DNA of 64,000 nucleotides, taken from positions 17,684,001 through 17,748,000 of the forward strand of contig OX387201.1 in the NCBI GenBank assembly GCA_947561715.1. The letters are read 5' to 3'. The DNA is from Ascidia mentula. Its lineage: Eukaryota > Chordata > Ascidiacea > Phlebobranchia > Ascidiidae. The translations under genes and the position numbers were made by a program. This document shows, piece by piece, positions 1 to 64,000 of the stretch. Each line of letters begins with the position of its first letter. The first letter of the stretch is position 1. Below the pieces are notes generated by a model. It saw nothing but the letters and a program-made list of their open reading frames with translations. It had not been told where the DNA came from and did no database searches.

Positions 1-2457
1 GGCCCAGTGTGGAACTATCACTACCTCATCGACGATTTGGTTGAATTCTTCAACAGGCATAAAAAAGGAAATGTAAAAGGCACAAATAAATTCTTGTAAC
101 ATTTGATGTGAAAAGAAAAAGAAAGTTTGGGAACCATCGAAAACTTTACGATGTGAGAACCAAGAGTGTTTTACAAGCTTAATTATCACATCCTGAACAT
201 TAATATGCTCTAGGTCCACTGCAGAAAGGTCTGCATGGCTAAACACAACAGTGCGGCGAGTCATTCCATAGTAGGCCATTTTGCCAAGGGCTTTTATAAC
301 AAAGTTTATGCTCTTGCCCTTTGCATATTCGGATACATTAAATTGTTGCAATACTGTATCAAATAGGTTGGTAATTGTGTTAAAACTGTCTGGGCCACCA
401 AACAAACAGGCATACAAGACAAATTGTAAAAGCAATGGATTGTGACAAAAACTAAGCATTTGTGGAGATTCAGTTTCAAGTTTTTTAAACAGTTCACTTG
501 CTTTTTCTTCAGCATAGAAATAAAACAGCTTTTTCATGTCTTCTGTAGCAAGGTCATGGACATAAATGGTAGATTTTGGACGAAGTCCCACAGGAATGGC
601 AAGCAGGGAATGTGGACGTGATGTAAAGATTAATGTTGCTTTTCTGAACAAAGTTTTGCTGCAGAGATTCGCAACAAGCTGTTGAACTGTAAACAGAGTT
701 TTGTAATCTGTATTAATTTGCTTTACATTTTCCAGTGACCATGTTGCCTGATCCAGACCATCAAATACTAAAATGCACTTTTCTTGGTTTTGCTTCATCC
801 ATGTGAATGCAGCATCAAGGACAGTTTGCTTGGTATCAGGAAACTGCCTGTCCAGTAGGAGATCTTGAAGTGTAAGTTTGTCATCACCATAGTCTATATT
901 CATGAAGGTTAGGTGTAACATCAAATACCCCTTTTTGATGTGTTTCAGCAGTTTCTTGGATAACGAAGTTTTTCCCGCGCCCGGTGCTCCTGCAAATGCG
1001 ATAAACTGGTGACCTTCATGAATTGTCGTGAGCAATTCCTCAAATGTTGTGGGTTCGCCTTTAACTTGATTTACACTGTCCCTCATTGTTGATGGCACAA
1101 ATTCATCTTCTTTCTTGGGATCAATACCCTTGTAAAAGTCAAGTTTTTTCAGTTTTGGATTAACATCTGGGATTCCATCTTCTCTCAAACCAGGAAGAGA
1201 CATGACAGTCTTTAGTACATTATGTCGACTTTTAATGATTTCGATGGCTTCTTGCTGCACTTTTTCTGAAATCAAAAAACACAAGTCATCACCCAAAACC
1301 AATCCAATTCAGGTTCATCATTAATCATAGTTACGCTATTGCAGTGTGTTGTTCTGTTTACCTTACAATTCTGCATTTGATTGAATAAAGGTGCACAGTT
1401 TTAACGCACAAGGAAACTAAATTGCCAGAAAAATTGTTCAAAAAACCCCACTTTGATTTCCCTTGTGACCCATTGCTTCGATAGGCTGAGATATTACGGT
1501 AGGCGGTGATTCACTGTGTGAAAATTACTGCCACATCACCAATACCTCTAAGGTAGGGGTTGGCATCTCTTTAAAACAAAGCGTGTGGGTTAACAAATTA
1601 TGTCAAAATTCGAATGACATAGTGTGCATACATATAGGCTATGTACACCATAATATTTTGACATTTTAACAATATGATTGTGTTCTTGTTGCAGAAATAG
1701 GTCACAACATTTTACCTTCATTTGGTTCGTCATCTTCTTTTGTGCTTGGTGAACCTATATTTTCAGTAATTTGAATAATGTCAGCATAAAATCAGCTCAA
1801 ATTAAACTTTGCACATGAACCAAAATAACTTTATATTATATATATTAATTGGCACTTGAATAAACTTTCTGGTTAATCTACATTAGTAAAAAACTAACAT
1901 AACCAGAAAGCTCAAGACCCCGTTTAAAAAAAAAATATTTTCAAATTGTCCTACCCCGCATAAATTTGCAATACCCTTGGATTGACATACCTTGACTGTA
2001 GTATTTTTTGGTTATGTTGACGTGACCATGAACTCCAACAACGCTGTCAGATATGCTTGCCCCCTGTGCTGATAATTGCAGTGATGGATCTTGAAAAATT
2101 AAAACTTTGTTACTTAGCTTAATAATAATTTCTGTCAGAAGAGCTTGGAATTCATTAGTCTAATAATATTCACCAGAATACAGGGAAAATTACAGAAATT
2201 TCATATTTCAGTTGTTTCTATTTTGGTTTCTGATCATAGCAATGATGTGAAAGAAATAATATAAAAGTTTGGCCAAACAGCTGTGTTTATTACTGCCAGC
2301 TTATTGAATTTCAGTGTTGTTTGAAATAATTGCAATATGCCAACCAAACAAACGTTGAATGTGTGTTTTAGATATGGATATCAAAACTCTTCTTACCTGG
2401 TTTCTGTTGTTTGATTTGAGAATCATTCTGACCTTTTGTGTCAGACATTCTTTTCAT
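1..2457 (-). CDS. NLR1: NACHT-domain NOD-like receptor, 5' four exons (3' end off window)
   Basis: Cytoplasmic NACHT NTPase receptor of the NOD-like family, expected to oligomerise on sensing a signal. Coding exons read on the minus strand are 2457-2397 (start ATG), 2089-1991, 1754-1716 and 1265-1, in consistent phases (1,1,1). The last exon stays open to the window edge. Visible motifs are the Walker A GAPGAGKTS (near 980-1005), the Walker B CILVFDGLDQA (near 745-780), a TSRPHSLL sensor segment and NPLLLQFVLYA of the NACHT helical part. Exon 2 carries the short motif VVGVHGHVNIT, shared in altered form by the other two NLRs of the window. It is clearly the most diverged of the three. The LRR part must lie left of position 1. 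It lies head to head with the GB1-pseudokinase gene at 6130. No lesion seen. Family assignment is strong; ligand and signalling partner are unknown. Confidence 0.88.
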
Positions 2458-5400
2458 CTTGCTTTCTTTGTTGATACTTGTTGGTTTTAAGTTTCCCTCA
2501 GAAAGAAAATCACAATTTAACAAAAAGTAACAAACAATTCAACTGTCAACAAAATCACATTATTGTAAAGGTTTAGCCAAACAATGTCTATATAAATCCT
2601 AATGCTGTACAAATTAGGTCAACAAGGTCATGGACACACTTTTGCCAAACAAATTAACACGTCAGGATCCTTACATAGGTTAAGATTTTATCGACTTTTG
2701 AAATATTCGCTTCATATTTTTTATGTTTATTCCAGAAAAATCAAAATAATCTAATTATTATCTGGGCTAGTTTGCGATCTCAATTATCGTTGCGCAGACG
2801 ACTGATGACGCAGGCTATAGGTGGCGCTATTGAGTAAACATAAAAGTATTCCCCAAAAAAACAAAAGAAAATTAATATTATGATGATGCTGGGTCGATTT
2901 TTGAAGTGCTATTGCTGATATTATTCCAAATTAATGAAATTGGTATTAAAAAGGATTTTCGAAAAGCTTAAAGTACACTTTATCGACTACGTACTAAGTT
3001 CGCTGAAGTTTAAGCTTACTATAATTTCCTGTGTTGATACTGGAGTCACGACACGACTCAGCTTTGTTGTACAACATAAAAAACGATGTTTACCCCCGGT
3101 AACGAGCAGTTTTTGTTAAGATTGGTGTTAAGCCGACTACATACACTTTAAACTCTATTGATTGGTAATGATCTTCAAATCAGCGTATAATGTAGGCCTG
3201 CACTACTTTCCGGAGAAGTATTTTTCAATACAGTCATGTTTGTTTCCGCAATGACCTGTCTACACACATTCGCTTGTTTGACATATTTTCTCGTATATTG
3301 CCCAACTTTTTCTTGTTTATTGCTCATAAATATTTCTTTCTAGATATCACAAAATCAATAACATTTGAATCTTTAAAATACGCCACATGGATAATATATG
3401 TACCTACACTTAACTTTGCATTACTACTAATCGGTCTTGAGGAAAAAACAATGTTTATAACGCCGCTTACGCGACACAAACATGTTGTTTCATGGCAGGT
3501 CTGAACTTTGGCTCATCCAGTTTCCCGATTTGTTTGTTCAGAAAACATAAAAGCGAAGCTAAATGCGCTGGAACATTTTCAGTCACCGCTGACAAACAAA
3601 CCTTATGTACACGGAAGACAGATGACTTTTTAACTCCTTATTAAGTGTGGCGAAAATGACAAACGGCACTAATGTTTTTCTTTTTGCTTTCTTTGATTAT
3701 CTGTGTTGTTTATTTGAAGCAGTCTTTATTACCCATGCGCACAACACATTGCACAATTCTTTTGTTTTTCATCGGTTTCCTGCTCTCACGTTTTATCAAA
3801 TTCCCTTTTGGATTTATTTCCGTATCCCATACCGCTTAATTGGATTTACTGTAACGCTTCATTGGTTTACGCGCAAGTCGTTGATTGGCTGGTGCAATGA
3901 GTGCTGCGTGAATGACCCGCTAGTCATTAGGTGTGCGTCGCGCTATACAGTGGTTTTCATTGTTGCCCATGCGCGCATTTCGATATTATACCGGAAATCA
4001 AAATGATTTCACCTCTTCCTGGCCTCGTATTTTCTAGGGCCGTGTAGAAAACATGTGGCCTCCTAGGCGTTGTTCGGTTTACAGTAGTTCTAAGTGCATG
4101 GTGAGCTTTACTGTGAATTATATGTTTTGCGGGAATAAACGAATGCAGGCAAATATGAAAAGAAATCCTTAAATGCGTTCATTAATGGTTTACTTTCACA
4201 CATTGGGTACTGGTAGGCCCCGTATAGGTTTGCTTCGTAAAACCAGCATGTCACACTAACTTGTGTTCCGTAATAATAGCATCTAACTTTTACATATAGT
4301 GCACGTAACAAAATAGGTCATAATTTCTAGCAAGTAGCATGATTAAACGACCAACACTACTTCTTTTAAACAAAGTCAAAAAAGGTAAAACATGACTATG
4401 TCCGTTATGCCAACGTTAAAAAGAAAACAAAATTATAAATTAATTGTTAAGTGTTTCGTGAAATCATATGCAAACTGTACGTGTTTCTTCTGTCGAAAAG
4501 GTTGAACTAGCTTGCTTTAACTGCACGCCACGCTATTCTCTTCGTTGTGTTAATAGCATCACACAAGATAAAACTTTACGTGTGATGTGATCAGTGAAGT
4601 GTGACGTTTTTGGCGCACTGTAAATTTCGTAATTCCTACAGTTTAACGAAAAGAATGTGATTGCTCTTTTGCCCCAAATAAACGGATTTGCTCTGTTATT
4701 GGGGCAGTATATCCCTTTTGTTGTGTCGATTTATGCTACAAAAATTCAACATCGTGTTATAGTTTACGTTAGTGATAACAATATTGTCATCAGTATTAAA
4801 CAGCATTTTGAATCTAACTTACATTACGTTGACATACGTGCCCCTTTGAAGCAGGCAATACCAAACATGCACATAAAAGCTATCTGTTGCTTTTTAACAA
4901 TCAAATTTATATTTTTAACTACAGTTGCAGACATTTGACAACAAAACTAAGAAGTGCATCAACTGTTTGATTAGTTTTTTCATTAGCGACAATAGCTGAG
5001 TTTCGTGAAATATCACGAGCATCAATCCCACACATCAGCAACCCGATTTGACAAACAATTTTGTTTCTGCTTCTGGACAACCAAAGCCTAAAAATTACTG
5101 CTTAACCTTACGCTAAATATTTTCAGCTACATTTCCAAGAATATTTGTTATAAATCTATGGCTAACTATAGCAAAGGAACCAATAAACAAGTTGCTTCAC
5201 AGCAAACTTGAAAGATAGCACAAATTCAGTTCCTTATTTACTGAATCCATGGCGACGAGTTGAAAGGTCAGGGTTCCGCTCTACCGAAGATTTTTTAAGC
5301 GAATAACGTAATGTGTTTTTTTTTTAGCAAATAACGTAAACGACTTACAATAACCTTGCGTCGTAACAAGTATATTATCAGCACAGCAAGCAGCAACGCA

Positions 5401-6129
5401 CGGCACCTCGATCACGCATAGGAAAAACTTTGGAAGGAGAAGTGCAGGAAGCAGACAAACGCAATCAAGCGTGAGACTTTTTTCACACAGGAGAAAGCAA
5501 TATGTATTAATTTAAAGGAAAGCATTTAAGGAAAAGACAGACTTGTTTCTATGTAAGATAATTTTTATAAATCTTTTTTACAAATCGCACTCATAGATGT
5601 CACATGAAAAATAACTATTAATGAAAATGATTTATTCTTACGTACGGGGAAACCCTGAACGGTGTTCGTAGATTCAGATTTTAACTTGATTGAAGTTATG
5701 GGAAGCAAAAATTAAAAATGGATATAAGGACATGCTTCGTAAGTATTTTTGAAACTTTTTCGTGTGTTTTGACGTGTATAATATATTTGTGATTTTTGGA
5801 AAAAAAATTTGTGACATAGGATAAAATGCACGACCCAAGCTTTTTTCCTGTCAAAAAGCAATTTGTTTTTCTGAAATCATGTGTTAGACACCCAAGGCCT
5901 ACTAGACATGAATTACAATTTCTCCTATCCCGTACACTTTTACCAGATGGAAAGAAAGTCTTAAAATGTTTACTGATTATCTGCACAAAAAAGACCCAAT
6001 GCATTAACATACGATAAGTGTTTGTTATTCTGCAATTCATCCTCACAATCAAAAGTCATACAAAAAATATCCAATCTGTTTTCACCAGTTTACATTTTTT
6101 TGATAAAGTTAACCTGTGTTTATTTGTAG
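2458..6129. promoter_or_regulatory. Divergent intergenic region between NLR1 and GB1-pseudokinase A
   Basis: No convincing coding exon is visible apart from the unidentified first exon(s) of the gene that starts on the right. The segment 2,760-3,120 resembles 34,100-34,450 upstream of NLR2, with several indels, so sequence upstream of the NLRs has been kept through an older duplication. The segment 4,010-6,100 resembles 35,830-38,170. Similarity there is visibly lower than in the downstream gene bodies. Promoters for both neighbours must lie here, but I cannot place a core promoter. Confidence 0.5.
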
Positions 6130-9100
6130 TGCGACAGTTGGTCCATTATCAGGATAATCCAAACAGACATTTGTGGACTCATCATTATGCTCAGGCAGCA
6201 TTTGATCGTGCCGGTGATGCATTTGTTAATGTGGGATTTTTTGGAACAGATGAAATGTCAAAGAAAGTTTTCTTTCTTGTGTATTTGGAGTACATGAAAC
6301 AGACAAGAGATTTAACAGTAAGTCAAATATTCCGTTCAAACACTTTGAATAAGCTAAAGTAGGGTACTGTCAAACATATTAGTTTTCAACAATGCAGGTT
6401 GGTGTCTAGTGATGTTGTTGAACATCAAATATCCATGTGAAAACATCCATTAATAATGTAAAACAGTGGCCCTGTCTAAAGTTCACTTATGGTTGACTCC
6501 ATTGCTGAAACGCCAAAGTTCATGAGGGCTTTATTGATTTTTGTGTTTAACAGGCACCAACCAATGCAATCTTCCAGCGATACAAGCTGCACTGTTATGC
6601 AAAAAACTTTCCCATCAGACAACTTGATAGAATAACTGGTCTCTGTTTGCAGGAAACCCCATTTGTTGTCCAATAGAGGATGATCAGCTTGTAAGTAGAA
6701 GTAGTAAAATTTGAATTTGCATTAAGCATTAAGAAGTACTAGTTTTTTTACTTTGTTTATTTTTGTTGCATTGATTTGCAAAAATAACTGATGTATTTAC
6801 AAGAGATGCTTATTTTCAGAGATTTTTTTTTGTCATCACTTCCATTTTTTTGAATGTTTAAAAAAAATATTTTGAATCAAGAGATCTTGGTGTCAAAAAA
6901 AATGTGCAATCAAATCTTCATATCTTTATAATTTCGTATTTCCATTACAATTCATATTGCTGATTTTGTGGTTAGATAATATGTAAATTGTGTCCACAAT
7001 GTCCACATTTACATTTTTAATTTTCCAGTAAATATTTTATGCCTTGAAGACAGTTATATTGATTTTGTGTCATTCTAAACTTCTTACTCACAACTAGTAA
7101 ATCTACCAAAGTGTTTATGTGCACGATAACAAGTTTAAACATAAAGAATATAAATAAGCACCATCTATTTTATTTTTCAACCAGCTTCGTTGTTTTTCTA
7201 TGCTGACTCTGGAGTTGAATCAAAAAACATTTAGTTCAAACAAATGTATTTTGCAATGTGCTGGTGCCATGGCTTCCACTTTTGTTATCAATGTGCTAGA
7301 GGAGATTACAGAATCGGATTTGTCCCACTTGAAGGTTTGGAGAAGTTTGTATGTTCAAAACATTCCACAGAATAAAAATTACAATTGGATTAATCTATTA
7401 GTATATGACTTAATATTTATCCTTTAGTATTGAACCCATAATCTACCCTTAATATTTTACAAAACTTTGAAAAATCGACGCCTATGATATCATTTATATA
7501 TCAAATTTATAATTTATCAAAACCACTTGTGCATATTTTTTTGTATCTGTTCTGTTTATTCTCAGGTGTTTGTGGATTATGCAAAGAAAATTCAATGGTA
7601 TGGATTCACTTCTATATTGCAGGTATAATAAAAATATGTCAAACACATGTTATAATATGTGATATATACGATACATTCAATGATATTGGAAACAAAATTA
7701 TTTGTAATTCACAAGTTTTCTGGTTGCATTGTAATAAATTAATTATAAATGTTTCTTTTTGCAAGGAATTGGTTTTTGTCATCCATGAATATGGACAAAA
7801 TAATGACTATCTCAGAACAGTTTTGACAAAATATTCCACCTCAGAATATTCCTTTGATCTACTTTCTGTAGCATTTAATAGCTGTATGTGCTACACTCTG
7901 CCTTCAGTCAAGGATGTTATGCACTCAAAAGGTTGGTTCTGTGGCGTATATTTCTTTGTTTGAAAAAAGCCATAATATTGGAAAGCTGCAGACAGGGTGT
8001 GTACATGCACTGTTTTGACCCGTAAGGTAAGATCCGTTTGGCCATGGTGCTTTTTTTCACATATATTGCATTGGTGTTTTTGCCTTTATCACTATCGGTT
8101 ACCAAGCAGATCTGTTTGGCCATAGTACGCTCCACAGTGGTTCTTCGTCTCTGTTGTTCGGTACTCAGTATAGGGTACCAAACAGATCGACGTTCACCGA
8201 AAGGTACCACAAAGTGGAAATTAGTGTGCCCGCTAGTGTAAAAGCTAGCACAGTGCCACTGTCAACAGCTGCACTGATGAGACCTCGAAACAGTAATGTA
8301 CACACCCTGTCTGCAGCTTTCCAATATTTCTATGTTCTGATACAAAATTTTTTTATCATGCACGTATTTGCATTGTACACGTCCTGTTCAAAAAGTTGTT
8401 CCACTATTTGTGCATTAACTTGCACTGGAATTTAATAAAAAGATTCAAAATATGTAAAACTATAGTTATAAATGGTATCGTTGGCTTACAAATTGCATAT
8501 TTGTAATTTGTGGTTTTGAAGATCTTCCTGTCAACTACATGAAGGTGGTCTGCCAGTTTGGTTACAAACACGTTTGCCCTGAGAACAGAAGAAAAAGCTT
8601 CGCACACTGGACAATGTCAGAAAGAAATGGAAAACAAACTTTTAGACGGATCGAGCGATACATGAAATCCATGAACGACGGAAACTATGATCTGGGAAGG
8701 CTTTATTTGGAGGTTGGTTTTCAATTGTTGTGTGGTAGTATGTGATGCTCTGTATGAATTGTACATTTCTTGACATATAGATTCTTTGGTTTAGTTTTTG
8801 CAATGTTTAATACATTTACTGCATGATTAGTTAATGTTTCTGTCTTAATCACGCAACTTACCTCTTTTCACTTCTGTTTAGAATCCTGTTTTGATTTTTC
8901 CCCATTTCTGACATTATAAAGATTTCACCTCATAACTGATTCTATTCCAACTTTTGGTCACTTAATTACATTTACAACTGGTTTTGACGCAGGACACAGC
9001 CCGACATGAGTATTTTCATGCCATTGAGCTTCAAATTGAAGACTACATCAAAAGCATAACAGAAGTGTGTGTGTAAAGTTATTCTTTTACCTGTATTTAA

Positions 9101-12100
9101 AACATTTCATAATGGTCATTGTAAGATTGACCTCTAAATGTTTGCCTAAAATGTGATAAGAAATGTTAGAAAACTTGTGCAGTATTTTCTCTTTTACTGT
9201 GCATTATTGTATGTGGTCTTACATCATAACTAATGCTGCAGGGTATCAGGACCATGTCAGTTGACACATCATATGAAAACATTACCTCAAATGCTCAGGA
9301 TTTTATATTTAAAAAGTACGAAGATTTTATAAAAATACAAGACTTCAGACACCTTGGTTGGTATCAAAGTGGTATCAGTGCATTGGGAACATACACAAAC
9401 AGTTACAAGATAATGTTTGAGGATGACTTTAAAAGAAAGCTGGTAAGTAGTCGATAAACTTTATTTGATTGTAGTGTAATTTTTACATGCGAAAAGTTTA
9501 GATTGTCACCTAAAATTTTATTTAGGTTGCGCTAAAGCGTGTTACAAACAACTACAAACAGCTACAACGGAATGACGTGAAACTGAGCCATGTAAGCAAT
9601 TACTGCTTGGAATGAGAAAAATGCCTCGTTTATGGATGGTTTTCTTTTACTAACATTTATGTGAAAAGTTTGTTAATGTTTGTTAAGGAATGAAATCTTT
9701 GTTACATCCTGATGGTGCTCAAGATTGTGAAGATGTGCTAATTATTTTTTTAACTTTTTAATTTTGAAAGGTTTTAAAGCAAACGCAAAGCACTCATGAC
9801 ACACTACCAGTTAATGGAAGCAAAACAGTAAGATATAGGGATTGGGAAAAACTTTAAAAATAAATAACTTGTTCAACTCTGTGTTCCCTAAAATTGAATA
9901 AATATTACCATAGATTACGGTAATACAGTCACATCTCTTCAGACTAAATAGCTTTGCCACCCTAAATTTAACCTTCATAAACTGCAGCCTTAGTTCAAAG
10001 CACGAAATAGGCACAAACCTTCATAATTTATGGCTTTATGTTTCAACCCAAAATGTATATGGAAGACTAAAAGGCTGCTGCCTAATGGTTATTAGTGTTT
10101 GATGACATCCTAATAATATTGATGACATCATTAGTCATACGTGTGACACACCCTACTTTAACATGACAAACTGATATTAACAAAGTCATGTATTTTGGAA
10201 AAGAGGTGATTTTTGCTTGACTTGTTCATTGCTCCGTTATACATTTGTTACGTATATTTTCCTACTATCTTTCAAGTTATTGAAACTATGCACCCCCCAC
10301 ATCATATCCTTTTTTATGACACTGCATATTTTGTTCACACTTCTACATAAATATAACAGTTTGGAATAAATTTATTGTTCTTCATACTGGGTCATTATTT
10401 ATTTTCAGTCGGGTGAAATGGATGCAATTTTTTCAAAGGCTTTGGAAATTTATCTGAGTAAAATGAAGGTAAATGCTTTGGTGATTGTTATAATTTCAAG
10501 ATGGTGATTGTTGTATGTTTGTTAACAATTAAATGCTATCTGATGACATTAAAACTTGACGCTTTTTGCAGGAAAACGAATGCACATGCAAAGATGATGT
10601 TTTTCAGCAACATTCTTTGGCGAATGATGAAGCAAAACAACATCTTGAGACAGCTTTAGACCCAAAGTTTTCTCAAGTTGTTTGGGGTGAAAAATGCTAT
10701 TCTTTGTTTTTGTTATATTAATGTATACTGGTTTTAACATGGCAAAAGTCCTCGAACAAAATTAGTAGTTAGAAAAGAGTCGTTCAATTATTGTCAGATC
10801 AACAAATGCTGAATTTCAATTTGACTTTGCAAGAAAAAAGAGATGCAATTATCAGTGAGATTGAAAGTGCAAGAAAACAAGAGGTAATCATGAATGCCTG
10901 GAGTTATTCTGAATTTGATGTGCACCATTAGGCAAAAGTATTGTGTTCTAATACATGGATTGTTTTAGAATGTAATGCACTGCTTACAATCGAATGCTGT
11001 TAGCAGCTACAGGGAAAGCATGATGGTGAGTTTCCTTGTAATGTTGAATCAATCAATTTACTATATTTGTGGAAACTTGTGGCAACTATTTAAACTCTAT
11101 TTTAAGCTGATTTAAGGGAAATACAGAAAAAAAATTATACTTTGTTGGTCAATTTGTTGTGACTATTATAATATTTATTCATTTCAGACATTTGTATTTT
11201 GCTGTTTTCATTGAACCTGTTTTGTTTGTGATTTAGGAAGCTCTATTTGCAATGGAAGAACCATTTGAAGAATGCCATAAGAAATGTTTGAAGTCTGGAA
11301 AAAGAATTCTCTCTTCGTCGCAACTTTGGGCAAATGCAACGTTGAGGAAACAAATGGAAAGTCAGTTTATTGAAAAGGCGGAGGAGGAAAAATCTTTCCT
11401 CGGAAGTTATTTTAAAGTAATTGTTTTGATTTTGTAAATACTTCACAAACACATTGTTAATCCTAATACCACAGTTAGCAATTAGGATAATTGAAATTGC
11501 ATGTGGGTTTGTGCATTAAATTTTCTTGCATAGCAAATATTTTTTTGTGTTTGATAAAAGTTTTATTTTAGAGGAAACACGATGCCACCTACTTTGAAAA
11601 TGAAAAGAAGTTAGCAGCGAAATACCATGAACTTATGGATAACGGGGTAAGAAAACTTGAAACTGTTGTTTGTTTCACTTCCAGTCATCATTTACATATT
11701 CACACCTCAAAGCGAAGATTTGTTTATATCTTAATATTTCTTACTAGATGTAAAACTTAGTTTTTATTGTTTGTTTGTTAATTATTTACTGATGAAATGT
11801 ACAATGATTTCGTAATTGATAAAACAACATAAGTGCATGACACTAAAATGTTGTTAACGAAAATCGTTTGCAAAAACTGTAGATCATTCTGAACAAACAT
11901 AACATCAAGTGATTCAATCACATTTTCATACAAGGACAAGCAGAAGTCAATTTGTAATAAACATTTCAAATGCACATTGTTTTAGATTTTGGAATTGGAG
12001 AACATCCAAAACTTTAAAGCCTTACATGGCCGTGCAGTGAGTCAAGCTTATCAACATCTGAAGTTAAGCAAGAAGTTATCGAAAGAAAACGGTGAAATGT

Positions 12101-14070
12101 TGAGAGAGAGTTTGACCCCGTTCAAAGAAAAATACCTTGAGATGTTTGAACTTAATCAGGTAATTACAGCAAAATGGTTTAGGTTTTTTATTACACTGTT
12201 TCAACTCATAAGGTCTCATCAGTGCTGCCATGGCAAGATTGTCCACACCACGTTGCACTGATAAGACTTGATAGGTTGAAACAATGGCCATCTGTATGCA
12301 GCTCACAAAATTCATATTATTGATCCCCATGCTCATTTATTTTATATGCACAAAAGCCATAATATTCAATGAGAGCTGCAGACAGGTGTACACACTGTTT
12401 CGACCTGTAAGATCTCATCAGTGCATCTGGTGACTGTGGCACAAGGCTACATTTGTTTGGCCATATTGCGCCCAACGTGGTTTGTCTACGTTGATTGGTA
12501 ACTAGTTTGGTACCCAACATATTGACAATTGACTAAAAGGTACCACAAAGTGGAAATCTGTGTGCCTGCAAGTCTACCAGCTAGCCCTGAGCCCGGCGGG
12601 CCACACGGACTAACCTTGTGGACCATAGTTTAGTGACCCCTGGCGTAGAGTTACTTGCCCTTAGTTAACCTTTTCCTTTAGTTATCATGGATCTGCAACA
12701 TTAACTAGAGGATGTTGTGTCAATATCTGGGTTTTGATGCAGATCTGCATCTTGTGTCTCTCTTGATTCCAGTGTGAACACACCAGCTATGATAAATTAT
12801 CATTGAACATTTTACTTGATCTGTTACTCTATTTGTAGGAACTTAAAGCAGCAGAAGCCAGGTTAAAGGTATTGGAGGACCAAAAGCTTGCTTCTAAGAA
12901 GGTAGAAAAATGTTTACTGTGAAAAAGAATTTTGCGGTCGGTTTTACTTTGTGTATTCAGTGCTTATTTTAACACACTTAGTTGATGTATTGGAATACCA
13001 ACAATTTTGTAATGTGTTGCGAGATCTATGATTGGAAAACAAACATGTGATGCAACTTTATGTTGAAAGAAATGCTTTTGTCAATGCAGTAATTCTGCAC
13101 ACAACTGACAACCATTAAGTTAGATTATGATCAGTTTAACGAATCCATTACTTTAGGCTGTGGATTGTTTTGTTCCTCCGAGCGAACTGACGTTTTCCAT
13201 GGACAAAATTATTGACAACGGAAACTTCAGGCTTGTTAAGAAGGCGTGGAATGACATGCATGGAAATGTAACAGTGCAGTACATTAACATAGAGGACGGA
13301 ATATCGACCGAACAGCAGATGGAAACGTAAGTTTGTAAATATATTGACACGGTTTGGGATTTTAGTCTCAGTAATTGAGCTGGTACGTTTGTTGCAGGTT
13401 GACGGAGGGCGTCTCACTATCCCGGTTGGCTAATCACGATCACGTGATCCGCGTACTCGGTCACACTCGCCAGGGAAACGAGTTCGGAGTTTTGTTCGAG
13501 TACGTGGACGGTATGGACATCCTCCCCTTCCTCCAATACACCAGAAAGAAGGATTTCTGGCTCCCTCCCCTGGCCAACCTCCGACTCTGTGCCGATATCG
13601 CATCTGCCATTCACTTCCTCCACTCCGATCCAATCTTTAGAGTCGGTGACATCACGATTGATGACGTAATGATCACGTGTAGCCTTCGTGCCAAAGTGAC
13701 GGGGTTTAAGATTGGTAAATTTATGGAAGGCAACGAAAGTCGTGGGAATGGTGCCGCGTCCCTTGCAAAGATAATCGCATCTATAATCCTCCGGGAGAAG
13801 TGGAGTGGTGATGAGGATTGGGATCGGATTGCGGAGGAGAGCATGGCGTGCGCAGAGACCCAGGAAGAGCGGAAATTATGTTGGGCACTGGAGGATGAAA
13901 TCCGACTCTGTCAAGGGGAAAGTCCCTCGGTCGCTGAAACACGAAAACGTCTCCTCATGCGCTTGGAATCCTCTGATGACGGAGGTTTTACTTCTTCGGA
14001 TGAGCGCACAACTAAGCTCTTAGAATACCTCCTGGATGCCATGAGAGAGCTCGACTTTTTAAACAATTGA
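6130..14070 (+). CDS. GB1/RHD3-like pseudo-GTPase fused to pseudokinase, copy A
   Basis: Twenty coding exons joined in phase: 6130-6317, 6554-6690, 7185-7334, 7566-7622, 7766-7931, 8522-8712, 8993-9064, 9242-9442, 9526-9591, 9771-9827, 10409-10468, 10572-10676, 10773-10883, 10969-11025, 11237-11416, 11572-11646, 11986-12159, 12839-12901, 13157-13326, 13398-14070. The first begins with two bases of a split codon, so a start exon upstream is missing. The N-terminal part follows atlastin/GBP order, but the P-loop reads GFFGTDEMSKK and the G3 DxxG is absent. A helical, probably coiled-coil region follows. The C-terminal kinase fold has VTVQ for VAIK, GDITIDD at the catalytic loop and GFKIG for DFG, so it should be catalytically dead. 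Exon 6554-6690 is 1 nt shorter than in copy B and reaches TAG at 6674. A weak GT donor after CCATTT could bypass this. The 3' end lacks 14 nt and stops early relative to copy B. Function unknown. Confidence 0.72.
7975..8330. mobile_element. Retrozyme-like foldback relic in intron of GB1-pseudokinase A
   Basis: This intron segment has inverted ends (AGCTGCAGACAGGGTGT on the left, its complement on the right) and belongs to the same family as the element at 32,720-33,344. The right end, 8267-8318, keeps hammerhead parts: stem I AGCTGCA/TGCAGCT, the core CTGATGA, GAAA and the CTGTC cleavage arm. Stem II is reduced to GACCTC, so self-cleavage is unlikely. The left end is a partial inverted copy lacking the CTGATGA core. 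The matching insertion in unit 2 is at 39,720-40,090, so it predates the 32-kb duplication. Confidence 0.7.
12190..12590. mobile_element. Degenerate retrozyme-like copies in intron of GB1-pseudokinase A
   Basis: Two neighbouring decayed copies of the hammerhead-bearing family are visible. The first (about 12,195-12,310) has mutated hammerhead-like ends in both orientations (TCTCATCAG on the left, CACTGATAAG on the right). The second (about 12,370-12,590) starts with a better-preserved minus-strand hammerhead and keeps the body sequence GGTACCACAAAGTGGAAA, but lacks the right end. The equivalent intron of copy B carries the same pair at 43,860-44,306. Confidence 0.65.
12374..12427 (-). ncRNA. 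Type I hammerhead ribozyme, minus strand
   Basis: Read on the minus strand: stem I 5' side ending ATGCA, core CTGATGA, stem II GATCT-TAC-AGGTC (one mismatch), GAAA, stem III ACAG...CTGT with a GTGTAC-rich loop, cleavage base C of GTC, then TGCAGCT. All invariant core positions are present. Stem I pairs over only about five bases, so activity may be weak. Confidence 0.6.
12594..12650. mobile_element. hAT-like terminal relic
   Basis: On the minus strand this reads CAGGGGTCACTAAACTATGG followed by a GGCCCGCCGGG stretch. It resembles the end of a non-autonomous hAT element. No partner terminus or duplication is clear. The matching piece in unit 2 is at 44,550-44,607. Confidence 0.4.
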
Positions 14071-14600
14071 TGACAATGATGTCCTTCCTATTCTTTAACC
14101 TGTGTGTTTTTGTGAGCCAAAAAATGTTGACTTTACTCTGGTACCGTTATTGCTCCACAGATATCACATCCGAAACTGTTTGATTTATTTAGTTGAGATG
14201 TGGGTCATATTCGTGTTTTATAATTTCCAGTGGTTGGGTTTGCCTCCATTATATGTGTTTCCAATATAGCCCACATATGACGTATCCCAGTTGTAATCCA
14301 TTACTGCACTTGGACGACTTTTCAGACCTAAACTCTCTATTGTGTGTTCGGGATTAAATGCGTTGACACTTTATTTTTGTTTGTGGAGTTCTGTTGTTTG
14401 CAGTAAAACTATGTGAGTGTGAAGGATTGTTTGTTTTCACAAAAGTTAACCAATCTTGCTGACGGTATTTATGCAAACATGTTATTAATCACCGACACAA
14501 ACCTCAGTCCCATTTATCAAATTTCAAACCGCTGTGTAGATAACGACTTCTCGGGTTGCACTGAAGGCCGCATCTCTGTATTTCTATGGAAAAGACTTTC
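14071..14600. other. 3' flank of GB1-pseudokinase A
   Basis: No further coding exon is recognisable after the stop. The probable 3' untranslated region and flank match 46,072-46,575 closely. I see no clear polyadenylation signal that I would commit to. Confidence 0.35.
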
Positions 14601-15110
14601 TTAGGTGGGAAATGCCCTTCTCGAACTCTGTCCTGCGTAACAGAGTAAAATTATGTGTAACAATGCAATGGGTCATGCATGGGCGCCAGTGTTTTGGTTA
14701 AATGAGCGCAGATGAACAGGCTGTTGTCAGGGCGATTTTCGGCGTGTTTGGGGCAGTTTTACTATGGTTTTCAGGGTTATTAGTCAGGCAGTAAATTGGT
14801 AGAGGGTGCTGTTGAACATGTAGCTGAAAAACTACCCAAATATTGATGTAGATTTTGTGGAAAAATGAATCACAGAAAGTATGGTCAATTTGTGATTTTC
14901 TGTTAGTCCCGACCCTTGACTAGGAATTCTGGCCAAATTTATAATCGAGATAACTACTTTAACTGCTCCCCGGGGGGCATTTTGACCCTCTGTTGGCCAT
15001 TATTTTGGCCAAAAAAGTGAAGGTTTGTTTTGTGAAAAAATGAATCACAGAAAGTTACCTCCATTTGCGATTAAGTGAAGCCACCAACCCTCCTCTGCAC
15101 AATTCATTAA
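14600..15110 (+). repeat. Dispersed repeat R1, copy in unit 1
   Basis: This is a roughly 0.5-kb block. Landmarks are GGGAAATGCCC, TTTGGGGCAGTTTTAC, GAGGGTGCTGTTGAACATG, two copies of AAAAATGAATCACAGAAAGT and CATTTTGACCCTCTGTTGGC. The same block is at 46,580-47,090 (same strand), at 31,340-31,905 (opposite strand), and more diverged at 30,598-30,900. No protein, terminal repeat or family could be assigned. Confidence 0.6.
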
Positions 15111-15717
15111 GAATTAGATGTCTTGTAACTGTTTTTCGTCGTCGCCTGGTATTGATGGAAATTCACCACGTGTTCAGGCTCCACTGTTTTGTTTTGGTTG
15201 TGGAATTCGGTTGCCCTTTGTCAAATTCGTGCGTTCAATTATCATTACGACATCACAACTGCCTTTTGCAAAGTATTTTATTTTACAAACAAAACCCATG
15301 CATCCATGTATCATTCCTAAAATATTCCTGGTTACATCTGTCAGAATTTGCGCTTGACAGATAACTTGTGTTACTGGGATTGTTTTACATCATAGGAAAA
15401 AACCTAAATCGGTTTAATTTGAAACATATCGAAGTTATCATTTATCGAATTGCTGATGAGACACTTGAAACATAAACATGCACTTAACGCTTTTAATTGG
15501 GAAAAATATCTTGGTTAAATCTTCATCTCAACATTTCCCTAAATGTAAATATAGGCTCGAAAGCTGTTGCAAAAGAAAGCATTATGAATTACGTGGAAAT
15601 GTCTCTTTCTTTTTCCGCTATAAAAATAGTCTGCAAAGCGTTACAATAAAAATATTTACATGCGTTAAGCTCATAGCCTATAGGTAAAGAATCACAGTTG
15701 TTATTTGATGCTTCTAT
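15111..15717. other. Non-coding stretch, nothing recognised
   Basis: Short open frames here match equally short frames in unit 2 but have no splice context or recognisable domain. I regard the stretch as non-coding. Confidence 0.3.
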
Positions 15718-15992
15718 TCAGCAAGTCAGGTATTCATGTCTAATTGATACACGTCCATTCCACGAAATTGGAATCAATCGTAACTTCACAGCTTCAACAG
15801 GTTTCTCGAAAATGTTGGTCACCTTCGTGTCCTGATCAGTGTTGCCATTGAACTCCATAATTACGTCGATACAATGAGTAGCGAAAAAAAGCGAGGCATA
15901 TATATGTATATATAAATACCGCAGCCTTAATATAACAACTTACTACAACTTTTCCGTCACTTCCTGTCACTAGTTTCGAAACTAAAATTGTA
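15718..15992 (-). pseudogene. Discoidin (F5/8 type C) 3' fragment, unit 1
   Basis: On the minus strand two pieces of a discoidin domain are seen: KLVTGSDGKVV followed by a GTAAGT donor, then EFNGNTDQDTKVTNIFEKP...LRLIPISWNG...RHEYLTC and a stop. It duplicates the last two exons of the discoidin gene at 22,626-23,867. The upstream half of the domain is replaced by unrelated sequence. In this copy the acceptor before EFNGN has changed from AAG|GAG to ATGGAG, losing the AG. The unit 2 copy (47,709) keeps it. Probably a dead partial duplicate. Confidence 0.75.
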
Positions 15993-16190
15993 AGCAAATT
16001 GAAAAAAAACGTCGCTAGCGCGCGACCCATATAAAAAAAAAACCTGATCGGATTTCGTGCCCAGGATGTCTTGGGTTCAAATCCCGGTGTGGTCAAAGGA
16101 AAAAAATAATCACGATTTAGTGCTCGTCGGTGTAGAGTTGTCCACATCGTGGGTGACCTCATGATACTAAACTGTATATTTGATCCAGGA
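15993..16190 (+). repeat. Possible tRNA-derived SINE relic
   Basis: GGTTCAAATCC at 16,074-16,084 matches an RNA polymerase III B box and is flanked by GGATGTCTTG and CGGTGTGGTC, as in the 3' half of a tRNA. An A box is not convincing, and short A runs lie on both sides. The same block is in unit 2 at 48,003-48,185. Tentative. Confidence 0.35.
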
Positions 16191-17365
16191 TTTTTCAAAT
16201 CTTTTGCGATGTGGGGCGTGTTTGTTTCATGAACGTTTGCTTGTTCGGCGGACGCTCGACTCGAAAAGATGCCACGAAACATCGAAATATAAAAAGGAAA
16301 ACATAACGCGGTTGGTTATGTGTTGCGAAATTGGAAGTTGTGTTTGTGGGCGTGTGCCGACTGCGGTACGCCGATGCTTTGAGCTTTCCCTGCCCTCACG
16401 TTTGTGTTTAATTAACTGTGTGCTACAACGCACGTGTTCTGTTTTAGTGCGTGGTATACTGTTTTCTTGTGACCTTTTTCAAATTAACTTGTTTTCATAT
16501 ATTATTTTTGCAATGGTTAAAATGCGTTGCGTGTGAGTTTCGATTGTTACTTTTCAGGTGACAATTTTATGATAACCTTCAATCAAGAGAGGCTGACTGC
16601 GGTACATTTATGGTGCGACATTTATTAATCCTGTATCATGCTGATAATTTTAACTTGTAAAGTGTGATTGCTTTGTGGATTTCCGTTGAACCTCAGAGCT
16701 TCAACGACCACTAGCTGACGCTACAGAGAGTTGGTAAGAAAGGTTGCATGATCTTAGGCGATCAGCAAATAAATCACGGAACACTTATTCCGTAATACTT
16801 GCGGCCAAAGCTCCCAAAACCATTTAATGGGTGATATAGTATTTTTTTACCACTTACTTAATTAAACCGAGGTTATCCCTGATGTTGAATAGAGTGAACT
16901 TAATCAGCAAAATTTCACAAACAAATATATTTGACGAAACGTAAAAGTGTAAAAAAGCATTGATGAACCTAAAACATTGCAAAACGCACAAATGAAGTGA
17001 TTGGCAAGAATGTTTTTCCCAGATAGAAACATTTTTTTCTGTTTGCTTCAAATTAGGAACAAAATCTCCCTGTATGAAAGTTCATCACAACAGGGTTTGA
17101 AAACAAATTCGAAACAAGATCAAAATCCATTTTCTGGAAACCAGAACTGGTTTCTGTAACACCCACGAATTTTGATATTTACACATTTCAGTCGCGCATC
17201 AAACTTATTCGATTTTGGACCAAATCTTGTCCGCATTCTCTGACTGTGGTAATACGTTCGAATAATATTAACCCCAAACTTCCTGAAACAATTCTAGATA
17301 AATTGGTGCAGTATTCAGCAATTCTTGCCCATTGAAGAAATTGTAATACAATTTATTATTGATCT
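16191..17365. other. Non-coding stretch, nothing recognised
   Basis: This stretch is closely matched by 48,186-49,348 in unit 2. No domain, splice-supported exon or repeat structure was recognised. Confidence 0.3.
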
Positions 17366-19589
17366 CTAAAAAGGGTCTTCCAGGCATTCGTCGGCACAGT
17401 CGACCATTCCAAGTTCTGCTGAGCTTTCATTACTGGTTTTAATGATTCTATCCAAACCAGCCGAGGTGGAAGGTCCTAATTCCACCTTATCTTCCCACGT
17501 GGGATTCCAACCGTCGTTATTGGGTGTTTTGGGCGTTGGAGGTTCGGTGGGAACCAGGTAGCTGCTAAAATACAGAGGGTGGAATTATGAGAAGGGCGCA
17601 CTGAGAGTATATCAGCCCCATATCGGTAGTTTTAAGTTATAATGTAAAATGTAATTTAATTCTTATGCACGTTGTAGGGAAAGCAACTGTGATGATGTAG
17701 CACTTTCTATGTATTTTGACCATGAAAAACCCACCGTTTGTGAAACCGTTGTTACTTATTATTCGGTTATAAATCGTAAAAAATTGATGAGGGCAAAAGA
17801 AGTGTCAAATTCCTAACAAACGATTTAGTCGCTTTGGGGTTAATTGGATGATATGACGATAAATGTAAGACCAGTGCCCTGCATATATTGGTGTCAGGTG
17901 AAACCTAGTTAAAAAATCATCTAATATTCTTGTTTAGGATTCACGAACGACAGTCCTGACAACAACATATGGGTCGACAAATGGGAAACGGAGAGAATTC
18001 CTAGATTCGTTCCTGTCTGACGTGGTACAGCGCAGAGACAATAAAACACTGTGTCATACAACTGAAACTAGTGACGTCAATTGATACCGCGATCTGTTGC
18101 TGAACAAGATCGATAATTTCTCCCAAACCCGAACGCATTCTGCTTCGACAACAAACGTAAGCGGTTGGAAGCAAATAATTCGTGAAAGGTCTCATCTGTT
18201 AAAGTACACGTGTCGTAGCGATGAGTAGACATAACCGACCTGTTACATTGAATTTCCCGGAACGTGTAGGTATCGAGGGCGTCTTTTTCATACAGTTCCC
18301 TGTGTGAGCACATGTGTAGAATCTCCCAAACTGTCAGAGAGCCGGTAATCTGCCATGGGAAAATATGTTAATCTGGTTTGTGGATTGAACTGAGCGTTGT
18401 TGCTACCATGCAACTAATAATCACATAAACCATTAATACTCATTTGTTTATTTTAAATTTCGTGTTATTAGAAACATGTGAGCACCTTTGTCATTCTTTG
18501 ACAAATAATATGAACAAGTAGTGCCCAACCCTGCCGATCGTCAGGTTTAAATAGGATTTTCACGGTGCATTACCACGTATAAACGATCATCGGCCTGACT
18601 TGTGTACGTTAAAATGCCACCCACTTCGAAAAAGCTCAGAAGTGTAAAATCTGTTTACGCCCTGAACTGTGGTTTTTCAGCTTTTTTAGTCGTGATTAAC
18701 CTTCCTTTTCGTAAAATTAACGGTTGTGTTCGTTGACAACATTTTTACTCCTCTTTCCTCAAGAAGCTATGGCGCAACATTACTTAGCGATGTTTTTCAA
18801 TAGTTTCCGCCAAACTTACTTAGCGAGAACTCCCTAACGTTCATAAGCGCATATGTTATGTAATTGGGAGATACGAGTTGTGTTGTTAAACTTACGAAGT
18901 TAATGCAGGTGAGCATCCACAAATAACATGTTTTCTCCTCGCTCTCCTTCAGATAACACGATATTGTAGCGTCGTAACATCGGACTGTCTTGGGTATGTG
19001 CATTCTGTAGGTCGCGATAATGGCGACAAAAGCTACGACCTCCAGCAGCAACCTGTGTAAACCAGAAACTTATTCGGACACACACTTAGTGGTAAGAGAG
19101 ATTTTTAGATGGACATTGCACAAAAACACATAAAGGAGATGTTTAAGGTTTTTAGGTAAAATATCCCAAAAAGGTCCTGAAAAAGGCTTTTGTTGTATTA
19201 TGTGTTTTTAGTTTATCATTTGAATAAGATTTTCTAAAGCTTTGCGAGCAACTTTGGCCGAATTTAATGTAGAAATATTGATCACTGTTCACTATTTCAG
19301 CGTTGAATTGCCGAGACAGTTGCATTCCTTATATCCACTATGTAAATAGTTATGTATTGAATAAGTGATAAAAACATATCTTCCCCGTATATACCTCATC
19401 GCAGCACGAATGAAGGCAGATATGAAAGTTGTAAGACAGGGCCACTTGCATCCTTCCAACGGACAGCTAACGAAGTCTTGTCCAACTTCAAAGGGCGTCC
19501 ACGGTAACATCAGTATCCACGGTATCGCAGCTGTTAACAGGGTCAGTGCCCACGCAAGCAATGGTGAGAAAGCACCGTTGTACGCCACA
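17366..19589 (-). CDS. Connexin-like gap-junction protein, copy A (divergent)
   Basis: Four minus-strand exons fit in phase: 19589-19395, 19052-18896, 18349-18240 and 17564-17366 (stop TAG). Exon 1 has a hydrophobic helix followed by GQDFVSCPLEGCKWPC, resembling connexin TM1 plus extracellular loop 1 (DFVC...GCKNVC). Exon 2 is a second helix, then VRCYDATISCYLKESEEKT, resembling loop 2 (DCFVSRPTEKT). Exon 3 begins ITGSLTVWEILHMCSH, like TM4. Exon 4 is a Pro/Ser-rich acidic tail ending ECLEDPF. The donor of exon 3 (AACAG|GTCGGT) is a phase-based choice. Oddities: the Cys spacing is C-x4-C-x3-C in loop 1, loop 2 shows only two of the usual three cysteines, and no exon for TM2 and the cytoplasmic loop was found between 19,395 and 19,052. 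The start exon is also not found. It may be a degenerate paralog. Confidence 0.52.
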
Positions 19590-20289
19590 CTGAAATGTTA
19601 AACGCGCGTTAAACAAATATTCGATCATGTTTTGTCTTATGTCGAATAGAAATAAAAAAACTAATGTCCAGATCTTCAAACCAGTTTAAACCAGAGAAGA
19701 AGCAAGAACTGACTACCACGCCAATACCTTTTTGATGTTTTTTGTTTCTTTTAAATTTATCTTATCTGATTATGTGGATTTTTTGGTCAATCCTGCAACT
19801 GCATCTCATCATTATTTAAACAATGTTTACTTTAGGCAAGTTTCTCTTATCTCATTCGTGTCGTTGGATGGATTCGGCTTGTAAGATCCTAGATCCAGAT
19901 GCCTAAGAAAAAACATTTTACAGATCACTAAAAGCATGAAAATTTGTTTTCGGGTAATTGTTTGACCTTGGACAGAAGACCGACATCATGCAAGAATGCA
20001 CAATATTATAGCGCGGATCGAAAGGAACTGAATTCCTAAACCAAAACTTTTGTCTGTGTAATTTAGGGGATTTATCCAGTCCTTTCTTCTATAAGATGTT
20101 AAAGGTTGCTGTATGGGGATTTGTGGGACCGAATTCATGCCTATTAATTTATGTAGTAATAATATTACAACAAAACCACATTTCGTACATCTTTAGAAAA
20201 TTATAATTTGCTCTTCTAGTGTTATACTGTTATGTGTGGTGTCACTCTGTAATCAACGCACGGTCGTCCGAGCAACATTGACGTGCTGT
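19590..20289. other. Non-coding stretch, nothing recognised
   Basis: The N-terminal exon of the connexin-like gene should lie here or further right, but I cannot identify it. No repeat structure seen. Confidence 0.3.
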
Positions 20290-20900
20290 TTTCATGTCAG
20301 CTAGCCAAAGTACAACACCACATCCAAGCGCCACGTCCTTCGAACAGTTTCAGTCACGTCAACATTGACAAAGTTGGACATTACCACAATGCCAAGATCC
20401 ACACCAATCACCTGTGCCAGGGTTTTTGTTTGTCATTGGATATCCTGCTTGGGTATTCCAGCCAACATGTCTTCAGATAGTAGACCGCACTTCGGAATTA
20501 TCGGCTACCATCAATTAACTTTTGGGACCCATCCTATCACCCACAAGCCAATGGACTTGTAGATAGCTTGCTTCGTTACTTCAAAATGCAAGCTACGTTG
20601 AGCACTGTTGGAAATACGCACTACCTCAAAAGAACATTTGCATCTTTCTTTAACTGAGATGATTTATGCTACAACATTGGTGATGCCTGGACAGTTCATT
20701 TCCCCACTTGATAACGAGCCCACAACGCTTTTGCCAGCAATAAGAAAAAAAAATTGTGAATTGTTTCTTTCAAGTGCCTGTGCTTTGTTGGTAGACTTTT
20801 CAGTATCACTCACATGGCTTTTTGGCGGCATTCGGTTCTTTACACGCACAATAAACGTTCTCAACCTCCTTGTTCTTTAAGTGTAGGAGCGTGGGTATAT
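20290..20900 (+). mobile_element. Ty3/gypsy LTR-retrotransposon fossil (integrase piece)
   Basis: Short blocks resemble the integrase core and downstream region of a Ty3/gypsy element: FVCHWISCLGIP with a following SSDSRPHFG-like segment, and a YATTLVMPGQF block typical of the sequence after the integrase core. It is an old, incomplete copy with several breaks and no terminal repeats seen. It lies in a 2.3-kb stretch of unit 1 that is absent from unit 2. Confidence 0.6.
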
Positions 20901-22625
20901 CCTGACATGATGACAGCTGAATATTCGATGACTGAAAAACTGCCCAGCAACCAGTATACATGGTCATCAAGGGGCCCATGGTAAGAAATAAAACAATTGT
21001 TTTTTTGTTGTAAGTTACCTTGTGTTATTATTCCAAATGTTATTGAATCACATTTTAGTCTGAATGGAGCACTTATCATGTCCATATTAGCACCAGGTGG
21101 CGCCATCACCTCTGTTCCAAATTGGACTTTACACGGGAGTCAGCTAACGAATGGAAACGCAATGTCTTCATCAAATGCGTGTGGTGCAATTGCAATTATT
21201 TTATCAGGTAGAGTTTCATCTGGTTTGGACAGAAACTTATAAATATTGGTAAAGAATTAGTCAAAATATTTGTGTATTTGTTGCAATTCAACTTTTTTCT
21301 CAAGTAGATTTAATGAAAGTGGAAATAGCTCAGCACCTAATATTCTGAAAATGTTTCTGAAAAATGCTAAACAAACGCAACCGCATTAAATTTTTGGACA
21401 AAATCAATGCAAAAACCAGCCAACACTTTAACGTTCAGCGAATAAGCGCGTTAAACCTAAAACCAACCATTGTTTCCAAATTGGAGCGTTGTTACCGAAC
21501 ACGTGGCATTGTTACGAAACAAGTACTATTTTTCTTTCTCATGCGTTAGATACCAAATACGACATTTTTGCTATTCGACACGCACGACAATTTTTCTCAA
21601 GATGTTCGACACGCAGAAAAAATCGACGCCCTGGTTGTGCATAGATGTGCTGTTTGTGTTCTTTTTAACCTACTGCTTTCTTATATTTCTTGTGTTTAGG
21701 AGGCAGTTAACTATCGGAAATTAACTGTATTAATTTGTATGCGTGTATAAAGACACTCAAGGCTTGCCTACGTCACAGTTCGGTAAGTTTTGTTGGTTAG
21801 TTTGTGTGGCTCTGTACGTCGTGTCATGTTTGAATTTTTGTTGCAGAAATTTTTTTTTCGTGACGCACGTATTTTGACTGGACAAAAAACTCCATTTACA
21901 AGCGCTGGCAGTTGGCAAGCGCTGCCCACGTGTGCTGCGTAAAAGTAATCTCATTTCAAAATGTGTAACAACGGTTGCTTTCTCACGTGATTTGATCTCG
22001 TTACGAGTTTCTACGCAACAGCTGTGTTTTTATGTGATTTTATTGGCCAGCTTAAATGTGTCGCCTTAGAGAAGTCCTTTATTGTTTTGTGTAAGAGTGC
22101 GTCTTTTGTTAACTGTTCGCTGACCGTTAGTCCTTGGATCGTCCTTCTTTCCACAACACTTCGATCGCTTTGTTTCTCTCCGGTTTAAATAACGGAACAT
22201 TCCGTGTGCGTTTAGGCGGGGCAGGGTAGCAAAGCTGTACTGTGCTCACCTCAGTTCTTTTGGTTTTGTGATTCTGTTTTGTTCAGTTCTGTCTGAGCGT
22301 CTTTAATTCACTAAGTTTCGCATTGGAATTCTTGTGTGTGTGTGAAAAATGTATTCAAAACCGATCTTAATACAATAAATGTTGGTGTGGTGTTTGCATC
22401 AGGTTTGCAATTAAAGTCAGATTAGGAAAACAGAACAATTAGAATCTTATGTCAAATGCGTTATTCAAAAAGATCACAAATAATGTTGTTAAGATCCAGC
22501 TTGAGGCTCATATTTGGGATTACGGCATCAACATTTGGCATATAGGTCGCAACAAGGATAATAACAAATATTTACAACATTAGACCCAGATGGATAATGA
22601 ATCGGTCGTTATTTATTGCTTGTAT
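20901..22625. other. Non-coding stretch shared in part with unit 2
   Basis: Positions 21,364-21,950 match 51,548-52,130 closely. The rest has no clear partner in unit 2. No protein domain or RNA gene was recognised. Confidence 0.3.
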
Positions 22626-23867
22626 TCAGCAAGTCAAGTATTCATGTCTGAGTGATATACGTCTATACCACGAAATTGGAATCAATCGCAATTTTACGGC
22701 TACCACAGGTTTCTCAAATATGTTGGTAACCTTCGTGTCTTGGTCATTGTTGCCGTTGAACTCCTTAAATACGACGAGACAATGACAAAAACAAACTTGA
22801 CAGATATGTATAAATACTGTTGCACTAATAAAACAACTTACCACAATTTTTTCATCACTTCCTGTCACTAGTTTCCAATTATGATCACCAGGACTAATGA
22901 AAGATATTTTGAACTTTGTAGTCCATTCATTCTCTTTATTCCTTCCTTGTGTAATAACACCTGTGATATTGGTGAGTGATTCCAAATCAACCTGAATCCA
23001 TTGATACGCATTATCTGTCGTACATACGTAAGGTTTTACATTTTAAAGAGGAAGAGTGGTAGAAAACAAGTTTGATTAAGGGTGTTTTTTTTTGCATAAA
23101 CAGCGTTATTTGTTATCAATTGACTTAAGACATCGTAAAACACACGGGTGCCAAGAGTTGTCGAACAAGGTTAAGAAATTTTGATACTCACTTGCTGCTG
23201 CAACCCAAGCACCATAATGCACTCTAGGAATATAAGGACGATCTAAGCGGCCATTTCTTTCATGATGCAACTCGTCAACGTGAGATGATGCAGTTATGGC
23301 GCTGTCTTTGATGTAACCGGTTTTTAAACCCAATTTGCACAAAGAATCTATAAAAAGGGTAAATAGGATTATAGTGAGGTTTTCAGGCTTGGCAGCCCAG
23401 CTGGATCAGCCACTTTTTCCTGACAAGTCGGAACAAGATTTGAAAAATCAAGCTCCCGGTGAGGTTTGAACTCACGACCCTGGGCTAACCAGGCCCAACG
23501 CTCTACCAACTGAGCTACAGGAGCTCAGTGGTTTCACGGGGTATATTGTGGCCAAGGTACACTGGTGCGCAAGCGCACAACTTGCCAGGCAACCTTCACA
23601 TATACGTAGGGGATCTCTACCACCGTATCAGATGACGCAGTAATATTTCATGCAATGGCATGATAGGCAGGATCGCCAAGCAAGGACCTGCGCAGTGGGG
23701 CGATCCTGCCTATCATGCCATTGCATGAAATATTACTGCGTAGGATTATAGTGTTCATGGATTATGAGATAATGCTGCAACAACGACAACCTTATTTTGC
23801 TATTTTAAGTTTGTAAGCTTACCTTGATTTGCTTGAACGTTTACGCTGAAGATTTTGTTTTCCTCGC
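22626..23867 (-). CDS. Discoidin (F5/8 type C) domain protein, partial 5' end
   Basis: Four minus-strand exons join in phase: 23867-23823, 23347-23192, 23014-22842 and 22763-22626 (stop TGA). Together they give one full F5/8 type C domain. It begins LCKLGLKTGYIKDSAITASS and GAWVAAANNAYQWIQVDLES, continues NITGVITQGR and EWTTKFKISF, and ends ISLRHEYLTC with the expected terminal cysteine. Such domains bind lipids or carbohydrates in secreted or surface proteins. The first visible exon starts with two bases of a split codon, so at least one more 5' exon, probably the signal peptide, is missing. A Penelope-like insertion begins about 380 bp upstream and may have cut it off. A second copy of the last two exons lies at 15,718. 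In unit 2 only an intron fragment survives (52,848-53,005). Confidence 0.8.
23452..23524 (-). tRNA. tRNA-like module (pseudo-tRNA, part of SINE-like element)
   Basis: A 73-nt cloverleaf is read on the minus strand: acceptor GCTCCTG/CGGGAGC, D arm GCTC-AGTTGGTA-GAGC, T arm GTGAG-TTCAAAC-CTCAC with good A and B boxes. The anticodon arm fits only with an extra base before it. The most likely reading, TGGGC-CTGGTTA-GCCCA, gives anticodon GGT (Thr), rare in animals. The misfit and the surrounding target-site duplication argue for an element promoter rather than a working tRNA gene. Confidence 0.6.
23635..23741. repeat. 43-bp perfect inverted repeat (hairpin)
   Basis: Left arm 23,635-23,677 and right arm 23,699-23,741 are exact reverse complements separated by a 21-nt loop. 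The arms contain TTTCATGCAATGGCATGATAG. It forms the right end of the tRNA-headed element and abuts its target-site duplication. Confidence 0.95.
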
Positions 23868-24245
23868 CTGCAAATAAATATATGTAGCTCTATATTAAAG
23901 ACGACTAAAAACAAATATCACGCTTGCATATAAGCACAGCAAACCGTTTTGTATGCAGTGTGACAACATTTTGCTCCAAGTTCCATCTTCAACACAATAT
24001 CTAATCATGGGATTAGTGGAATGGAATCCTTCATTACATGTACATGTCTGACTTGATCAAACACTGTACGTTGATCGAACCGGAATACATGAAGCGTTTC
24101 CAACTTTGGTTTTGGTTCAATCGAATTGACGAATTTCGAGAAAGCATTAACCATTTTAAACAGCACGAGTTAGAAATAATCTGGATGAAACCTTACAAGA
24201 TGCTAAGATTTAACAACGGCATAAAGGGTAATAAATCAATTTTTA

Positions 24246-24352
24246 ACTGGAATGTCGTAAACATTCACGCTCTGAAGTTGTTGTGTAGATTTTAAAACGC
24301 ATAAACTATCTACACAACAACTTCAGAGCGTGAATGTTTACGACATTCCAGT
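24246..24352. repeat. 44-bp perfect inverted repeat at start of Penelope-like element
   Basis: Arms 24,246-24,289 and 24,309-24,352 are exact reverse complements around a 19-nt spacer. The right arm is continuous with the Penelope-like coding sequence. The left arm is therefore an inverted duplicate of its 5' edge, an arrangement known for Penelope-like insertions. Confidence 0.93.
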
Positions 24353-25950
24353 CAGACTGGTACAATCAGCTGGCGATACGTGTACCTCCCGTGCCACAGC
24401 TCTTCTTGAGCACCTGTTGAAACCGATCAGCATTACTTTTTGTTGCTCCACTGTAAATGAGTACTGCAAAGATAGCCAACACTATCTTAAAGAACTAACA
24501 GCGTGGCAACAAAGCAATCTAAACTTTCGAGGATCCACAAGAGACTTACACATTGTAGCAGGGGACGTAGTATCCCTTTACCCAAACATCAGCAGGGATC
24601 TTATTCAGAAGGCACTAACGTGCGCATTGCGACGCCATTCCGGATATAGTCCAAAGGCGCAAAAAACGTTAGTCAAACTCTGCCTATATACCATCAATAA
24701 TTTACTGGTGCAGTTTGATAACGTCATTTACCGACAAAAAGAAGGTATAGCAACTGGCGACAACGACTCTGTATCAATCGCCAACATTGCACTTCATAAT
24801 GTAATCAGTCGCAAAGATTCTTAATACCGCACATCTTTTCAAAAGGTTCATTGACGATGTCATTTGGGTTTCCACGGGAGAAGACATAACATCAAATATA
24901 TGCTCAAAACTCACGGAAGCATTTTCTTCCGTAGGACTGCAGATTGTGTTCCGGCAAATGCGCATCAAGAATGGTAACACTTCTGTAGAGTTTCTGGATG
25001 TGTGGCATGTGCCGGATTGCGAATCTAGTTTTGGGTTTGTCACCAAGAACTTTGTTAAGGAGACAGCAAAAGAGCGGTGTTTCCTTCATGGAACAACTTA
25101 TCACCCCGGACACATTTACAAGTCCATTATTCTAGGTGAAGCATGTCGTTTGCGTCGCCTGAATGAAAGGCAAGACCACTACCAACAAAGTCTAGATCGA
25201 CTTCACGACAAGTGTATAAAATCGGGCTTCTCGAAGAAGCTTATTAGTAAAAATATTGCACAGGCAAGAACTTGGACACAGCGCTTTCGTGATGCCACCG
25301 ACAAGGGCAAAATCCCAATAGTTGCTTGGAGCACCGCCTTCCCTCAAGTGCTTAGACTAACGCATAAAGAGAAAGAATTAAAAAGCCAAGCAAGAATTGT
25401 TTACAAACGACCGCCATCTTTGGGAAATATTCTGACTAACTACCGGCAACTGGCATTGCAAACAGACTGCAGCAGGACTGCGGGGAGTTGCGCTTGCAGA
25501 CGGTGCGCAATGTGCGGACACCATGGCAACCATAAATCCATGGTCATTGAAACCACCAATTTAACGACAAACACAGGCAAAGAATACAAACTAACGCAAC
25601 ACCTAACCTGTGCAAGTTATGGCATTTACGTTGCAACCTGCCAAATCTGTCATGAGCACTAGTTGGTCAGACAAAAAATAAATTCTCAAAACGATGGACG
25701 CAACATAGGTCAGATTGGAATATGACAACATGCAAAACGGGGAGTACCGACAAGACGGCCCTGCGCCACCATTACTTAAGCGCACACCCCTCGTCAAGTC
25801 AACACCAGCCCATTGAAAGCTGCTTCACAGTGACATTTGTTGAACAACCTATGGTCAACAGGCTGGATGTTTGCGATGTTTGCAAATGGTTAAACCTTAC
25901 GCAGGCCTCAATAAACATTCAAAAAATGATCATTCCCAGAATTCGGTGAA
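24309..25950 (+). mobile_element. Penelope-like retroelement, 5'-truncated, RT plus GIY-YIG
   Basis: Plus-strand reading gives reverse-transcriptase motifs in order: GDVVSLYPNIS, a GIATGDNDSVSIANI segment, FKRFIDDVIW (catalytic DD), VEFLDVWH, and a following FLHGTTYHPGH block. A cysteine-rich linker (GSCACRRCAMCGHHG) leads into a GIY-YIG endonuclease start (GIYVATCQIC) with KRWTQHRSDW further on. This is the layout of endonuclease-bearing Penelope-like elements. The 5' part is absent and the frame is interrupted near 24,825 and 25,660, so it is a dead copy. It lies between the discoidin gene and trypsin-like exon of unit 1 and has no counterpart in unit 2. Confidence 0.82.
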
Positions 25951-26590
25951 TTATATCTTGTTGACGGTTTATTGATGTGTCCCACGGTTGCAACGTATTT
26001 CTGTTCATTGGTTTTTATCATCGCCCTTTCTATGTCCTCATGTGTTGTGTTTACGGCGTACTTTCGTGCTGCAGGTGGTGTAGCGTTGCGTTGCGTGTCA
26101 CGTCATTCGGCTTATCTTTGCGCCTCTGAAATCTGAACGCCTTTCATTGCAGTGTAGTGCATAGGGAAGGCAGCAGTACAGGGTTTCTTGCTTTTTAACT
26201 TTAGCAGTTTTATTATGTTTTATTATATTTTATTTTAATTTATTTTATTCTTGGATTTATTTACCGTATAGCTTTCTGTGTTTATTTGCAAATTCGAATT
26301 TGTAGAAACTGAGGATGCCAGTTCAGGCGAAATCGATTTTTTCTGATAAATCAGCTGACTCAGTTCGAAACTTCTGCTAGTTTCATTGAATTCTTAATAT
26401 TAAATAGGAGATTGGTGTGGCTGATTAGTAAACAATGCCAACCAGAGGGCTAGATTCGGAAAAAACTAAGGGAACTGTACTATCTCATGATATTTTGTTT
26501 TAAGGAAGTCAGTAAATACAAACAAGAAACAAAATAGCTTGGTGATAAATGTAGTTTAAATAGAAGAGAGTAGCAGTAAAATTGCCCGGC
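25951..26590. other. Non-coding stretch
   Basis: AT-rich sequence between the Penelope-like element and the trypsin-like exon. No domain seen. Confidence 0.3.
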
Positions 26591-26709
26591 ACTCGTGATC
26601 ACCCATTCGTCAGAAATTAGAGATCCCCCACGAAAAAGATTTTGCACATCAGGCAAGTGGCACAGGTAAGCCGTAAACGGATAATCTCCTTTGCACGTTT
26701 CTTCGCCAC
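26591..26709 (-). pseudogene. Trypsin-like (S1) N-terminal exon, unit 1
   Basis: A minus-strand exon after a TGCAG acceptor reads GGEETCKGDYPFTAYLC...GGSLISDEWVITSAGQF, the usual start of an S1 protease domain through the region of the catalytic histidine. The canonical TAAHC is replaced by TSAGQ, so the histidine is absent. A clear donor is not visible, and the remaining exons are not found to the left, where the Penelope-like element lies. In unit 2 the complementary part (later exons) survives at 55,687-56,708. A relic or inactive protease homolog. Confidence 0.62.
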
Positions 26710-26979
26710 CTGCATTATTCCCAAAATAAGACATAATGTGACTTTATTTTGTTATGCAGTTGCTTGGCCGCAGTGCGTTCCAACAAGATTTATTAACGCC
26801 GGTTTGTCTCTAAGTTGGCATTAATGGAACAAACAGGTCGAAACAGTGGCCATGTCTGAACCTCACTCAAAAATTGGAACAACTAAAATATTGCTTTGGA
26901 CGGGAAGTTGTTTAAACAGAATTTAATGTACACCATAATTAAAATATATATTAGAATTCCTTTGACGACACAGAGGATC

Positions 26980-28330
26980 ACCTGCACAGGAGGGGGTCAC
27001 GTGACCCTACCACGTTGTACAAGCACTCATGCGAAACACACCTTATCCCCCTTTACTGAAAATGCAAAATCGAAATTTCAAGTCTAGACAAACGGGTGGT
27101 TTTACCAACCGACCGGAACGCGTACGCAGTTCACGTTGTTCTGGAATCGGTCGTATGTGTCGACAGTTACGTCGCAATGACCGATTTGAGGGGGAACGAT
27201 GTAAGAGCGTGGAAGTGAGGTTTAAGAACGTACAATGCCTCCCTCTCCACCGATCCAAGCGTACGTTTCCGGGGAAAGTTCAGGTAGAAGCCGTACCCGA
27301 TGTCGCTTGTCGTAATTTTGCTTGATTTCGAGATCTTTAGCTCTGAAACTCGATAAATAAGACCAGTTATGGACAAGGAACGACGTCGAACACGGAATTG
27401 TCGTCTTCAATCGTCTTCCCATCAACAACTCCGCTGGGCTGTATCCGGAAGCCAGCTTTGTAGCACGGTAAGAAAGTAACGCCAAATAGGAGCTTCGGCT
27501 TTGCTTAGTGGACTTTTGACCCTCTTTACAGCCCGCTTCTCCATTGCTTTGTGGATACAGTAGGCTGCTGGTCTGGTGAATGAAGCCATATTCGTTGGCG
27601 AAAAACTGAAAAATATATAGGAATTGTATTGCGGGCCGTTATCCGACATCACTATGTCTGAAATCCCATGGCGGGAAAAATAGACTTCAAGTGACTGATA
27701 ATGTCCGATGAGCTCGTGCCATGAGCGAGTAGGGACATCTCAATGAACCTCGAGAAGTAATCTACGAACAATAGATATATTTCACCTTGGAAATACAGCA
27801 AATCAGTTCCTACTTTTTCCCATGATCTACTGGGCAGAAGAGAAGGAATCATTCGTTCTGCTAGCATATTTCTATTCCGCTGACACTTAATGCAGCTGGA
27901 AACAAATCGATTAATGTCGTTGGTAATACCTGGCCTCCAGACGGAATCTTGTGCTCTCGGTCTACACTTTTCCATCCCCTGATGTCCAACATGTATACTG
28001 CGCAAAATTTCATTCCACAGAATTCCAGGAATAATAAGTCTGAAGCCTTTGAGAAGCAATCTGTCAACAACAGTTATATCGTGGCGCAGTTGAAAATATG
28101 GTTGCCGCGAATCGATATAGACACGTTTAGGCCAACCGCCTTTAGTAAGTTGAAAAATTTTTATAATACGTCACGCTTCGTTGCGTCACGGACTTGTTGT
28201 ATCCGTGTTTGAGATGCGGGGATGTTAGCAATTACGGCAACAACTTGTTCTTCAATCTCATATTGCAATTTCAATTGCAGAGAGCGACTTTAGAGAAGAT
28301 GATCTAGAGAGTGCATCAGCAGCATGCACA
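26980..28330 (-). mobile_element. Ty3/gypsy LTR-retrotransposon fossil, unit 1
   Basis: A minus-strand pol remnant with the integrase zinc-binding region (HVGHQGMEKC and SSCIKCQRN), integrase core blocks and the region after the core. No flanking long terminal repeats are recognisable. It is broken in several places and truncated at both ends. The same fossil is at 57,650-59,200 in unit 2, so its insertion predates the 32-kb duplication. Confidence 0.82.
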
Positions 28331-29379
28331 GATTTATCAGCAACATGAACTATATCAAAGTAACCACAACAAACGCATTCTTAACTTTTGCAATCGAGGT
28401 TGCCTACAACTCATCAATATTCGTTTTTCCTTATAAGGCTATTACTCAATTGTTAAACACAAGATAATGTACGGCCAGGATTGGGAAATGACTGAATGTT
28501 TTGTGGCGGGAAAAGTCAGCTCTGTGGAAGCTGGTAAAACAGTTAATAACAAAAGGCAATGTGCAGAAAGCGTTGGTAGGCTAGAACAAAGTAGCTAATG
28601 GGCACAACTCTGAGATTCCAATACCAGCAAAAATATTATGAATGTATTTTGCTTTTATTATCCAAATAAAATGGCAATTCTGTTTTCCGCAAAATTCGCC
28701 TTTAGATAGTCTGCTTCAGTTTAGTTAGAACCTTGCAGGTTTGCTCATATGATCGTGCACAACATAGGAATACACGGCAACATATTAGTAGCTTGCAAGG
28801 CAACTGGGAACGAAGAAATGAAGCAGTCGGACATTACGTAAAATAATGCATGTTTCCAGGCCGACAATTTCCCACCAAATGCCTTTGCATAAATGATAAA
28901 TGAATATCACCTACTGCTCGTTGTTCAAATTCTAAACAATTTTAAAATGAATATGTATAAATTATCAAACCTCCAAATCAAGGGTGTAAAATTTCTATAT
29001 TTAAACTGCAAAAACCAATGTGCAATTATGATTTTGTTAGAAATCTGCAACAAAATCATGTCTGATTTCCTAATGCGATTATTATTTCTATTTTTGTTAT
29101 AATACCTCTAGTGGCACGGTTTAAGTTTTTTGTGTTGCTTAGTGACGCATGGAAAAAAATGTCGGTGTTTTTGTTTTTTGTTAAAAATCATTTATTTCTA
29201 AAATCACGAAAACAAAACACAAATAATTCGGGAACAGGAAATAGTTTTCGTGTTGAGATTTTGCTTCAATCCGAATCACTGGAATCGAGATCGGATGAGG
29301 GAAGGGATCTGTTCACCTTCATCCAAACCAAAAACTATCGGCTGAAAAAAGTCACAAAAAGTTTTAATTTTATGAAATT
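28331..29379. other. Non-coding stretch downstream of NLR2
   Basis: This matches 59,200-59,975 downstream of NLR3 in patches, including the 3' flank (AGTTTTCGTGTTGAGATT). No gene recognised. Confidence 0.35.
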
Positions 29380-30597
29380 TCACAAATAAATGTTTTTACA
29401 CAAATATAAATTAAATCCTCACAGGGTTTTCCATATTAGCAAGTTCTTCCTTCACCACCTTAACCACCTAACAGTTTTACGAGCCTTTCCATTATACGCA
29501 ATTTGGCCAAGGGCTTTTATCACAAAGTTTGGTTCCTTGTCCTTGGTATGTTCTGACACATCAAGTTGTTGCAAAGCATTAAATATGTTGGTAATTGTGC
29601 CACAATTGTTTTTGTCACCAAACAAACTGGCATACAAAACAAATTGCAAAAGTAATGGATTGCGACAAAAATTTAGCACTTCTGCAGATTCAGTTTCAAG
29701 TTTTTTCCACAGTTCACTTGCTTTTTCACCGCCATAAAAATCAAATAACTTTTTCATGTTTCCTGCAGAGAAATCATGGACATTAATGATGGATTTCGGA
29801 CGAATTTTCACAGGAATTGTGAGCAGGGAATGGGGGCGGGACGTAAATATCAAAGATGATTTTTTGAAGAAGATTTTTCCGCACAGATTGGCAACAAGCT
29901 GTTGAACTGTCAAACGATTTTCGTAACTTGCACTTATAGCTGTCATATTTTCTAGTAACCATGTTGCCTGATCTAATCCATCAAATAATAAAACACATTT
30001 TTTTGGATTTTTTTTCATCCATTTAAATGCAGCATCTCGTACAGTTTGTTCAACACCAGGAAACTGTCTATCAAGTAGAAGCTCTTGCAGTGTTAGTTTT
30101 TCATCTCCAAAGTTTAAATACATGAAGCTTAGATGCACCACCAAATACTACTTTTTCATGCGTTTAAACAGTTTCTTGGACATGGTGCTTTTCCCTGACC
30201 CCGCTGCTCCAATAATTGCAAGAAATTGATCACCTTTTTCAATTGTGGAAATCAATTCCTCAAATGTTAGGGGATCGCCCTCAAATTGATCTGCTTTGTT
30301 CTTTCCTGTTAGTGGTAAATGCGACCTAACATTTTTGGCATAGATGCCTCTGTAGAAGTTAATGACCTCTAGGGAAGGATTGACATCAGGAACTCCCTCT
30401 TCACATAAACCAGGTAGAGGAACCACAGCCTTAAGATCATTCTGTTGATTTTTGATGATTTCTATGGCTTTGAGCTGCCTTTTCTCTGTAGGCAAAATAG
30501 ACCAGTGAACGCACATTCTATATAGCAAGATCTTATTGCAAGATGCATTTCAACTGGCTAAGTTTTGGGAGAACAAAAACATTTTATTTGTTTTAGA

Positions 30598-32110
30598 ACG
30601 CATATTGGTATTTCTATGAAAATAAGTTTAGGTGCTGGGAAATGCCCACCGTGCAGAACCCATGTCACAATAGAAATTCATGCATCACCAAGCAAACCAG
30701 TGATGCATATAAGTTAAATTTACGGTTGAATGAGCGCACATGTGCGTGCTGTTGTCATGGAGAATTTTAGGGTGTTTGGGGCAGTTTTAGTGGGGTTTTG
30801 GGCTATTTCAATTAGGTAGTTACTTGCTGGTGGGTGCTGTTGAAAATTATGTTGAAAATGGAGCACAAGTTTAAGGCTGTATTTGTGGAAAAATGAATGT
30901 TATATGTGGCCGAACATTCTTGAGTTTATAAAAGATCCATCTCATCACTACAAATTTTGATCAAAATTAGTCAGTAGAAAAATGGTTTAGCCACCCCCTG
31001 GGGGCATTAGCCCCCCTGGTAATTGAATATTTTGATAAAAAAGGAACAAAAATTGGAACTGGATTTAGCAATCTCATTTTTCCCTCAAGGCCGCATCTCA
31101 CAATTAAATCCCAAAAATTGAGTTTTAGAAGTCATTTGTCATTGTGCACCTGGTTACAGTTTCTCTTGTTTGCCAAAAACAATTGCTGGGTCTGATGACT
31201 CATGAAGGGGGACTACTATTGCTGAACAGAAAAAAATTGATTGCAGCTGCATTAAGACAGCACATTGGGGGGTTTTGCAAAGGCTAACTGCTAAATTGTC
31301 AGTCCTTGGGGGTGTACAAACAGCCCCGCTGGGGCCCCAAGACAGTTACAAGACATCTAATTCTTAATGAATTATATGGAGGAGGGTTGGTGGCTTCACT
31401 TAATCGCAAATGGTGGGTACTTTCTGTGATTCATTTTTTCACAAAACAAACCTACACTTTTTTCTGCTTTTTTGGCCAAAATGATGGCCAACAGAGGGTC
31501 AAAATGCCCCCGGGGGAGCGGTTAAAGTAGTTATCTCGATTAGGGCTCGGCACTAACAGAAAATCACAAATTGACTATACTTTCTGTGATTCATTTTTCC
31601 ACAAAATCTACCTCAATATTTGGGTAGTTTTTTCAGTTACATGTTCAACAGCACCCTCTACCAATTTACTGCCTTACTAATAACCCTGAAAACCATAGTA
31701 AAACTGCCCCAAACACGATGAAAATCACTCTGGCAACAGCCTGTTCATCTGCGCTCATTCAACCACAACACTGGCGCTCATGCATGACCGATTGTATTGT
31801 TACACATAATTTTACTCTGTTACGCAGGACAGAGTTCGAGAAGGGCATTTCCCAACCCTGGAAAGTCTTTTCCACAGAAATACAGAGATGCAGCCTTCAA
31901 GCAACTATCTGCAACTAATTTTGAACTGAATGCATAGACAAGAGGCAGGCCTAACATAAAGGACGCATATTGGTATTTCTATGAAAATAAGTTTTGGTGC
32001 TGGGAAATGCCCACCGTGTATACCTAAAAAAAGCAACAAAAATTGAAACTGGATTTTGCAGAAAAATGAATCGTTCAACTACCCACTCATTTGCATTTTT
32101 TTGTAAGACC
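30598..32110. repeat. Nested R1 repeat insertions in NLR2 intron
   Basis: The motif CGCATATTGGTATTTCTATG, continuing to GGTGCTGGGAAATGCCCACCG, occurs at 30,600 and again at 31,963 in the same direction. Between them, 31,340-31,905 is an R1 copy in the opposite strand to those at 14,600 and 46,580. It looks as if one R1-family copy was inserted in, or recombined with, another. The corresponding intron of NLR3 is only about 270 bp. Confidence 0.6.
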
Positions 32111-32721
32111 CAACTCTTCTCTATGCAATGGCATCAAATTTAGTTGCTGAAAAAGTGTCAAAGCCCTCCCCCCAGGCCTGTTTATACTCCCCTGTTGGTC
32201 GTATGATCTTTCAGGAGGCCCAGCAAGTCCTTGCTCTGTACAGTCTCATCCAGGAGCAAAATTTTTTTTCAACGAAGAATTTTAGGTCCCTATGTAAGTC
32301 ACAAGACCCATCAACGGTCATTGGGAAATAAGCGGAACAAGCACTAGATGCATTACAGCTGAGGGCCTTGAAAACAGGATTTCTCCAATTTAATACCCAT
32401 ATAGGTCCTTAATGGTACGGTATAGACACTGCTTCAATCATTTTTTACAATAATTTTGTGCTTACTAAAATGTATGCGACCAAACCTAATTGCCACCCCT
32501 TTCGATTAAAAATCTTTGTTGGCTAAACTTTTTAAATGTATCCCAGACCTATGAGTTATAGTAAGCATTTTATTTTACCTTCATCTTGTTGCTCATCTGC
32601 TTTGGTGTTTGATGAATCTTATTAGAAAAATATAATTCAAAACAGTTGAAAACTAGCACTACTCAAGCACAGCACATTATTTTAATGCCAATTGGAGACA
32701 AAGAACATTATATGTAATGAG

Positions 32722-32781
32722 AGCTGCAGACAGGGTGTATACACGCACTGTTTCGACCTGTAAGGTCTCATCAGTGCAGCT
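32722..32781 (-). ncRNA. Type I hammerhead ribozyme, minus strand
   Basis: Stem I AGCTGCA/TGCAGCT (7 bp), core CTGATGA, stem II GACCT-TAC-AGGTC, GAAA, stem III opening ACAG/CTGT with a self-complementary GTGTATACAC loop, cleavage after the C of CTGTC. Every invariant core base is present. Predicted active on minus-strand transcripts, which is also the sense of NLR2 transcription. Confidence 0.85.
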
Positions 32782-32961
32782 GTTGACGTGGCACTGTGCT
32801 AGCTGGTAGACTAGCAGGCACACAGATTTCCACTTTGTGGTACCTTTCCGTCAATTGTCGATATGCTGGGTACCAAGCTAGTTACCAATCAACACAGACG
32901 AACCACGTGGAGCGCACCTTGGCCAAAACTAGTCTACCAGCTAGCACAGTGCCACATCAAC

Positions 32962-33021
32962 AGCTGCACTGATGATACCTTACAGGTCGAAACAGTGCGT
33001 GTATACACCCTATCTGTAGCT
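32962..33021 (+). ncRNA. Type I hammerhead ribozyme, plus strand, slightly mutated
   Basis: Same architecture as its neighbours, but stem II starts TACCT and the cleavage arm reads CTATC, giving a mismatch next to the cleavage site. Stem I 3' strand is TGTAGCT. Core CTGATGA and GAAA are intact. Probably weak or inactive. Confidence 0.75.
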
Positions 33022-33254
33022 CTCATTGATTATTATGGCTCTTTTGCGCATAAAATATGATTTGGGTGAAAGCCGAGCCGATAGCGCTATTGGATCCCAA
33101 ACAGTTGTTTTGGCCATAGTGCGCTCCACTTGGTTCGTCTGTGTTGATTGGTACCTAGTTTGGTACCCAGCATATCGACGATTGACCGAAAGGTACCACA
33201 AAGTGGAAATCTGTGTGCCTGCTAGTCTACCAGCTAGCACAGTGCCACATCAAC

Positions 33255-33314
33255 AGCTGCACTGATGAGACCTTACAGGTCGAAACAGTGCGTGTATACA
33301 CCCTGTCTGCAGCT
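33255..33314 (+). ncRNA. Type I hammerhead ribozyme, plus strand
   Basis: Complete motif: stem I AGCTGCA/TGCAGCT, CTGATGA, stem II GACCT-TAC-AGGTC, GAAA, stem III ACAG/CTGT, cleavage predicted after 33,307. It is identical in the core to the minus-strand copy at 32,722-32,781. Confidence 0.87.
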
Positions 33315-34459
33315 CTCATTGATTATTATGGCTCTTTTGCGCATATTATATGTAATGTTCTTTGTCTCCAACTGGCATTAAAATAATGTGGTGTGATTGA
33401 GATTTTGAATTTGCAACAGAATGATATAAAGCGAAGTCTGTGCAATTACCCACTTGGGTTATAAAGCTGCTAGCTTCAAAAACGGAACATAAACACAATT
33501 TACAAACAGATGTTTTTCTCTATGGGCATGTTCAGTGGTTGTTAACTATGACATGTATTTGTAATACCTGGTGTGTTGTAGAATTTTTTTGTTATTTTCA
33601 CATCACCCTGAACTTCAACAATGCTATCAGCTATGTTTGCTCTCTGTGTTGATAATTGTTGTGAAGGACCTGGCTAAAAAAACATAAATTAATGAAAATT
33701 AAGCAATGGAGGGCCAGAAAATGTTTTATAAAATGAGTTACTCTGAACAATAATACGTTATTGAGAAATTGGTTGTTCAAACACACTTCCTACCTGGTCT
33801 CTGTGGTTCAGTTTCAAAATCGGCCACATGTTTTGTATCTGGCATTGGTTTCCTCGGGGCTTCAGGACTCGACATGATGAGTGTTGGCTGTGGCTTCTTT
33901 CAAATGTGAAGCAACATTAAAATATAACAAAAATTTTAACTGCAAACAGAAAGAGAAAAAAATATTTCTCAAACTGAAACTTGAGTTAAAGTCATTCAGT
34001 ATATCATCAACATATTTTTGTCGTATAGGTGCAAAGGAATTCCTTTTTTTCAACAAGTAGTTGTTCACAGTTTACCATAGGTTAAAGTACACCTTTTACC
34101 ATCTGGGCTATAGTTTGCGATCTCAATTATCGTTGCGCAGACAATTATATAAGTGGCGCGATTGAGTAAACATAAAAAGATTCCCCCAAAAAACAGAAGA
34201 AAATAAACATTGTTATCAATGCTGGGTCGATTTTCAAAATACTTATTGCTGATATTATTCCAAATTATATTCAAAAATTTGTATCTGAAAGTATTTTCGT
34301 ATAGCTCAAATTAAACCTTGCCGATTATGTACTAAGCTTGTAGAACTTCAGGTTCATAACATTTTTCCTGTATTGAGACTAGCGTCATGACATGACTCTG
34401 CTTTGTTGGTACAACATAAAAAAACGATGTTTACCATAGGTAACGAGCAGTTTTTGTTA

Positions 34460-34720
34460 AGATTGGTGTTGAGCCACCCTTGTCGAAAGTCGCCGAAAGA
34501 TACTATTGGGACAGGTGGCGTGAAGAAGTATATAAAACAGTTTTATCGGGGTTGTATCGGGTGTCAATATTATAAAAAAGACGCACAAAGGCCACAGACA
34601 CCATTGGTCCACTCGACGGTAAATAGCCCGATGCAAGGTGCTGAGGTCGATGTGGTTGGGCCTCTACCACTCACACGACCAGGGTATCAGTCTGGGTGTT
34701 CCTACCCCACACGCTTTTGA
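34460..34720 (+). mobile_element. Ty3/gypsy integrase fragment
   Basis: A short block resembling the integrase zinc-binding region and the start of the core (GCIGCQYYKKDAQRPQTPL). It is an isolated old fragment without terminal repeats. A related but more decayed piece is at 54,690-54,960. Confidence 0.6.
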
Positions 34721-36022
34721 CAGGGCGACCATTACGACTGCCCGTAGATTTGGTTGGGGATAACATTCGAAGCCAAAATCCATTGTTTACGCTTTACGGG
34801 ATTGTTTGGAATTAACGGAGAAAATGATGCGAAAAAAGTCTCAGACTCCAGCACTAACGAATGACAAGTGTCGCATGAAGTTTGTCGATTTATCCATAAA
34901 TAAATAGACACACTTTGGTTTAATCTCACACTTAACTCTGAAGTGCAGCTAACCTTTGTTGGCTGAAACGATTCTTATGTTAAAAACAACAGCACTGATG
35001 GTCCAAATACAGTCAACAGTCATAGGAACTTTCCAAGGCGCAAAGAATAATATGACTTTCACATCCGACGAACAATTTTCATGTTTACAGACGTTGTTTT
35101 TTGAGCGTTCGTTCGAGCAACAGTTTTGTTGTTTTGAACATGCAGAAGCTGATATCTTTATTTTGGAAGACCTTTTGATGGCAGCTTTGTGCCGGTTTTA
35201 TCTCCGATTTTTCGGATATTGAGACCGCCATCCACACTTTTCCTTGTCTAGATAACTATTTCCCGACAATTTGAATGCAAAAAGCTGAGTATGTGGCCTT
35301 AGCTATGACTGACTTCAGATGAAATACAGCTATTCAACCTTGGGAACCGTGTAGATAATATGAAACAAATCCGATTGTACCATCACGATACAACGGACCA
35401 CTCGACTTTTAAATAAAGGACCTGTATGCGCCACATAATCAACGTCGTACGCGCATGGTGAATGACAACAACCTAGGATTGGAAAGGCTGGTCGTCCTTT
35501 TGCGTAATTGAGAAAATAGTGGGAACACGTGCGATAGATTTGACCGAAATTATCTGCTCGGTCGTCAAGAAGTTGCCACTTCTTGTTACTTTAGGAAAGC
35601 TGTACTATCTGCTATCGATGTCTGGGGCCGTAACACATGTTTCGCGACCATGATAGCACAGCACATACAGGCGTTAATGGCGGATATTAGATCACCAACC
35701 ATCACACGCTACTTCGCATCTCGAGGAGTGCAGCAAGGAAGTAAAAGCAAATCTTACACAGAGCACGAGCGTCAGGGTTATAGAAACGTAAACTAGATTA
35801 TCCCGATATTATACAGGAAATCGAAATGATTTCACCACTTTCTGGCCTTGTATTTTCTAGGGCCGTGCGGAAAACATGTGGCCTCCTAAGCGTTGGTCGG
35901 TTTACGGTAGTTCTAAGTGCATGGTGAGCTCTACTGTAAATTATATGTTTTGCGGGAATAAACGAATGCAGGCAAATATACGTTTATTCTGAAAAAAATC
36001 TTTAGTTCTTTAATGGTTTACT

Positions 36023-36418
36023 TTCACACATTGGGCACTGGTAGCTTGTAAGTCCCAAATAGGTGTGCGTCGTTCACACATTGGACACTGGTAGCTTACG
36101 AGCCCCAAATAGGTTTGCGTCGTTCAAACATTGGCACTTGTAGCTTGTAAACCCCAAATAGGTTTGCGTCGTTCAAACATTGGCACTGATAGCTTGTAAA
36201 CCCCAAATAGGTTTGCGTCGTTCAAACATTGGCACTGATAGCTTGTAAACCCCAAATAGGTTTGCGTCGTTCAAACATTGGCACTGATAGCTTGTAAACC
36301 CCAAATAGGTTTACGTCGTTCAAACATTGGCACTGGTAGCTTGTAAACCCCAAATAGGTTTACGTCGTTCAAACATTGGCACTGGTAGCTTGTAAACCCC
36401 AAATAGGTTTACGTCGTA
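36023..36418. repeat. 49-50-bp minisatellite, eight units
   Basis: Eight head-to-tail units with landmarks ACATTGGCACTGATAGC and CCCCAAATAGGTTTGCGTC. Unit starts counted at the TTGG landmark are 36,031, 36,081, 36,131, 36,180, 36,229, 36,278, 36,327 and 36,376. The first three steps are 50, 50 and 49 bp, the rest 49. Unit 1 has a single copy at about 4,190-4,245. Confidence 0.92.
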
Positions 36419-38193
36419 ACACCAGCATGTCACAATAACTTGTGTTCCGTAATATTAGCATTTAATTTCTTTCAATATTATACGTAACAAAACAGGTCAT
36501 CATTTCTAGTCTGTAGCATGATTAAACGACTTACACTATATTTTTCAAACAAAGTCAAAAAAGGCAAAACATGACTACGTTACGCTAACGTTAAAAGAAA
36601 ACAAGATCATAAATTCATTGTTGAGTGCCTCGCCTCATATGCAATCTGTATGTGTTCCTTCTACCGAAAAGGTTGGACGAGCTTGCTTTAACTGCGCGCC
36701 ACGCTATTCTTTTCGTTGCGTTAATAGCATCACACAAAAGAAAAACTTTTCGTTTGATGTGATCAGCGCAGAGTAAAGTTTTAGGCGCCTTGTAACTTTC
36801 ACACTTTCTATAATTAAACGAAAAGAATGAGATTGCTCTTATACCCCATATAAACGGATTTGCTCTGTTATTGGGGCAGTCTAATCCTTTTGTTGTGTCG
36901 ATTCATGCTTTGTAAATACAAGAATTCAACATCGTGTTATAGTTTACGTCAGCGATAACAATATTGTCATCAGTATTAAACCGCATTTTGAATCTAACTT
37001 GCATTACGTTCACAGTAATTTGACAACAAAACTTAGAAGTGCATGTTTGATCAGTTTTTCCATTAGCGACAACATCGGAGTTTCATGTAATTTCATCAGC
37101 ATTAATCTCACACATCAGCAACCTAATTTGACAAACGATTTTATTTCTGCTTCTGGACAACCAAAGCATAAAGTGACTGCTTAACCTTACGATAAACATT
37201 TTCAGCTATGTTTTCCAAGAATATTTGCCATAAACTTATAGCTAACCATAGCATAAGAACCAATAAACAAGTTGCTTCACAGCTACCTTGAAATATTGCC
37301 CAAATTCAGTTCCTCATTTTACTGAATCAGTGGCTACGAGATGAAAGGTCAAATTTGTTCAGAGAGTGACCTGATGTGCAACGACTTACAATAACCTTCT
37401 CTCGTCGCTTGCGTCGCAACAAGTATATTGCCAGCACAACAACGCACGGCACCTCGATCACGCACAGGAAAAACAGCGTAAGGAGAAGTGCTGGAAGCAG
37501 ACAAACGCAGTCAAGCGTGTGTATTTTTTTCTCACAACAAAGGAGATACCAATTTATGTAGTAATTAAAAGGAAAGCATAAAAGGAAAAGACAGACTTGT
37601 TTCTATGTAAGATAACTTTAATACAATTTTTTTTACAAATCGCACTAACAGATGTCACATAAAAAATAACTATTTGTGAAATAATTTATTCTTACATACG
37701 GGGAATCACCGAACGGTGGGTTCGTGGATTCAAATTTTTCTTTGATTGAAGTTATGGGAAGCAAAAATTAAAAATGGGATCTAAGGACATGCTTTGTAAG
37801 TATTTTTGAAACTTTTTCGTGTGTTTTGACGTGTGTTATATTTTTGTGCTTTTTTTGGAAAAAAAATTGGCGACATTGAATAAAATGCACGACCCAGGTT
37901 TTTTTCTGGTATAAATTATAAAATCAATCTGTTTTTCTGAAATCAGGCGTTAGACACCAAGGCCTACTAGCCATGAATTACAAATTCTCCTATCCCATAA
38001 ACCTTTAACAGATTGAAGGAAAGTTTGAAAATATTTACTGATGCTCTGCACAAAAAATACCCTATGCATTAACATACGATAAGTGTTTGCTATTCTGCAC
38101 TTCATCCTCACGATTAAAAGTGCAAAAAACATCTAATCTGTTTTCACCAGCTTACATTTTTTTTGGATAAAATATACATGTGCTTATTTGTAG

Positions 38194-41100
38194 TGCGACA
38201 GTTGGTCCATCATCAGGATAATCCAAACAGACATTTGTGGACTCCTCATTATGCTCAGGCAGCATTCGATCATGCTGGTGATGCATTTGTTAATGTGGGA
38301 TTTTTTGGAACAGATGAAATGTCAAAGAAAGTTTTCTTTCTTGTGTATTTGGAGTACATGAAACAGACAAGAGATTTAACAGTAAGTCAAAAAGGTAAAG
38401 CAGGGTACTGTGTGAGTGACAAATGACACAAAAAAACCAAGGTGACTAGTGATGTTGTTGAACATCAAATATCCATGTGAAAAAAGTTCATGAGGGCTTT
38501 ATTGTTTTTTGTGTTTAACAGGAACCAAACAATGCAATCTTCCAGCGATACAAGCAGCACTGTTATGCAAAAAACTTTCCCATCAGACAACTTGATAGAA
38601 TAACTGGTCTCTGTTTGCAGGAAACCCCATTTTGTCGTCCAATAGAGGATGATCAGCTTGTAAGTAGAAGTGGAAAACTAAAATAACTAAAATAAATAAG
38701 TACAAGCGAAGGTCTGTTCATTGCTTTTGTGTCCAAAATGTCCATATGTATGTTTTTAATTTTCCAGTAAATATTTTATGCCTTGAAGTCAGTTATATTG
38801 ATTTTGTATTATTCTGAACTTCTTACTCACAGCTAGTAAATATACCTAAGTGTTTATGTGCACGATAACAAGTTTAAACATAAAGAATATAAATAAGAAC
38901 CATCTATTTTATTTTTCAACCAGCTTCGTTGTTTTTCAATGCTGACTCTGGAGTTGAATCAAAGAACATTTAGTTTAAACAAATGTATTTTGCAATGTGC
39001 TGGTGCCATGGCTTCCACTATTGTTATCAATGTGCTAGAGGAGATTACAGAATCGGATTTGTCCCACTTGAAGGTTTGGATAAGTTTGTATGTTTGAAAC
39101 ATTTCACAGAATTAAAATTACCATTGGATTAATATATTGGTATATGACTTAATATTTATCGTTTAGTATTGAACCCATAATTTACCCTTAATATTTTACA
39201 AAACTTTGAAAAATCGACGCCTATGATATCATCTATATATCAAATCTATAATATATCATAACCACTTGTGCATATTTTTTGTATCTGTTCTGTTTATTCT
39301 CAGGTGTTTGTGGATTATGCAAAGAAAATTCAATGGTATGGATTCACTTCTATATTGCAGGTATAATTAACTTGAACATTTCAAACACATGGTATATTAT
39401 GTGATATATACGATACATTCAATGGTATTGGAAACAAAATTAATTGTATTTCACAAGTTTTCTGGTAGCGTTGTAATAAATTACTTATAAATGTTTCTTT
39501 TTGCAAGGAATTGGTTTTTGTCATCCATGAATACAAAGGCCCCAAATATGGACAAAATAATGATTATCTCAAAACAGTTTTGACAAAATATTCCACCTCA
39601 GAATATTGCTTTGATCTACTTTCTGTAGCATTTGATAGCTGTATGTGCTACACTCTGCCTTCAGTCAAAGATGTTACACACTCAAAAGGTTGGTTCTGTG
39701 GCGTATATTTCTTTGTTAAAAAAAGCCATAATATTGGAAAGCTACAGACAGGGTGTGTACACGCACTGTTTCGACATGTAAGGTAAGATCCGTTTGGCCA
39801 TGGTGTTTTTTTTCACATATATTGCATTGGTGTTTTTGCCTTTAGCACTATCAGTTACAAAGCAGATCTGTTTGGCCATAGTGCGCTCCACAGTGGTTTG
39901 TCGTCTCTGTTGTTCGGTACTCAGTATAGGGTACCAAACAGATCGACGTTAACCAAAAGGTACCACAAAGTGGAAATTAGTGTGCCCGCTAGTGTAAAAG
40001 CTAGCACAGTGCCACTGTCATCAGCTACACTGATGAAACCTTACAGGTCGAAACAGTTCGTGTACGCACCCTGTCTGCAGCTTTCCAATATTTCTATGTT
40101 CTGATCCAAAATAAAATTTTCATCATGCATGTATTTGCATTGTACACGTCCTGTTCCAAAAGTTGTTCCACTATTTGTGCATTAACTTGCACTGGAATTA
40201 AATAAAAAGATTCAAAATATGTAAAACTATGGTCATAAATGGTGTCGTTTGCTTACAAATTGCATATTTTTAATTTATGGTTTTGAAGATCTTCCTGCTT
40301 CGCACACTGGACAATGTCAGAAAGAAATGGAAAACAAACTTTTAGACGGATCGAGCGATACATGAAATCCATGAACGACGGAAACTATGATCTGGGAAGG
40401 CTTTATTTGGAGGTTGGTTTTCACTTGTTGTGTGGTAGTATGTGATGCTCTGTATCAATTGTACATTTCTTGACATATAGATTCTTTAGTTTAGGTTTTG
40501 CAATGTTTAATACATTTACTGCATGATTAGTTAATGTTTCTGTCTTAATCACGCAACTTACCTCTTTTCACTTCTGTTTGGATCCTGTTTTGATTTTTCC
40601 CCATTTCGGACATTATAAAGATTCCACCTTATAACTGATCCTATTCCAACTTTTGGTCACTTAATTACATTTACAACTGGTTTTGACGCAGGACACAGCC
40701 CGACATGAGTATTTTCATGCCATTGAGCTTCAAATTGAAGACTACATCAAAAGCATAACAGAAGTGTGTGTAGAAGTTATTCTTTTACCTGTATTTAAGA
40801 CATTTCATAATGGTCATTGTAAGATTGGCCTCAAAATGTTTGTCTAAAATGTGAAAAGAAATATTGGAAAACTTGTGCAGTATTTTCTCTTTTACTGTGC
40901 ATTATTGTATGTGGTCTTACATCATAACTAATGCTGCAGGGTATCAGGACCATGTCAGTTGACACATCATATGAAAACATTACCTCAAATGCTCAGGATT
41001 TTATCTTTAAAAAGTACGAAGATTTTATAAAAATACAAGACTTCAGACACCTTGGTTGGTATCAAAGTGGTATCAGTGCATTGGGAACATACACAAATAG

Positions 41101-44100
41101 TTACAAGATATTGTTTGAGGATGACTTTAAAAGAAAGCTGGTAAGTAGTCGATAAACTTTATTTGATTGTAGTGTAATTTTTACATCCGAAAAGTTTAGA
41201 TTGTCACCTAATATTTTATTTAGGTTGCGCTAAAGCGTGTTACAAACAACTACAAACAGCTACAACGGAATGACGTGAAACTGAGCCATGTAAGCAATTA
41301 CTGCTTGGAATGAGAAAAGTCTCTCGTTTATGGATGGTTTTCTTTTACTAACATTTATGTGAAAAGTTTGTTAATATTTGTTGAGGAATGAAATCTTTGT
41401 TACATCATGATGGTGCTCAAGATTGTGAAGATGTGCTAATTGTTTTTTTTACTTTTTTATTTTGAAAGGTTTTAAAGCAAACGCAAAGCACTCATGACAC
41501 ACTACCAGTTGATGGAAGCAAAACAGTAAGTTATAGGGATTGGGAAAAACTTTAAATATAAATAACTTGTTCAACTCTGTGTTCCCTAAAATTGATTACA
41601 TATTACCATAGATTACGGTAATACAGTGACAACTCTTCAGACTAGATAGCTTTGCCACCCTAAATTTAACCTTCAGAAAATGCAGCCTTAGTTCAAAGCA
41701 TAAAATAGGCACAAACCTTCATAATTTATGGCTTTATGTTTCAACCCAAAATGTATATGGAAGACTAAAAGGCTGCTGCCTAATGGTTATTAGTGTTTGA
41801 TGACATCCTAATAATATTGATGACATCATTAGTCATACGTGTGACACACCCTAGTTTAACATGATAAACTGATATTAACAAAGTCATGTATTTTGGAAAA
41901 GAGGTGATTTTTGCTTGACTTGTTCATTGCTCCGTTGTACATTTTTTACGTATGTTTTCCTACTATCTTTCAAGTTATTGAAACTATGCACCTCATCCAC
42001 ATCATATCCTTTTTTATGAAACTGCATATTTTATTCTGACTTCTACATAAAAATCATAGTTTGGAATGAATTTATTGTTCTTCATACTGCGTCATTGTTT
42101 GTTTTCAGTCCGGTGAAATGGATGCAATTTTTTCAAAGGCTTTGGAAATTTATCTGAGTAAAATGAAGGTAAATGCTTTGGTGATTTTTATAATTTCAAG
42201 ATGGTGATTGTTGTATGTTTGTTAACAATTAAATGCTATCTGATGGCATTAAAACTTGACGCTTTTTGCAGGAAAACGAATGCACATGTAAAGATGATGT
42301 TTTTCAGCAACATTCTTTGGCGAATGATGAAGCAAAACAACATCTTGAGACAGCTTTGGATCCAAAGTTTTCTCAAGTTGTTTGGGGTTTGTTATATTAA
42401 TGGATTTTTGTTATATTAATGGATACTGGTTTTAACATGGAAAAGTCCTCGAACAAAATTAGTAGTTAGAAAAGAGTCGTTCAATTATTGTCAGATCAAC
42501 AAATGCTGAATTTCAATTTGACTTTGCAAGAAAAAAGAGATGCAATTATCAGTGAGATTGAAAGTGCAAAAAAACAAGAGGTAATCATGATTGCCTGGAG
42601 TTATTCTGAATTTGATGTGCACCATTAGGCAAAAGTATTGTGTTCTAATACATGGATTGTTTTAGAATGTAATGCACTGCTTACAATCAAATGCTGTTAG
42701 CAGCTACAGGGAAAGCATGGTGGTGAGTTTCCTTGTAATGTTGAATCAATCAATTTACTATATTTGTTGAAACTTGTGGCAACTATTTAAACTCTATTTT
42801 AAGCTGATTTAAGGGAAATACAGAAAAAAAATTATACTTTGTTGGCCAATTTGTTCCAGACATTTGTATTTTGCTGTTCCATTGAACCTGTTTTGTTTGT
42901 GATTTAGGAAGCTCTATTTGCAATGGAAGAACCATTTGAAGAATGCCATAAGAAATGTTTGAAGTCTGGAAAAAGAATTCTCTCTTCGTCACAACTTTGG
43001 GCAAATGCAACGTTGAGGAAACAAATGGAAAGTCAGTTTATTGAAAAGGCAGAGGAGGAAAAATCTTTCCTCGGAAGTTATTTTAAAGTAATTGTTTTGA
43101 TTTTTTAAATACTTCACAAACACATTGTTAATCCTAATATCACAGTTAGCAATTAGGGTAATTGAAATTGCATGTGGGTTTATGCATTAAATTTTCTTGC
43201 ATAGCAAATATTTTTTTGTGTTGGATAAAAGTTTTATTTTAGAGGAAACACGATGCCACCTACTTTGAAAATGAAAAGAAGTTAGCAGCGAAGTACCATG
43301 AACTTATGGATAACGGGGTAAGAAAACTTGAATCTGTTATTTGTTTCACTTCCAGTCATCATTTACATATTCACAGCTCAAAGCGAAGATTTGTTTATAT
43401 CTTAATATTTATTACTAGGTGTAAAACCTAGTTTTTATTGTTTGTTCGTTAATTATTTACTGATGAAATGTACAATGATTTCGTAATTGATGAAACAACA
43501 TAAGTGCATGACACTGAAATGTTGTCAACGAAAATCGTTTGCAAAAACTGTAGATCATTCTGAACAAACATAACATCAAGTGATTGAATCACATTTTCTT
43601 ACGAAGACAAGTAGAAGTCGATTTGTAATAATATTTCAAATGCACATTGTTTTAGATTTTGGAATTGGAGAACATCCAAAACTTTAAAGCCTTACATGGC
43701 CGTGCAGTGAGTCAAGCTTATCAACATCTGAAGTTAAGCAAGAAGTTATCGAAAGAAAACGGTGAAATGTTGAGAGAGAGTCTGACCCCGTTCAAAGAAA
43801 AATACCTTGAGATGTTTGAACTTAATCAGGTAATTACAGCAAAATGGTTTAGGTTTTTTATTCCACTGTTTCAACCCATAAGGTCTAATCAGTGCTGCCA
43901 TGGCAAGATTGTCCACACCAAGCTGGACTGATAAGACTTTATAGGTTGAAACGATGGCCATCTGTATGCAGCTCACAAAATTCACATAATTGGTCCCCAT
44001 GCTCATTTATTTAAAATGCGCAAAAGAGCCATAATATTCAATGAGAGCTGCAGACAGGTTTACACACAATTTCGACCTGTAGGGTCTCATCAGTACATGG

Positions 44101-46071
44101 CTACAGTTGTTTGGCTGTATAAGTGCGCTTCACATGGTACCTAATTTGGTACTCAACATATCGACGATTGACCAACAGGTACCACAAAGTGGAAATCTGT
44201 GTGCCTGCTAGTCTACCAGCTAGCCCTGTGCCACAGTCACCAGCTGCACTGATGAGACCTTACAGGTCGAAATAGTGTGTACACCTGTCTGCAGCTCTCA
44301 TCATTGCTTGTTTATCTTTTTTTATTCTATGAATTGCAGTTCGTACTGGGATCTGATAGTTGGCAGTATTGTTTGAATAAGTTTAACTTTTGTATAATAA
44401 CATACTTTTGTACACAAGACAATGTACATGTTTGTTCATATTTGCATTAAATATATTCTTCAGCCCATTATTCACGTCAGTATATCACAAAAGAAACAAG
44501 ATTTATCTTATAGTGGGGTAGGATGAACTGATTTGTTATTTGGGGGGCTAGCCCGGCGGGCCACATGGACTAACCTTGTGGACCATAGTTTGGTGAGCCC
44601 TGGTGTAGAGTCACATGCCCTTAGTTAACCTTTTCCATTAGTTATCATGGATCTGCAACATTAACTACAGGATGTCATGTCAATGTCGGGGTTTTGTTGC
44701 AGATCTGCATCTTGTGTCTCTCTTGATTCCAGCGTGAACACACCAGCTATGATAAATTATCATTGAACATTTTACATGATCTGTTACTCTATTTGTAGGA
44801 ACTTAAAGCAGCAGAAGCCAGGTTAAAGGTATTGGAGGACCAAAAGCTTGCTTCTAAGAAGGTAGAAAAATGTTTACTGTGAAAAAGAATTTTGCGGTCG
44901 GTTTTACTTTGTGTATTCAGTGCTTATTTTAACACACTTAGTTGATGTATTGGAATACCAACAATTTTGTAATGTGTTGCGAGATCTATGATTGGAAAAC
45001 AAACATGTGATGCAACTTTATGTTGAAATAAACGCTTTTGTCAATGCAGTAATTCTGCACACAACTGACAACCATTAAGTTAGATTATGATCAGTTTAAC
45101 AAATATTTACTTTAGGCTGTGGATTGTTTTGTTCCTCCGAGCGAACTGACGTTTTCCATGGACAAAATTATTGACAACGGAAACTTCAGGCTTGTTAAGA
45201 AGGCGTGGAATGACATGCATGGAAATGTAACAGTGCAGTACATTAACATAGAGGACGGAATATCGACCGAACAGCAGATGGAAACGTAAGTTTGTAAATA
45301 TATTGACACGGTTTGGGATTTTAGTCTCAGTAATTGAACTGGTACGTTTGTTGCAGGTTGACGGAGGGCGTCTCACTATCCCGGTTGGCTAATCACGATC
45401 ACGTGATCCGCGTACTCGGTCACACTCGCCAGGGAAACGAGTTCGGAGTTTTGTTCGAGTACGTGGACGGTATGGACATCCTCCCCTTCCTCCAATACAC
45501 CAGAAAGAAGGATTTCTGGCTCCCTCCCCTGGCCAACCTCCGACTCTGTGCCGATATCGCATCTGCCATTCACTTCCTCCACTCCGATCCAATCTTTAGA
45601 GTCGGTGACATCACGATTGATGACGTAATGATCACGTGTAGCCTTCGTGCCAAAGTGGCGGGGTTTAAGATTGGTAAATTTATGGAAGGCAACGAAAGTC
45701 GTGGGAATGGTGCCGCGTCCCTTGCAAAGATAATCGCATCTATAATCCTCCGGGAGAAGTGGAGTGGTGATGAGGATTGGGATCGGATTGCGAAGGAGAG
45801 CATGGCGTGCGCAGAGACCCAGGAAGAGCGGAAGTTATGTTGGGCACTGGAGGATGAAATCCGACTCTGTCAAGGGGAAAGTCCCTCGGTCGCTGAAACA
45901 CGAAAACGTCTCCTCATGCGCTTGGAATCCTCTAGTGACGGAGTATTTACTTTTTCGGATGAGCGCACAACTAGGCTCCTAGAATACCTCCTGGATGCCA
46001 TGAGAGAGCTCGACTTTTTAAACAATGATCAGAATAAAATTGATGACAATGATGTCCTTCCTATTCTTTAA
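38194..46071 (+). CDS. GB1/RHD3-like pseudo-GTPase fused to pseudokinase, copy B
   Basis: Exons in phase: 38194-38381, 38522-38659, 38924-39073, 39304-39360, 39508-39688, 40321-40412 (native acceptor 40289), 40692-40763, 40940-41140, 41224-41289, 41469-41525, 42109-42168, 42272-42376, 42470-42580, 42666-42722, 42908-43087, 43243-43317, 43656-43829, 44799-44861, 45116-45285, 45357-46071. This gives about 970 residues plus a missing start exon. The first exons align by eye with the atlastin/GBP G domain: ITGL at G2, ASTIVINVLEEITESDLSHL after G3, LVFVIHEYKGPKYG at G4 (RD replaced by HE). P-loop and DxxG are lost. Helical repeats follow, then a kinase fold with VTVQ, GDITIDD and GFKIG in place of VAIK, HRD and DFG. 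A 67-nt deletion in exon 6 shifts frame if the native acceptor is used; the AG at 40,319-40,320 restores phase with 24 residues lost. Partner and cellular site unknown. Confidence 0.74.
39720..40090. mobile_element. Retrozyme-like foldback relic in intron of GB1-pseudokinase B
   Basis: Counterpart of 7,975-8,330. The left inverted end keeps only the GAAA-stem III half of a hammerhead. The body shares GGTACCACAAAGTGGAAA with the family. The right end has a nearly complete hammerhead, unlike copy A. Confidence 0.72.
40023..40082 (+). ncRNA. Type I hammerhead ribozyme in intron, copy B
   Basis: Stem I AGCTACA/TGCAGCT (one mismatch), CTGATGA, stem II AACCT-TAC-AGGTC (four good pairs), GAAA, stem III ACAG/CTGT, predicted cleavage after 40,075. 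It lies in the sense strand of the host gene, 206 nt before the next annotated exon. Confidence 0.75.
43860..44306. mobile_element. Retrozyme-like copies in intron of GB1-pseudokinase B
   Basis: Counterpart of the 12,190-12,590 pair. The second copy (about 44,040-44,306) keeps both ends: a degenerate minus-strand hammerhead at 44,046-44,097 and a good plus-strand one at 44,242-44,296. Unit 1 has lost the right end. Confidence 0.7.
44242..44296 (+). ncRNA. Type I hammerhead ribozyme in intron, copy B
   Basis: AGCTGCA/TGCAGCT stem I, CTGATGA, stem II GACCT-TAC-AGGTC, GAAA, stem III ATAG/CTGT (one G-U pair) and cleavage after 44,289. All core bases present; sense strand of the host gene. Confidence 0.78.
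44550..44607. mobile_element. hAT-like terminal relic
   Basis: Counterpart of 12,594-12,650: CCCGGCGGGCCACATGG, ending TTTGGTGAGCCCTGG. Only one terminus is recognisable. Confidence 0.4.
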
Positions 46072-46579
46072 CCTGTGTGTTTTCGTGAGCCAAAAAATGT
46101 TGACTTTACTCTGATATCGTCATTGCTCCACAGATATCACATCCGAAACTGTTTGATTTATTTAGTTGAGATGTGGGTCATATTCGTGTTTTATTATTTC
46201 CCGTGGTTGGGTTTGCCTCCATTATATGTGTTTCCAATATAGCCCACATATGACGTATCACAGATGTAATCCATTACTGCACTGGAACGACTTTTCAGAC
46301 CTAAACTCTCTATTGTTTGTTCGGGATTAAATGCGTTGACACTTTATTTTTGTTTATGTAGTGCTGTTGTTTGCAGTAAAACTATGTGAGTGTGAAGGAT
46401 TGTTTGTTTTCACAAAAGTTAACCGATCTTGCTTACGGTATTTATGCAAACATGTTATTAATCACCGACACAAACCTCAGTCCCATTTATCAAATTTCTA
46501 ACCGCTGTGTAGATAACAACTTCTCGGGTTGCACTGAAGGCTGCATCTCTGTATTTCTATGGAAAAGACTTTCTTAGGT

Positions 46580-47090
46580 GGGAAATGCCCTTCTCGAACT
46601 CTGTCCTGCTTAACAGAGTAAAATTATGTGTAACAATGCAATGGGTCATGCATGGGCGCCAGTGTTTTGGTTAAATGAGCGCAGATGAACAGGCTGTTGC
46701 CAGGGCGATTTTTGGCGTGTTTGGGGCAGTTTTGCTATGGTTTTCAGGGTTATTAGTCAGGCAGTAAATTGGTAGAGGGTGCTGTTGAACATGTAGCTGA
46801 AAAACTACCCAAATATTGATGTAGATTTTGTGGAAAAATGAATCACAGAAAGTATGGTCAATTTGTGATTTTCTGTTAGTCCCGACCCTTGACTAGGAAT
46901 TCTGGCCAAATTTATAATCGAGATAACTACTTTAACTGCTCCCCCGGGGGCATTTTGACCCTCTGTTGGCCATTATTTTGGCCAAAAAAGTGTAGGTTTG
47001 TTTTGTGAAAAAATGAATCACAGAAAGTTACCTCCATTTGCGATTAAGTGAAGCCACCAACCCTCCTCTACACAATTCATTAAGAATTAG
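46580..47090 (+). repeat. Dispersed repeat R1, copy in unit 2
   Basis: Counterpart of 14,600-15,110, with few differences, in the same position downstream of the pseudokinase exon. It was therefore duplicated with the unit. Confidence 0.6.
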
Positions 47091-47708
47091 ATGTCTTGTA
47101 ACTGTTTTTCGTCGTCGCCTGGTATTGATGGAAATTCACCACGTGTTCAGGCTCTACTGTTTTGTTTTGGTTGTGGAATTCGGTTGCCTTTTGCCAAATT
47201 CGTGCGTTCAATTATCATTACGACATCACAACTGCCTTTTGCAAAGTATTTTATTTTACAAACAAAACCCATGCATCCATGTATCATTCATAAAATGTTC
47301 CTGGTTACATCTGTCAGTATTTGCGCTTGACAGATAACCTGTGTTACTGGGATTGTTTTACATCATAGGAAAAAACCTAAATCGGTTTAATTTGAAACAT
47401 ATCGAAGTTATCATTTATCGAATTGCTGAAGAGACATATAATGAAGATGGACAACTTGAAACATAAACATGCACTTAACGCTTTTAATTGGGAAAAATAT
47501 ATTGGTTAAATCTTCATCTCAACATTTCCCTAAATGTAAATATAGGCTCGGAAGCTGTTGCAAAAGAAAGCAATATGAATTGCGTGGAAATGTCTCTTTC
47601 TTTTTCCGCTACAAAAATAGTCTGCAAAGCGTTGCAATAAAAATATTTACATGCGTTAAACTCATAGCCTATGGGTAATGAGTCACAGTTATTATTTGAT
47701 GTTTCTAT
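47091..47708. other. Non-coding stretch, nothing recognised
   Basis: Matches 15,111-15,717 in unit 1. It differs mainly by a small insertion near 47,440. Confidence 0.3.
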
Positions 47709-47992
47709 TCAGCAAGTCAGGTATTCATGTCTAACTGATACACGTCCATTCCACGAAATTGGAATCAATCGTAACTTCACAGCTTCAACAGGTTTCTCGA
47801 AACTGTTGGTCACCTTCGTGTCCTGATCAGTGTTGCCATTGAACTCCTTAATTACGTCGAGACAATGAGTAGCGAAAAAAAGCGAGGCATATATATGTAT
47901 ATATAAATACCGCAGCCCTAATATAACAACTTACTACAACTTTTCCGTCACTTCCTGTCACTAGTTTCGAAACTAAAATTGTAAGCAAATTG
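47709..47992 (-). pseudogene. Discoidin (F5/8 type C) 3' fragment, unit 2
   Basis: Counterpart of 15,718-15,992. The last exon, 47846-47709, keeps its AAG|GAG acceptor and reads EFNGNTDQDTKVTN to RHEYLTC and a stop. The preceding piece LVTGSDGKVV is again cut off from the rest of the domain. Confidence 0.72.
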
Positions 47993-48002
47993 AAACAAAA
48001 CG

Positions 48003-48185
48003 TCGCTAGCGCGCGACCCATATAAAAAAAAAACCTGATCGGATTTCGTGCCCAGGATGTCTTGGGTTCAAATCCCGGTGTGGTCAAAGGAAAAAAATAA
48101 TCACGATTTAGTGCTCGTCGGTGTAGGGTTGTCCACATCGTGGGTGACCTCATGATACCAAACTGTATATTTGATCCAGGATTTT
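48003..48185 (+). repeat. Possible tRNA-derived SINE relic, unit 2
   Basis: Counterpart of 15,993-16,190, with the same B-box-like GGTTCAAATCC. Tentative for the same reasons. Confidence 0.33.
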
Positions 48186-49348
48186 TCAAATCTTTTGCGA
48201 TGTAGGGCGTGTTTGTTTCACGAACGTTTGCTTGTTCGGCGGACGCTCGACTCGAAAAGATGCCACGAAACATCGAAATATAAAAGGGAAAACATAACGC
48301 GGTTGGTTATGTGTTGCGAAATTGGAAGTTGTGTTTGTGGGCGTGTGCAGACTGCGGTACGCAGATGCTTTGAGCTTTCCCTGCCCTCGCGTTTGTGTTG
48401 AATTAACTGTGTGCTACAACGCACGTGTTCTGTTTTAGTGCGTGGTATACTGTTTTCTTGTGACCTTTTTCAAATTAACTTGTTTTCATATATTATTTTT
48501 GCAATGGTTAAAATGCGTTGCGTGTGATTTTCGATTGTTACTTTTTAGGTGACAATTTTATGATAACCCTCAATCAAGAGAGGCTGACTGCGGTACATTT
48601 ATGGTGCGACATTTATTAATCCTGTATCATGCTGATAATTTTAACTTGCAAAGTGATTGCTTTGTGGATTTCCCGTTGAACCTCAGAGCTGCAACGACCA
48701 CTAGCTGACGCTACAGAGAGTTGGTAAGAAAGGTTGCACGGTCTTAGGCGATCAGCAAATAAATCACGGAACACTTATTCCGTAATACTTGCGGCTAAAG
48801 CTCCCAAAACCATTTAATGGGTGATATAGTATTTTTTCACCACTTACTTCATTAAACCGAGGTTATCTCTGAAGTTGAATAGAGTGAACTTAATCAGCAA
48901 AATTTCACAAACAAATATATTTGACGAAACGTTCAAGTGTAAAAAAGCATTGATGAACTTAAAACATTACAAAACTCACAAATGAAGTGATTGGCAAGTT
49001 TTTCCCAGATGGAAACATTTTTTTTTTTTTCAAATTAGGAACAAAAATCTCCCTGTATGAAAGTTCATTACAACAGAGTTTGAAAACAAATTCGAAACAA
49101 GATCAAAATCCATTTTCTGGGAACCAAAACTGGTTTCTGTAACACCCACGAATTTTGATACTTACACATTTCAGTCGCGCATCAAACTTATTCGATTTTG
49201 GACCAAATCTTGTCCGCATTCTCTGACTGTGGTAATACGTCCAAATAATATTAACCCCAAACTTCCTGAAACAATTCTACATGATTTGGTGCAGTATTCA
49301 CCAATTTTTGCCCATTAAAGAAATTGTAATACAATTTATGATTGAGCT
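48186..49348. other. Non-coding stretch, nothing recognised
   Basis: Matches 16,191-17,365 closely. No gene seen. Confidence 0.3.
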
Positions 49349-50937
49349 CTAAAAAGGGTCTTCTAGGCATTCGTCGGCACAGTCGACCATTCCAAGTTCT
49401 GCTGTGCTTTCATTGCTAGTTTTAATAATTCTATCCAAACCAGCCGAAGTGGAAGGTCCTAATTCCACCTTATCCTCCCATGTGGGATTCCAACCGTCGT
49501 TGTTGGGTGTTTTGGGCGTTGGAGGTTCGGTGGGAACCAGGTAGCTGCTAAAATACAGAGGGTGGAATTATGAGAAGGGCGCACTGAGAGTATATCAACC
49601 CCATATCGGTAGTTTAAAGTTATAATGTAAAATGTAATTTAATTCTTATGCACGTTGTAGGGAAAGCAACTGTGATGATGTAGCACTTTCTATGTATTTT
49701 GACCATGAAAAACCCACCGTTTGTGAAACCGTTGTTACTTATTATTCGGTTATAAATCGTAAAAAATTGATGAGGGCAAAAGAAGTGTCAAATTCCTAAC
49801 AAACGATTTAGTCGCTTTGGGGTTAATTGGATGATATGACGATAAATGTAAGACCAGCGCCCTGCATATGTTGGTGTCAGGTGAAACCTAGTTAAAAAAT
49901 CATCTAATATTCTTGTTTAGGATTCACGAACGACAATCCTGACAACAACATATGGGTCGACAAATGGGAAACGGAGAGAATTCCTAGATTCGTTCCGGTC
50001 TGACGTGGGACAGCGCAGAGACAATAAAACACTGTGTCATACAACTGAAACTAGTGACGTCAATTGATACCGCGATCTGTTGCTGAACAAGATCGATAAT
50101 TTCTCCCAAACCCGAACGCATTCTGCTTCGACAACAAACGTAAGCGGTTGGAAGCAAATAATTCGTGAAAGGACTCATCTGTTAAAGTACAAGTGTCGTA
50201 ACGATGAGTAGACATAACCGACCTGTTACATTGAATTTCCCGGAACGTGTAGGTATCCAGGGCGTCTTTTTCATACAGTTCCCTGTGTGAGCACATGTGT
50301 AGAATCTCCCAAACTGTCAGAGAGCCGGTAATCTGCCATGGGAAAATATGTTAATCTGGTTTGTGGATTGAACTGAGCGTTGTTGCTACCATGCAACTAA
50401 TAATCACATAAACCATTAATACTCATTTGTTTATTTTAAATTTCGTGTTATTAGAAACATGTGAGCATCTTTGTCATTCTTTGACAAATAATATGAACAA
50501 GTAGTGCCCAACGCTGCCGATCGTCAGGTTTAAATAGGATTTTCACGGTGCATTACCACGTATAAACGATCATCGGCTGGACTTGTGTACGTTAAAATGC
50601 CACCCACTTCGAAAAAGCTCAGAAGTGTAAAATCTGTTTACGCCCTGACCTGTTGTTTTTCAGCTTTTTTAGTCGTTGTTAACCTTCCAAACTCGTTGTT
50701 AACCTTCCAAACTTACTTAGCGAGAACTCCCTAACGTTCATAAGCGCATATGTGATGTAATTGGGAGATACGAGTTGTGTTGTTAAACTTACGAAGTTAA
50801 TGCAGGTGAGCATCCACAAATAACATGTTTTCTCCTCGCTCTCCTTCAGATAACACGATATTGTAGCGTCGTAACATCGGACTGTCTTGGGTATGTGCAT
50901 TCTGTAGGTCGCGATAATGGCGACAAAAGCTACGACC
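49349..50937 (-). pseudogene. Connexin-like gene, copy B, 5'-truncated
   Basis: The last exon (49547-49349, tail ending ECLEDPF), the ITGSLTVWEILHMCSH exon (about 50332-50223) and most of the loop-2 exon (3' end 50793) match copy A almost base for base. At about 50,937 the similarity stops within the loop-2 exon, so its acceptor and the TM1/loop-1 exon are absent. The next match to unit 1 starts at 51,548 (21,364 in unit 1). About 2.3 kb of unit 1 is thus replaced by about 0.6 kb. The gene cannot encode a full protein. Confidence 0.6.
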
Positions 50938-52847
50938 ATGCAAAAGACAAAAATGCAAAATGCAACAAAATTACGACAAAAATGCAAAATGACATCACCA
51001 CCCGTCACCACAAAGTAATAGCCTTTGTTATTCACTATGGTGGCATTGTCTTGATCTGTTGGCGGGATTTGTTTCGTTCAGTTTAGCTGTGCACATGGTA
51101 TCTATTTATGCCTTTTTGGCAATTCTAAGTGTTCGACACGCCACGCCACTGTTCGACACGGGCGGCGTGAATAATTGTTAAGTTACTGGTTTGCAGTACC
51201 ACGAACAGACCAACGCTATTGTTTTTTCAAAAATCCACAAATTGAATTACTATAATTACTCCATTCAGCCTAACGTATCGGTTACCCCAACATTGCAACA
51301 TTCACATCGATCTTACCAGTTTTCTAGTTGTCAATTTTTTGCAGTACATGTTGGTGGCAAAGTGGTTCGAAGACGTTGGTGCCAATATAAGTCGTTTAAT
51401 TTCAAAACGCAAATAATTTTGTTGGGAGAAATTAGTATTTCGAGTCTCTATCAAACAAAAGCTTTGAACTGAACGGTTGCGTAGTGTTAAAAACTTAATA
51501 GCATCATCGTTCGGGATCCGCACCCAAAATAAATTTGTCTGTTTAGATTGCTAAATAAACGCAACCGCAATAAATTTTTGGACAAAATCAATACAAAAAC
51601 TAGCCAACACTTTAACGTTCAGCGAATAAACGCGTTAAACCTAAAACCAACCATTGTTTCCAAATTGGAGCATTGTTACCGAACACGTGGCATTGTTGCG
51701 AAACAACTACCATTTTTCTTTCTCATGCGTTAGATTCCAAATACGACATTTTTGCTATTCGACACGCACGACAATTTTTCTCAAGATGTTCGACACGCAG
51801 AAAAAATTCGACGCTTGGTTGTGCATGGATGTGCTGTTTGTGTTCTTTTTAACCTACTGCTTTCTTATATTTCTTGTGTTAAGGAGGCAGTTAACTATCG
51901 GAAATTAACTGTATTAATTTGTATGATTGTATAAAGATTTTCAAGGCTTGCCTACGTCACAGTTCGGTAAGTTTTGTTGGTTAGTTTGTGTGGCGCTGTA
52001 CGTCGTGTCATGTTTAAATTTTTGTTGCAGAAAATTTTTTTCGTGATGCGCGTATTTTGACTGGACAAAAAACTCCATTTACGAGCGCTGGCAGTTGGCG
52101 AGCACTGCCCACGTGTGCTGCGTAAAAGTAATTTTATTGTGCACTTCCATATACGACTATTGCTTGGTTTCCTGGGTTCTTTTCTCTCGTAGTTTGCGTC
52201 AGATATGGAAAGATTATAATGGATTTGTTCCGACAGTCTCATCAGAGCAATTGTTTAGTTCTTGTTTGACATTCGGACTAAGTAAACAAACATATAAACA
52301 AACAAACAGAAACTAGAGACTCGATATGCTGTTCTGGCATTTTTGAACACTCGGTTAACCGCGATTTTTGTACCCCTGCGTTTTCCATTGAGTCGATTTT
52401 GACTCTTTGGTATGAAGTTCTTTGTTGTGTTTAAATCTTGTCACCAGTAAATGCCAAGTACAAATTGTGTATTTTCCACTTTTGCAGTCATATTTCCAGA
52501 GAAATAATCACTAAATAACTATTCTGATATTTCGCATGGTTTACATTTTACATAGACCCAGGTCTTATATGTGCAATTGCTGGGGTTACGCAAAAATTTC
52601 GTGACCTAAAATATCGGTTCAAGTTGTATTTCCTTTCAGGTAAATCCATGCGGCGAAAAGTCGCACCGTTAAGTAAACTATACACAATTAAATTTATCAC
52701 TATCAAAGTAAGAAGCATGGCTACAAAGTAAGGTAGTTTGGGTATTAAGGTCCTTAATATCTTTCAATGGGATTGTTGGGTTAAGGCATTCTATAGGTGG
52801 CGTCTTTGCCAGCATCTCATTTTAAAATGTGTAACAACGGTTGCTTT
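50938..52847. other. Non-coding stretch, partly unit 2-specific
   Basis: 50,938-51,547 has no match in unit 1. 51,548-52,130 matches 21,364-21,950. The rest is AT-rich with no recognised feature. Confidence 0.3.
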
Positions 52848-53005
52848 ACGTAAGGTTTTACATTTTAAATAGCAAGAGTGGTAGAAAACAAGTTTGATTA
52901 AGGGTGTTTTTTTTGCATAAACAGCGTTATTTGAACATATCAATTGACTTAAGACATCATAAAACACACGGGTGCCAAGAGTTGTCGAACCCTGTTAAGA
53001 AATCT
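52848..53005. other. Intron fragment of the lost discoidin gene
   Basis: This matches the intron at about 23,028-23,175 of the unit 1 discoidin gene (CGTAAGGTTTTACATTTTAA through GGGTGCCAAGAGTTGTCGAA). No flanking discoidin exon remains. Confidence 0.75.
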
Positions 53006-54680
53006 TTTCCGTTTTAATTCCAGCACTTATTATTGTGATACTCGACAGAAAATGCGCAGGTACACTTACATTTTAAGAAATTAATAACTTATTGCAGGAC
53101 GTTGCAATGCATGGATGCTGACCTTGTTTTGGTTGCTTCAGTCACAATCGCGTTTGCATGAAGTTGCGTTTAAAAATCACCATCTGAAAATCCTTTCATA
53201 TAGAAAATCCCAGTTACTTGCTATACTGACTCATCCAATAAACGTATAAAACATGTCGCTCATATTAACAATGCTCATTCCTATGTTTATTCATTGCAAA
53301 ATAACTAACTGCTCCAGTTAACTTCTAATACATCGTTAATCATAAAATTTTATGTGCGTATATATCGACAATCGACGTAATACCTATCCTAACGATCGTT
53401 ATACACAGTCAGCCCTTTGCCGAAGTTACCTAAAAGGGTGTTTAATCAAAATTGCCAGTATGTTCTCTGCAAAACCGGCAAACACAATCAATTCCTTTTT
53501 GCTGACAAATAAAACGTTCGTATCCCCAAATCAGCATTTTAACCGGAAACTTTGACAATGTTAAACGTAGTCACATGAAACCACAGTATGCTGGTAAGCG
53601 TCGTGACTAAAAGTGTTTCGGTTGCTTCATGTGCAATCGGATTTGCTTTAGGTTACGAACCAATTCGTACCTCTGTATACAGAGTAAAAGTCCTCGTTAA
53701 ATCCTCGAGGTCGATGGATGAGTTACGCGGAACAAAACGTTTTGTATTCTAGCTCTTTTCAAAAAACTTTTCAAACCCAAACGTCCGCAGAAGCTCATAG
53801 TTATCATAGCCTTTATAATCGTGGTGGTTGACGTAAACACCTTCCTGCCATAAAAACCCATTATGTTTAATATATGGTTGACACGAACTCTCTAGTCAAT
53901 ATAAATGGGGTTTGGTTTTAGTGGATTTACATACAACTCCACTCAACGATAAAGCGACTTTTGCTTCGTTTTCTATTTAAAGTGACAAAGACATTAGGTT
54001 TTATGGCAGGTTTGAACTTTTCCTCCTCCCTGTTTACGATTTGTGTAAATAACTGATGGAACGCGGCGAGGGCATGGACGTTTGCACTTTTATTTCTTGA
54101 ATTTATATTTTTCTGTTTCGTATTAGATCCAAAAACACCAAGTTGCTGCGGAGGAAAAATTATCGATAAATGTGAGCGACATTGTTGTTCAAAACTTAAA
54201 AATTAGCACTGACTCATCCAAAACACATTAGTGTCGTTATTAAGAATGCTGTGTTTTAAACATAACAAAAATGCTAACGTTAGAGATAAAATACCATGTG
54301 GATATATATCTAATGGAGAGTTCAATGTAAATTACCAGAATCTATTTTCTGCAAAAACGACAAAAAGACGACAAACACAATCAAATACTATATGCTGGCG
54401 GTCGTGGTGCAGGTGGTGAACCTTAATATAGTCTGTGAGGACATTGCGGCAGACCAAGAAAAGGTCGATGACCTCTCCGTTGTGCTGGATTGGTAGAAAA
54501 ATGTATGCGTTCCAAATACAAGGCATAATACGGTATAACGCCCCTTTAACTCGACATTGGTGATCGCTCTTCCCTAGACTAAGGAAAGGTTTTGTACATG
54601 GATACTGATTTGGGGGTTGATATCGTACTCAAAATAGTTCTCCCTCCAAGTTAAGGACAATGGGTTATGGTTGCCATCTA
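53006..54680. other. Non-coding stretch, nothing recognised
   Basis: No domain, RNA gene or clear repeat was recognised and there is no match to unit 1 by eye. Confidence 0.3.
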
Positions 54681-54689
54681 GATATTGTG

Positions 54690-54960
54690 AAGCCTCGGAA
54701 GTCGCCGAAAGGTACAACTAGCACAGGAGGATCTAAGACGTAGAGCAGATTTGCCGGGCATACGTCGAATGTCAATGTTAAAAAAACTGCACAAGAACAG
54801 AGACACCGTTGGTCCACTCCATGCAGCGTGTGGAAGTCGATGTGGTTTGTCCCCTACTACTACAGCGATCTGGGTATCAGTTTATTTTGGTTACATACGG
54901 TATATTTTCCTTACTACTTTTAGTTCGTTCGTGCTTGGCCGATGCGTCACAAAACGACAA
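54690..54960 (+). mobile_element. Decayed Ty3/gypsy-related fragment
   Basis: The nucleotide sequence resembles 34,490-34,650 (AAGTCGCCGAAAG and GACACCGTTGGTCCACTC). It is taken as a more decayed fragment of the same element family, heavily broken. Confidence 0.45.
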
Positions 54961-55427
54961 ACTAAATAGGTATTGCTGAAATTTCGCCGTCTTTAATTTC
55001 GGTTATTTGTGAAAAGAACAATAAAATGTCGGTTGAAACTTGCTGTCTGAGCTATCCCCCGTTACATCCGATGTTACTCCTGTACCAATGTTGCCCCTGT
55101 GTTACGCTGGTTCTAATTACAACAAAATAAGTATAGGAATGTCGTGCACAGTTAAAAAGTAATAACCATAAGTTTTCCCGCCCTAAACGCTAAAAATATA
55201 CTTTGCGACCACGCGACGTCCTTTTTTGATTAAAACCTCGGGTTTTGCGTAGGTTGAGTAGTCCGAATAAAAAAGCATATTTATTGAATGTTTTTTCAGG
55301 TAGAAGATTTTTACCGAAAAATTAGTAACGGACGAAAAATAGCTGATTATAAATTTAATTGACTTAGTTTAAGATCAAGATCTACTTACGGAACAGATCT
55401 ACCAGGTCGTGCACCCACGTTAATATT

Positions 55428-55524
55428 GTTTAACCCAGAGGCGGGCAACTTATCCAGTTGGCGGGCCTGACATGGGAAAATGAAGTACTTGGCGGGCCGG
55501 ATGTTGCCCGCCCCTAGTTTAACC
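55428..55524. mobile_element. 81-bp hAT-type MITE with 8-bp TSD
   Basis: GTTTAACC is duplicated at 55,428-55,435 and 55,517-55,524 around an 81-bp element, 55,436-55,516. Its inverted ends are CAGAGGCGGGCAAC and (complement) TAGGGGCGGGCAAC. An 8-bp duplication with CAG/TAG-type ends is the hAT signature. Confidence 0.8.
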
Positions 55525-55686
55525 CATAAAGCAAACAACAAACGTTAGACGTATGTGTTGTTTATTAACTCTGATTAAGACGACAAATCTGGCATTCCGT
55601 ACTGTTTTGAAGTCAAGAAGAAATGACTCCGTCAATCCACACACGCACGTCGGCTATCTGTGCGAATAATTTTTTTTAGTAAATTA

Positions 55687-56708
55687 TCAAAGGTTAAGAT
55701 TTCGACTCAAACTTGGGACTTGGAGTACCTTGTTGTAGACATTCAAGTTATCACAAGAATCTCGACCGTATGACACAACCCCATGAAGGAAGAGCTGATT
55801 TCCTTGATTGGGATGGCGGCAGACAAGACCGCCTCCAAAGTCGCCCTTTGAATAAAACGATTTTGTATAAAAACTGCACAAAATTTTTTCTTCTTGCCAC
55901 TGGGAATTTTGTTGACGCCACGTAAAGCTATTTCGTACAAGACTAGTTTTCCCTCGACATGTTTTTACTGATCATTTTAATGCATATTATAAATACTTAC
56001 AAGGCAAACGCCTGTCCCAGCAATGCCTTCAGCACAAAACTTTGGGTTTCCGGCGGACACGCGAAAACTTCTCCACGATGCAGTTAACGAAGAGCAATTT
56101 GTGATCGGAACGATGTCAGAGGCAAGTTGGAGCAATACGTCGGAAAGTGGGCCCCTCAAGGCTCCAACAAAATTATGTTTGTCAAAAACTTTTAATATAT
56201 AGTTTTATGACATAATAGACGCTCATTTTTCATATTTAGTTTAAATAATCCTAAACTAAGGAGATAAAATATCATTTTGTAGTTTATAATGTCGAAGAAA
56301 TAGGGCTCATTCACGTGGTTCACTGCAAGAGCCGGTGCAGAACTGCATGGCTAATGGTGTGTGTAAGTTAATACAGAAAGCTGTATACAAACTTGTTCTT
56401 CCCCAGCCCGCTACGTAGCAAGTAGTCCCGGCAAAGGAATTGCTGTCATCGTCTGTTCTTGTTCCATCTGACACCAAGTTGACTGGCATCACAAATTGGT
56501 TGAACGTAGCTTTTCTCGACAGCTGTCAAATCAACAGTTCACACAACCCAAAGTAATGCACTTTCTTTTGATTACATTTCGTAATGTTTTGCGCTTTGCT
56601 GTTGTTCAGTTTTGCAAGAGGATCCATATTTATTGCAATATCAATGTTCTTTCGCAAGCAAGCTGCTTGTAGTTGAATAATGAACAGTCTGGCTAGTATT
56701 TGCGTACC
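55687..56708 (-). pseudogene. Trypsin-like (S1) serine protease homolog, C-terminal exons, unit 2
   Basis: Four minus-strand exons: about 56708-56577 (NIDIAINMDPLAKLN, the Asp-102 region), 56522-56393 (FVMPVNLVSDG to TTCYVAGWGRTS), about 56150-56001 (LQLASDIVPITNC to NPKFCAEGIAG) and 55845-55687 (GDFGGGLVC, then LHGVVSYG and VYNKV). The hallmark GDSGGPLVC reads GDFGGGLVC, so the catalytic serine is a phenylalanine and the following proline is also changed. The histidine-bearing exon is missing to the right, where MITEs and a gypsy fossil lie. Unit 1 keeps only the N-terminal exon, also without its histidine. Either a non-catalytic protease homolog or a decaying gene; truncation favours decay. 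Confidence 0.68.
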
Positions 56709-56974
56709 CTGTAAATCATACTCATGATTTATATAAATACAAATCTTTAAGGATTTTATACAAAACAATAACATCCAGATAATAAATGTAACAGAAAAAA
56801 ATACTTCGGGCTCTGGCGCATTCCAAAATATCTTAGAGTAAAACCAACACAACCCAAACACACTTCATTATACTATTCTTATGTAACCGAAATTAACGCA
56901 ACCTAAAATAACTTGAAATTGTTTCTTCTGATACCCATACAACTGTTCAACCTAGTACGTGAATACAAACATAA
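56709..56974. other. Non-coding stretch
   Basis: AT-rich, no feature recognised. Confidence 0.3.
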
Positions 56975-57407
56975 CACTATAGTAGTGATGTTCCCAATTC
57001 CAAATTATCCGACCCGGCCGGATCCGGATAGTTATTAATCAAATCCGGCCGGATAATTTGGATCCCGCAGTTTGTTAACACCGATTCGTGTATTACGGCA
57101 AAAATGTTTGATTGCCAAACAGAATGCTATGTTAAGGTTAGTCTGTCATGAGTGGAACAAATAAACGTGGGTATTTATTAATATGGTATAACACGTCACG
57201 AAAAACCTTAATAACAAATAACAGAAAAATCTTACGTCGGCGAGTATAACAGACTGGATCCCAAAAACGAGTAATTTGCGAAATGTTTGTCCGCTTTTTG
57301 GACAAAAATGCTTTCCCATCTATCCGGTTAAATTAAGTGTATTATCCGGCCGCGTCCGGGTATTTAAAATTGGTCAATATCCGGCGCAACACATCACTAC
57401 ACTATAG
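56975..57407. mobile_element. 417-bp hAT-type non-autonomous element with 8-bp TSD
   Basis: CACTATAG is duplicated at 56,975-56,982 and 57,400-57,407. The element, 56,983-57,399, begins TAGTGATGTT and ends ACATCACTA (inverted ends of about 9-10 bp). Inside are several GGCCGGATCCGG-like and ATCCGGCCGG blocks in both orientations. No transposase frame. It is absent from the matching place in unit 1, so it inserted after the 32-kb duplication. Confidence 0.82.
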
Positions 57408-57649
57408 TCTCATTGCAGGATATCTGAGGGACAATTAAACAGGATGCTTCATCCCTACAGTATTATCTCCTGTTGATTCATGTATTGTTTGTCAAATACG
57501 GCTTCAAGCTCCTTGAAAACGCGAGCTAATGCACTTATGTATTAACATTATTGTATTGTTGTGGTTTAATACACTACATAAACGGAACGGAACAGCGGTG
57601 CACACTAACGTAGGTTACAACAAAATGCCCTTGGTGGCACAGAGGATAA

Positions 57650-59200
57650 CTTATGTAGGAGGTGGTCACGCGACACTACCACGTTGTACAAGCACTAATG
57701 CGAAACACACTACATCCCCCTTTACTGAAAATGCAAAATCGGAATTTCAAGTCTAGACAAACGGATGGTTTTACCAACCGACCGGAACGCGTACGCAGTT
57801 CACGTTGTTCTGGAATCGGCAGTATGTGTCGACGTCGCAATGACCGGTTTGGGGTATCGACGATACAAGAGCGTGGAAGTGAGGTTTAAGAACGTACAAT
57901 GCCTCCCTCTCCACCGATCCAAGCGTACGTTTCCGGGGAAAGTTCAGGTAGAAGCCGTACCCGTTGTCGCTTGTCGTAATTTTGCTTGATTTCGAGATCT
58001 TTAGCTCTGAAACTCGATAAATAAGACCAGTTATGGACAAGGAACGACGTCCAACACGGAATTGTCGCCTTCAATCGTCTTCCCATCAACAACTCCGCTG
58101 GGCTGTATCCGGAAGCCAGCTTTATTGCACGGTAAGAAAGTAACGCCAAATAGGGGTATTCGGCCTTGCTTAGTGGACTTTTGACCCTCTTTACAGCCCG
58201 CTTCTACATTGCTTTGTGGATACAGCGGGCTGCTGGTCTGGTGAATGAAGCCATATTCGTTGGCGAAACACTGAAAAATACATAGGAATTGTATTGCGGG
58301 CCGTTATCCGACATCACGATGTCTGGAATCCCATGACGGGAAAAAATAGACTTCAAGTGACTGATAATGTCCGATGAGCTCGTGCCATGAGCGAGTAGGA
58401 ACATCTCAATGAACCTCGAGAATCTACGACCAATAGTTACATTTCACCTTGGAAATACAGCAAATCTGTTCCTACTCGTTCCCATGGTCTACTGGGCAGA
58501 AGAAAAGGAATCATTGGTTCTGCTGGCATATTTGTATTCCTCTGACACTTAATGCAGCTGGAAACAAATTGATTAATGTCGTTGGTAATACCTGGCCACC
58601 AGACGGAACCGTTGGCTCTCCGTCCACACTTCTCCATCCCCTGATGTCCAACATGTATACTGCGCAAAATTTCATTTCGCAGAACTTCAGTAATGACAGG
58701 TCTGGAGCCTTTTGAGAAACAATCCGTCAACAACAGTTATATCGTGGCGCAGTTGAAAATATGGTTGCAGCGAATCGAAATCGACTCGTTTAGGCCAACC
58801 GCCTTTAGTAAGTTGAAGAACTTTTTGACTTTATACGTCACACTTCGTTGTGTCACAGATTTGCTGTATCCGTGTTTGAGATGCGGGAATGTTAGCAATT
58901 ACCGCAACAACGTTTTCTTCAATCTCATGTTGCAAAGTAACTTCAATTGCAGAGAGCTACTTTGGAGAAGGCGATCTAGAGAGTACATCAGCAGCATGTA
59001 AAGAATTACCAGGTACATGAACTTTTCGCACGACCAAGCTACTGCCAAAGATTCTTTCTCAATTTGAGCGTATACCTCTGTTGTGTTTTCGTTAATGCTC
59101 GTGATGCGTAGACCGTTTCTTCGCTGTAATAAAACAGCCCCTAGTCCATACGATGATGAATCAGCAGAAACGAGTGTTTAAGGTTCTATACATTTACACA
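57650..59200 (-). mobile_element. Ty3/gypsy LTR-retrotransposon fossil, unit 2
   Basis: Counterpart of 26,980-28,330, extending further. It has the same integrase zinc-binding and core blocks (HVGHQGMEKC and SSCIKCQRN), plus an RNase H block near 59,020-59,180 (SADSSSYGLGAVLLQ). The order RNase H then integrase fits Ty3/gypsy pol. Broken in several places, no long terminal repeats seen. Confidence 0.84.
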
Positions 59201-59975
59201 TATGCGGGCTGTGTTGCTTTTCTTGCCAGAACAATTACTAGTGTTTGGTAACATATGAAGGCCGACTACTATAGGCAAAAAGATTATTATCTAAATAAAA
59301 TGGCAATTCTGTTTTTCGCAATATTCGAACTTATTTGCTTTAGTTTATAACCTTGCAGGTTTGCGTACCTGATCGTGCAGAACATAAAATTCACGGCAAC
59401 ACATCAGTAGCTTGCACTGGGAACCGAGAAATGAAGCAGTCAGGCATCATGTAAAATAACGCAGATTTCCAGACTCACAACTACCGACCAATTGTCTTTG
59501 CAAAAAATGATAAATTAATATCATGTACAGCTCGTTGTTCCCATTTTTTGAAAAGAATATTTATAAATTATCAAATCTCTAAATCAACGGTGTAAAATTT
59601 CTATTTTTAAACTGCAAAAAAAAATTGCGCACATGCGATTATGCAAAAAAATTATATCTCATTTCCTAATTTGATTATTATTTCTATTTTCGTTATAATA
59701 CCTCTAGTGGCACGGTTTAAGTTTTAGTGTTACTAAGTGACGCTTGAGAAAAAATGTCAGAGTTTTTGTTTTTTGTTAAAAATCATTTATTTCTGTAAAC
59801 ACGAAAACAAAACACAAATAATTCGGGAACAGGAAATAGTTTTCGTGTTGAGATTCTGCTTTAATCCGAATCACTGGAATCTGGATCGGATGAGAGGAGG
59901 GATCACTGATGACCTTCATCCAAACCATAAACTCCCGGCTGAAAAAGTCACAAAAAGTTTTGATTTTTTGAAATT
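59201..59975. other. 3' flank of NLR3
   Basis: Matches the flank of NLR2 in patches. No gene seen. Confidence 0.35.
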
Positions 59976-62900
59976 TCACAAATAAATGTTTTTATACAAA
60001 CTAAACAAAATCCTCACAGGGTTTTCCATATTAGCAAGTTCTTTCTTCACCATCTTAAGCGAATCTGGATCCATTTCGCACCGAAACAGATTCAACCCCC
60101 CAACCTTCGGTAAAATCTCACAAATTTTTTTCCCGTCGTCTTTTCCGCGAAACTTGTTTCCACGCAGGTAGAGAATTCCCAACTATTTAAAATAAAAACA
60201 TTGTTTGTTGGGAATATTTCCACACTATTTCGAACCAGGAAGAAGCAACATTTTATCCCAAAACTAAAACGATTCCGTGTTTTTTCTTTAAATAAATAAA
60301 CTTTTGCAAAAAAATGTCAGGGATTTAAAACAGAATGTTGGTTACAAAATAAATAAAAACACAAACAAACCTTTGGTTTCATTCTTTTTATTGCTTCACA
60401 AATAATCGTTAAATCTTCGGAGTTCAGGTCGCAACTATCCAGCCCCAGCCACAAATCATTTCTTGTAACTTTTGGTAAAAATTCCGCCAAAACCTGAACC
60501 ATTGAGTGAAGTCGGGTTCTGGGAAAATACAACTTCCAAGGACAAAAAACGGCGATTTCTTCTTGGTGGCGTTTTTCGATTTCCATCAAATCCAGAAATA
60601 AATCTGAAACAAAACAAAGTTTATTAAAAAAGCAGATGTCTGGTTTCCAGTTTTAATAAAATCACTTAAACTAAAACTTACTTTATTCTTGCACAGAATT
60701 CCCCACGTTTAAGTCGGATTTAATCAACACAAGAACCAACAAATCAATCCAATATAAAACGTTTAAATTATCAGAAAATATAAAAATTACACGACAGAAA
60801 TAAACGCGTCCTTCCTCCACAACATTTAATCACAACTAAAATAAACTGCATTGAGTGTTCGGTTCAAACAATGACTGTGTGACGTAACAAACCCACCCAT
60901 TGTTACGCAAATAAATGTTGTGTTTACAAACACGCATTAAACTGTTGGCATTCATATCATTTACTCACTCAGTAGATCGTAGTACTCGGGTTGAGATTGG
61001 AGATATCTTGAAAGCGCACCCAATAATTTCTCACGTTTGTCTGGAATTTGGTAGGGCGAATTGTTTTTGCCTTTGTTTTCTAGAAACACAGCAACTGTTT
61101 TCTTAAAGCTGAGCGGAAGCTGTGCATTAACAAGCTTTAATCCAATCTGCATTTACATCGTGTACTTACGCAACACTCCATGATGCTTCGGATGCAAACG
61201 GAAAAATCTTGAAAGAGCATCCAATAGTTTGCCACTATTGCCTGGAAAATTTAATACATTTTTAGGGAAAAAGAATTGTAGACATGCATTTCGCTTTACA
61301 AATGACTTTTACTTATTGTCTTTGCATCCAAATGTGATTTTCATTTCTGTACAGGCCTGTATTCAAGCTTTACGTGCATTAGTATGTGGTTGCACGGTGC
61401 TGAAGTATGCACTTATTTTGGTGACATAACATAATTGCAAAATTGTGAGCAATATTGGTCTGCATACCTGTTTGCTGACTCGCAGAATCTGTGACGTTGC
61501 CAACAGAAGTAGCATCACACTTAGACTCATAACCAGCCTCAGCATTGTCACTTCTTGTAGCTGAAAAGAAAACAAATATATGAACCTAGCAAATGTAATT
61601 GATATAACAATGGTTTTGACTTTTGCTTTACTTACCACTTGTCTCTCCAAGCAAAAGGCCACAAGTAAACCGTCGCGTCATGGCCCAGTGTGCGTTTCTA
61701 ACCAATTCTTCCAGAATTTTGTCAAATTCTTTATCTGGCATGAAGAAGGAAATGTAGTAAGCCCCGAGGAATTCCTGCAGAGTTTCATGTGAGTAGTAAA
61801 AAATTGCTTCGGCACCATCAAAAACTTTTCGCTGTGGTAACCAGGAATACTTGGGTAGTTTGATAATAACATTTTGTACTTTGATATAATCCAGACCCAC
61901 TTCAGAGAGGTCTGTATGGGTAAACACAACAGTTTTACGAGCCTTTCCATTATACGCCATTTGGCCAAGGGCTTTTATCACAAAGTTTGTATCCTTGTCC
62001 TTCGTATGTTCTGCCACATCAAGTTGTTGCAAAACAGCATTAAATATGTTGGTAATTGTGCCACAACTGTTTTCGTCACCAAATAAACTGGCATACAAAA
62101 CAAATTGCAAAAGTAATGGATTGCGACAAAAATTTAGCACTTCTGCAGATTCAGTTTCAAGTTTTGTCCACAGTTCACTTGCTTTTTCACCAGCATAAAA
62201 ATCAAATAGCTTTTTCATGTTTTCTGTAGAGAAATCATGGACATTAATGATGGATTTTGGACGAATTTCCACAGGAATTGTGAGCAGGGAATGGGGGCGG
62301 GACGTAAATATCAAAGATGATTTTTTGAAGAAGATTTTTCCGCAGAGATTGGCAACAAGCTGTTGAATTGTCAAACGATTTTCGTAACTTGCACTTATTG
62401 CTGTCATATTTTGTAGCGACCATGTTGCCTGATCTAACCCATCAAATATAAAAACACATTTTTGAGCATTTCTTTTCATCCATTTAAATGCAGCATCTCG
62501 TACAGTTTGTTCAACATCAGGAAACTGTCTATCAAGTAGAAGCTCTTGCAGTGTTAGTTTTTCATCTCCAAAGTTTAAATACATGAAGCTTAGATGCACC
62601 ACCAAATACTTCTTTTTCATGTGCTTAATCAGTTTCTTGGACATGGTGCTCTTCCCTGACCCCGCTGCTCCAACAATTGCAAGAAATTGATCACCTTTTT
62701 CAATTGTGGAAATCAATTCCTCAAATGTTAGGGGTTCGCCCTGACCATGGTCTACTTTGTCCTTTGCTGTTGGTGGAAAATTGGACCTTTCATTTTTGGT
62801 ATCGACACCTCTGTAGAAGTCAATGACCTCTAGGGAAGGATTGACATCAGGAACTCCCTCGTCACATAAACCAGGAAGAGGAACCACAGCCTTAAGATCA

Positions 62901-63722
62901 TTCTGTTGATTTTTGATGATTTCGATGGCTTTGAGCTGCCTTTTCTCTGCAGGCAAAATAGACCAGTGAACACAATGTTTATATTGCAAGATCTTATTCC
63001 AAGTTTGCAGTTCAACTGACTTTAGGAGAACAAAACTTTTTCATTTGTTTTATGACATGGTATAGACACTGCTTTAATGTTTACAATAATTTTGTGCTTA
63101 CTAAAATGTACGCGACCAAAACTAATATCCACCCCTTCTGACTAAATATCTTTGTTGGCTAAACTTTTTGAATGTATCCCTGACCTATGAGTTATAGTAA
63201 GCATTTTATTTTACCTTCATCTTGTTTCTCATCTCCTTTGGTGTTTGATGAATCTTATTAGAAAAATATAGTTTAAAACAGTTGAAAACTGGAATTGGAT
63301 TATAAAGCAGCTGGCTTTCAAAATAGGAACATAAACATAATTTACAAACTGATGTTTTTCTTTATGAGAATGTTCAGTGGTTGTTAACTATGACATGTAT
63401 TTGTTATACCTGGTGTATTGTAGAATTTTTTTGTTATTTTCACATCACCCTGAACTCCAACAATGCTATCAGCTATGTTTGCTCTCTGTGTTGATACTTG
63501 CAGTGAAGGACCTGGTTAAAAAACATAATTTAATACAAATCAAGCAAAGGAGGGCCAGAAACTGTATTATAAAATGAGTTACTTTGAACAATAATACCAA
63601 AACTTTATTGTGAAATTAGTTGTTCAAGCACACTTCCTACCTGGTCTCTGTGGTTCAGTTTCAAAATTGGCCACACGTTTTGCATCTGGCATTGGTTTCC
63701 TCGGGGCTTCAGGACTCGACAT
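59976..63722 (-). CDS. NLR3: NACHT-LRR NOD-like receptor, apparently complete
   Basis: Nine exons in phase: 63722-63641 (ATG), 63511-63410, 63253-63215, 62946-61636, 61560-61468, 61241-61170, 61079-60969, 60603-60371, 60182-59976 (TGA). The sum is 2,250 nt, 749 residues, with no internal stop. Order: an N-terminal segment with IVGVQGDVKIT (about residues 45-55); NACHT from about 75, with Walker A GAAGSGKST near 170, Walker B FIFDGLDQA near 245, TSRPHSLL and NPLLLQFVLYA; two related short blocks (GKLLDALSRFF and EKLLGALSRYL); then ribonuclease-inhibitor-type leucine-rich repeats (WLGLDSCDLNSEDL, LGILYLRGNKF, LNLFRCEMDPDSL). No death-fold domain is encoded. The frame reads through upstream of 62946, but the acceptor and its agreement with NLR1 and NLR2 place the exon start there. 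Likely a cytoplasmic innate sensor. Its divergent partner would lie right of the window. Confidence 0.92.
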
Positions 63723-64000
63723 GATGAGTATTGGCTGTAGCTTCTTTCAAATGCAAAGCAACATCAAAATATGACAAAAATTTTAACTGCAAACAAAAAT
63801 TTTTTTTTTTCAAACTGAAACTTGAGTTAAGTCATTCAGTATCATTAACAAATTTTTTTGTCATATAGTTGCAAATAAGTCAACGAATCACCAAAAATCT
63901 ACCACCGCCAACAACTGACTTCGGTTGTTAATCAGCATTAATCTCACACACCAACGCTGGTAGCAGGAAACTACCACAGTATGTACATACAAAAACAAAT
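63723..64000. promoter_or_regulatory. Upstream region of NLR3
   Basis: This matches the sequence upstream of NLR2 (33,876-34,060) closely and must include the 5' untranslated region and perhaps the promoter. It then runs off the window. Confidence 0.4.

Follow-up and report, generated by a model that had tools for sequence, protein, structure and literature searches.

Introduction

Atlastin, a GB1/RHD3 protein of the dynamin superfamily, has a membrane anchor (a hairpin) that follows its middle region, and some GBPs carry a CaaX end. Pseudo-GTPases are far less familiar than the well-known pseudokinases, and the protein analyzed here carries both. The pseudo-GTPase domains of p190RhoGAP are small, Ras-like, and set within a RhoGAP; to our knowledge p190RhoGAP has no pseudokinase, and we know of no GTPase fused to RIPK or MLKL. 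According to passages of PMC5593906, p190RhoGAP is a multidomain signalling protein with GTPase-fold domains that lack G motifs, and MLKL is a pseudokinase that binds nucleotide. Passages of PMC1297648 describe the IRGQ-type quasi-GTPases of the IRG family as immune GTPases with a radically altered nucleotide site that may regulate active relatives. They resemble our gene in their altered site, but belong to another GTPase family and, as described in those passages, have no fused kinase fold (PMC1297648).

We analyzed a gene of the ascidian Ascidia mentula that lies in a stretch of 64,000 nucleotides of contig OX387201.1 (the window; positions below are those of the window). We propose that it encodes an atlastin/GBP-type G domain, middle helices, extended helices, and a C-terminal pseudokinase, that it represents a late GTPase-dead branch, and that its product would act as a nucleotide-independent adaptor, probably an immune one. 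We give this reading a probability of about 0.5. Such a fusion would join the known ways of wiring immune-type GTPases and kinases together. With its sister genes, which keep the GTP site, the window gene offers a natural series from a GTP switch to a putative nucleotide-free binding module.

Gene model

The window gene is a real gene. An earlier note, made from the letters alone, had described 20 exons in consistent phase at 38194..46071; they are present, with AG acceptors, GT donors, and a single open frame, although two bounds had to be corrected (exon 12 extends to 42376, and exon 13 begins at 42470). The note had also taken the exon at 38194 as the first. The other full-type copies of the gene retain the acceptor of this exon, which makes it internal, and a short coding exon, e0, lies upstream at 37774-37795. 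It reads ATGGGATCTAAGGACATGCTTT, followed by GTAAGT, and brings the gene to 21 exons and its product to 977 aa. Among the 21 copies having exon 1, e0 is recognisable in 18 and letter-clean in 12, and it joins exon 1 in frame in copies B (the window gene), L010, and L012. A start at the ATG at 38178 was rejected, as this codon is CTG in copies A, L015, L025, L026, and L027 and ATT in L017, L020, and L024, and the conserved acceptor sits just downstream of it. The features of the window are as follows.

6114..14098, + strand: copy A, a broken second copy of exons 1-20, 32 kb upstream of the window gene
37774..37795, + strand: first coding exon e0, MGSKDML plus one base (phase 1)
38194..38381, + strand: exon 1, start of the G domain and P-loop (GTDEMSKK for GxxxxGKT), from splice sites, frame, and the match with GPKGTGKT in sister gene G1 and GVQTSGKT in sister gene G2
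38522..38659, + strand: exon 2, switch I region (DRITGLC)
38924..39073, + strand: exon 3, G3 strand, ELNQ for DT(Q/E)G, then the atlastin-like ASTIVINVLEEITESDLSHLK; 150 nt, as in G2
39304..39360, + strand: exon 4, 57 nt, a length also found in G1, G2, and the conventional gene L035
39508..39688, + strand: exon 5, G4 strand, IHEY for (R/H)DW, 181 nt, as in G2; phase-1 end, also in G1 and L035
40321-40412, 40692-40763, 40940-41140, + strand: exons 6-8, atlastin-type middle helical region
41224-41289, 41469-41525, 42109-42168, 42272-42376, 42470-42580, 42666-42722, 42908-43087, 43243-43317, 43656-43829, + strand: exons 9-17, extended helical region; exons 15-17 are recognisable in G1 and exon 15 in G2
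44799..44861, + strand: exon 18, helical linker
45116..45285, + strand: exon 19, kinase N-lobe, VTVQ for VAIK
45357..46071, + strand: exon 20, kinase C-lobe (RVGDITIDDV for HRDxKxxN, AGFK for DFG), tail, and stop; G1 and G2 also have the preceding phase-2 intron

Sister genes and the G domain

Two diverged sister genes, G1 and G2, are found on the same contig and are about 20-30% identical to the window gene. Both show its domain order (G domain, helices, kinase) on one strand, and their intron phases are the same where compared. The recurrence of this order in two diverged relatives makes it very likely that the two halves are joined in one transcript. It could be argued that exon chaining has falsely joined two separate genes, one GTPase-like and one kinase-like, since the intron between exons 17 and 18 is 969 nt long and contains repeats, and the donor of five introns is weak (GTTTGG, GTTGGT twice, GTGTGT, and GTTGTT). 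We find this very improbable: at such divergence the sister genes have the same order on one strand, they share the phase-2 kinase intron, and a single frame runs through 21 exons in three copies.

Both sister genes exceed the Pfam cut-off for GBP and match atlastin in the PDB (E 8e-14 for G1, 1.5e-9 for G2). The G domain of the window gene alone reached no Pfam family, including the gathering score of PF02263, and matches below the cut-off (JAB, Stathmin, Phage-tail_3, and others) were taken as chance. Of the two halves of the fusion described in the earlier note, Pfam profiles recovered the protein kinase (PF07714), but not, for the window gene alone, a GBP/atlastin family. In a PDB search with the same domain, the best 10 of the 14 matches up to E 10 were atlastin-1, at E 0.0068 to 0.01; two matches to ERPC (E 0.13 and 0.15) were taken as chance. 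The domain is 31% identical to G2 over 202 aa (E 3e-29 in a single comparison), and a profile of the window gene, G1, and G2 matched atlastin in the PDB at E 1.5e-22, covering the G domain and some of the middle region, with GBP1 at 0.003. The GB1/RHD3 homology of the window gene is thus secured by G1 and G2. On these sequence comparisons, an atlastin/GBP-type G domain and its middle helices make up the first third of the window protein.

The window gene shares with atlastin the order of strands and motifs in the G domain, the middle helical region, and the best PDB match. Unlike atlastin, it lacks a canonical P-loop, DxxG, and RD, and it has long helices and a pseudokinase in place of the membrane anchor. 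Its C-terminus, DDNDVLPIL, shows no CaaX end. With GBPs (PF02263), as represented by the ordinary GBP/atlastin-like gene L035, it shares the intron phases, the 57-nt exon 4, and a helical part after the G domain, the latter in L035 from a reading of open frames. However, L035 keeps the GTP motifs (GTLRKGKS, DTQG, RDW) and has no kinase in the stretch read, and the three GBP entries in the PDB list of the profile lie far below atlastin.

The nucleotide site is altered throughout the copies of the window gene, as the earlier note had correctly read in the window copy. Among the copies having the respective stretch, none of 21 has the canonical P-loop GxxxxGK(S/T), which is GTDEMSKK in the window gene, none of 19 has DxxG, replaced by ELNQ or a variant, and all 15 have HEY for the guanine RD motif (RDW), with copy A reading FVIHEY. 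G1 and G2 keep GxxxxGKT, the switch-I Thr, DxxG, and (R/H)D, i.e., intact-looking GTP-site motifs.

Two residues unmentioned in the note are retained in the window gene: the P-loop Lys, in GTDEMSKK, and the switch-I Thr, in ITGL. The Thr stretch reads DRITGLC in 17 of the 19 copies having it and DRISGLC in the other two. Since this Lys and Thr remain, the window protein could bind nucleotide. The fusion of the note stands as a G domain and a kinase fold whose sequences have lost catalytic residues, whereas the nucleotide-independent switch or scaffold proposed there does not follow from them. On the other side, substitutions have removed the Gly and Ser/Thr of the P-loop, the Asp and Gly of DxxG, and the Asp of G4, and the loss of such residues should abolish the contacts with Mg and guanine. 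A non-hydrolysing pseudo-GTPase of the Rnd kind, binding GTP or another nucleotide weakly through the kept Lys and Thr, is therefore rather unlikely, even if pseudo-GTPases that bind without hydrolysis are on record (passages of PMC5593906).

The kinase half

The kinase of the window gene is recognized by PF07714 (E 3.8e-10, 40 bits for a cut-off of 23.1) and falls just below the cut-off of PF00069 (30.4 for 31.7). Many kinase families match it about equally in the PDB, with Nek7 the best. A possible link to RIPK would be indirect: L036, the best kinase match outside the family on the same contig, has RIPK2/RIPK1 as its best PDB matches and shares 36% identity with the kinase of G1 over 121 aa. 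Kinases on other contigs score slightly above L036 against G1. Structure prediction for the kinase exon and its copy-A partner gave a low mean pLDDT (42).

The VAIK Lys is missing, with VTVQ in 18 of the 19 copies having the stretch and VIVQ in one, and neither HRD nor DFG occurs in any of 19 copies. The window gene has RVGD and AGFK (GFK for DFG) at these positions. The earlier readings at VAIK and DFG were right; the replacement of HRD (VGD) adds to that list. HRD and DFG are also lost in G1 (NVCAP, SVFK) and G2 (VIGD, GGFK), while the VAIK Lys is kept in both (VAVK) and lost only in the window gene. As the sister genes keep an intact-looking GTP site, the inactive GTPase appears late and the inactive kinase older. 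Most simply, the kinase would have died first and the GTPase later, and, within a small family of fusions between atlastin and a pseudokinase, the window gene would stand for a late branch with a dead GTPase.

A tandem array of conserved and decaying copies

The array that contains the window gene spans 2.1 Mb and includes 22 kinase-exon loci. Six copies plus B were spliced anew, setting aside the flags at alignment ends as artefacts, and an exon was called absent when it had no blastn match within the fetched stretch. Three of the 22 stretches read (B, L010, and L012) are intact, each with an unbroken frame of 977 codons and every splice site. The other 19, copy A included, lack some exons or have frameshifts or stops. 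Because most copies are broken, decay accompanies conservation in this family.

Copy A, which the earlier note does not mention, has 1-bp deletions in the upstream start exon and in exon 2, a 14-bp deletion near the end, and a 15-bp in-frame deletion in exon 5. These deletions, including that of the start exon, rule it out as a working gene. Its exon-2 deletion is common to L015, L025, L026, and L027, which speaks against a sequencing error and shows that a broken lineage was itself multiplied.

The 19 damaged stretches and this shared deletion could suggest that the whole array is a graveyard, where copies of a once-active fused gene are drifting and the window copy is merely unbroken so far. 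This is nonetheless unlikely, as three copies have kept all 977 codons together with their splice sites, and the changes among them fall with a strong bias at synonymous sites. Among the intact pairs, overall omega lies at 0.10-0.17 (Fisher p 1.3e-8 to 1.5e-15), and the G part gives 0.05-0.20 (p 0.022 to 5e-6), the three pairs sharing sequences and thus not being independent tests. Values rise when copy A or other broken copies are compared (0.34 for B and A). Judging from these substitutions, the three intact copies are under purifying selection. The kinase part taken alone shows weak constraint, the intact pairs having 2/2, 2/4, and 4/2 synonymous/nonsynonymous changes (omega of 0.28, 0.56, and 0.14, respectively).

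NACHT (NLR-type) genes are interleaved with the family in the duplicated region. Together with the birth and death of copies in the tandem array, they lead us to propose an immune-type role.

Possible role of the fusion

The literature search found no fusion of a kinase or pseudokinase with an atlastin or GBP among the matches listed, most subscription papers being outside its scope, in agreement with the earlier note, which knew of no described protein of this kind. Nor did these matches describe an animal gene in many tandem copies that pairs a putatively dead atlastin-like GTPase with a putatively dead kinase. The protein database returned 6025 candidates for the window protein, none at E 0.01 or better, 7188 for an approximate full-length G1, none at E 1, and 2447 for the atlastin part of G1 alone, none at E 10. 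Since G1 matches atlastin in the PDB at 8e-14, the last result suggests that the database is devoid of ordinary animal atlastins, and the first two null results say nothing about other animals.

In the adaptor reading that we favor, the window protein would work without hydrolysing nucleotide. Its G domain and helices may form a dimerisation or docking surface, for which the likeliest partners would be GTP-binding relatives (G1, G2, or ordinary GBP/atlastin-like proteins of the same genome). The pseudokinase would provide a fixed docking site, perhaps linking the protein to RIPK-like signalling. The protein may then be an adaptor, a regulator, or a decoy in an immune-type system, its partner and immune role being suggested by context.

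One specific version of this role is an integrated decoy, in which the dead GTPase and the dead kinase mimic immune GTPases and RIPK-like kinases attacked by pathogens and are guarded by the adjacent NACHT proteins. The recurrence of NACHT genes with the window gene, and the catalytic loss combined with a kept surface and turnover of copy number, would fit, but neighbourhood within a duplicating region may be passive, and we regard this version as quite improbable. A broader view, which we offer tentatively and think more doubtful than the adaptor reading, is that the family constitutes an undescribed class of animal proteins, where an atlastin-type GTP switch and a RIPK-like pseudokinase in one chain form an immune signalling module. 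In the window branch, the switch might then have become a nucleotide-free partner or decoy, controlling the members that bind GTP, before its amplification beside NLR-type genes.

As a minor observation, the window protein starts with Met-Gly (MGSKDML). Residue 6 of this start falls outside the usual N-myristoylation pattern, while the start of G2, MGNTGSGQ, fits it.

Structure of the window gene

We rebuilt from the DNA the 20-exon chain that the earlier note had drawn over 38194..46071, and it held: every intron has GT/AG borders (with weak donors at five) and a single frame runs throughout. The exon at 38194, taken there as the first, is internal, since the acceptor TTTG(C/T)AG before TGCGACAG is conserved in the other full-type copies and a short start-codon exon lies upstream:

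37774-37795, plus strand, start-codon exon (e0, or exon 0), encoding MGSKDML, upstream of exon 1

Of the 21 copies having exon 1, 18 have a recognisable version of this exon, and 12 a letter-clean one. Once spliced, the protein is 977 residues long, and the intron phases run 1,0,0,0,0,1, then thirteen times 0, then 2. Upstream of the gene lies a 49-bp tandem repeat (36023-36417, 8 copies, 94% matches).

Two sister genes identify the G domain

The proposed C-terminal kinase fold was recovered by the Pfam profile PF07714 (40 bits for a cut-off of 23.1, E 3.8e-10), with PF00069 scoring just below its cut-off; structure prediction of the kinase exon gave no usable model (pLDDT 42). The profile scan with the Pfam GBP model did not find this gene, so that assigning a GB1/RHD3 G domain from the gene alone would be a weak claim. 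Searching PDB with the first 386 residues of an early model gave 14 distinct sequences with E values of 10 or less. Atlastin-1 takes the first ten places (E 0.0068 to 0.010); two more matches are to ERPC, an unrelated protein (E 0.13 and 0.15), and the last two to further atlastins (E 0.54 and 1.1).

On sequence grounds, the identity of the domain is settled by two sister genes. A search of the window's own genome (195.8 Mb, 79 contigs) revealed a pair of kinases with 32% identity, both on the contig of the window gene (C69), and the DNA upstream of both has its domain order, on the strand of the kinase:

C69, about 18374500-18387750, minus strand, sister gene G1 (loci L029 and L032)
C69, about 13225600-13236010, minus strand, sister gene G2 (loci L033 and L034)

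Their G-domain motifs are GPKGTGKT, ETEGI, DTQG and RDW in G1, and GVQTSGKT, QTSGI, DTEG and HDW in G2. Both pass the Pfam GBP cut-off of 21.1 bits (39.7 for G1, 32.1 for G2) and have atlastins as best PDB matches (8.3e-14 and 1.5e-9, respectively). The G domain of the window gene matches that of G2 with 31% identity over 202 residues (E 3e-29, single comparison) and is more distant from that of G1 (19% identity in the alignment). A profile of the three genes, which leans on G1 and G2 and has approximate exon borders in the helical parts of their rows, matched atlastin-1 in PDB at 1.5e-22, with the G domain and some of the middle region covered, and GBP1 at 0.003 only. Atlastins and GBPs carry an Arg in the P-loop. 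Since it is missing from the P-loops of G1 and G2, these proteins may be able to bind GTP but poor at hydrolysing it.

The gene plan also agrees among the three in the introns compared, which are those around exons 0 to 5 and the one inside the kinase. The phases 1,0,0,0,0,1 are identical in the window gene and G2, and G1 matches from exon 1 onward (its first exon was looked for and not found). Exon 4 has 57 nt in all three genes, the window gene and G2 agree in the lengths of exon 3 (150 nt) and exon 5 (181 nt), and all three have the phase-2 intron inside the kinase. A conventional GBP/atlastin-like gene on another contig (L035 on C52; motifs GTLRKGKS, ETEGI, DTQG and RDW) has phases 0,0,0,0,1 and a 57-nt exon as in the window gene. 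Given this agreement, the conventional GBP/atlastin-like family is the most likely source of the N-terminal half.

A tandem array of copies

Exon 1 matches at least 31 places in the genome (rows starting at query residue 1 or 2) and the last exon, encoding the kinase C-lobe, at least 22 loci (after grouping of rows), all inside C69:16.84-18.98 Mb. Our reading covered 20 of these 22 loci; the other two, near 16846025 and 17015723, match in shortened form. Among the 22 stretches read, three have an open frame over the whole coding length: the window gene (copy B), L010 and L012. The second copy in the window is broken:

6114-14098, copy A, with breaks in its start exon, in exon 2 and close to the end

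Copy A belongs to a duplication that repeats about every 30-32 kb, and its exon-2 deletion is common to L015, L025, L026 and L027. The tandem segmental duplication pairs about 1-34035 with 29480-63875. Identity between the duplicates is about 97% from the gene's 3' part onward and about 82% upstream of it, a step that suggests gene conversion. In four other copies (L017, L020, L024, L028), exon 1 diverges at one common point, after base 97, with an in-frame stop. Shortened copies with only exons 1, 15 and 18-20 were seen in L019 (C69:17004500-17012500; two in tandem, 4.3-kb period) and L021 (16884700-16888500), and a third, known by coordinates only, at 17013799.

Motif loss, and constraint in intact copies

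Our motif survey covered 22 sequences, i.e., 20 fetched stretches and copies A and B. Where the stretch is present, canonical motifs are absent throughout (P-loop 0/21, DxxG 0/19, VAIK lysine 0/19, DFG 0/19). The P-loop lysine is retained in 17 of 21 copies, and the switch-I position is Thr in 17 of 19 and Ser in two. The VAIK position reads VAVK in G1 and G2 and VTVQ in the window gene, and HRD and DFG are absent from all three (NVCAP/SVFK in G1, VIGD/GGFK in G2, RVGD/AGFK in the window gene). Most simply, kinase activity would have been lost before the three genes diverged, and the GTP site afterwards, on the branch of the window gene. The residues replacing the kinase motifs differ among the genes, which would fit a separate loss in each, a possible alternative to this single early loss.

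The three pairs of intact copies, which share sequences and are not independent tests, show an excess of synonymous changes overall and in the G part (Table). Pairs with broken copies have higher omega; between B and A, for example, it is 0.34 for the whole gene and 0.78 for the G part. In the intact copies, therefore, selection maintains the dead G domain. Numbers are small in the kinase part, and the evidence for its retention comes mainly from the three diverged genes, all of which still have it.

Table. Synonymous/non-synonymous changes, omega and p (Fisher p overall and in the G part) in the three intact pairs
Overall: 26/18, 30/19, 37/15; omega 0.17, 0.16, 0.10; p 1.3e-8, 2.9e-10, 1.5e-15
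G part: 5/4, 5/3, 10/2; omega 0.20, 0.15, 0.05; p 0.022, 0.012, 5e-6
Kinase part: 2/2, 2/4, 4/2; omega 0.28, 0.56, 0.14; p 0.023 for the third pair, the sole pair tested

Putative role and precedents

Homology, gene plan, motif loss and constraint are shown by sequence, and the role proposed here is inferred. The protein would bind rather than catalyse, with its G domain and helices as the face that contacts GTP-binding relatives and its pseudokinase as a docking module, possibly in an immune-type setting. The nearest precedent for such logic is the IRG-family quasi-GTPases (PMC1297648), and p190RhoGAP is a precedent for pseudo-GTPase domains inside a larger protein (PMC5593906). Among the matches listed, our literature search gave no fusion of an atlastin or GBP with a kinase or pseudokinase. 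The parts are of known kinds; their pairing appears new, as does the series from GTP-site-intact to GTP-site-dead genes.

Neighbourhood and related genes

The window also contains the following features:

1-1308, minus strand, NACHT-domain gene (PF05729, E 9.9e-16)
22629-23042, minus strand, F5/8 type C (discoidin) domain exon (PF00754, E 2.3e-18)
23450-23525, minus strand, tRNA-Thr, anticodon GGT (DNA letters), the sole tRNA found in the window
24276-25946, plus strand, Penelope-type retroelement-like open frames (by eye, reverse transcriptase part and GIY-YIG end)
27655-28170, minus strand, retroelement integrase zinc-binding domain (PF17921, E 1.2e-13)
29455-30549, minus strand, NACHT-domain (NLR-type) gene split into two open frames (PF05729 over 29455-30147, E 3.4e-10)
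61631-63040, minus strand, NACHT-domain gene (PF05729, E 9.3e-18)

The NACHT genes have the spacing of the duplicated units, with retroelement remains between them. The Pfam scan of the two Penelope-like frames gave nothing over cut-off.

The best kinase match outside the family on the same contig is a RIPK-like gene (L036) that retains HLDIKPEN and DFG, has RIPK2 and RIPK1 as best PDB matches (1e-23) and shares 36% identity with the G1 kinase over 121 residues. Kinases on C2 and C52 match G1 slightly better (E 1.2e-9 to 1.6e-9, versus 2.0e-9 for L036). GBP/atlastin-like genes are expanded in this genome, with at least 164 PF02263 matches, counted by exon, on C2, C52, C67, C70, C71 and C72. 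Within C52:21.15-21.40 Mb, kinase exons (minus) lie head to head with GBP exons (plus) five times, about 3-15 kb apart, an arrangement of divergent kinase/GBP gene pairs seen from coordinates only.
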